From NCBI GenBank assembly GCA_023481285.1, contig JAMCWL010000102.1:756-43386 (forward strand): DNA of 42,631 nucleotides, in the 5' to 3' direction. A program made the translations under genes and the position numbers. The notes under the pieces were generated by a model. That model saw only the letters and a list, made by a program, of their open reading frames with translations. It ran no database searches and was not told where the DNA came from. Shown in pieces: positions 1-42,631 of the stretch. Positions within the stretch are counted from its first letter, which is position 1; each line of letters starts with the position of its first letter. The stretch is from Actinomycetota bacterium. Lineage in GTDB: Bacteria; Actinomycetota; Aquicultoria; Aquicultorales; JAMCWL01.

Positions 1-2
1 TC

Positions 3-2570
3 GTCAAGTACAAGACGATGTCGGGACGGTACAGCCCCTACATCCCCGGCTGGGACTGTCACGGCCAGCCGATAGAGCACAACGTCGAGAAAGAGTTGGG
101 TGCAGAGAAAGCACAAATCAGTCAGGCGGGGTTCCGCGAACTCTGCCGTGATTACGCCATGCGCTTCGTCGACCGGCAGAGGAGCGAGTTCAAGCGGCTG
201 GGCGTCATCGGCGACTGGAATGACCCATATCTAACGCTCAAACCGGAGTACGAGGCGACCAACGTGCGCATCTTCGGCGAGCTCTACAGACGGGGCCTGG
301 TATACAAGGGCCGTAAGTCGATCCACTGGTGCTGGCGGGATAAGACGGCGCTTGCCGAGGCCGAGATCGAGTACTGGGATGAGGAATCCCCCTCGATCTA
401 CGTGAGATTTTTCCTGAAGAGCGACTTTGCGCCTCTGGCCAAGTATCCTGAACCCAAGTGGATCGTCATCTGGACGACGACCCCCTGGACGCTCCCGGGG
501 AACGTCGCCGTCGCCCTCCACCCAACGGCCGCTTATGTCGCGGCGAGGACGAGGGAGTACGATATCCTCATTGTCGCCGAAGCGCTCCTCGATGACTTCA
601 TGACGAAGATCGGCGTCGAAAATTACGAAGTCCTGGAGCGATTCAAGGGCTCTGAAATGGAGTTTCAGCTCTGTAGGCAGCCGGTCTTTGAAGATAAGGA
701 CGCGGTTGTTGTCCTCGCGGACTACGTGGCGCTGGACACCGGGACGGGCGCCGTCCACACCGCCCCCGGGCATGGCGCCGAGGACTTCGCCACCGGTCTC
801 AAGTACAAGCTGCCTTCGCCATGCCCCGTCGACGAGGAAGGGCGCTTCACGTCGGAAGCTGGCAGGTTCGCCGGCCTTCACATCTACGACGGCAACCATG
901 CCATTCTGGAAGATCTTGATGAAAGAGGCTTGCTTCTCTACCAATCGACGATCACCCACTCCTATCCTCACTGCTGGCGTTCGAAAACCCCGGTCATCTT
1001 CCGGGCGACCGAGCAGTGGTTCGTCTGTATGGAGGATGGCGACATAGAGCTCCGTGACGAAGCGCTCAGGGTGATTGGTGAGGTCAACTGGATACCAGAT
1101 TGGAGCATCCGGCGGATCAGCGGCATGGTTGAGGGTCGTCCTGACTGGTGCATCTCTCGCCAGCGCTCCTGGGGCGTGCCCATACCCGCGTTTTACTGCG
1201 AGGAATGTGGCGAGGTGCTGGTCGCAGAGGAGACGATCGATGCCGTCGCCGACCTCTTCGAACGCGAAGGGGCGGACGCCTGGTTCAAGAAGGAGGCCTC
1301 CGAGATACTGCCGGGGGGCATGACCTGTCCAAAATGCAACGCCTCCTCCTTCAGAAAGGAGACGGACATCCTGGATGTCTGGTTCGAGTCGGGCGTCTCG
1401 CACGAAGCGGTCCTGAAGAATCGCCCGGAGCTGAGGTGGCCGGCCGATCTCTACCTGGAGGGAAGCGATCAGCACCGGGGCTGGTTCCAGTCGTCTCTTT
1501 TGACCTCGGTTGGCACACGTGAGAGGGCTCCATATGAGGCGGTTTTGACCCATGGATTCGTTGTCGACGAGGTCGGGCGGAAGATGTCCAAGTCTCTGGG
1601 AAACGTGGTCGACCCCCTCAAGGTCATCGAGCAATCCGGTGCGGACGTATTGCGACTCTGGGTCGCCTCGAGCGATTACACGGTCGACGTCGCCATCGGC
1701 CCTGAAATATTAAGGCACGTCGGCGAGGCCTACCGGCGGATAAGGAACACCTTCCGTTTTCTCCTCGGAAACCTTTACGATTTCGATCCGGGGACCGGTT
1801 TCCTGGCGTACGACCGGATGCAGGAGATCGACAGATGGGCGCTTCACGAGCTTGAAGAGCTCAAGAGGACGGCCAAAAAAGCCTATGAGAGCTACCGGTA
1901 TCACGTCGTATACCGCTCCCTTTACGACTTTTGCGTGATCGAGATGAGCTCTTTGTACCTCGACATCTTGAAGGACAGGCTCTACGCGTCGGCGGCGGAC
2001 TCCCCGGAGCGCAGAAGCGCCCAGACTGTTCTCCACGAGATACTGGTCACCCTGGCCAAGATCTTATCGCCGATACTTGCCTTCACCTGCGAGGAGGTGT
2101 GGAAGAGCATTCCGAATGCGGAGCGAGATGCTCTTCCGAGCGTTCACCTGGTGGATTGGCCTGCGTCGAGGGACGAGTATTACGATCCCGAGCTTGGTGC
2201 TCGCTGGCAGCGGCTCTTTAAATTCAGGAGCGAAACAGCTAAGGCCATCGAGGTGGCCAGGAACGCCGGGCTTATCGGGAGTTCGCTCGAGGCAAAGATA
2301 GATATCTACGCGAACGCGGAGGATTTCGCCTTCCTTCAGGAGTATGAAGCCGATATCCCGACCGTCTTCATCGTCTCCGAAGCAAAGATTCGCTCGAGTG
2401 AAGAAGCGCCGGCGGATGCGATGATGAGTGAAGCGATCCCGGGATTCGCCGCGCGCGTTACGAGAGCTTCCGGGGTGAAATGCGAGCGATGCTGGCGATA
2501 TGAGCCGTCGGTGGGCGCCGAAAAGAAGTATCCGGGCCTTTGTGCTCGTTGTGCGCAGGTGCTAGGGTAG
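3..2570 (+). CDS. ileS: Isoleucyl-tRNA synthetase, 5'-truncated by the window edge
   Basis: Translation has PGWDCHGQPIEHNVEKE (HIGH-region), KMSKSLGN (KMSKS) and a C-terminal zinc finger CERCWRYEPSVG...CARC; frame is open upstream of the listed ATG (VKYKTMSGRYSPYIPGWDCHG). Confidence 0.97.
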   Translation, partial: VKYKTMSGRYSPYIPGWDCHGQPIEHNVEKELGAEKAQISQAGFRELCRDYAMRFVDRQRSEFKRLGVIGDWNDPYLTLKPEYEATNVRIFGELYRRGLVYKGRKSIHWCWRDKTALAEAEIEYWDEESPSIYVRFFLKSDFAPLAKYPEPKWIVIWTTTPWTLPGNVAVALHPTAAYVAARTREYDILIVAEALLDDFMTKIGVENYEVLERFKGSEMEFQLCRQPVFEDKDAVVVLADYVALDTGTGAVHTAPGHGAEDFATGLKYKLPSPCPVDEEGRFTSEAGRFAGLHIYDGNHAILEDLDERGLLLYQSTITHSYPHCWRSKTPVIFRATEQWFVCMEDGDIELRDEALRVIGEVNWIPDWSIRRISGMVEGRPDWCISRQRSWGVPIPAFYCEECGEVLVAEETIDAVADLFEREGADAWFKKEASEILPGGMTCPKCNASSFRKETDILDVWFESGVSHEAVLKNRPELRWPADLYLEGSDQHRGWFQSSLLTSVGTRERAPYEAVLTHGFVVDEVGRKMSKSLGNVVDPLKVIEQSGADVLRLWVASSDYTVDVAIGPEILRHVGEAYRRIRNTFRFLLGNLYDFDPGTGFLAYDRMQEIDRWALHELEELKRTAKKAYESYRYHVVYRSLYDFCVIEMSSLYLDILKDRLYASAADSPERRSAQTVLHEILVTLAKILSPILAFTCEEVWKSIPNAERDALPSVHLVDWPASRDEYYDPELGARWQRLFKFRSETAKAIEVARNAGLIGSSLEAKIDIYANAEDFAFLQEYEADIPTVFIVSEAKIRSSEEAPADAMMSEAIPGFAARVTRASGVKCERCWRYEPSVGAEKKYPGLCARCAQVLG

Positions 2571-2740
2571 TGCGATTCACGAGCAATTGGCCGTCATTCA
2601 TGAGGGGCAACGCCGGTGGCGCGGAAGCTGGTGGCGTGCGAGAGAACCGTTGTGTGCGGGACTCGCGGCGTGCTTGAGCTCGCTGGGTAAAAAGTAGTGA
2701 GTGCGAAAGCGCGGAAGCCGCGCACCGCGCGGAGGCAAGG

Positions 2741-3124
2741 TTGGAGGCGAACCGGATGAAAGAGAAGGACCTGCAGAACTTTATGAACAAGCTTCTAAAG
2801 GAGAAGCGGCGACTGGAGGGTGAGCTAAAGGCATTTGCACTGGATCTGGCCGAAAACCAGGCGGCGTGGAGCGGGGAGCACTCGTATGAAAACCACCTGG
2901 CGGACCTGGGAACGGACACGGCGATGCGCGAGACGGACGTCTCCTTCGAATATAACGTGCGGGATCTATTGAACAGGGTGAATGACGCTCTGGCTCGCAT
3001 CGATGATGGCACATACGGCTTGTGCAAGGTGTGCGGCAAACCCATACCGGTTGAAAGGCTGAGAGCAATTCCATGGGCCGACCTCTGCATCGAAGATAAG
3101 AGAAAAGAAGAGATGGGGCCGTAA
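2741..3124 (+). CDS. TraR/DksA-family zinc-finger protein
   Basis: Coiled N-terminus and C-terminal DDGTYGLCKVCGKPIPVERLRAIPWADLCIED; position between ileS and lspA. Confidence 0.85.
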   Translation: MEANRMKEKDLQNFMNKLLKEKRRLEGELKAFALDLAENQAAWSGEHSYENHLADLGTDTAMRETDVSFEYNVRDLLNRVNDALARIDDGTYGLCKVCGKPIPVERLRAIPWADLCIEDKRKEEMGP

Positions 3125-3127
3125 AGC

Positions 3128-3316
3128 GGACGCTAGACACTGGATATTGGACGCTGGACACAGGATATTTGGACGCTGGACGTTGGACGCTAGACACTGG
3201 ACACTGGACGCTGGACACAGGATATTTGGACGCTGGACGTTGGACGCTGGACACTGAACACTGGGTATTGGACGCTATAGATATTGGATACGAGACGCTG
3301 GACGCTGGATGCTGGA
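3128..3316. repeat. Degenerate heptanucleotide tandem repeat (GGACGCT/GGACACT/GGATATT-type units)
   Basis: Units of 7 nt repeat for ~190 nt with occasional slips. Confidence 0.85.
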
Positions 3317-3426
3317 TTTTGCTTGACTTTGGTGCTTGACTTTGGCTTATAGCAACTTATAGCAAGGTTTTGGTTTGCGCGCATCCGAAGCGCGCATCCG
3401 GCGTCCGCATCCGGAGTTCGTATGCA

Positions 3427-3455
3427 TATCAGGTATCAGGTATCCGGTATCGGGC
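3427..3455. repeat. Short heptanucleotide tandem repeat (ATCAGGT/ATCCGGT)
   Basis: atcaggt atcaggt atccggt atcgggc. Confidence 0.7.
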
Positions 3456-3476
3456 GTCCGCTTTTTGGAGGTTCTA

Positions 3477-3953
3477 GTGGTCCTTGTCATGGCGGTTGTC
3501 GTCGTCCTCGCCGACCAGCTTAGCAAGTTCCTTATTAGGCTGAGCCTTGTCGAAGGGGCGACGACCCCGATAATCAAGAATATCTTTCACATCACCTATG
3601 TCAGAAACGCGGGGGCGGCTTTTGGGCTGTTTCCCGACCGACCCGCCTTCCTCGTTGCCGTCAGCGCGACCATCGTCTTGGCCATTATTGTCTATTACTT
3701 CAGCTACCGCCCGTCAAAACCGGTCGTCAGAGCGGCGCTCGGCCTGGAGCTAGGTGGCGCGGTCGGAAATCTCATTGACCGCCTCGTCAACGGGAGAGTA
3801 ACGGACTTTCTTGAGATTCGAAACGTCTGGCCGGTTTTCAACCTGGCCGACTCGGCTATCGTCGCCGGCGCCGTTCTTCTAGCCATAGCGCTGATCTTCT
3901 TTTCGCCGGATGCGCCGGATGAGCGGCAAGCGAAAAGCAAGGCGGGTGATTGA
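3477..3953 (+). CDS. lspA: Lipoprotein signal peptidase (signal peptidase II)
   Basis: ADQLSKFLIR, YVRNAGAAFGLF, GGAVGNLIDRLVNGRVTDFLEI, FNLADSAI; GTG at 3477 preceded by GGAGG is the more likely start than 3375. Confidence 0.93.
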   Translation: MVLVMAVVVVLADQLSKFLIRLSLVEGATTPIIKNIFHITYVRNAGAAFGLFPDRPAFLVAVSATIVLAIIVYYFSYRPSKPVVRAALGLELGGAVGNLIDRLVNGRVTDFLEIRNVWPVFNLADSAIVAGAVLLAIALIFFSPDAPDERQAKSKAGD

Positions 3954-4735
3954 TCTTGTGGCCCGTTCTATTTAAGTTCGGCGGTTTCACGATCTATAGT
4001 TTCGGCTTTCTCCTCGCCGTGGCTTTTCTCGCCTCCATCTTAATTGCTCGAAGAGAGCTGTCCCGGAAGGGCATGGAAGCGGACTTGGCCTACGACCTCG
4101 CGATCTACGCCATGATAGGCGGCCTCGCGGGCGGTCGGGTGGCGTATGTCCTCGGGCACTTGGAGGAGTTCGCCGGCAAGCCTCTCTCGGCCCTAGCGAT
4201 CTGGCAGGGCGGGCTCGTCTTCTACGGGGGCCTCGCCGGAGGCACCCTGGCGGTTCTCTCTCTTTTATGGCGGAGGGGTCTCAAAACCGGCAAGATCGCC
4301 GATGTGATCGCGCCCTGTCTCGCCGTCGGCTCGGCCATCGGGCGCCTGGGATGCTTTTCGAATGGCTGCTGCTATGGCGCATCGACAAAGTTGCCCTGGG
4401 CCGTCACCTTCACCGACCCCCGGTCGGCGGCCCCTCTCGGCATCGCCATGCACCCGACGCAGCTCTACGAGTTCGGCTATAACATCGTCATCTTCGCCAT
4501 CCTTTGGTCTCTCCGAAAAAAGGTCGAGGCGGACGGTCTTATCTTCTGGCTCTATATCGGTCTCTATGGGGTCTTCCGGCTCGTCGTCGAATTCTTGCGC
4601 GTAAGGCCGATACTCGTCCTCGGTCTCGGAGGCTCCCAACTCTTCAGTCTGGCCATGATTGCGGCGTCCATCTTGATGATCGGCTTCAAATATGCGGGCG
4701 GACGAAATGAGGTCGGAAATCAGGCTGAAGCATAA
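3950..4735 (+). CDS. lgt: Prolipoprotein diacylglyceryl transferase
   Basis: GGLVFYGGLAGG, GRLGCFSNGCCYG, HPTQLYE motifs; overlaps lspA stop. Confidence 0.95.
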   Translation: MILWPVLFKFGGFTIYSFGFLLAVAFLASILIARRELSRKGMEADLAYDLAIYAMIGGLAGGRVAYVLGHLEEFAGKPLSALAIWQGGLVFYGGLAGGTLAVLSLLWRRGLKTGKIADVIAPCLAVGSAIGRLGCFSNGCCYGASTKLPWAVTFTDPRSAAPLGIAMHPTQLYEFGYNIVIFAILWSLRKKVEADGLIFWLYIGLYGVFRLVVEFLRVRPILVLGLGGSQLFSLAMIAASILMIGFKYAGGRNEVGNQAEA

Positions 4736-5672
4736 GGTTTCGACCGAAGAATCGGGGAAGAGGCTGGACGCCCTGCTCGCCGGGGAGGAGGGCGTGTCTT
4801 CACGGAGCTTCGCCCAGAAGCTGATTGAGAAGGGCCTGGTAACCGTCGGCGGTCGGGCGGCGGATAAGAATTACCGGGTGCGAGAGGAAGACCTCGTTGA
4901 ATACGTCATCCCGCCGCCGAGGGAGCTGGCGGTCGAGCCCGAACCCATTCCCCTCGACGTGCGCTACGAGGATGCCGACCTCATCGTCCTCTCGAAGCCA
5001 GCCGGGATGGTCGTTCATCCCGCTTACGGCCACTATACGGGAACCCTCGTCAACGCCCTTCTCGCCCACACGAAGGATCTCTCCGGCATCGGCGGAGTGC
5101 TCCGCCCCGGCATCGTCCACCGCCTGGACAAGGAGACCTCCGGCCTCATGCTCGTCGCCAAAAACGACCTCGCCCACCAGGCTCTAAGCCGGGACCTCAG
5201 AGAGAGAAAGATCAAGCGAACCTACCTGGCGCTCGTCCATGGGCGCTTCCGAGAGACTGAAGGTGTGGTCGAGGCGCCGATCGGGAGGAGCTCCCGCGAC
5301 CGCCAAAGGATGGCGGTCCACGCCCCGGTCGCCCGGGAAGCCGTCAGCCGCTACCTGGTCGTCGAGGAGCTGGGCGATTACTCGCTCGTCGAGGTCTCCC
5401 TGGAGACCGGGCGAACCCATCAAATACGCGTACACATGGCGCACATTCACCACCCGGTCGCCGCCGACCCGACCTACGGCTTTCGCAAAGAGCGAAAGGA
5501 GCTCGGCCTGACCAGGCAATTCCTCCACGCATATAAGCTGCGCTTCATCCACCCGCGAACCGGCCGGGAGATGGAGTTCGCCGACCCTCTTCCCAAAGAC
5601 CTCTCGGGGGCGCTGGAGGAGCTCAGGCGCAGGGCCGGAAGGCTGAATAATAAGAGGTACGAATTGCCATGA
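4710..5672 (+). CDS. rluD: RluA-family 23S rRNA pseudouridine synthase
   Basis: S4-like N-terminus and PGIVHRLDKETSGLMLVAKND, ETGRTHQIRVHMAHIHHPVAADPTYG. Confidence 0.92.
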   Translation, partial: RSEIRLKHKVSTEESGKRLDALLAGEEGVSSRSFAQKLIEKGLVTVGGRAADKNYRVREEDLVEYVIPPPRELAVEPEPIPLDVRYEDADLIVLSKPAGMVVHPAYGHYTGTLVNALLAHTKDLSGIGGVLRPGIVHRLDKETSGLMLVAKNDLAHQALSRDLRERKIKRTYLALVHGRFRETEGVVEAPIGRSSRDRQRMAVHAPVAREAVSRYLVVEELGDYSLVEVSLETGRTHQIRVHMAHIHHPVAADPTYGFRKERKELGLTRQFLHAYKLRFIHPRTGREMEFADPLPKDLSGALEELRRRAGRLNNKRYELP

Positions 5673-5759
5673 TTCGGAGGGAAATCTCTTCGCTAGTGAG
5701 GCCGCTTAACCAATTCTTACCGCAAGCTGTAAGCTATGGCTCTACCGGCTCCAATAATG

Positions 5760-6190
5760 TTAAAACTGTTCAATCATCGATTCGGCCATCGCAGCTAGCT
5801 CCGAGAACGCAAGATTCTTCGCGGATCGGGACATATCCCCGATGACGTACTCAACGCCGCTGTTCCAAAAGGTCAGGGAATTGGCACCCAGCATTCCGTT
5901 CCCATATAGGAGATAGTGAGCTGTTACGCCTCTAATGCTAACCAGGTCATGCTTGTCCAATCCGACCGGTTCCGATGATCCATCCGATCTCACGTCCGCG
6001 ACCGCCACAAAGGATTTAATGGGAACCGTCTCGGTCGTTCCGTCCGGACGGCGCCTCTCCGTGTTTAGCACCGGGGGATTGGCATCCATGGCATAATCCG
6101 GCTTCTCCGGCTTCAGGTAAGCTTCAATGCTTATTTCGTTAGCGGTGGTGCGGTACAGGATTGAAATCGACCCAGATCCATAGACCTTGA
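5760..6190 (-). pseudogene. Fragment of a DUF4367-like protein, 5' end missing
   Basis: Reading continues upstream of the listed ATG (GSGSISILYRTTANEISIEAYLKPEKPDYAMDANPP...) without a start; C-term YVIGDMSRSAKNLAFSELAAMAESMI. Confidence 0.5.
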
Positions 6191-6704
6191 TTTCTTCACC
6201 AACCGCCCTTTTGAGCCCGGAGATTTGATAGGAGAATTCGAGCGAGAGGAACGCGACTTCGAGGTGTTGGCGGAAGAAGCGCAGACTATTATTCTAACAA
6301 TCGGCGGAATAAAAACATCCTTTTTTTACGACCGATACCCTTTGGCTGCCCCGCAAAGTCGCCTTCACTCGATACCACTGGCCAAGATGGAGGAGATAGC
6401 GTCCATGAAATTACTAGCAGTTTCTCAGAGAGGCGCCAAGCGAGACTTCATCGATCTTTTTTTTGTGATGCACCAGGTGCCTTTCGACAGGATCGCAAAT
6501 ACTCTGGTCGAGCGGTATGGCTCTCATCGGATAAATCCGGTACACATCGGAAAATCGATAGTCTTTTTTGATGACGCCGGGTCCGACCCCGATCCCGATT
6601 ACATGCCAGGATTTGCGAGAGATTGGCAAGAGATAGAAGAGTTTTTTAAAAGCCGTGTCAAGCAAATCGTTCTTGAGATCGAGGCCGCTAAGAAGCGAAT
6701 ATAG
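6165..6704 (+). pseudogene. AbiEii/nucleotidyltransferase-type toxin, N-terminally truncated
   Basis: Frame upstream of the listed start reads NRPRSIDLDFFTNRPFEPGDLIGEFEREERDFEV (R-S-x-DLDFF nucleotidyltransferase motif) and is cut by TGA at 6162-6164. Confidence 0.7.
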
Positions 6705-6718
6705 CCCTCCCGGGCTTT

Positions 6719-6743
6719 AGCTATGAGCTATGAGCTATGAGCT
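6719..6743. repeat. Heptanucleotide tandem repeat AGCTATG x3
   Basis: agctatgagctatgagctatgagctc. Confidence 0.85.
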
Positions 6744-6758
6744 CCTTCGGGGCCTGCG

Positions 6759-7748
6759 TCATCCGGGGCTGCGGCCCTGGCGGACTCCGACATTTATGAG
6801 AGGCTTCGCCGGCCCAATCAACTTGGACTGATGCGAATCCCGTGAGCGCCGAGGCGCTGAGGTCGCGACCGCTTTGCTTCCTTGCGGCAGCTTTGAATTC
6901 CGCTCGCCGGAGAGCGTTTTGATGCGAGACTTAAGCTCCTTGACGACCGCTTCGAGATCCTCGACCGTCTTGAGGTTTATCTCGATCCTAATGGACCTGT
7001 GCCGGGGTTCCAACCGCAGGCGGGAGCCGGCGTTCGTGTCGCAGACGATGGGTTTGAATATCGGCGCGCCTTCGCCATGGCCCCCATCCCGATCGATCAT
7101 CGAGCCGACCAGGACCTCCAGGTCCCTTACCGAGAGATCGTCCTTGAGTACCTGCTTGAACGCTTGCTCTCTAAGTTCTGGCCTATCGTTAAGCTTTAGC
7201 AAGTAGCGCCCGTGGGCCGGGGTGATCCGGCGGGCGCGCAGCGCGTCAAGGATGGGTTTGGGCAGAGAAAACAGCGAGAGCAAGGCATTGATATAGCGCT
7301 CGGTTTTGCCGAGGGCCGAGGCGAGCTCCGATGGCTTACGGCCGAATTTCTTGGAAAGGATGTTTACGGCCTCGGCCTGGTCCCAGGTGTCAAGCCCCGC
7401 CCGGACGGCGTTGGTTACGAGGGCTCTCTCGATACCGGCGCCTTTTCCCTCCTCTACCACCAGGACGGGTATTTTTTCTTCGTCCCCGGCGCCGTTCAGC
7501 TTCAGCGCCTCCAACCTTCTTCGACCGTCGAGGACGGGGTATCTCCCGCCGCTACCCATGCTTGCGATAAGAGGGCAGATGACGCCCTTGCTTTTGATGG
7601 ACGCCGCCAGCTCGGTCAAGGTTTTGTCCTCGCCGCTTCTTAATTCGACCGCCAATTCGAGCTGGGATAGGTTGATGAATTTCAGCTCCATTACAACTCC
7701 CACCCGCCGGTTTGATCGGAACTCGAGTTCCCTTGCTATTATTGACAA
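6759..7748 (-). CDS. ParB/Spo0J-like nuclease/partition-domain protein (orphan)
   Basis: SIKSKGVICPLIASMGSGGRYPVLDGRRRLEALKL and HTH-like KFGRKPSELASALGKTERYINALLSLFSLPKPILDALRARRITPAHGRYLLKL; likely start at Met 7691. Confidence 0.85.
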   Translation of the reverse strand: MSIIARELEFRSNRRVGVVMELKFINLSQLELAVELRSGEDKTLTELAASIKSKGVICPLIASMGSGGRYPVLDGRRRLEALKLNGAGDEEKIPVLVVEEGKGAGIERALVTNAVRAGLDTWDQAEAVNILSKKFGRKPSELASALGKTERYINALLSLFSLPKPILDALRARRITPAHGRYLLKLNDRPELREQAFKQVLKDDLSVRDLEVLVGSMIDRDGGHGEGAPIFKPIVCDTNAGSRLRLEPRHRSIRIEINLKTVEDLEAVVKELKSRIKTLSGERNSKLPQGSKAVATSAPRRSRDSHQSKLIGPAKPLINVGVRQGRSPG

Positions 7749-8013
7749 TTAATATGTCGGTTTATATGTAGAACGACTTTAGGGTTACTGGCTATAGATC
7801 GCTAAGCTGCAGGCGGCTTTCATAAGCGGCGTAATTTGATGTATGTAAGCCAACGGTCGAAGCCTTTGAGCTTTTTCATATGGATTGAAAAATTAGGAAT
7901 TATTGTTAAACCAAAGCGACTGCTTGCTTTTATCAAGAAGTAGCGAAAAATGCTAGATCGCTTTCCAAAGCAACGGTCTTCGTCTAGTATTACTTGAGGG
8001 ATGGGTAATTGCC

Positions 8014-8955
8014 ATGTACGGACAATCGGTCAAAGTCTATAGAATAATTCGCGTTCTCTGCCTGCTTGCCGAGCGTCCCCGCAGTCCAGAACAGATCATC
8101 GACATCCTCTCCCAGGAGCCCGAGTTCGACTGGCGCCGATACTCGAAGGAGACGATCTGGCGTGACGTCCGGCAGCTCAAGGATGCCGGCATCGGGATCG
8201 TCTATTCGAAGGCTACCGGCAAGTACGAGCTGAAGTCGTCGCCGATTCGCCTCGAGTTCGAGCCTGTCGAGCTGGTGGCGCTGGCCGTTGCTTGCCAATC
8301 TATCTCGGAAGAGACGGGCTTGCCGTACGCCAAGGAGCTGGCCGGTGTCGTAGAGAAGATCTCGACGCTTCTGTCTCCAAAGAGCAAGCGCGCGTTGACC
8401 GGCGATCCTCACTTCAAGCTGAAATTGGAATCGGTCGTCGACTACGGCCCTCACCAGGAAATTATAGAGGCGATCAGACGCGCCGTCTCGACGGGCAGGG
8501 AGATCGAGATCCTTTACTACAGCGTTCACAGCGATAAGGAAGAGAAAAGGATCGTCGATCCCTACGACCTCTACTTCAGCGAGGGCGGCGTGCGACTTGA
8601 GGGGTACTGCCATCTTAAGCGAGAGATAAGGGAGTTCAGGGTCGATCGCATCCGGAAACTGAAGATACTTCCAAGCACGGCCGGCCCCTCGCGGAACGGC
8701 GACGCGTTCACCTTCAAGCTCTGGCTCGATCCGAAGTTGACGAAGTCCGTCGGCGAGCGCTTTCCCGGACAGGAGATCGAGCTCAACGAGGACGGCTCCT
8801 CCATCCTGACGGCACAGGCGACCAACCCCTTCCGCGTCATCCTCCGTGTTCTCGCCTACGGCGAGCGCGCCAAAATCCTCTCGCCCGACTTTCTTAAGAA
8901 TCAGATGAAGACCATAGTCGAGCGCATGGCGGAGCTCTACTCCGAAGCAAGGTAG
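8014..8955 (+). CDS. WYL-domain transcriptional regulator (WYL1)
   Basis: wHTH N-terminus; REIEILYYSVHSDKEEKRIVDPYDLYFSEGGVRLEGYCHLKREIREFRVDRIRKLKIL; C-terminal WCX-like region. Confidence 0.9.
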   Translation: MYGQSVKVYRIIRVLCLLAERPRSPEQIIDILSQEPEFDWRRYSKETIWRDVRQLKDAGIGIVYSKATGKYELKSSPIRLEFEPVELVALAVACQSISEETGLPYAKELAGVVEKISTLLSPKSKRALTGDPHFKLKLESVVDYGPHQEIIEAIRRAVSTGREIEILYYSVHSDKEEKRIVDPYDLYFSEGGVRLEGYCHLKREIREFRVDRIRKLKILPSTAGPSRNGDAFTFKLWLDPKLTKSVGERFPGQEIELNEDGSSILTAQATNPFRVILRVLAYGERAKILSPDFLKNQMKTIVERMAELYSEAR

Positions 8956-9028
8956 CCTAATCGCGACACTGATAGATATATAATAGGCTATGGATAAGTT
9001 CTCAGGATGATTAAGCTGCGGGGTTATC

Positions 9029-9459
9029 ATGCGAGGTCCTGTAGAGGAAGTAAAACACTGGCTGGAAGAGGCAGAGTACGATTTAGAGACCGCCGAGGAT
9101 GTACTTGAAGACGGTCGTTGGAACTGGGCTTGCTTCATAGCCCAACAATCAGCGGAAAAAGCGGTTAAGTCCATCTATATCGCTCGTGGCGAGGATGTCG
9201 AGAGGGTACACAGCATAAGCGCTTTACTAAAGGGTGATGACCCGGTGATGACCGCCGCGGGATATCTGGCATACCTGGCCTTGGCACGGAGCTAGAATCG
9301 GCCGTGGAGCTGGACAAGCATTATATAGCGACCCGCTACCCGAATGGCGTGCCTAACGGAAAGCCTTTCGAGTTTTATTCGGAGGAGAAAGCGAAGGAAT
9401 GTGTGGAAAGAGCGAAGCGAATAGTAACCGCTTGCCAGAAGACGTTGCAAGATATGTAA
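9029..9459 (+). pseudogene. HEPN-domain protein, apparently frameshifted
   Basis: First frame gives HWLEEAEYDLETAEDVLEDGRWNWACFIAQQSAEKAVKSIYIARGEDVERVHSI and stops at 9294; the rest of a HEPN protein continues in another frame: GTELESAVELDKHYIATRYPNGVPNGKPFEFYSEEKAKECVERAKRIV. Confidence 0.8.
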
Positions 9460-9815
9460 AGGCTCTAGTCGAGAAGCTCAATCCGGTGGCTGTCGTTCTT
9501 TTTGGCTCGAGGGCTACGGGTCGGGCGCATATCCAAAGCGATTACGACCTCCTGGTCATCGCCCCGAACCTGCCGGGCGATTTCTGGGTGCGCCAGGATT
9601 TGGTCTGGGAGGGAAAACCATTCAGCGTGGACGTAATCGCCTTTACTCTATCGGAAGTCATCGAAAGAGTACTCCGGGGGTTCGTCTTAGACGCCCTGCT
9701 TCAGGGCGTCGTCCTATTCGGAGACATAGGCGAGCTCAAGGCTAGAGCCGAAGAGCACGTCGAGCGCTATGGTCTTACCAGAACGGAAGCCGGTTACGTG
9801 AGAAGACCCGCATAA
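9399..9815 (+). CDS. MNT-type nucleotidyltransferase (HEPN partner)
   Basis: VVLFGSRATGRAHIQSDYDLLVIAP motif (GSRATG..x..SDxDLLV). Confidence 0.9.
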   Translation: MCGKSEANSNRLPEDVARYVKALVEKLNPVAVVLFGSRATGRAHIQSDYDLLVIAPNLPGDFWVRQDLVWEGKPFSVDVIAFTLSEVIERVLRGFVLDALLQGVVLFGDIGELKARAEEHVERYGLTRTEAGYVRRPA

Positions 9816-10000
9816 ACAAGCAAGTCTTACCATAATTTCTCTTTCCTATCTTTTTCAGACCGTCAAGCTGCTGACAGCCTGCTTTGCTAGCATTCCTATC
9901 ATCGGCACCTTTGGCAGTCTCCAGCCTTGTCGAATCAAGCGGATTGTCCGTGGGTCGATTAGGTAGGGAATTTTGAACGACTAAAACAAGGCGTGCAAAT

Positions 10001-10426
10001 ATGAAGATTGGAATCACGCGTAGAGGGTTCTTCCAAGCGTTCGGCGGCTTGATAGCCTCTTCGTTATTCGGCTTCGGCGTATTGGAGAAGGAAAAGAAGA
10101 TAAAGCGCTACCTGCTCTGCGAGGATTACGTGGCGGGTGTGGCTTACTACGACTTCGCCGAGCCGGAGGAGATCGAGACCCTTTGGGAAGGGGCTCCGGT
10201 TTTCATCAAGCGCGAGCCGGAGAACCCTCACGATCCGCGAGCCATCGAGGTGTTTGCCTGGGACGGGAGGAAGATCGGCTATATGCCGAGGCACGCCAAC
10301 AGGATCCCGGCGAAGCTCATGGATCAGGACGCCGACCTGGTAGCCAGCGTCATCAAACTGGGTGACGGCGAGGAAACCTGGCGCGCCGTCAAGATGCGAT
10401 TGGAGCTGGTGGTCAAACCTGCCTGA
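10001..10426 (+). CDS. HIRAN-domain protein with a Tat-like N-terminal signal
   Basis: N-term TRRGFFQAFGGLIASSLFGFG; then VAGVAYYDF...PVFIKREPENPHDPRAIEVFAWDGRKIGYMPRHANRIPAKLMD. Confidence 0.8.
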   Translation: MKIGITRRGFFQAFGGLIASSLFGFGVLEKEKKIKRYLLCEDYVAGVAYYDFAEPEEIETLWEGAPVFIKREPENPHDPRAIEVFAWDGRKIGYMPRHANRIPAKLMDQDADLVASVIKLGDGEETWRAVKMRLELVVKPA

Positions 10427-10542
10427 CGTTGGGTCTTCCATCCGGCGTCAGGCAGGTTTTCGGCGGCGGGTTAAATATTTGTAGGAAATCAAGCGGATGA
10501 TGTATTATTTGAGCAACGGTCGGTAATCGATAAATTGTTTGA

Positions 10543-10679
10543 CTGAAAGTCACAAGCTGGCTATATAAGCTGGCGAGCTAAGCCGCGACGCCGAAGTCCT
10601 GGCCAGCGGCAACCCGAAAAAAATCGCCCGCCAGGCCAAGAACAAGCTCCTCGGCCGTCTGCTCCGAAAGCTGTGGTAG
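10543..10679 (+). pseudogene. Basic ~46-aa microprotein, copy 1 (1-nt deletion, CTG in place of ATG)
   Basis: Reads LKVTSWLYKLA(r)/LSRDAEVLASGNPKKIARQAKNKLLGRLLRKLW* with a one-base gap at ~10577. Confidence 0.8.
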
Positions 10680-10698
10680 TCAAGACAAGGCATTAATC

Positions 10699-10742
10699 TA
10701 ATGATGTACATGGTGTATCATATGATATACAACGTGTATCGG
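10699..10742. promoter_or_regulatory. Operator-like palindromic region upstream of the wHTH-nucleotidyltransferase
   Basis: gatgtacatggtgtatcatatgatatacaacgtgtatcg: near-palindrome GTATCATATGATATAC plus repeated GTGTATC. Confidence 0.45.
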
Positions 10743-10752
10743 TAGGAAGACA

Positions 10753-11341
10753 ATGCTCGATCGTTTATTTTTCATCTAAGACCCGCATAGAAATCCTGGG
10801 CAAGGTTCTTTTGAACCCCGAGCGGGCGGTGTATGCCAGGGAGCTTGAGCGTCAATTGGGTCCCGGTTCTTACCGTGCGGTCTGGCTTGAGCTGAAGAAT
10901 CTGGAGGAGCTGGGCATTCTGACTTCACGACAAGTCGGGCGCACCGTCCAATATCGAATAAATCCGGACTCGCCGCTTGTTCCCGAGCTGACAGAGCTGT
11001 TCCGCAAGAATTGGGCGGCCAAAGATCTTATCGGAGAAGCGGTGAGCAAAGCTGGCGATGTCGCTGCAGCGTTTATCTACGGATCGTTCGCCACCGGCAA
11101 GTTCGGTCCTCGGAGCGATATCGATCTGATAATCATCGGCAGGGTCGATGCGCATGCCCTCGACGATGGGCTCGCAGATGTGGAAAGCAAGATCGGGCGC
11201 GAGGTCAACTACCGCCTGTTCACAGTGGAGCAATGGAAAAGAGAAGTCAGGGCGGCAACACCCTTCGTGCGCGAGGTACTGGAAGGCTCCAAGCTGTTCG
11301 TCGCCGGGAGTCCGCTTGAACTGGAAAAGCTGGCTGGATAG
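10753..11341 (+). CDS. Winged-helix + nucleotidyltransferase protein (MNT-type), apparent frameshift near its 5' end
   Basis: ARELERQLGPGSYRAVWLELKNLEELGILTSRQVGRTVQYRIN (wHTH) and FIYGSFATGKFGPRSDIDLIIIG (NTase); ATG at 10753 gives MLDRLF then needs one T removed from the T5 run at 10768-10772 to continue SSKTRIEILGKVLLNPERAVYARE. Confidence 0.85.
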
Positions 11342-11345
11342 CGGA

Positions 11346-11409
11346 GAGATCAGGCCGTTAAAAACTATCAAAAAACCGCTCTCACGTGGAGATCAGGCCG
11401 TTAAAAACT
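11346..11409. repeat. 21-nt direct repeat GAGATCAGGCCGTTAAAAACT, period 43
   Basis: Copies at 11346-11366 and 11389-11409. Confidence 0.9.
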
Positions 11410-11787
11410 GGCCCTGAGCAAGCACCGAGGTTGCTGGGGTCTGCTCGGCGTCAGCTTGATGGAGCAGGAAGGATACTCAAGACTGGCGTTTATCCAGCCG
11501 CACGAGACGAAGCTTACGAAGCGATGCTGAAGGCAGGCATGTCGTTGGTTCTAGCGCATGGCTACCGAGTTGAAGCAGGATCACATCACCTAACGACGGT
11601 CAGAGTGATTTCCAAGCTACTTGGACCGGGGCATCGGGGTCTGGCAAAGGCATTCAACGATCTCAGGAAATCAAGGCACGAACGCCTATATGACGGAGTG
11701 GATTTCTGCACCGCGGAAGAGGCATCCCGGGCCATCGACAGGGCGTCGGAGCTGTTAGCTCTTATTGAGGCGAAAATAGGAAAGTAG
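11386..11787 (+). CDS. HEPN-domain protein
   Basis: Helical ~130 aa; AGMSLVLAHGYRVEAGSHHLTTVRVISKLL...FNDLRKSRHERLYDG (R-x4-6-H-like motif); directly downstream of the nucleotidyltransferase. Confidence 0.75.
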   Translation: MEIRPLKTGPEQAPRLLGSARRQLDGAGRILKTGVYPAARDEAYEAMLKAGMSLVLAHGYRVEAGSHHLTTVRVISKLLGPGHRGLAKAFNDLRKSRHERLYDGVDFCTAEEASRAIDRASELLALIEAKIGK

Positions 11788-11818
11788 CTGTATGGATCAT
11801 TCCTAAGCTAACAAGGAA

Positions 11819-11865
11819 TCAGGAGATCAAGCTGAATAAAGACGGTTCTTCCATTAAGCTGTTGA
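11819..11865 (+). pseudogene. Short WYL-regulator remnant
   Basis: aatcaggagatcaagctgaataaagacggttcttccattaag = NQEIKLNKDGSSIK, matching WYL1 GQEIELNEDGSSIL and its nucleotide sequence. Confidence 0.6.
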
Positions 11866-11985
11866 TTTTAGGAACTCGAGTTCCATTAAATCAGCAGGTG
11901 GAAGTATTACTGACCTATAATTTTATCAAAAACATTTCTAGGTCAACGACTAAAATAAGAAGCAGCGAGAGCTCGATTTTTTATT

Positions 11986-12015
11986 GACCGTCAAGCGTTT
12001 GACGGTCTGTTTTTG
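11986..12015 (+). terminator. Rho-independent terminator-like hairpin
   Basis: GACCGTCAA-gcgt-TTGACGGTC followed by tgtttttg. Confidence 0.75.
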
Positions 12016-12090
12016 TTATCATTTGTACACTTGGAAGGAAACAGAGCGTTATTGTCGAAAAGAATAGCTAGAAATCGTTAGGTAGGATAG

Positions 12091-12231
12091 ATGAAAATCA
12101 CCAGATGGCTTTACAAGCTGGCCAGACTAAGCCGAGACGCCGAGGTTCTCTCAAGTGGCGACCCAAAGAAGATCGCCCGCCATGCCAAGAACAAGCTCCT
12201 CGGCCGCCGCCTTTTCAGAAAGCTCTGGTGA
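12091..12231 (+). CDS. Basic 46-aa microprotein, copy 2 (intact), not in the ORF track
   Basis: ATG...TGA encodes MKITRWLYKLARLSRDAEVLSSGDPKKIARHAKNKLLGRRLFRKLW; homologous to copies at 10543 and 14594. Confidence 0.8.
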   Translation: MKITRWLYKLARLSRDAEVLSSGDPKKIARHAKNKLLGRRLFRKLW

Positions 12232-12255
12232 GCTGGCAGAAAGTTAAGCTTATAA

Positions 12256-13059
12256 ATGGGGGTCTTTGTGGGAAAAGCGACCACCGACAATGCGATCGAC
12301 AGACCAGTTGATAGACCGAGCGAGGCGACCACCGTCGCTGATATTCCTTCTGAGGTTATGAAGGCTGCTGAAGAGAGCACCCTGCGCCACGACGCCGTCA
12401 CTTTTCTCGATTACGTCGGAGCTCACACCCCGGAACTTGCAGAGGATAAGGGATTGAAGACCAAGGATGTCTGGGCGGTAAACGATCTCTTCGCCGAGTG
12501 CGAGGAAATCCAGGTAGAAATCGAGGGTGAGGCGGTTACTCTAAGTACTGAAGACGAGGTCTGCCGTGTTGGCTTTATAAGGCGTCTCCTGCAAAGCGCC
12601 GGTTTCTTGAAGATTCGCCATGGCAGGTTGTCTCCAACCAGAAGGGCGACCGAGTTCTTGAAGGATGACTATTTCTCTCAGTTGAGGTGGCTCTTCAACA
12701 TCTGGTGGTACGAGGTCGATTGGACCCTGGACGCTGGTGACGCATCCGCCAGCACCAATATCTTCCAGGGAGACCGCAAGAAGCTGGCGGACATTCTTCT
12801 CTCGCTACCGACCGGCATGGGTGTAGCCTACCGCGAGCTGGAAAAGACATTGCTCAAAGAGTTTGGCTTGAGCTTTTTAATCGGAAAGACGGGCGCCGAC
12901 CTGCAGAGCTACATGAATATAAGTTACGGTGTGGTCCAGCCTCTCGAAATCTTCGAGGCCATCACCATGGACGTTACCGGCGATTTTGAAACGCTGCAAG
13001 ACCTAAAGCTGACGCTCTCCATAACAGAACTAGGCAAGACGTTGCTTAGCAGGGTCTAG
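12256..13059 (+). CDS. Hypothetical protein, possibly with a winged-helix-like segment
   Basis: Long ORF; VCRVGFIRRLLQSAGFLKIRHGRLSPTRRATEFLKDDYFSQLRWLFNIWW. Confidence 0.75.
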   Translation: MGVFVGKATTDNAIDRPVDRPSEATTVADIPSEVMKAAEESTLRHDAVTFLDYVGAHTPELAEDKGLKTKDVWAVNDLFAECEEIQVEIEGEAVTLSTEDEVCRVGFIRRLLQSAGFLKIRHGRLSPTRRATEFLKDDYFSQLRWLFNIWWYEVDWTLDAGDASASTNIFQGDRKKLADILLSLPTGMGVAYRELEKTLLKEFGLSFLIGKTGADLQSYMNISYGVVQPLEIFEAITMDVTGDFETLQDLKLTLSITELGKTLLSRV

Positions 13060-13172
13060 AATAGGTCGCAAATTCCATCAAGCAAAGGCGTCATTAAGGC
13101 AAGACACACGTATACTGGTTTAACTAGCGAAATCTAAAACCTTGGATCAGGAACCGCCCGCGAGGCCATCGT

Positions 13173-14126
13173 ATGGAAAACGGTACAGGGAAACGGAAGA
13201 AATGGGATGGATCGATTGCCATAAGGGCTCTCGTCGTCCTGAAGCTTATTTCCGAGAAACCGCGAAGCGTGGCGGAGTTGCAGGAGGCCCTGGAAAGAGA
13301 TGCCCGTTTCTTCCATCACTTCTCTAATGATGCTCTGTACGACGACAGAAAGCGCCTGGAAGAGGCCGGTTTCAACATTAAATACGATGGACGCATAAAG
13401 AAGTACCGCTTGATAAGCATGCCTTTCTGCTTGGGCATGGATGGGGAGGAAGCGCTGGCGCTTGCCATAGCCGCGGACGCGATCCTTTCTCAGGATAAGC
13501 TCCCATATCGTCCGGAGTTGGCTTCGGCGATGGCGAAGTTAAAAGAAGTGCTCGCGCCCGAAGTGATCAAGGGTCTTGAAACCAGCCCGCTCGTCAAGTT
13601 CATACTCCGCCCGGTCGTCGATTACCGTCCGTTCCTCGACACGATCGAGGACATTCGCCAAGCTCTCGCTTGGCATAGAAGGATCGACGTGGACTACGTC
13701 AGCCCGCATTCCGGCACAAGCAAGCATACGCTGGAGCCCTACGAGCTCTACTTCGACCACGGCGCCCTCTATCTAGAAGCCTACTCACGGCAGGCCAATG
13801 ACATCCTGGTTTTTCGCATAGACAGGATAGCCAATCTTAAGGTCTTACCGGATCGCTTTGAGCCGACAAGGAAACGAGCGACTTTCACCTTGAAGTTCAA
13901 GCTCGACGCCGAGATAGCCAAACTCGACGGCGATCGTTTTCCGGGCCAAACAGTAGAAATCATCGACGACGAGGTCGCTCTCGTAACGGCCGAGGTTTCC
14001 AGCCGTTTCTGGGCGATGCGTCAAATCCTAAGCTACGGCGAACTGGCCGAAGTCCTGGAACCGGAAGACCTCAGGGCCCATATGAAGCAGATAACCGAAA
14101 AAATGTTCAAGAAATACCAGGATTAA
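13173..14126 (+). CDS. WYL-domain transcriptional regulator (WYL2)
   Basis: Paralogue of WYL1: RIDVDYVSPHSGTSKHTLEPYELYFDHGALYLEAYSRQANDILVFRIDRIANLKVLPDRF...FPGQTVEIIDDEVALVTAEV. Confidence 0.9.
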   Translation: MENGTGKRKKWDGSIAIRALVVLKLISEKPRSVAELQEALERDARFFHHFSNDALYDDRKRLEEAGFNIKYDGRIKKYRLISMPFCLGMDGEEALALAIAADAILSQDKLPYRPELASAMAKLKEVLAPEVIKGLETSPLVKFILRPVVDYRPFLDTIEDIRQALAWHRRIDVDYVSPHSGTSKHTLEPYELYFDHGALYLEAYSRQANDILVFRIDRIANLKVLPDRFEPTRKRATFTLKFKLDAEIAKLDGDRFPGQTVEIIDDEVALVTAEVSSRFWAMRQILSYGELAEVLEPEDLRAHMKQITEKMFKKYQD

Positions 14127-14128
14127 GG

Positions 14129-14300
14129 GTGGGGCAGGCAATAAGCAGCCAGTTAGCTTTTGGTAGATTAAGAATCTCAGGGCTCATGGATCAAGGCGTC
14201 GACATTTCGGCGACGATAGCAAAACTAAGGCCCGGAGAAGAAACCTGGCGCGCGGTCAAGCTGCGAGTGGATATGGTTTTCCATCCGCTTGATGTTGCCT
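14129..14300 (+). pseudogene. HIRAN-protein remnant
   Basis: LMDQGVDISATIAKLRPGEETWRAVKLRVDMVFHPL aligns with HIRAN C-term LMDQDADLVASVIKLGDGEETWRAVKMRLELVVKPA; most of the domain is missing. Confidence 0.75.
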
Positions 14301-14426
14301 CGGTTGCATCGAGAAGGGTGCGAGTGTCGCTTTACCTTTTAGCTCGGGAAGCGTGTCATTGAGAGCAGCCCACCGGCTGGGTGCTGGTTATATGGCTAAG
14401 AAACATGCGTTTGAGCAGGTAAAGGT

Positions 14427-14470
14427 GTCATTGCGAGGAGGCCGTCGTTTAGCCGACGTGGCAATCTCGA
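14427..14470. repeat. GTCATTGCGAG...GTGGCAATCTCG interspersed repeat
   Basis: gtcattgcgaggaggccgtcgtttagccgacgtggcaatctcg with internal cgtcg...cgacg stem. Confidence 0.65.
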
Positions 14471-14495
14471 AAAACCAAGCGAGCGTTACGAACAA

Positions 14496-14527
14496 AGAGC
14501 ATTGCAAAAACAGAGCATTGCAAAAAC
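14496..14527. repeat. 16-nt tandem duplication AGAGCATTGCAAAAAC x2
   Basis: Exact adjacent copies. Confidence 0.9.
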
Positions 14528-14593
14528 GCTGTACGAACCAAAAGCGAATGCACTATCATAGAGAAGGCTGCAAGGAATCGGTAAGTGATTGAG

Positions 14594-14734
14594 GTGAACA
14601 TCACCAGGTGGTTGTATAAGCTGGCAAGGCTCAGCCGAGACGTCCAGGTACTCACCAGCAGCGACTTGAAAGTAGGTGGCCGCCGGATCAAAAAGAGGCT
14701 CCTCGGCCTCTAGCTATTCAGGAACTTCTGGTGA
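14594..14734 (+). pseudogene. Basic 46-codon microprotein, copy 3 (GTG start, in-frame TAG at codon 40)
   Basis: MNITRWLYKLARLSRDVQVLTSSDLKVGGRRIKKRLLGL*LFRNFW*; same 141-nt length as copy 2. Confidence 0.75.
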
Positions 14735-14789
14735 GCGGTGGTTTGCTGCATCTTTTTTATAAATCTCAAGCATTATTTAGGGATTACGA

Positions 14790-15512
14790 ATGGAAACAAA
14801 GCAAGCCCAAAGCCAAAAAGAACTGTCGTTTGTAAAGTATCGTCTAGAGTTATCGAGGGGCTTGCGTCGAAGCGAAGTCCCGCTCCTCCGTGGGTTCTTC
14901 GGCAACAAGTTTGATCAAGCTATCGTACATCACCACAACCCCGATGGCACTCTAGCTTATGATTATCCTCGTATCCAGTTCAAAGTGCTCGATCAGCAGG
15001 CGATTCTCATTGGACTTGAAGAAGGCTGCGATTTACTTGCTCGCCTATGGCTGGAAACTGACCGCGCGATCATCGGTGTCGAAAATCTAACCGTTCGACA
15101 AGCTGCGATTCAAAAGAGGCAGGTGCTGATAGGCGAGGCGGGCGAGCCGATAACCTATCGATTCTTGACCCCATGGCTTGCTTTAAATCAAGCCAACGAC
15201 AAGCGTTATCGTGATGCCGCCACTGTGCAGCCGCGCGAAGAGCTGCTTGGTAGAATTCTCGTCGGCAACTGCATCTCGCTCGCAAAGTCTTTCAAATACG
15301 ATGTCAAGTCATGGCTTGAGGCTGATTGCTCCAGACTGCGTTCCGTGACAACCTTCCTCAAAGGTACGCCTATGCACGGATTTATTGGCGAGTTCCAGGT
15401 TAACTTCCTGCTTCCCGAGCTGATTGGCATCGGTAAGTCGGTCTCCAGAGGCTTTGGAACCGTTATACGCTGCTATAGCTTACGCCCGGATAGGAGAGGA
15501 GGGGTTCGATGA
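14790..15512 (+). CDS. cas6: CRISPR-associated endoribonuclease Cas6-like
   Basis: C-terminal GFIGEFQVNFLLPELIGIGKSVSRGFGTVIRC (glycine-rich loop); first gene of the cas operon. Confidence 0.75.
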   Translation: METKQAQSQKELSFVKYRLELSRGLRRSEVPLLRGFFGNKFDQAIVHHHNPDGTLAYDYPRIQFKVLDQQAILIGLEEGCDLLARLWLETDRAIIGVENLTVRQAAIQKRQVLIGEAGEPITYRFLTPWLALNQANDKRYRDAATVQPREELLGRILVGNCISLAKSFKYDVKSWLEADCSRLRSVTTFLKGTPMHGFIGEFQVNFLLPELIGIGKSVSRGFGTVIRCYSLRPDRRGGVR

Positions 15513-17602
15513 TCATAGAAGATCTCATTCGTCTCGGTCGCTTGCTTTTCGAAGGACATATGGATCCAAGGGACGTGTTGAGGCTCGTTTCCGATGTCGA
15601 AAGTCAAACCGCGAAGAATTTCTACAAGCACGTTTTTGTAGTGGAAATTGCGGATGATAAGCGACCGGTCGTCACTCATCAGGTTTGGGGTCAAGAGATA
15701 AAGATTGAAGGTAAAAGCAAGAAAGCCGATTTCCTACCGGATTTCGAAAAGGCCATCGGGGCGCCCTTTGTTTTGCCGCAAGGCGGTAACCCACTTCATC
15801 CCCAAGGGAAATACGGTGTTCCTGCATATCCCTGCTGGGATAAGCACATTAAAAGTTTCCAGCAATCCACAGAAGGGGTTAGGGAATTTTTGACCGGCAG
15901 GCTGACGCGAACGCTGTCCATAGATTTACCGGAAGCTTTGATAGTCGAGATCGCTGAGTTAACACATCGTGTAGCCGCCGGTTTGAAGGTAGATGAACGG
16001 GAGAAACTGCTCGGAGTATTTCTTCTAGTTGATATGAACAGCGCGAAAGCCGCGTATGCGTATACCACCGAGCCTTCTCGGCACGATTTGGGGCATAGCG
16101 TGATTTATCCCGGCATGTTTATTGAGCCATGCTGCACGCCGATCCTTGATCTCTTTTGGCAGGCCAAGCTCGCAGAGGGGGCGGAAGAAGGCAAGATGGA
16201 AGGCACTTGCACCATCTGTGGAGGCGTTGGCGAAGTCATATCATCCTACTGTAAATCCTGGCCTTGGGCGCTTATCGAGTGGAGCTGCCCTCTGCCCCAT
16301 GGCGGAGATCGAAAATTCTTGGTGGAAGGAATTGCGCTTTGCCATGATTGTTATCGAGCGCTTGTTTATGGTTCATGCGTTTTTGATAAGCTTTCGCAGC
16401 CAATACACTCGCTTTTGATTAAGGAGATTTTTTCACCCACAGCCAACTCTGCGGGTAACAAAACTACAACCAATCGCAAGCTCTCCGATCTTCCAACAGT
16501 CTACGGCAGTGGTTATCTACTGCCTGTTCTAGAGATAACTGACGCTTACTTAAGAAGCGATTTTGCTGTGAACATCCAAGTCATGCTAAATTCGCCAATC
16601 GAACGAGATCCTTTTCTCGCAGGACATATAGAAGCTGTGACGGGGTTTGATCTCTGTCTTCCGGAAGACCCTGGAAACGATTTTCGGCTCAGCTTGCTCT
16701 ATTTTTCGGGTAACCTAGGTCGCGGTGATATACACCTGCGTGCTTGTATTGAGGACGTACTTCCGTCGACTCTTAGGCACTTAAAAACAATGGCAAGGGA
16801 TTGTGCGGACAATGCCTGCTTTTTGCTTCGAGCAATCAAAAATAAAGATGCTCTATCCGAAAAGCAGATTGCTTACTATAACCAAATTTACGGCTCGGTT
16901 CCATGGCTTTTGGCCAAGGCATACGGTGGTTCTTATGTTTGGGACCAATTGCAAGCCGTGCTTCACCGTCGCCCGTTGCTTTTAGAGAGGCACACACGAA
17001 ATGTATCCCAACGGATGCGAAGCCTTGCACCGCTGTATCCCGATCAGGAAGGTCGAAATGGCATTTACGATGAGGTCATCTTTTACCTCGCGTTCAATGA
17101 TTTTGCAACCGCATACAATAGTTGGTTATCGGTCGAAGGAGGAGTAAATATGATCGCACGCCCATGGCAAGAGCTTTTAAAAGTGGTCGCCGAATCACCC
17201 ATCGATGAGCTAATCTTTCAATCCGTCGCCGAGTTAGGGTTCGCCTGCGGCAACGTAATACGCCAATTTGGAAGGCAGTACTACGCGGTGATTCAAAAGG
17301 ATTATCTCAAACATAGGGTGCTGACCTTCGGAGCCGACTTAACGCCGGAAGAGGTCTGGAAACGTGGCCTATCTAGGATGTTCGATGTCGCTGAGCGCTA
17401 CGACAAGGTTCAACTTTCCGACGATTTTCGCAAACGCGTAGGTGTAATTTTGGATGAGTACCGCCGGTTGTGTGAAGATGTACAGCGGAATAAGGACGAA
17501 TTCATCGCGTCGTTCTGGTCCGGCTATGCTCTGCAGGGTTTTATCAAACCACAATCGAGCGACCGGTCTGTTGATGAGGCATTAATGAAAGTTGGACTAT
17601 AG
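15509..17602 (+). CDS. cas8b: Type I-B large subunit, Cas8b/Csh1-like
   Basis: Large protein with CTICGG...CHDCY zinc-finger-like cysteines, followed by cas7-cas5-cas3. Confidence 0.8.
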   Translation: MIIEDLIRLGRLLFEGHMDPRDVLRLVSDVESQTAKNFYKHVFVVEIADDKRPVVTHQVWGQEIKIEGKSKKADFLPDFEKAIGAPFVLPQGGNPLHPQGKYGVPAYPCWDKHIKSFQQSTEGVREFLTGRLTRTLSIDLPEALIVEIAELTHRVAAGLKVDEREKLLGVFLLVDMNSAKAAYAYTTEPSRHDLGHSVIYPGMFIEPCCTPILDLFWQAKLAEGAEEGKMEGTCTICGGVGEVISSYCKSWPWALIEWSCPLPHGGDRKFLVEGIALCHDCYRALVYGSCVFDKLSQPIHSLLIKEIFSPTANSAGNKTTTNRKLSDLPTVYGSGYLLPVLEITDAYLRSDFAVNIQVMLNSPIERDPFLAGHIEAVTGFDLCLPEDPGNDFRLSLLYFSGNLGRGDIHLRACIEDVLPSTLRHLKTMARDCADNACFLLRAIKNKDALSEKQIAYYNQIYGSVPWLLAKAYGGSYVWDQLQAVLHRRPLLLERHTRNVSQRMRSLAPLYPDQEGRNGIYDEVIFYLAFNDFATAYNSWLSVEGGVNMIARPWQELLKVVAESPIDELIFQSVAELGFACGNVIRQFGRQYYAVIQKDYLKHRVLTFGADLTPEEVWKRGLSRMFDVAERYDKVQLSDDFRKRVGVILDEYRRLCEDVQRNKDEFIASFWSGYALQGFIKPQSSDRSVDEALMKVGL

Positions 17603-17618
17603 GAAGAAAGGGAGAAGC

Positions 17619-18584
17619 ATGGGAGAGACGATAAATAGCGCTGAAATACTTTTCATTAAGTGCGTAAAAGATGGCATCCCAAACCGGGATCCACTGCGCG
17701 ATAGCGACGCGCGCAGAATATTCGGTGACGATGACAGACGAATTTCTCTGTCGGATGTGAGCATTAAACGCGATGTTCGCGATTACGTTATGGCTCGCTA
17801 TCCCGACGGAGGCGATGATAAGTCAATGTTCGTCTTTTGTCGGGAAGAGCGCACGCCGGATAACAAGCTGCTCGGAAGAGACAAGCTGGCAAAGGCTCTC
17901 TTGGAGCGTGCCGGACGTGGTGGCTCTAAAGATCTCGCGGGAGACCTCAAGGCGTCCGCTTTCGATGTGCGAGTCTTCGGCGCGGTTTTCAGTGTGGAGA
18001 AAAAGAGTTTTCATCAGTGCGGTCCGGTTCAATTTGGCTGGGCGCACTCTTTACATCCAGTGGAGACGAAGTACGTCCAGGGGACGGTCGTGATGCCGTC
18101 GAAAGATACGGAGGTAACCGAAGAAGGCAAAGAGGAAGGTCTGTCTCAAGGAACGATTTGGACGACCTACACGCTGCCGTTTGCGGTCTTTGCTATGCCT
18201 GGTGTTATTAACTCTCATATTGCACAAGATACCGGTATGACAGATTCGGATGTGAACAAGGTTCTTGAAGGTCTGTGGAAGGGAACCATCAATAGACAGG
18301 CAAGGGGACGAGGTATTCAGCAGCCGCTTCTGCTTTTGCACGTCGAGTATGCCGACCCATTCTTCAGAATAGGCTTTCTTGAGAATCTCGTACGCATCGA
18401 GCCCAGTCGCGAAGCATGGCAGAATAGCAACCCTCCAACTTCGGTCGAGGAAATTGCGCTCAGCGTCGAGCGGCTTGGTATGTCTCTTAAAGATAATAGA
18501 GATAAAATAAAGCGTGCCAGGCTCTGGCGTTACCAGCCCCTCAAATTGGAAGGCGAGATTCCGGCAGAGGAACGCACATGGTAG
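17619..18584 (+). CDS. cas7: Cas7/Csh2-like
   Basis: FDVRVFGAVFSVEKKSFHQCGPVQFGWAHSLHPVETKYVQGT, N-term ILFIKCVKDGIPNRDPLRD. Confidence 0.9.
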   Translation: MGETINSAEILFIKCVKDGIPNRDPLRDSDARRIFGDDDRRISLSDVSIKRDVRDYVMARYPDGGDDKSMFVFCREERTPDNKLLGRDKLAKALLERAGRGGSKDLAGDLKASAFDVRVFGAVFSVEKKSFHQCGPVQFGWAHSLHPVETKYVQGTVVMPSKDTEVTEEGKEEGLSQGTIWTTYTLPFAVFAMPGVINSHIAQDTGMTDSDVNKVLEGLWKGTINRQARGRGIQQPLLLLHVEYADPFFRIGFLENLVRIEPSREAWQNSNPPTSVEEIALSVERLGMSLKDNRDKIKRARLWRYQPLKLEGEIPAEERTW

Positions 18585-18624
18585 CGGCAGCGCTAATTTC
18601 GAATATCAGATAGGAGGTCAAGGC

Positions 18625-19329
18625 GTGGGCGTATTGGTTTTCGATGTCCGTTCCGATATCGCGCATTTCAGGCGGCCGGATACCCTCGGCACGCATGCCA
18701 GCTACCCCTTTATCACGCGAACGGCTTTGCACGGCCTGGTCGCCTCGATCCTAGGCCTCGAGGCTCTCCCGGAGATGCCCTTATGTGGGGTGCGGTTGTT
18801 GTCGCAGGTAAAATCCATCGCCCATGAATTAAGTTTTCTTGGCAAAGGTTGGGTTGGTGGTGGCCACGATTTTAACAGACCTACAGCTATTGAGTTGATA
18901 GTCAAGCCGCACTATCGGATATATTACCACGGGCCTTTGGAGGGTGAACTTGCTGAGTTGATTCGTGAAAAGCGCTCATATTATCACACCTATCTGGGAA
19001 GTGCCTACTGCCTCACCATCCCGGAATACCAAGCGCAATACGAAGATAGCGAGGCTACCATTTTTGACCCGACGGATCAGTTCATCACCTGTAGTACTGT
19101 TCTTCCTGTCAACGCAGTGCGCGAGTTGCATACCCAGGAAGCACGCGAGTACGCAAGGGTGGGCGGGATGCTCTACGAGCACCTTGGTAATCGGCGATTT
19201 CGTGGGTCGATTAACTTGATTTACGAGGTTCATGGGCAACCCATCGTTTTTGCCCCCGCCTTATCTTTCGATACAGCGCAGTGGCAATTTCGATGCATTC
19301 CTGATGAGGGGCTTGTATGTCTGTGGTGA
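18625..19329 (+). CDS. cas5: Cas5-like
   Basis: VFDVRSDIAHFRRPDTLGTHASYPFITRTALHGLVASILGLEALPE; GTG start at 18625 with AGGAGG upstream. Confidence 0.85.
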   Translation: MGVLVFDVRSDIAHFRRPDTLGTHASYPFITRTALHGLVASILGLEALPEMPLCGVRLLSQVKSIAHELSFLGKGWVGGGHDFNRPTAIELIVKPHYRIYYHGPLEGELAELIREKRSYYHTYLGSAYCLTIPEYQAQYEDSEATIFDPTDQFITCSTVLPVNAVRELHTQEAREYARVGGMLYEHLGNRRFRGSINLIYEVHGQPIVFAPALSFDTAQWQFRCIPDEGLVCLW

Positions 19330-21422
19330 TTCGTTTTGAAGAATGCATCGCCCGTCCCTCCGACAACGGCAAATTGTTCTGGCTTAACGGGCACTTGGAG
19401 GCCGTCGCCATGGATTGCGGTGATGCCCAAGGTAACCTTGAGGAAAGGTTGGCTTTTCTAGCAGGACTTCTTCATGATGCCGCCAAGAGCCATCCCTTAT
19501 GGCAGGATTACATCATCGGTCATCGGGCGAAAGGGCCGGCACATGCTCCCCTCGGAGCGGCGCTCTTTGCTTTTTTCGCCGATAATCTCATAAGCGAATG
19601 GGCTTTAGACCACACTCAAGAGTGCAAACTTTACGACCTCGCGCTCGACTGGACTCGGGTTGTATATGACCACCACGGCACATTGAGAGACCTGGAGGGA
19701 GATTTCCCTCCGTGGGAAAAGAGCGTTTCTTCAGCTGACATCGCTGTTTTTGCGAACGAGTGCGATTTGGATGGCGTTTTTCGGTTAGTCGCTTCGCATT
19801 TCGATGGTTCTTCGTGTGGCCCTGATGAATTTTATCGCTGGCTCAAAAAGTTCCCGAGAAGTTGGGAGAGACGCGTTCGGTTGGAGCGTCGCAAGTTGTT
19901 GATCCACAGCTCAACTGCTCGCGAGTGTGATGAGAAATCCACTTTGAAAGCTGCGACGAGAATGCCAACTTTGGCTGCTCGGTTAATCAAAGCGGATCGT
20001 TATCATGCGGGTGGCTATGGTTCTGTAGCCCTGGAATCAGACTCAGCTGTGGCCGGTATCGAGAATTTACAAGAAACGTGTTGTGCTAAGGCGAAGACTG
20101 CGCTGAGTCAGGGAGCCGATGAGAATTTAGTTAGACTCAGACAAGGAATTCAGCGGCGTGTTTTAGAGCGCTATACGAGGAATCCGGATGCATCTTTTTA
20201 TACATTGCTCCTGCCGACAGGCTACGGCAAAACACTTTCAGCGGTCAATGTGGCGCTGAGCGCATGCTCTACGGGTCGCTGTCGACGGATTATTTATGTC
20301 GCTCCCTATCTATCCATTCTCTCTCAGGCTGCTGGCGAGATAGCTTCAGCAACGAATGTCGAGGTTGTTCAGCACCATCATCTTTCAATTGCTGAGCAAG
20401 ACGATGAAGATCTGATCGACGCCCTAGAAACTTGGCAGGCACCCATGCTTGCCACAACATTCAATCAGTTTTTTCGAGCGATTTTTCCTTCGCGAGCTCA
20501 GCACTGTTTACGCGTTGAGGCGCTTCGCAAGGCTTTTGTAATCGTGGATGAACCGCAAATCATCGATACGGCCGTCTGGAACGTTTTCCTTCAGGCTTTG
20601 ACGGCAGCCAGTCTTGAGCTGCGGTTTCAGGTTTTGTTTGCGACGGCAACCTTACCGCCACTGGAATCCGGGATTGGTGATCGAGTGGTAGCGCTTGCCC
20701 CGCCCGTTTCTGCTGCACAGCGGTATGAAGTGCAGTATATTTCGCGTCCTTTGGGTGTGGAAGATCTGGCGAGTAGTGCTTTGAATGCCGTGAGCGAGGT
20801 CGGTAATGTTGCGGTTGTTATGAATACCGTGCGAGACGCGGCGGATATTTTTAAATCGCTATCAACTAAAGCCCGAAATGTGGTAGACGGGCTGTACTGC
20901 TTAACGGCTCTCATGCTGCCGTCTCATAAGGCAGATACGATTCAACGATTGAGACATGATCTTGCTGCAAATAAGCGTGTCATCGCGATCTGCACCCAAA
21001 TCATCGAGGCTGGCGTAGACCTAAGCTTTCGTGCAGTCTATCGTGCGCTGCCGATATTTCCCTCTGTTGCTCAAGTTGCAGGGCGTGCCAACAGGCATGG
21101 CGAAGGTTCACTAGCCAAGGTCTTTGTTTTTCCTTTCGAGCGCAGAGATGGCGTTGACTCAAGAAAATATGTCTACAGAGATATCACGGCCCGTAATCAG
21201 ACAGATCAGCTTTTCAACGAAAGAAATTCATGGCATGAGGAGGATATCGGGTTTTGCTTGAGCGCCTACTATTTGCAATGCTGGGAGGAGAATCGAAACA
21301 CGGCAGTATTGAGAAAGTTTGATGAAGCTGCAGGTGGTAAATGGAGCTCGCTTGCCGGACTGGAGCCGTTTGGAGCAAATGCTCCACGGATTAGCATGTT
21401 TGTTCCGCGTTCAGATATCTAG
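19317..21422 (+). CDS. cas3: Cas3 HD nuclease/helicase, ends at an in-frame TAG before its C-terminal domain
   Basis: HD region LLHDAAKSHPLW; Walker A LLPTGYGKT; VDEPQ; TQIIEAGVDLSF; QVAGRANRHG. Confidence 0.93.
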   Translation: MSVVIRFEECIARPSDNGKLFWLNGHLEAVAMDCGDAQGNLEERLAFLAGLLHDAAKSHPLWQDYIIGHRAKGPAHAPLGAALFAFFADNLISEWALDHTQECKLYDLALDWTRVVYDHHGTLRDLEGDFPPWEKSVSSADIAVFANECDLDGVFRLVASHFDGSSCGPDEFYRWLKKFPRSWERRVRLERRKLLIHSSTARECDEKSTLKAATRMPTLAARLIKADRYHAGGYGSVALESDSAVAGIENLQETCCAKAKTALSQGADENLVRLRQGIQRRVLERYTRNPDASFYTLLLPTGYGKTLSAVNVALSACSTGRCRRIIYVAPYLSILSQAAGEIASATNVEVVQHHHLSIAEQDDEDLIDALETWQAPMLATTFNQFFRAIFPSRAQHCLRVEALRKAFVIVDEPQIIDTAVWNVFLQALTAASLELRFQVLFATATLPPLESGIGDRVVALAPPVSAAQRYEVQYISRPLGVEDLASSALNAVSEVGNVAVVMNTVRDAADIFKSLSTKARNVVDGLYCLTALMLPSHKADTIQRLRHDLAANKRVIAICTQIIEAGVDLSFRAVYRALPIFPSVAQVAGRANRHGEGSLAKVFVFPFERRDGVDSRKYVYRDITARNQTDQLFNERNSWHEEDIGFCLSAYYLQCWEENRNTAVLRKFDEAAGGKWSSLAGLEPFGANAPRISMFVPRSDI

Positions 21423-21434
21423 CTTGGTGAGCGA

Positions 21435-21716
21435 ATGCGACGACTTCAAGAGAAATATTCGCCTGAAGGGCCAGAACAGTTACTTCAGCACTACATTGTC
21501 CCGCGGAGTTATCAGAAGCTTGATTTTGTGGAGCGAAAGCAGCTCGCGGCATTAATTAGCCAATACATGGTTCCGCTTCCTGACCGCGTGGCAAGAGAGA
21601 TGGGCGTGCAGGTAACCGAAAAAATCTGGCGACTCATGGATTCAAGCGTGTATTCTGAGCATACTGGTTTAGCTCACCTGGTGGGTGAGGAAGAGCAACA
21701 CACGTTCTTGGCCTAA
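21435..21716 (+). CDS. Cas3 C-terminal domain-like ORF, same frame as cas3
   Basis: Continuous frame ...ISMFVPRSDI*LGERMRRLQEKYSPEGPEQLLQHYIVPRS...LISQYMVPLPDRVAREMG...VYSEHTGLAHLVGEE. Confidence 0.75.
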   Translation: MRRLQEKYSPEGPEQLLQHYIVPRSYQKLDFVERKQLAALISQYMVPLPDRVAREMGVQVTEKIWRLMDSSVYSEHTGLAHLVGEEEQHTFLA

Positions 21717-21860
21717 ACAACGCTTCTGATTCATGCGACTATGGGGTCGGCGAACTGTCCTGGTGGCTTTAGTACAATGAAGACAGGCCAGCGAGTCAGC
21801 GCAGAATTGCGTGAACAACGCTGAAAATACAATCGTGTTTTAAAAGCAGGGATAAAAAAC

Positions 21861-22178
21861 ATGACGCTTAAAGACTATGAAATAGCCAAGGAGTTGAAAG
21901 AGCGTCTGTCGAAAACCGTGCAGCTCGTTGACTTCAAAGTCTTCGGCTCGCGGGCGAGAGGAGATGCCGACGAGTATTCCGATATGGACGTGTTCGTCGA
22001 AGACGCCTTGCTTGACAAGCAGTTGAAAGACAATATCCTTGATGTCGTTTGGGAAGTTGGTTTTGAGAACAGCCTGGTAATATGTCCCCTTATTTTTACA
22101 AGCTACGAAATAGAGAAGACATCTGCCAGGTCGTCCTCTATAGTGAGAACCATCATGGAAGAAGGCGTAGCCGTATGA
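21861..22178 (+). CDS. MNT-type nucleotidyltransferase
   Basis: FKVFGSRARGDADEYSDMDVFVE. Confidence 0.9.
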   Translation: MTLKDYEIAKELKERLSKTVQLVDFKVFGSRARGDADEYSDMDVFVEDALLDKQLKDNILDVVWEVGFENSLVICPLIFTSYEIEKTSARSSSIVRTIMEEGVAV

Positions 22179-22267
22179 CGGAGTGGAAAACAAGGCTTTG
22201 GTTAAGAGCTGAAGAAAGGTTATTTGAACGTGGAAGCGAGAGACAGGGAACTTATTCTGGAGTTTAA
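22175..22267 (+). pseudogene. Possible stump of a HEPN partner
   Basis: ATG overlaps the stop of the upstream MNT as in the next pair; MTEWKTRLWLRAEERL then unrelated. Confidence 0.3.
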
Positions 22268-22559
22268 GAGCAGACTGGCTCCTAGCATTAAAAAGCGGCT
22301 AAGAAAGGTTATAGTTTTTGGCTCGAGGGCCAGAGGCGAAGCGATGGAAGATTCCGATCTCGATGTCGTAGCGCTCGTAGATAGAAAAACTCCTCAGGTA
22401 GAAAAGGAATTGGAAGATACTGCCTATCAAGTCATGTGGGATCATGACTTTAGACCGATTATTTCGCTAAAAGTTTTTGACGAGTCGCGGTTTTACAATG
22501 CAGTTAAAAGAAGCCTTTCTTTCTATAGCCATGTTGAGAAAGAAGGGGTTTCCGTATGA
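22224..22559 (+). CDS. MNT-type nucleotidyltransferase
   Basis: VIVFGSRARGEAMEDSDLDVVALVD. Confidence 0.92.
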   Translation: MNVEARDRELILEFKSRLAPSIKKRLRKVIVFGSRARGEAMEDSDLDVVALVDRKTPQVEKELEDTAYQVMWDHDFRPIISLKVFDESRFYNAVKRSLSFYSHVEKEGVSV

Positions 22560-22936
22560 CCGAAGAAGTGCTTAAGTATATCGAAAAAGCAGAACACGCT
22601 CTTAAAGTAGCCGAAACTCTAATTGAGAGCGGTTATCCATCCGACGCCGCAAGTAAGATTTATTACTCCATGTTTTATGCCGCGCAGGCGCTTCTTAAGT
22701 CCGAAGGAATCGATGTCGTAAAGCACTCGGCGGTCGAATCCGCTTTCGGATATCACTTCGTTAAGTCGGGGAGGATCGACCCAAAATACCACAGGATGCT
22801 TTTGGACGCCAGGAAGATTCGGGAAATCGCGGATTACGATATCCAAGAGGAGATTGTGGAGCCGACCGCATCTCTTAAAATCGATGAAGGAAGAGCTTTC
22901 TTATCCGCGATCAAAGCTTTCTTGGACATCTCATAA
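22556..22936 (+). CDS. HEPN-domain protein
   Basis: YIEKAEHALKVAETLIESGYPSDAASKIYYSMFYAAQALLKSEGIDVVKHSAVESAFGYHFVKSG. Confidence 0.92.
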   Translation: MTEEVLKYIEKAEHALKVAETLIESGYPSDAASKIYYSMFYAAQALLKSEGIDVVKHSAVESAFGYHFVKSGRIDPKYHRMLLDARKIREIADYDIQEEIVEPTASLKIDEGRAFLSAIKAFLDIS

Positions 22937-22996
22937 GCGGTTTTCAAACCGCCGTCCAACATCTAGTAACACCGCCTGGTTATTTAGCGGGGAAAA

Positions 22997-24934
<1,938 letters not shown>

Positions 24935-25109
24935 GTCGATCGAAAAGTGAAAGACCAGATGGTTGGCATTATTCTGTTGGCCTAACGCTTGCAAACCTAG
25001 GTGCAAATGGAGCAAAATTGAAAAAGAAATTATCGCCTATTTGTAGATATCGCTCCTTGATAATTGAACAGAATTTGGGCTTTTATAAGGGGTTTTTAGC
25101 GGGCGGTGG
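24935..25109 (+). promoter_or_regulatory. Putative CRISPR leader
   Basis: Non-coding stretch between cas4 and the first repeat; repeats end GATTGAAAC on +, so leader expected at this end. Confidence 0.6.
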
Positions 25110-25939
25110 GTCCGAGCCCTAAATCCAAAAGAACAAGGATTGAAACCCAATTGCCCCTTCATCCGGCGTAAAGGGGAGGTGGGTCCGAGCCCTAAATCCA
25201 AAAGAACAAGGATTGAAACCCTTTTCCGGACCCCCGCTTGGAGCCTGATCCCTTGTCCGAGCCCTAAATCCAAAAGAACAAGGATTGAAACCTCAGGGCA
25301 AAGGAGGTGAATGCATCTCATGAGTAGTCCGAGCCCTAAATCCAAAAGAACAAGGATTGAAACCTACAATAAAACAGCTGCTCAGCATATCAAAAAATAG
25401 TCCGAGCCCTAAATCCAAAAGAACAAGGATTGAAACTTAGTATTCGAGAAGGCGAGAGTCGTCTCGAAAAGTCCGAGCCCTAAATCCAAAAGAACAAGGA
25501 TTGAAACATCCCTTGAGCCCGATTTCGACGCCGACCTTGAGCTGTCCGAGCCCTAAATCCAAAAGAACAAGGATTGAAACGATTGTTGTTGACACATACC
25601 AGCACCCGTGGTATATGTCCGAGCCCTAAATCCAAAAGAACAAGGATTGAAACTCTAGCAGGCTCGGATCGTCGCGGAGTTCGACAGCGGTCCGAGCCCT
25701 AAATCCAAAAGAACAAGGATTGAAACCGAACCCTGCTGCTCATGGGGTCATCGAGACCTAGTCCGAGCCCTAAATCCAAAAGAACAAGGATTGAAACCCG
25801 ACAATAACTTTCTATGGTGTAGATAATTACGCCGAGCCCTAAATCCAAAAGAACAAGGATTGAAACATTGATGCTGAAGCCTGTGTCGCGGGATATTTCC
25901 TCGTCCGAGCCCTAAATCCAAAAGAACAAGGATTGAAAC
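25110..25939 (+). CRISPR. CRISPR array: 12 repeats of 37 nt, 11 spacers of ~32-36 nt
   Basis: Repeat GTCCGAGCCCTAAATCCAAAAGAACAAGGATTGAAAC starting at 25110, 25183, 25255, 25327, 25400, 25471, 25544, 25617, 25690, 25761, 25830 (two 5' mismatches), 25903. Confidence 0.99.
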
Positions 25940-26035
25940 TTTCTCTTTCTCGTTAACGGTTTCGTGACCTGCCGGTATCGGGGGTTTCGCCTGTTCTGCT
26001 AAAATAAAGCCAACTTTTATTAGAAGGTGGAAGCA

Positions 26036-26194
26036 GTGAAGTTTCAGGTAACCATAGAAAAGGATGAAACCGGTTACTTTGTGGCTGAAGTACCTGCCTT
26101 GCCGGGTTGCGTCAGCCAGGGGAAAACGCTCGAGGAGGCTAAGACGAACATCAAGGAGGCTATCGAGGGCTGGCTTGAAGAAATCGCCGTATGA
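26036..26194 (+). CDS. HicB-like antitoxin, 52 aa (not in ORF track)
   Basis: GTG start: VKFQVTIEKDETGYFVAEVPALPGCVSQGKTLEEAKTNIKEAIEGWLEEIAV*. Confidence 0.85.
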   Translation: MKFQVTIEKDETGYFVAEVPALPGCVSQGKTLEEAKTNIKEAIEGWLEEIAV

Positions 26195-26352
26195 GTCCGA
26201 AATTAAAACCTTGAGGTAGATACCTCAGTAGAGCTGGAAGTTATTCACTATGCCGCGTAGCTGGATAAGCGGCTGATAAAAGAGAGTTATAGGATCGCTA
26301 AGGAAAAAAGAGTGATTGACAACTATACGTACTGAAAATAGAACTCGTCGGG

Positions 26353-26919
26353 ATGCCGGTGATCTGGCGGCGCTTCGTCGTTCCCGCCGATATCCCCCTC
26401 GACCACCTGCACGATGTGATTCAGATCATCATGGGGTGGCAGGATTATCACCTGCACGAATTCAATATCGACCGAACGAGGTATACCGAGTTTTTCGACG
26501 AGATTCAGGAAGAAGACGACTCGGAAGACGACGGATCGTTTCAGCTGGATGAGCTGGTCAAGCGCAAAGGCGCCAAGTTTACGTACATATATGATTTCGG
26601 TGACGGCTGGATGCATACATTGGCCCTCGAGAAGACGAACTTCGTGCCGGGCCCGCGCGATGAGCCGATAATGTGCCTGGAAGGCCGGGGAGCCTGTCCT
26701 CCCGAGGACGTCGGCGGCGTCGGCGGTTACCAGAGATTCCGGGAAATCATGGCCGACCCGACCCATGAAGAACACGAGGACTTAAAGACCTGGTACGGCA
26801 AGCCGTTCCACCCCGATGAGTTCGACGCGGTCAAGATCAACCTCGAATTGCTTAAATACATGCGCGTGGCGAGGGTGAGAAACATTCCTTGGGATCCTCG
26901 TGATGGCATAGTGGGATAA
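26353..26919 (+). CDS. Plasmid pRiA4b ORF-3-like family protein, possibly 5'-interrupted
   Basis: MPVIWRRFVVPADIPLDHLHDVIQIIMGWQDYHLHEF; YIYDFGDGWMHTL; CPPEDVGGVGGYQRF. Confidence 0.88.
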   Translation: MPVIWRRFVVPADIPLDHLHDVIQIIMGWQDYHLHEFNIDRTRYTEFFDEIQEEDDSEDDGSFQLDELVKRKGAKFTYIYDFGDGWMHTLALEKTNFVPGPRDEPIMCLEGRGACPPEDVGGVGGYQRFREIMADPTHEEHEDLKTWYGKPFHPDEFDAVKINLELLKYMRVARVRNIPWDPRDGIVG

Positions 26920-26934
26920 GCGCTCTCTCGATAG

Positions 26935-27159
26935 TTAAGCGTTGTACTCGTCATCCAGCAGTTCGTCCAACTCTTTTTCTAGGCAAAACACGTGAGCTCG
27001 GTATAGCGCGTCTGTGGCGTAAAGTCCCCATCGGAATTCAAAAGCCATCAGCCAGCCGATGATTGCTCCGGAGACATCGCCTTCTCGATAGAGATCGAGA
27101 CCTTCGCAAAGGTCGACGTAGACCAAGGCCAAGGAGTCGCTGAGCGCATAGGGTTCATA
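26935..27159 (-). pseudogene. DUF5063-like fragment lacking its N-terminus
   Basis: YEPYALSDSLALVYVDLCEGLDLYREGDVSGAIIGWLMAFEFRWGLYATDAL preceded by in-frame TAG. Confidence 0.5.
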
Positions 27160-27284
27160 CTATAAGCAAGCGGCGGAGAGGTTTTAAAGCAAGCGATGGC
27201 TTGCCTAAATCAAATGCTGAAGTTAGAGGGCTTGATCCATTAAAACACTCGCTGAGATAAGGAAGTGGAGGGGAAAAAGCACTC

Positions 27285-27737
27285 TTACCCGGACAGGGTC
27301 GGTAAGTAGATAGCGCCATCCAGGTCTTTGATATTCTCATAAAGCGTCCGGTCGGCGGTGATTAGGTTGGCCGAAAGTTGTTGGGCCAGGGCGACAAAGG
27401 TGGCGTCGTAGATCGTTAGGCCATAGTGATATGCGCTTTCGACTGTGGCTGCCGAGAGATTGCGGTCTATCGGGACCACCATCAAGCCAAGCGACCAAAG
27501 GCTCTGAACCATCTCGGTCACATCGGCTGGATCGAGCTGCGATTTGAATCGCAGGGCGTTTGCGAATTCGTAGATCAAGAGGTCCGGGATGATGATCGAC
27601 AAGTTGCCATTGAAGAAAGCTTTTCTCACGAGAAGAGCGGCATCGATATCTTCTTCTCCGGCGTGGTAAAACCACTTGATAACGACGGAGGTATCCAAAA
27701 CGGCGGTTCTTGCAGGTCCAGGTTCAACGTGAGGCAA
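27285..27737 (-). CDS. PIN-domain toxin (VapC-like)
   Basis: VLDTSVVIKWFYH, LLIYEFANAL, LTIYDATFVALAQQLSANLITADRTLYE. Confidence 0.92.
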   Translation of the reverse strand: MPHVEPGPARTAVLDTSVVIKWFYHAGEEDIDAALLVRKAFFNGNLSIIIPDLLIYEFANALRFKSQLDPADVTEMVQSLWSLGLMVVPIDRNLSAATVESAYHYGLTIYDATFVALAQQLSANLITADRTLYENIKDLDGAIYLPTLSG

Positions 27738-27773
27738 AAATCGCTCCTTGCTACGCCATATGGCTTGCCGTTG

Positions 27774-28046
27774 CTAACGGGTATCGCGCATCTCTCGGAT
27801 GGTCTTTGTGGAGTCCCAATCGGGCTTGATTTTCTTGGCGAGACGATCCATGACTTCAAGCGCTTCTCGAATTTTGGGATCGTCGATGGGGCGTCGTCGT
27901 TTAGCCGAACGCTCGATAAGATAGCGACGGGATGCTTCGCGAATTACTTCGCTTCTTGAGCGGTGCTCCTCATCGGCCGCCGAATCGATCTCCCCCAAGA
28001 GCTCGGAAGGCATGGAAATCATAACTTTTTTATTCATGCTCATCAC
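27774..28046 (-). CDS. Ribbon-helix-helix antitoxin
   Basis: KKVMISMPSELLGEIDSAADEEHRSRSEVIREASRRYLI; upstream of the PIN gene. Confidence 0.88.
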   Translation of the reverse strand: MMSMNKKVMISMPSELLGEIDSAADEEHRSRSEVIREASRRYLIERSAKRRRPIDDPKIREALEVMDRLAKKIKPDWDSTKTIREMRDTR

Positions 28047-28250
28047 CTGATATAAAGTTTATATCTTTAGCTATAAAATAGCAATAATATCGTTAGTTGT
28101 CGGTCACCGGTCGTCGGCCTAAGGCCCCAGTCCGTATCTTCAACCTACCGTTAGGCCTTATCTTGAATGGATTGGATTGACATCCACCCCGGATATGCGT
28201 ATTGATAGCATAAATATTTGGCAATATAATGCATCTAGAGGTGATGCGAT

Positions 28251-28454
28251 ATGAGGACGACTATTCAAGTAGACGAGCGTGTTTTAAAAGAAGCGATGGA
28301 GCTGACGCGGGCAAAGACCAAGCGAGAGGTCATTCAGCTTTCTTTGAAAGAACTGGTGCGGAATCGCCGCTTGAAGAGACTTAGGGAAAGACTCGGCCAC
28401 ACCGAGCTTGAAATCGATCTTGCAGCCTTGGAGGAAATTCGTGGCCAAGATTAA
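28251..28454 (+). CDS. VapB-like antitoxin
   Basis: MRTTIQVDERVLKEAMELTRAKTKREVIQLSLKELVRNRR. Confidence 0.88.
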   Translation: MRTTIQVDERVLKEAMELTRAKTKREVIQLSLKELVRNRRLKRLRERLGHTELEIDLAALEEIRGQD

Positions 28455-28851
28455 GCCGGTACTGATCGATACGTCCGCATGGATCTTAGCTTTAAGACCA
28501 GGGCTGTCGCTTGAAGCAAGTTCCACGATCGACAAGCTCATAAGTGAGAGTCGAGCGGTGACACTTCCGGTGATCATACTGGAGCTTCTATGCGGAGTGA
28601 AGTCGCGCCGGGAGCATAAAGAACTCAAAGAGGACTTAGCGGCAATACCTTCATTACTTCAAGATGAGGCGGTCTGGGACAGCCCCTACGACCTGGGCTA
28701 CGAACTTAAACGCGCCGGGCTGAACTTACCGGCCGTCGACTTGATCATCTGCGGAACGGCGCTCGCGCACGGATGCCAAGTGCTCCATGCCGACAAGCAT
28801 TTTGAGCTAGTTGCCAAACATACCGGTCTAAAGACAACCAGCTTGCTGTGA
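28441..28851 (+). CDS. PIN-domain toxin (VapC-like)
   Basis: VLIDTSAWILALRPG, ILELLCGVKSRREHKEL, VDLIICGTALAHGCQVLHADKHFE. Confidence 0.9.
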   Translation: MAKIKPVLIDTSAWILALRPGLSLEASSTIDKLISESRAVTLPVIILELLCGVKSRREHKELKEDLAAIPSLLQDEAVWDSPYDLGYELKRAGLNLPAVDLIICGTALAHGCQVLHADKHFELVAKHTGLKTTSLL

Positions 28852-28859
28852 TCCACGCC

Positions 28860-28885
28860 ATGATACCTCCTGTAGGAGGTATCAT
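28860..28885. terminator. Perfect hairpin, terminator-like
   Basis: ATGATACCTCC-TGTA-GGAGGTATCAT, 11-bp stem. Confidence 0.55.
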
Positions 28886-29041
28886 TATATTGCTTATTGC
28901 TCCTTTTCGTGCTAGCCTAAGTAGGTATTGAACAAGCTTTGATCGGGGATTGGTATCAAAAGAAATCACTGCTCGCTGTTCATCTCGGGTTGCGCTTTAT
29001 AACTCCGTTATAGGAGGCAAGACCAACTAACCTGGGTGATG

Positions 29042-29302
29042 GATATGACCAAGATTAATATCACGCTTCCCAAGGAGTTTCTCGAGGAAGTCGATAAGTC
29101 AGCCGAGAAAGAACGGGTGACTCGCAGCGAATTCTTCCGGCGAGCGGTCCAGACTTACTGGAAGGTCCAACGGCAGCAGGCTGCTGAGAGGAAGCGGGCT
29201 AAGCAAATTGAAGAAGCGATGGAAATCATAGAGATGGTCCGTGAGGAAGCCGGCGATTGGGACGGGGTCGCCGAGATAAGAAAATGGCGGGAAGCAAGGT
29301 AG
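29042..29302 (+). CDS. Ribbon-helix-helix antitoxin
   Basis: MTKINITLPKEFLEEVDKSAEKERVTRSEFFRRAVQTYW. Confidence 0.88.
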   Translation, partial: DMTKINITLPKEFLEEVDKSAEKERVTRSEFFRRAVQTYWKVQRQQAAERKRAKQIEEAMEIIEMVREEAGDWDGVAEIRKWREAR

Positions 29303-29393
29303 CTGCCTTCTTTTCATAGCATCCCGTCTCCTTCACCTCAAGAAACAGCTGACAGGCGGATGTTAAGCATCTCCGTTAGGGTATTGTTGAAAG

Positions 29394-29840
29394 GTGACCG
29401 CCGTGCCAAAGGTCGAATATGTGATAGATGCTTCGGTCGCTGTCAAGTGGTTTACTCAGAAAGACGAAACAAATCTCGAAAAAGCTATCGAACTGCTGAG
29501 ATTACACCAGGCCCGCAAGTGCTCTTTAGTCGCACCGAATCTTATTATTTATGAAGTGGCTAACGCCTTAAGATATAACCGGAATCTAAAAACGGAGAGA
29601 GTAAGGCTCGCGGTTGTCGGTCTTATAAAGCTACAAATGGAGCTGGTCGGGTGCGATGAGGAAGGCTTTCTCCCGAGGGCTGTCGATCTTGCCCGTGAGA
29701 ACGATATAACGCTTTATGACGCCATATATCTGGCGCTAGCTAAGGTGCGAAGGTCCGTCTTGATCAGCGTCGACACCAAGATGTTGGACAAGCTTGGCGC
29801 TACCGCGTATGCCGTGCATCTGAAAGACTTGGAGCTGTAA
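29394..29840 (+). CDS. PIN-domain toxin (VapC-like)
   Basis: YVIDASVAVKWFTQ, LIIYEVANALRYNRN, ITLYDAIYLALAKVRRSVLISVDTKML. Confidence 0.92.
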   Translation: MTAVPKVEYVIDASVAVKWFTQKDETNLEKAIELLRLHQARKCSLVAPNLIIYEVANALRYNRNLKTERVRLAVVGLIKLQMELVGCDEEGFLPRAVDLARENDITLYDAIYLALAKVRRSVLISVDTKMLDKLGATAYAVHLKDLEL

Positions 29841-29878
29841 TGGTCGGCTCCGGTGCTCCGTACCTCCAACGGATTAGA

Positions 29879-29898
29879 TTGCGGCCTAAAGGCCGCAA
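29879..29898. terminator. Hairpin downstream of the PIN gene
   Basis: TTGCGGCC-TAAA-GGCCGCAA. Confidence 0.5.
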
Positions 29899-29994
29899 GG
29901 ATATAAGACTCCGCTGATAGGAGACTGAAAGTCGGATAGGCATTGATACATTCGCCGTTTTTCTATTGAAGTCAAATGCTATAATAATTAAGAC

Positions 29995-30369
29995 TTGGAC
30001 TATAATAGGTTATTGTTGGTTTTCAACATGGCGGCAGGCATGCATAGCGATAGACAATTAAGCGAAGAAGTCCTTCGCAAGATAATTCGGCGGGTGGTCG
30101 AGATCGCGCGTCCCGAGAAGATAATCCTCTTCGGTTCGGCCGCTAGGGGGAAGATGGGTCCCAATTCCGACGTCGACCTGCTTGTGGTTGTGAAGGCTGG
30201 GGCGCACCGCCGGAAGCTCGCCGGTGAGATATACAAGAACTTGATCGGGGTCGGCCAGGCGGTTGACGTCGTCGTCATCACGGAGGAGGACGTCGAACGC
30301 TATGCGAATTCCCTCGGGCTGATCGTCGAGCCCGCTCTGAGGGAAGGCAAGGTTGTCTATGCCGCATGA
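29995..30369 (+). CDS. MNT-type nucleotidyltransferase
   Basis: IILFGSAARGKMGPNSDVDLLVVV. Confidence 0.92.
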   Translation: MDYNRLLLVFNMAAGMHSDRQLSEEVLRKIIRRVVEIARPEKIILFGSAARGKMGPNSDVDLLVVVKAGAHRRKLAGEIYKNLIGVGQAVDVVVITEEDVERYANSLGLIVEPALREGKVVYAA

Positions 30370-30763
30370 TCGCTTCCCGCCGGACACGCCCGGTGAGTGG
30401 ATGAACCGCGCAAAGAGCAACCTTATACAAGCGAAGAGCGCTCAGCCGGGAGTTTATTTGGAGGATCTCTGCTTCAACGCCCAACAAGCGGTGGAAAAAT
30501 CACTGAAAGCTCTCCTGATCCATCGTCGCGTCCGCTTTCCATACGTCCACGACCTGGCGGAACTCGTCCATCTCCTCGAAGAAAGTGGCGAAAAAGTACC
30601 GGCCGAGATCATCGAGGCCGTGAAGCTTACGGATTACGCGGTGGAGGCTCGCTATCCCGGCGTAACCGAACCCGTTACTTCTGTGGAGTACGAGGAGGCC
30701 CTCGCCCTTGCCGGTGAAGTTTATCTCTGGGTGGAACGCCTGCTAAAAACAGAAGAACTCTAA
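30359..30763 (+). CDS. HEPN-domain protein
   Basis: PGEWMNRAKSNLIQAKSAQPGVYLEDLCFNAQQAVEKSLKALLIHRRVRFPYVHDLAELV. Confidence 0.92.
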   Translation: MPHDRFPPDTPGEWMNRAKSNLIQAKSAQPGVYLEDLCFNAQQAVEKSLKALLIHRRVRFPYVHDLAELVHLLEESGEKVPAEIIEAVKLTDYAVEARYPGVTEPVTSVEYEEALALAGEVYLWVERLLKTEEL

Positions 30764-30884
30764 CTTGCTGATGGTGCAGGCTGACCGAGGTCGTTCGGGT
30801 GCGCTAAATCCGCTTTTCAGCGTTCGCGTTTATCGGATGGCGCGTTGAATCTTCCCCGTTAGGAATAATAAAGGAGGGGTTCGA

Positions 30885-31307
30885 ATGCGCTTCGAAAAGT
30901 TTTTACCAAAAAGCATTAAAAAGGCGTTGAGGACCAGACTCCGTGCGAAGGAGAGAATCGTCGTTGCGATGCCGGGGTTTGGCATTTTTCGCTCGCGCGG
31001 GCGGTGGATATGGCCGGTCTACTTCGGGATATTCAGGCCGCCGCTTCTTATGGCTACAAATAAGCGTCTGATAATTATGGCAAGAGGCTGGTTCAGAATG
31101 GTCTTTTACGGTTGGGACCTTCACCGAATTACCTGGGCGAATCTCAAGCCGGGATGGCTGGTAGACCGCGTAACGATAACGGTGGCCGGCGTCAACACGC
31201 ATATTCTCTTGCCGAAGAAGATCAGAAGAGCTAGCAAGCACTTGGTTAATCAAATCCAACAGGCGGTCACGGTAGGGAAGCTGCGTAAAAAACGAAGAAT
31301 AGCATAA
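30885..31307 (+). CDS. Hypothetical protein, possibly bacterial PH-like domain
   Basis: LLMATNKRLIIMARGWFRMVFYGWDLHRITWANLKPG. Confidence 0.55.
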   Translation: MRFEKFLPKSIKKALRTRLRAKERIVVAMPGFGIFRSRGRWIWPVYFGIFRPPLLMATNKRLIIMARGWFRMVFYGWDLHRITWANLKPGWLVDRVTITVAGVNTHILLPKKIRRASKHLVNQIQQAVTVGKLRKKRRIA

Positions 31308-31424
31308 GACGTTATGCCGCAATGCGGCGTCAAAGAGGATGAAAATAGTGTCATCGAAACAAAAGTCCATGGTGGCGGTCGGCTGGTCGTATTTTCAGGG
31401 TCGATTGGCTTTAGCGGGATCGGT

Positions 31425-31889
31425 CTATGCGAAAGGGTTCTTTATCTCGACGCCGTCGATTGTTTGATTATCGGATAAATCTTCGGATAACAAGAGTAAG
31501 GCGCCACCGGTTTGGGCAGCCTGGATAATCATGGAGTCCCAGAAGGAGTAGCGATATCTAAGTTGAATATCTATCGCACCCAATATGGCTTTGCCGTCGT
31601 TGACGACGACATCCCATTTCAATAAATCGTCCACGATCTCTTTTGCGATTTTAATGTCGAGCGGCCGCTTTATCTTTTTGGTTACGCTGACAAAGAATTC
31701 TTGCAGCACTTGAGTGCTTAGAAGCCCCTGGTCGGAATTCCATAGGTCGACCAAGATATCTTTGGCTGTCTCGTGTTTCTCGCCCGCTGAGCTGTCGTAG
31801 GCATAGATGATGATATTAGTGTCCAGAAATGTTTTAGCCTCTCGCATGGAACTCTTCTCTCGAAATTGAAATATGACCTTGAGTTCCAA
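31425..31889 (-). CDS. PIN-domain toxin (VapC-like)
   Basis: TFLDTNIIIYAYDSSAGEKHETAKDIL, STQVLQEFFVSVTKK, YSFWDSMIIQAAQTGGALLLLSEDL; likely start Met at 31847. Confidence 0.92.
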   Translation of the reverse strand: MELKVIFQFREKSSMREAKTFLDTNIIIYAYDSSAGEKHETAKDILVDLWNSDQGLLSTQVLQEFFVSVTKKIKRPLDIKIAKEIVDDLLKWDVVVNDGKAILGAIDIQLRYRYSFWDSMIIQAAQTGGALLLLSEDLSDNQTIDGVEIKNPFA

Positions 31890-32094
31890 GGTCCAACCCC
31901 ATATTGAGGAGCTTCAACTGTCTTGCTTTTGCTTTTTTAAAGCCGGTATCTTCAGTGACCTTTTCCTCAAGGGCTTCCCTCAAGAGTTCGCTTAGAGATT
32001 TTTCTTTGCGGGCGGCGACTACCTTAGCTTTTTTCAGTAAGGCTTTTGATAGCGATAACGTTACATTCTGCTTGTTCACGATGATCCACCTCAC
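31834..32094 (-). CDS. VapB-type antitoxin
   Basis: NKQNVTLSLSKALLKKAKVVAARKEKSLSELLREALEEKV; overlaps the PIN start. Confidence 0.8.
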   Translation of the reverse strand: MRWIIVNKQNVTLSLSKALLKKAKVVAARKEKSLSELLREALEEKVTEDTGFKKAKARQLKLLNMGLDLGTQGHISISREEFHARG

Positions 32095-32316
32095 GCGTTT
32101 ACGTGTATCACATTTTTACGTATTTACTCTCGTCTGTCAAGGCTTTAGCTATCACAGCTTCACTGTCGCGTCTCAGCCGTCACGAAAAGTCTCGGAACCG
32201 ATCTTCTCGGGCGCCGGTGCTCGCACTGCTCATCGGAACGGGCGATTAAGCTGTTCGTTACCAAAGCAGGCACCCGATAATGGTCGGGAAGCCGCGTCAA
32301 AGAGGAGAAAGGTTGC

Positions 32317-33456
32317 CTAATTCGCTTCGGTTTTTGTCGTCTCGTCGACGTAGAGGGCGTAGGAGATGTTCTCGACCTCTCTTGCCGTCTCGACGAGGGA
32401 TTTTAATTCATTGGAGATCTCCGGAGAGGCGAGAAGTTGGTTGAGAGCTTTTGGGTCTACTTTCAGCACCTGTTCCCAGAGCCCGACCGGGTCAAGCAGC
32501 TCTTTCAGGTGCTTGATGTCGTAGGCATAGCGCTTCTGCTCCCGGCGAGTGACGTAGCCGCCGGCGCCGAAGACCCGCGACAGGTTGTGGCTCTCGCAGT
32601 AGATATGGATTTCTCCCTTGAGCTTCTCAAGCCGGGCCGTCTCCTCCTTGATCCGGCGATTGATTTCGATGTACTCGTCGACGAGCGCCCGGATGTCGAT
32701 CTCCCCGGCGACCGTCCCGGTCTCGTCGGCCGGGGGGAGCTGGTGACGGAAGTACGGGCAGTGGGGCTTGAAGTCGCACCAGGGACAGAGGGGATTCTCC
32801 ACGGCGGGAAATTTCTCGACGGTGATGCCCTCGGCGACACTGAATATCGCGTCCTTTGTTTTTCCGAGCTCCTCTGGCGATCGGCTTGAGCTCATCTTTT
32901 GATTGGGGAGCAGGAAGTAGAGCGAGAGCTTTTCCGGCGAGATGCCCCAGATCCTCTCAACCGCCAAGTGGTAAATGGAGAGTTGCAGGTCCTTCTCCAC
33001 GTGTGATATTGCTGGCAAGCGCCTATTTGTCTTGTAATCGATAATCTCATAGCCGCCGGAAGGTAGCTTATCTATCCGGTCGATGACGCCGACAAGGGTC
33101 ACGCCATCCACATCGATGAAGAACTTGTGCTCCAGTACGACCGGCAAGGAAAAGCTGCCGACGTTTGTCAGATAAAACTGCTCGACGACTCGGCGAGCGT
33201 GCTCCAGGTGGTTGCGCTCTTCTATTTCATCCGCATATCCGTCGCTCTCCCATTTTTCGACGAGCGCATTTAGAACCGCTTCCAAAGTTGGAGGGTCGGG
33301 CGTCGGGACGTTGTACATGAAATGAAGCGCCTGGTGAATGCTGCCGCCAAAGCTCAAGGCAGGCGTTTTTTTAGTAGGTAATTTATCAACGTATTGAAAC
33401 TTATAAGAGAGAGGACATTTCTGATATGCTGATATTGAGGAGTAGCTGAGCTTCAT
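32317..33456 (-). CDS. PD-(D/E)XK nuclease (RecB/Cas4-like) with Fe-S-type cysteines
   Basis: LSYSSISAYQKCPLSYKFQYVDKLP, GVIDRIDKLPSGGYEIIDYKTNRR, NPLCPWCDFKPHCPYF. Confidence 0.9.
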   Translation of the reverse strand: MKLSYSSISAYQKCPLSYKFQYVDKLPTKKTPALSFGGSIHQALHFMYNVPTPDPPTLEAVLNALVEKWESDGYADEIEERNHLEHARRVVEQFYLTNVGSFSLPVVLEHKFFIDVDGVTLVGVIDRIDKLPSGGYEIIDYKTNRRLPAISHVEKDLQLSIYHLAVERIWGISPEKLSLYFLLPNQKMSSSRSPEELGKTKDAIFSVAEGITVEKFPAVENPLCPWCDFKPHCPYFRHQLPPADETGTVAGEIDIRALVDEYIEINRRIKEETARLEKLKGEIHIYCESHNLSRVFGAGGYVTRREQKRYAYDIKHLKELLDPVGLWEQVLKVDPKALNQLLASPEISNELKSLVETAREVENISYALYVDETTKTEAN

Positions 33457-33658
33457 ATCCCTTCCTTACGTAGGCTGAAAGATGCGGATGATTGCAGTAT
33501 GAGTGTACAGGGGTACAATATCTCGGTCAAGGAGCTGGCGTTGCCGAGCTGGCGTTGCCTTAGAATTGCAAGGCTTTTGTCGCTTTCCCACTCTTACCCA
33601 TGGTGGTCCATCGTTTTATTGCTCATCGCTCCAGAAAACTCGGTGAAGCCGTGATGCA

Positions 33659-34603
33659 TTGAGTTTTTCTGGGTATACGCCTTATATGAGCGATCCATAT
33701 GCCTGGTCGATTGGCGAAGCCGCCAATCGACCAGAAACTCCCGATAAGAACGCGAGCACCGGTCAATTGCATGCCTTGCGATCGAAGGCCTTGCGCCTCG
33801 TGGGGGCGCGTTCCGGTGAAGCGAGCTCGCGCGTAATCGATCTCACCAGGACGATGGAGCACGTTCGATATCTGTCGGAGGAGCTAGGACCGCGTTTCGC
33901 CGGAACCGACGCCGAGAGGCGGGCGGCGGATTATGTCGCTCGCCAACTGGTCGTAACAAGTCGACCGGTCGAGTTTCAATTCTTCACCTTGCCCAACGGC
34001 GAGAAGTCCCGCAATGTATCCATATTCTTGCCGGGCGATTCCCGGGCGGAATTCGTTATCGGGGCGCACATCGATTCGGCCCAGGGCTCGCCGGGGGCCA
34101 ACGACAATGCATCCGGCGTTGCCGTTCTGCTTGAGCTTGCCCGGGTTTTCGGCGAACAAGGTTCCCCGGCCGATCTGCGTCTTGTCTTCTTTGGCGGCGA
34201 GGAGTTGATCGAGAAAGGCCAGATACACCACCATTACGGCTCTCGTAACTTCGTTCACTCCCTTACCGGCGAAGAGATCAAGAACATCACGGGCATGATC
34301 TCGCTTGACATGGCGGGCTTCGGCGAGCATTTGAAGGTCCACTCGTCAGGCATCCAACCTTCACTTATCCGGGACGGTTTGCTCACGGCGGGGAGTGGAT
34401 TAGGCATTAAAATGTCGCTTCTATCCAGTCAGGCGGCGAGCGATCACGAGTCGTTCGAGCAGGCGGGGGTGGCGGCTTCATGGATAGGCTACCACCGCGA
34501 TTCAGAAAATCACACTCCAAGGGATACAATAGATCGCATAAACTCGGACAACCTCGCGCGAGTCGCAGACGTGGTCCACTCGTTCGTAATGGGCTGCAAA
34601 TGA
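33659..34603 (+). CDS. M28-family metallopeptidase
   Basis: VIGAHIDSAQGSPGANDNASGVAVLLELARVF, LVFFGGEELIEKGQIHHHYGSRNFV; exact start uncertain. Confidence 0.88.
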   Translation: MSFSGYTPYMSDPYAWSIGEAANRPETPDKNASTGQLHALRSKALRLVGARSGEASSRVIDLTRTMEHVRYLSEELGPRFAGTDAERRAADYVARQLVVTSRPVEFQFFTLPNGEKSRNVSIFLPGDSRAEFVIGAHIDSAQGSPGANDNASGVAVLLELARVFGEQGSPADLRLVFFGGEELIEKGQIHHHYGSRNFVHSLTGEEIKNITGMISLDMAGFGEHLKVHSSGIQPSLIRDGLLTAGSGLGIKMSLLSSQAASDHESFEQAGVAASWIGYHRDSENHTPRDTIDRINSDNLARVADVVHSFVMGCK

Positions 34604-34662
34604 TTGATTGGTGATCTGTGCCTCACCGCCATACAACCTGCTTGGTCAACACAGGTGCTTCC

Positions 34663-34683
34663 AGCTTTGAGCTCTGAGCTCAC
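34663..34683. repeat. Heptanucleotide repeat AGCTNNN x3
   Basis: agctttg agctctg agctcac. Confidence 0.6.
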
Positions 34684-34752
34684 CTGGCGGTTATCGAATA
34701 TTCTTGCTTCGTCGCTTACGCTCCTTAACACAGACGAGGCTCGTATACCGTG

Positions 34753-34780
34753 GTAGGGGCGAGCCGGTGGCTCGCCCGTG
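34753..34780. repeat. Hairpin repeat GTAGGGGCGAGCC-GGT-GGCTCGCCC
   Basis: GGGCGAGCC/GGCTCGCCC perfect stem. Confidence 0.7.
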
Positions 34781-34895
34781 AACCCGGCAACGCCATCCAT
34801 CGCGAACAGCGCCTCGATAAGTGTATAAAGACTCCAAGAAACCAAGAAACCAAGAAACTAGGAGGCTAAGAAACAGAAGTCGGCGGTCGTTTGTC

Positions 34896-34932
34896 CAGTA
34901 TCCAGTATCCAGTATCCAGTATCCAGTATCCG
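34896..34932. repeat. Heptanucleotide tandem repeat CCAGTAT x5
   Basis: Five exact copies plus CC. Confidence 0.95.
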
Positions 34933-35010
34933 CTTTTCGGCCTCTTCTCAATTGCTTCGCAATTGCTTCCTTGCACCGTCTCTTACGATCTGATAAGATC
35001 GTCTAAACCT

Positions 35011-35665
<655 letters not shown>

Positions 35666-35682
35666 AGCACGCCTTCGGCGAG

Positions 35683-35706
35683 CGACCGCCGACCGCCGAC
35701 CGCCGG
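35683..35706. repeat. Heptanucleotide tandem repeat GACCGCC x3
   Basis: cgaccgccgaccgccgaccgccgg. Confidence 0.85.
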
Positions 35707-35778
35707 TGCTTGGTGGGTGGTCCGTGGTCGGGAAGCGGACATGAGCCGTAATAAATAGGCAGGGAAGAGCAGATAGAT

Positions 35779-36711
35779 ATGGCCCAACTGCAAAGTAAAG
35801 ATTTACTGGGTATAACGGACCTGACCAGAGAAGAAATCGAGTTGATTCTCGATACGGCCGACTCTTTCAAAGAAATCTCGGAACGACCCATAAAGAAGGT
35901 CCCCACGCTGAGGGGACGCACGATCGTCAATCTCTTTTGCGAACCGAGCACCAGAACTCGTACCTCCTTTGAAATAGCCGCCAAGCGGTTAAGTGCCGAT
36001 GCGGTCAATATCTCGGTCACGGCGAGCGCCATCGCCAAGGGAGAGAGCCTGCGGGACACCGCGAAGACCCTGCAGGCCATGGCCACCGACCTGGTGGTCA
36101 TCAGGCATTCCGTCTCCGGCGCCGCCAAGCTGCTGGCGGATGTCATGGATTGCCCGGTGGTCAATGCGGGCGATGGGGCACACGAGCATCCAACTCAAGC
36201 TTTACTTGACCTTTACACAATGCGGGAACGCTTCGATTCGCTCGATGGGTTGAAGGTTGCCATCGTCGGCGACATCGCGCACAGCCGGGTTGCCCGGTCG
36301 AACATACTCGCCCTGGGCAAGATGGGAGCCGAAGTCACGCTCGTAGGGCCGCCTACCCTCATGCCGGCCGAGATTGAAAAACTCGGTGCGCAGGTCTGCC
36401 ACCGGCTCGATGACGTGCTCTCCGAAGCTGACGTCGTCTATGTCCTGCGAATCCAGCTCGAGCGGCAAAAAGAGAGCCTCTATCCGTCTATCAGGGAATA
36501 CGCAACGCTCTACGGCCTCAACACCCGGAGAAGGCAGGCGATGAAGAAGGGATCGATAATCCTACACCCTGGACCGATGAACCGCGGAGTAGAAATCTCT
36601 TCGGACGTCGCCGACGCTCCGGACTCCCTCATCACCGATCAGGTAACAAGCGGTGTGGCCGTGCGAATGGCCGTTCTTTACTTGCTTATAGGGGGTGGCT
36701 CTGATGGGTAG
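35779..36711 (+). CDS. pyrB: Aspartate carbamoyltransferase catalytic subunit
   Basis: [48 protein letters not shown]. Confidence 0.97.
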
Positions 36712-38020
36712 TAAGCTCCTGGTCAAGGGAGGCAGGCTCATCGACCCCAAGAACGGCCGGGATGGCCGCTTCGACCTCTTGATCGACGGAAACAGGGTGG
36801 CGGCCGTTGATACCGCAATTGAAGCGGAAGCGGAAGTTTTTGATGCGGCGGGCATGCTGGTCGTCCCGGGTTTGATAGATATGCACGTCCATTTGAGGGA
36901 GCCCGGGCGAGAAGATGAAGAGACGATAGAAAGCGGGTGCCGGGCGGCGGTCAAGGGTGGATTCACGTCGATTGCCTGCATGCCCAACACCAGCCCGGTC
37001 AACGACGATGCTTCGGTGACCCAGTACATCATCGAAGAGGCCGGACGGGTCGGTCTCGCGAACGTCTTTCCCATCGCCGCGATCACCAAAGGCCTTGCGG
37101 GCGAAGAGCTCTCCGAGATGGGCGCCCTCGTCTCGGCCGGCGCCGTTGCCTTCTCCGACGACGGCAGATGTGTCGACAGAGCGAGCCTTATGAGACGGGC
37201 GCTTGAGTACTCAAAGATCTGGAACTCCGTGGTCGTCTCCCACGCTGAAGAAGGTTCGCTGGCGGCTGGAGGCCAGATGAACGAGGGGTTCTTCTCAACC
37301 TCCATCGGTCTCAAGGGGATACCGGCGGCGGCCGAGGAGATCATCGTGGCGAGAGACTGCCTGCTTGCTGAGCTTACGGGCGCGCGCCTTCATGTGGCCC
37401 ATGTCTCCACCCCCGGCAGCCTGGCGATCATCAAGGCGGCCAAGGAGAGGGGAGCGAGGGTCACCTGTGAGGTGACGCCGCATCATTTAACCTTGAGCGA
37501 CGATATGCTTGCCGGTTACGATACGAACTTCAAGGTCAATCCGCCTCTACGCTCATCTGAAGAGGTGAGCGCTCTTCGTGAGTTGGTAAGCGACGCGTCG
37601 ATCGTTGATTGCCTAGCCAGCGATCATGCGCCACATGCCGCTCATGAAAAAGAGATGGAGTTTGCGTACGCCCCGTGCGGGATGATCGGTCTTGAAACAA
37701 CTCTGGGCGTTGTCAATACCGACCTGGTCGGAAAAGGAGTTTTGGATTTAAATCGAGCAATCGAGCTGCTGGCAGTCGGCCCGGCTCGCGTACTTGGGCT
37801 GGACCGGGGAAGCCTTGGTAGAGGTGATATCGCGGACGTGGTGATCATAGACGCTGAATCTGAAGTAGAAGTCGATCCATTTAGCTCCGAATCGAAAAGC
37901 CGGAATACGCCATACGGTGGACGCCGGCTGAAAGGACGTGTCCACGCGGTCTTGATTAATGGTAATCTTGTCGTTGACGACGGCGCATTTATCAGAGAAG
38001 AAGCCGAGGTGAGTCGCTGA
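36704..38020 (+). CDS. pyrC: Dihydroorotase
   Basis: [53 protein letters not shown]. Confidence 0.97.
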
Positions 38021-38021
38021 T

Positions 38022-39181
38022 ATGCGGAAAGATAAGGCGATCTTAGCGCTGGAAGACGGGACGGTTTTTTGGGGGTCCAGGTTCGGGGCGGCCGGCGAGG
38101 CCCAGGGAGAGGTGTCTTCAACACGGGGATGACCGGTTACCAGGAAATACTGACTGATCCCTCGTATGCCGGTCAGATCGTGACGATGACCTACCCGCAT
38201 ATCGGCAATTACGGGATCAATCACAGGGATTTCGAGTCGAGGGGGCCTTTTGTAGAAGGCTTTATAGTCCGGGAGAATTCGGCGCTTTACAACAACTGGC
38301 GAGCGGAAGGATCGCTGAGCGACCTTCTTGAGAGTTTCGGCATTGTCGGCATCGAAGGGGTCGATACTAGGGCGCTGACCAGGCACATCAGGACCGCCGG
38401 GGCCATGCGGGGCGTTATTTCGAGTGAGGACCTTGACGAGCGAGATGCTATAGAAAAAGCGCGAGCGGTCCCCTCGATCATCGGCCGTGATCTGGTCAAA
38501 GGGGTGTCCGCATACCATGCGTATGAGTGGTCGGCGCCGGCGGAGAAGCTCTACTCGATCGTCGCTTATGATTTCGGGATAAAGAGAAACATCCTACGCT
38601 GCCTGGAGGCGGTAGGGTGTCAGGTTACGGTCGTGCCGGCCACCACGCCGGCGCAAGAGGTGCTTGAACGAAACCCCCAAGGGATTTTCCTGTCGAACGG
38701 TCCAGGGGATCCGGAAGCGGTGGGCTACGCCATCGCAGCCATACGCTCGCTCCTAGGCAAAAAGACGATTTTCGGCATCTGCCTGGGGCACCAGTTGCTA
38801 AGTCTGGCTCTGGGCGCCAGGACATACAAGTTAAAGTTCGGCCATCGTGGCGTGAATCATCCGGTAAAGAATCTTTCTACGACCAAGGTTGAGATAACCT
38901 CGCAGAATCACGGCTTTGCGGTTGACGCCGCAAGCTTTGGCGTAAGGGATAGAGAGTGGCAGGTGGGCGGCGCGTTGCCGGCCGGAAACTGGCCTGGCAG
39001 AAGCGACTTCGGTCCGGTTGAGATAACCCACCTGAATTTGAACGACGGCACGGTCGAGGGTCTTAGCTGCCTCGAGGTTCCGGCCTTTTCGGTCCAGTAC
39101 CATCCGGAAGCCTCTCCGGGACCGCACGACTCAGCCTATCTCTTTAGGCAGTTCACCCTTCTGATGGAGAGCGCAAGGTGA
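38022..39181 (+). CDS. carA: Carbamoyl-phosphate synthase small subunit, apparent 1-nt frameshift near codon 30
   Basis: ATG 38022 gives [31 protein letters not shown] then [36 protein letters not shown] in another frame; [10 protein letters not shown] glutaminase motif. Confidence 0.95.
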
Positions 39182-39951
39182 CGGTAGATCACAAAGAACT
39201 CGTAAGAATGCAATTTGGAGCTCAGGCCGGCGAGTACGCCAAAGGATGCTTCATTGGGGACGAGACACTCGACTTAATCTTGAGGTTTATAGAACCTAGG
39301 CCTGACGACGAGGCGCTCGATGTTGCCACAGGGGCCGGATTCACGGCGGCGGCCCTGGCTCCCCATGTCAAAGAGGTAGTTGCCGTCGATATAACGGAAG
39401 AGATGCTTGAGCAGGCCGAGGCGCTCTTTAAAGAGCGGGAGTTAAGGAATGCGCTCATCGATGTAGCGGACGCCGAGGACTTGCCATACGCGGACGAAGT
39501 CTTCGACGTGGTCACCTGTCGGATTGCGGCGCACCACTTCCCAAGAGCCAGGCGGGCGCTCGAACAGATGGTGCGCGTCCTAAAGCCCGGGGGGCGACTG
39601 GTAGTCGCCGATTCGTCCGCGCCGGCGGATAGGCGGGTCGATGTCTTTTTGAATGAAATTGAAAAGATGAGAGATCAGGCCCACGTGAGAAACTACGGTG
39701 AGGCGGAGTGGCGGTCTCTTTTAACCGATTGCGGTACCGAAGTCGAGCAAGTCGCCGCCGGGACCTTCGAGATCGACTTCGACGAGTGGACGCACCGGGC
39801 GGCGGTTCCTGATAGGACCAAGAGGCAGATAAGGAAGATGTTGCTTGGAGCTCCGGCCGAAATTAAAGAAGCCGTTAAAGTTCGAGAGGAAGGCGGCAAG
39901 CTGTTTTTTACAAATTTCTGGCTTGTAATCGGCGCAAGGAAGCGTTGCTAA
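39178..39951 (+). CDS. Class I SAM-dependent methyltransferase
   Basis: [57 protein letters not shown]. Confidence 0.92.
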
Positions 39952-39953
39952 TT

Positions 39954-39988
39954 AGCTATCAGCTATCAGCTATTAGCTATTAGCTTTT
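39954..39988. repeat. Heptanucleotide tandem repeat AGCTATC/AGCTATT x4-5
   Basis: agctatc agctatc agctatt agctatt agctttt. Confidence 0.92.
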
Positions 39989-39994
39989 TAAGGT

Positions 39995-40092
39995 GTCATT
40001 CTGAGGGCCTTTAGGCCCGAAGAATCTCGGTGCCATAACAAACCGCTCTTACGGGCTGAGATCCTTCGGTCACTTCGTTCCCTCAGGATGAC
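39995..40092. repeat. Inverted-repeat element GTCATTCTGAG...CTCAGGATGAC
   Basis: gtcattctgag ggcctttaggcccgaagaatctc ... gagatccttcggtcacttcgttccctcaggatgac; ends and inner GAATCTC/GAGATcc pair. Confidence 0.75.
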
Positions 40093-40101
40093 AAAGCCTT
40101 T

Positions 40102-40136
40102 AGCTGACAGATGAGAGCTGAAAGCTGAAAGCTTTT
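40102..40136. repeat. Heptanucleotide repeat AGCTGAC/AGATGAG/AGCTGAA
   Basis: agctgac agatgag agctgaa agctgaa agctttt. Confidence 0.85.
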
Positions 40137-40176
40137 AACGGCGGTCGGTTGTTAAAGCAGAGAGGGAGATTAATTA

Positions 40177-42631
40177 GTGCCGCGGCGTAATGACTTAAAA
40201 AAGATCCTCATCATCGGTTCCGGTCCGATAATCATCGGGCAGGCTTGCGAGTTCGACTACTCCGGCACCCAGGCCTGCAAGGTGCTGCGGGAGGACGGCT
40301 TTGAAGTCGTCCTCGTCAACTCCAACCCGGCGACTATCATGACCGATCCCGAATTCGCCGACCGCACTTATATAGAGCCGATTACGCCCGAGGTTGTTGA
40401 GAAGATTATCGCCAAAGAGCGACCCGACGCCCTGCTTCCAACGCTGGGCGGCCAGACTGGCCTCAATACGGCGGTTTCGCTCGCCGAGAGCGGAGCCCTC
40501 GACCGTTATGGGGTCGAGCTCATCGGGGCAAAGTTGGAGGCGATCAGGAAGGCGGAAGACCGGAGCCTTTTCAAGGAGGCGATGCGGCGCATCGGGCTGG
40601 ACCTGCCGAAAAGCGGTTTCGCCTACAGCCTTAACGAGGCGCTTGAGATAGCTGCCGAGATCGGCTTCCCGCTGGTCATCAGGCCGAGCTTTACGCTCGG
40701 AGGAACCGGTGGAGGCATAGCCTTCAACCAGGAGGAGTTCACGGCGATCGTTTCGAATGGCCTCATGCTCTCGCCGATATCCGAGGTCCTCATCGAGGAG
40801 TCGGTCCTCGGCTGGAAAGAGTATGAGCTTGAGGTGATGCGCGACTTAAACGACAATGTCGTTGTCATCTGCTCGATCGAAAACTTCGATGCGATGGGCG
40901 TACACACGGGGGATTCGATCACCGTGGCCCCGGCGCAGACGCTCTCCGACAAGGAGTACCAGCGCCTGCGCGACGCCGCCCTGGCGATCATCCGCGAGAT
41001 TGGCGTCGAGACCGGCGGGTCGAACATTCAATTTGCCGTCCATCCTGAGAACGGTCGCCTCGTCATCATCGAGATGAATCCAAGGGTGTCGCGTTCTTCG
41101 GCGCTTGCCTCGAAGGCGACCGGATTCCCGATAGCCAAATTCGCCGCCAAGCTGGCCGTCGGCTATACCCTGGACGAGATCGCCAACGACATCACAAAGG
41201 AGACGCCCGCCTCTTTCGAGCCGACCATCGATTATGTGGTCGTGAAAATTCCTCGCTTCGCGTTCGAGAAGTTTCCCGAGACCGACCAGAATCTCACGAC
41301 GAAGATGAAATCGGTTGGCGAGGCGATGGCCATCGGACGAATCTTCAAGGAGGCTTTCCAGAAGGCCATCCGCTCGCTTGAGATCGGGCGGTACGGGTTG
41401 GGCGCGGACGGAAGGGATGAGATCGAGGCGGATCTAATCAACCAGAAGCTTTCCAGCCCGAACGAGGAGCGCGTTTTCTACATCAAGCACGCGCTGGCGA
41501 GCGGAACCTCGATCGAGGAGATCGCCGCGCTCTCAAAGATCGATCCCTGGTTCATCCATCAAATCAAGGAGATCGTCGAGCTCGAGCGGGAAATCGCCGC
41601 CAAGAACGTCAGGAGCATCTCGGTCGACCTCCTTCGGGAAGCGAAAAGATACGGCTTCTCCGACTATCAAATAGCTTACCTCACCGGTTCAAATGAGAAG
41701 CAGGTTAGGGATAGGAGGTTGGCGGATGGCGTCCGGCCGACCTATAAGACCGTCGATACCTGCGCGGCCGAGTTCGAGGCTTACACTCCTTACTACTACT
41801 CGACGTATGAAGTTGAAGATGAGGTTAAGCCTTCCGACAAGCCCAAGGTCATGATACTTGGTTCCGGCCCGAACCGGATCGGCCAGGGGATCGAATTTGA
41901 CTACTGCTGCGTCCACGCCTCTTTCGCTCTTAAAGAGGAAGGCTTCGAGACGATCATGGTTAATTGTAATCCGGAGACGGTTTCAACCGACTACGACACG
42001 TCCGATCGACTATATTTCGAGCCCCTCACCTTCGAAGATGTTATGAACATAGTTGAGGCAGAAAAACCGGTGGGCGTTATCGTCCAATTCGGCGGCCAGA
42101 CGCCCCTCAAGCTGGCGCAAGCTCTGGAAGCGGCGGGCGTGCCCATCATCGGAACCTCCCCCGATTCGATCGATCTGGCCGAGGACCGGAAGCGCTTCGG
42201 CGCGTTGCTGCGAAAATTGAGGATAAACCAGCCCGAGGCGGGGACGGCCACGTCGGTTGAGGAAGCGGTGAGGGTCGCCAAGCAGATAGGCTACCCGCTT
42301 CTGGTGAGGCCGTCATACGTTCTCGGCGGCCGGGCGATGGAGATAGTCGCGTCCGAAGACATGCTCGAGGGCTATATAAAACGAGCGGTCAAGGCGTCGC
42401 CGGAGCACCCGATTCTGATCGATAAATTCCTCGAGGGGGCGATCGAGGTCGATGTCGACGCGATCTGCGATGGCGAGCGAGTTCTGATCGGCGGCATCAT
42501 GGAGCATATCGAAGAGGCCGGCATCCACTCGGGCGACTCCGCCTGTGTCATACCGCCGTTCACCCTGCCGGCGGAGACCGTCGAGAAGATAAAGGAGCAG
42601 ACCGAGCGGCTGGCCCACGCTCTCAGGGTGA
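40177..42631 (+). CDS. carB: Carbamoyl-phosphate synthase large subunit, truncated by window end
   Basis: GTG start then [40 protein letters not shown]...; second half [29 protein letters not shown]; absent from ORF track because there is no stop in the window. Confidence 0.97.

Follow-up and report, generated by a model that had tools for sequence, protein, structure and literature searches.

CRISPR adaptation/effector module exchange is known mostly from conflicting trees. Regulators with a WYL domain have been described both at CRISPR loci, where sll7009 is the WYL repressor of a cyanobacterial system (PMC4012209), and in the DNA-damage response, in which the WYL factors DriD and PafBC act and DriD directly activates DidA, a protein of 71 aa (PMC4211646, PMC6789036, PMC11804915). 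The stretch of DNA analysed here (42,631 nucleotides from an Actinomycetota bacterium; hereafter the window) carries two WYL genes and three copies of a gene for a 46-aa microprotein (micro) upstream of a type I-B CRISPR-Cas operon. We consider it probable that this region is the WYL-led regulatory flank of the type I-B locus, that the micro gene is a joint for adding or swapping effector modules and that repeated acquisitions left the units of the window behind as relics.

The genes of the window listed in this paragraph all lie on the forward strand. Unit A opens with WYL1 (8014..8955), a CRISPR-associated kind of WYL-WCX regulator (Pfam WYL 9.7e-19, WCX 2.7e-11), followed by HEPN1 (9029..9459), whose halves lie in two frames due to a frameshift, as a three-frame reading showed (Pfam HEPN 1.1e-20, profile positions 1-61 only), and its nucleotidyltransferase partner MNT1 (9399..9815; Pfam NTP_transf_2 3.4e-9). 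The gene of a standalone HIRAN protein with a twin-arginine (Tat)-like N-terminus (ITRRGFFQAFGG...) comes next (10001..10426; Pfam HIRAN 7e-17), and then micro copy 1 (10543..10679; tblastn 85% over 34 aa, in two frames), a pseudogene that has lost its ATG start and acquired a frameshift. In unit B, MNT2 (10811..11341), which has an HTH-like N-terminal region (Pfam NTP_transf_2 1e-8; PADLOC PDC-M05A 3.5e-39), adjoins HEPN2 (11386..11787; Pfam HEPN 3.1e-9; PADLOC PDC-M05B 1e-11), and this adjacency of a nucleotidyltransferase and a HEPN gene classes them as a toxin-antitoxin pair. They are followed by the C-terminal remnant of a WYL gene (11790..11855), an intrinsic terminator (11986..12014; 9-bp stem with a T-run, -14 kcal/mol, z=-4.2) and micro copy 2 (12091..12231), which encodes the full 46 aa. 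Unit C consists of an orphan ORF of 267 aa (12256..13059; no match in Pfam, PADLOC, NCBIfam or PHROGs), the divergent WYL-WCX paralogue WYL2 (13173..14126; Pfam WYL 2.1e-16, WCX 1.2e-12), a remnant of the last 35 residues of a HIRAN protein (14183..14287; 57% identity over 35 aa, E=3e-10) and micro copy 3 (14594..14731; tblastn 61% over 46 aa), a pseudogene that starts with GTG, is interrupted by a TAG and has a degraded core motif. Starting 59 nt downstream of micro 3, cas6 (14790..15512; PADLOC Cas6 1.9e-62) opens the type I-B operon, which continues with cas8b (PADLOC Cas8b 2e-188), cas7, cas5, cas3, cas1 and cas4 (together 15509..24934; the last five were named from ORF inspection and between-locus similarity) and precedes a CRISPR array of 12 repeats (25101..25941, no strand assigned).

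A sequence-only reading of the window had proposed that these units repeat one WYL-HIRAN-microprotein cassette from which different parts were lost. Its inventory of unit A holds for WYL1 and HIRAN, both above Pfam cut-offs, and for the presence of the HEPN/MNT genes and micro 1, but HEPN1 and micro 1 are broken genes. The WYL remnant that it had placed in unit B does align with WYL proteins (30.4 bits; the same place is matched by five WYL queries), its terminator is real and micro 2 is the only intact copy; in unit C, WYL2, the HIRAN remnant and a micro copy before cas6 were found as described, except that micro 3 is a pseudogene. The scores of the WYL and HIRAN remnants were each reached by 0/2000 shuffles. 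The terminator of unit B also has a homologue, now decayed, in unit A (9851..9895): the latter aligns locally with positions 11977-12023 better than any of 1000 shuffles, while folding showed that its fold is lost. Units A and B thus have WYL, terminator and micro in common order, whereas WYL2 shares only 37% identity with WYL1, and unit C is therefore no recent tandem duplicate. A further WYL trace downstream of micro 1 (10736-10792, 24.3 bits) was dismissed since its score is within noise. Searches of the window for relics of csa1, DUF4352, DUF4064, ARPP and foreign cas genes gave nothing above shuffle level, nor did a search of positions 6500-15000 for ARPP-1 similarity, and the window holds no ARPP or ARG gene.

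The organisation of the locus becomes readable when it is compared with cas loci of the same order. The arrangement cas1-cas4-csa1-WYL-accessory genes-micro is complete in three relatives and partial in others. Downstream of micro, the effectors are unrelated from locus to locus, namely I-C, III-A, two I-B types and a further Cas3 module. The shared side comprises cas1 (81-95%), cas4, csa1 and WYL (69-86%). Each of the six pairwise comparisons of intact loci shows the DNA homology breaking off no more than about 10 nt from the stop codon of micro, and identity drops to random level beyond that end. Micro therefore sits where the constant CRISPR part ends and unrelated effector modules begin, which marks it as the exchange joint, although, because intergenic DNA diverges fast, the location of the joint is resolved no more finely than the interval from the micro stop to the first effector gene. 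WYL1 is 61-67% identical to the WYL proteins of five relatives (G001, G003, G006, G008 and G010) and, by this measure of sequence, is the orthologue of their csa1-adjacent WYL gene. All whole WYL1-type genes found (6/6) are at cas loci, and a seventh (G007), cut off by a contig end, lies downstream of csa1. The accessory slot varies: it holds HIRAN in G000 and G003, DUF4352/DUF4064 in G006, G008 and G010, and ARPP-1 in G010; an ARPP/ADP-ribosylglycohydrolase neighbourhood occurs among the relatives only in G010 and L132.

One insertion can be read directly from two of these loci. In G006, micro is followed by an I-B module, then by a 3' fragment of micro with an identical tract of 41 nt and finally by a second module, while in G005 micro is followed directly by the second module of G006, without the I-B module; a direct repeat of the 3' end of the gene, bordering the insert on its far side, and a comparable insert-free locus are thus both present. 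The 3' ends of icd and tRNA genes are attachment sites for prophages, and the micro 3' end could likewise be an attachment site used by a site-specific recombinase acting in trans, each integrating module leaving a displaced 3' fragment. This is a possibility to which we give clearly less than even weight. Besides the G006/G005 pair, it is favoured by micro 3'-end repeats in L060 and, flanking a single HSDR_N-type gene, in L055, and by the phage integrase genes next to micro in L026, L069 and L071. However, a search of the cas contigs for tyrosine integrases (PF00589) found none, the micro copies of the window are nearly whole genes rather than 3' fragments, and homologous recombination between micro copies accounts for the same facts. 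The notion that 3'-end repeats are a speciality of micro genome-wide was also weakened by control genes: such repeats are weakly commoner for micro (4/48) than for other genes (9/324), with p=0.056 once the shared repeat is left out.

Micro itself is a genuine protein family, judging from its sequences, and has had no name so far: the 46-aa protein has no match in Pfam, NCBIfam, PHROGs or PDB, and none was found in annotated phages and plasmids. The family occurs in Actinomycetota, Omnitrophota and uncultivated viruses, and its 50 distinct sequences are under purifying selection (dN/dS mostly about 0.04-0.15). The micro 2 protein has a net charge of +11 and two predicted helices (residues 2-21 and 25-45; AlphaFold2 pLDDT 81.5). 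Recurrent neighbours of micro encode ARPP-1, WYL, HIRAN, ADP-ribosylglycohydrolase and macro domains. Outside the window, a WYL domain lies within 5 kb of micro in 13/33 other micro-carrying genomes, representing 5/15 families, when 0.24 was expected (family-level P about 2e-6); the suggested linkage of WYL and the 46-aa ORF is hence far above chance, and associated with defence loci. The WYL proteins concerned are of three kinds, namely CRISPR WYL, tandem-WYL PafBC-like and RNase_T-WYL, and in family f32 micro is divergent from the PafBC-like genes. No PafBC-type RecA-NDp promoter motif was detected above shuffles upstream of 50 micro genes.

These data also bear on whether the strip between adaptation and effector genes is simply a passive hot spot that gathers toxin-antitoxin pairs, WYL and HIRAN genes, with micro as a bystander functionally untied to CRISPR. 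The HEPN/MNT pairs, the orphan ORF and the decayed copies in one strip would fit such a view, as would the fact that most lineages have micro without cas genes, and many micro genes elsewhere have neither a WYL nor a cas neighbour. Our main reading, for its part, is limited by a CRISPR association that comes mainly from one order (six genomes with micro at cas loci), so that vertical descent is counted several times; the lack of a tyrosine integrase on the cas contigs, the weak excess of 3'-end repeats and the missing PafBC-type motif also count against it. We nevertheless find a passive hot spot unlikely, considering that the WYL-micro linkage is seen with three WYL architectures, that micro is under strong purifying selection and, within the order, is kept at six cas loci, and that it lies immediately next to cas6 in L064 and to type I-G genes in L141.

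The HIRAN gene shows a different pattern. The window protein is a clear HIRAN (61.5 bits versus a Pfam cut-off of 24.7) and a putative binder of DNA 3' ends; it resembles HLTF HIRAN structures (E 4e-5), and the G003 protein is 52% identical to it and also begins ITRRTFVK; a DNA-pattern query of GTDB genomes found no HIRAN relatives. The view that WYL, HIRAN and micro form a single, self-acting mobile defence cassette draws on the recurrence of their order in G003, unit A and, as remnants, unit C, and on published two-gene neighbourhoods in which ARPP is paired either with HIRAN or with a WYL factor (PMC9503650). It appears improbable, given that HIRAN is present in only 3/34 micro-carrying genomes and near micro in 2, that its slot is taken by other genes in G006, G008 and G010 and that every whole WYL1-type gene found sits at a cas locus. 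The proposal that the genes travel together thus holds for WYL and micro, but outside the window HIRAN lies near micro in G003 alone, and the conserved unit is larger than three genes travelling alone: it comprises an adaptation module of cas1, cas4 and csa1, then WYL, a variable set of accessory genes and micro, plus exchangeable effectors. Least probable of all is that micro acts as a leader peptide, tuning the cas operon through its translation instead of working as a protein in trans: micro is short and on the same strand, roughly 50-300 nt upstream of the first cas gene (in L064 and the loci of the order), but between phyla its entire amino-acid sequence is conserved and dN/dS is low, and elsewhere it is also divergent from or downstream of its neighbours.

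We thus return to the reading of the region as a WYL-led flank with micro as its joint. The flank would consist of a WYL regulator, an accessory gene (here HIRAN with a Tat-like leader) and a basic two-helix 46-aa protein bordering the effector operon; effector modules would be gained or swapped at the micro border, while adaptation genes, WYL and micro remain. Regarding the recombination route, we infer that each acquisition placed or duplicated beside the locus a piece with micro at its end, and that older pieces then decayed or took in toxin-antitoxin cargo. The WYL protein would most likely sense a nucleic-acid ligand arising in infection or DNA damage and govern the micro-cas transcription unit; by analogy with DidA under the WYL factor DriD, micro would most likely be a small effector or accessory protein under WYL. 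A more far-reaching version, which we put forward only tentatively, is that the 46-aa gene is dedicated to docking: CRISPR effector modules and other cargo would recombine at its 3' end, with the adaptation genes and the WYL switch left in place, and its product, an effector under WYL control, would link the docked module to the sensing of DNA damage or infection. Module exchange is here placed at one small conserved gene, with one insertion readable from related loci with and without the insert, and an unnamed microprotein family is brought out in the company of WYL regulators, CRISPR, DNA-repair and ADP-ribose genes. Should WYL indeed control micro, this would be the second instance in which a small protein is driven by a WYL factor, now at defence loci.

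Compared with described systems, the window WYL proteins are closest to the CRISPR WYL regulators of the sll7009 type (Makarova et al. 2014, PMC4012209), which are likewise WYL-WCX proteins beside cas genes. Both window proteins have WYL followed by WCX above Pfam cut-offs and match PADLOC CRISPR-WYL models (4e-29 and 1.5e-28), while for an N-terminal winged HTH the HTH_11 profile reaches 14.8 bits in WYL1, below the cut-off of 25, and gives no match in WYL2. A defence or regulatory role is consistent with these published regulators, but the window-type WYL adjoins csa1/cas4 and precedes accessory genes, micro and exchangeable effectors, and its regulatory role here is putative. Sulfolobus Csa3a, beside csa1-cas1-cas2-cas4, is also a transcription factor adjoining a csa1-cas4-cas1 adaptation module, but it is a CARF-type factor, so that the comparison is one of position and not of homology (PMC4333418). 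DidA has one transmembrane helix, in contrast to the basic two-helix micro, whose regulation by WYL is only putative. In ARG/ARPP systems with WYL or HIRAN neighbours (PMC9503650), the same ARPP-1, WYL, HIRAN, ADP-ribosylglycohydrolase and macro domains appear that recur near micro, but the window lacks ARPP and ARG genes, and the available part of that account mentions neither a CRISPR joint nor the microprotein. Finally, as in the exchangeable CRISPR adaptation and interference modules reviewed previously (PMC4390879), one adaptation module is found with differing effector modules, with the difference that the joint here lies next to one conserved small gene and that one insertion can be read from G005 and G006.

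Loci from the same taxonomic order as the window's genome (G000) have in common a flank of cas1, cas4, csa1, a WYL gene, accessory genes and the gene of the 46-aa microprotein (micro), with identities to the query genes of 81-95% for cas1, 82-92% for cas4, 76-89% for csa1 and 69-86% for WYL. The cas1-to-micro set is complete in genomes G003, G006 and G008; the G005 locus lacks WYL, the G001 locus lacks micro, and the G010 locus begins at WYL because its contig ends there. The effectors 3' of micro are unrelated from one of these loci to the next: a set read as type I-C in G003, Cas10/Csm1 (type III-A) in G008, a Cas8b in G006 that is unlike those of G010 and of the window, and another Cas3 module in G005 and G001. 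Nucleotide alignments extend through micro and break off no more than about 10 nt from its stop codon in 6/6 pairs among G003, G006, G008 and G010, with identity at random level beyond that point. Since intergenic DNA diverges fast, the break can be placed only between the micro stop codon and the first effector gene.

G006 carries two modules in succession, consisting of micro, a 6.6-kb I-B module, a 3' fragment of micro that includes a 41-nt identical tract, and a Cas3 module that directly follows micro in G005; read plainly, this comparison shows a module inserted at the 3' end of micro. G010, too, has a short tandem repeat of that end. This reading is limited by the occurrence of such repeats at other genes: direct repeats at gene ends were seen for 4/48 micro genes and for 9/324 other genes of the same loci (p=0.056 after removal of one shared repeat); at cas loci only, a restriction made after the fact, they concerned 3/6 micro 3' ends (p=5e-4). 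An integrase was looked for on the cas contigs, in draft assemblies that are metagenome bins or similar, and none was found. At another locus, L055:1760-2930, the 3' end of micro and a direct repeat of it enclose a single HSDR_N-type gene.

The sequence-only reading had described three WYL/HIRAN/micro units beside the cas operon, and their order and remnants were borne out. Unit A consists of WYL1 (8014-8955), a frameshifted HEPN1 with MNT1, a decayed terminator (about 9851-9895), HIRAN (10001-10426) and a micro 1 pseudogene. Unit B comprises an MNT2/HEPN2 pair, a WYL remnant (11790-11855, the one noted near 11819), a terminator (11986-12014) and an intact micro 2 (12091-12231). Unit C starts directly 3' of micro 2 with an intact orphan ORF of 267 aa (12256-13059), unmatched in all libraries tried, followed by WYL2 (13173-14126), a HIRAN remnant (14183-14287) and a micro 3 pseudogene, 59 nt before cas6. 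These are all the micro copies of this genome. Neither remnant's score was equalled in 2000 shuffles, and the colinearity of units A and B is supported by their common terminator (alignment as good in 0/1000 shuffles), which the sequence-only reading had listed for unit B but not for unit A. WYL1 and WYL2 share 37% identity, and the distance between the HIRAN remnant and the window HIRAN (57% identity) is similar to that between the latter and the HIRAN of G003 (52%), so the repeat is old or was assembled more than once. Between MNT2 and HEPN2, a 21-nt sequence (GAGATCAGGCCGTTAAAAACT) occurs twice as an exact direct repeat (11346-11409). Another MNT-like ORF (29992-30366; E=9e-7 to MNT1) is located 3' of the CRISPR array, and two ORFs resemble, by eye only, VapC-type PIN-domain toxins (27285-27737 and 31425-31889, minus strand).

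Outside the window, the proposed linkage held for WYL and micro but not for HIRAN. Among the 33 other genomes carrying micro, 13 encode a WYL domain no more than 5 kb away from it, against 0.24 expected (P about 3e-20 if independent), and 5/15 families show this linkage (P about 2e-6). Three kinds of WYL protein are concerned: the CRISPR WYL of the window's order, tandem-WYL PafBC-like proteins (family f32, with an AddB-like gene, named by inspection, on the opposite side of micro) and RNase_T-WYL fusions (f27, f43, f50). The fusions adjoin micro at L131:5979-6908, L136:934-1866 and L137:2542-3429, in three families and three orientations.

HIRAN lies near micro in G000 and G003 only. The genes recur jointly, as had been proposed, but they do so in the flank of CRISPR loci rather than as a three-gene set with a fixed HIRAN: WYL and micro are the constant pair, with a slot between them that HIRAN fills in some loci and other genes in others. 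Both micro-near HIRAN copies (10001-10426, ITRRGFF...; L028:9119-9541, ITRRTFVK...) have a twin-arginine (Tat)-like N-terminus, a leader that is unexpected on a DNA-end-binding domain and that suggests its export or membrane attachment. Away from micro, HIRAN and WYL domains occur within about 1 kb on the same strand at G304:C4:5326-5571 and 6476-6682.

With 50 distinct sequences and dN/dS about 0.04-0.15 in most close pairs, micro is a family of proteins rather than a repeat in RNA or DNA. It has a conserved core (LYxLARxxRDxEVxxSGxPKKxxRRxKNKxxGR), a net charge of +11 and two helices (2-21 and 25-45) in an AlphaFold2 model (pLDDT 81.5, pTM 0.41), and no family matching it was found in Pfam, NCBIfam, PHROGs or PDB. 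Matches occur in 36/397 genomes of the phylum sample, and the family is present in Actinomycetota, Omnitrophota, Aerophobetes, Atribacteria and five IMG/VR contigs. Its other neighbours, compiled without a matched random control, include cas6 (L064), type I-G cas genes (L141), RecT with a DNA methylase (L073), phage integrases (L026, L069, L071) and ADP-ribose-type genes, namely ADP-ribosylglycohydrolase with ARPP-1 (L132:7077-12712), ADP-ribosylglycohydrolase (L140), a macro domain (L060) and ARPP-1 (G010). At L126:1852-10089, micro is flanked by two helicases, one matching DruE models and the other DpdE/DrmD models, and could there belong to a further defence operon. As to the role of micro, the options we favour are a small effector and an accessory protein that binds nucleic acids.

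Exchange of modules in CRISPR loci is already known (PMC4390879); in the literature searched, we did not meet a report that locates such exchange at the gene of a conserved microprotein. WYL proteins regulate CRISPR systems (PMC4012209), and WYL1 matches CRISPR-associated WYL models. The ligands of WYL proteins are nucleic acids: ssDNA for PafBC and DriD (PMC11804915, PMC12340889), after an earlier structure-based suggestion of an RNA or nucleic-acid ligand (PMC6789036). One direct target that DriD activates is the small division inhibitor DidA (PMC4211646). Through WYL1, transcription of micro and of the effector module docked behind it would be coupled to infection or DNA damage. In Sulfolobus, the factor Csa3a adjoins csa1 (PMC4333418), as does the WYL1 counterpart in the relatives studied here.
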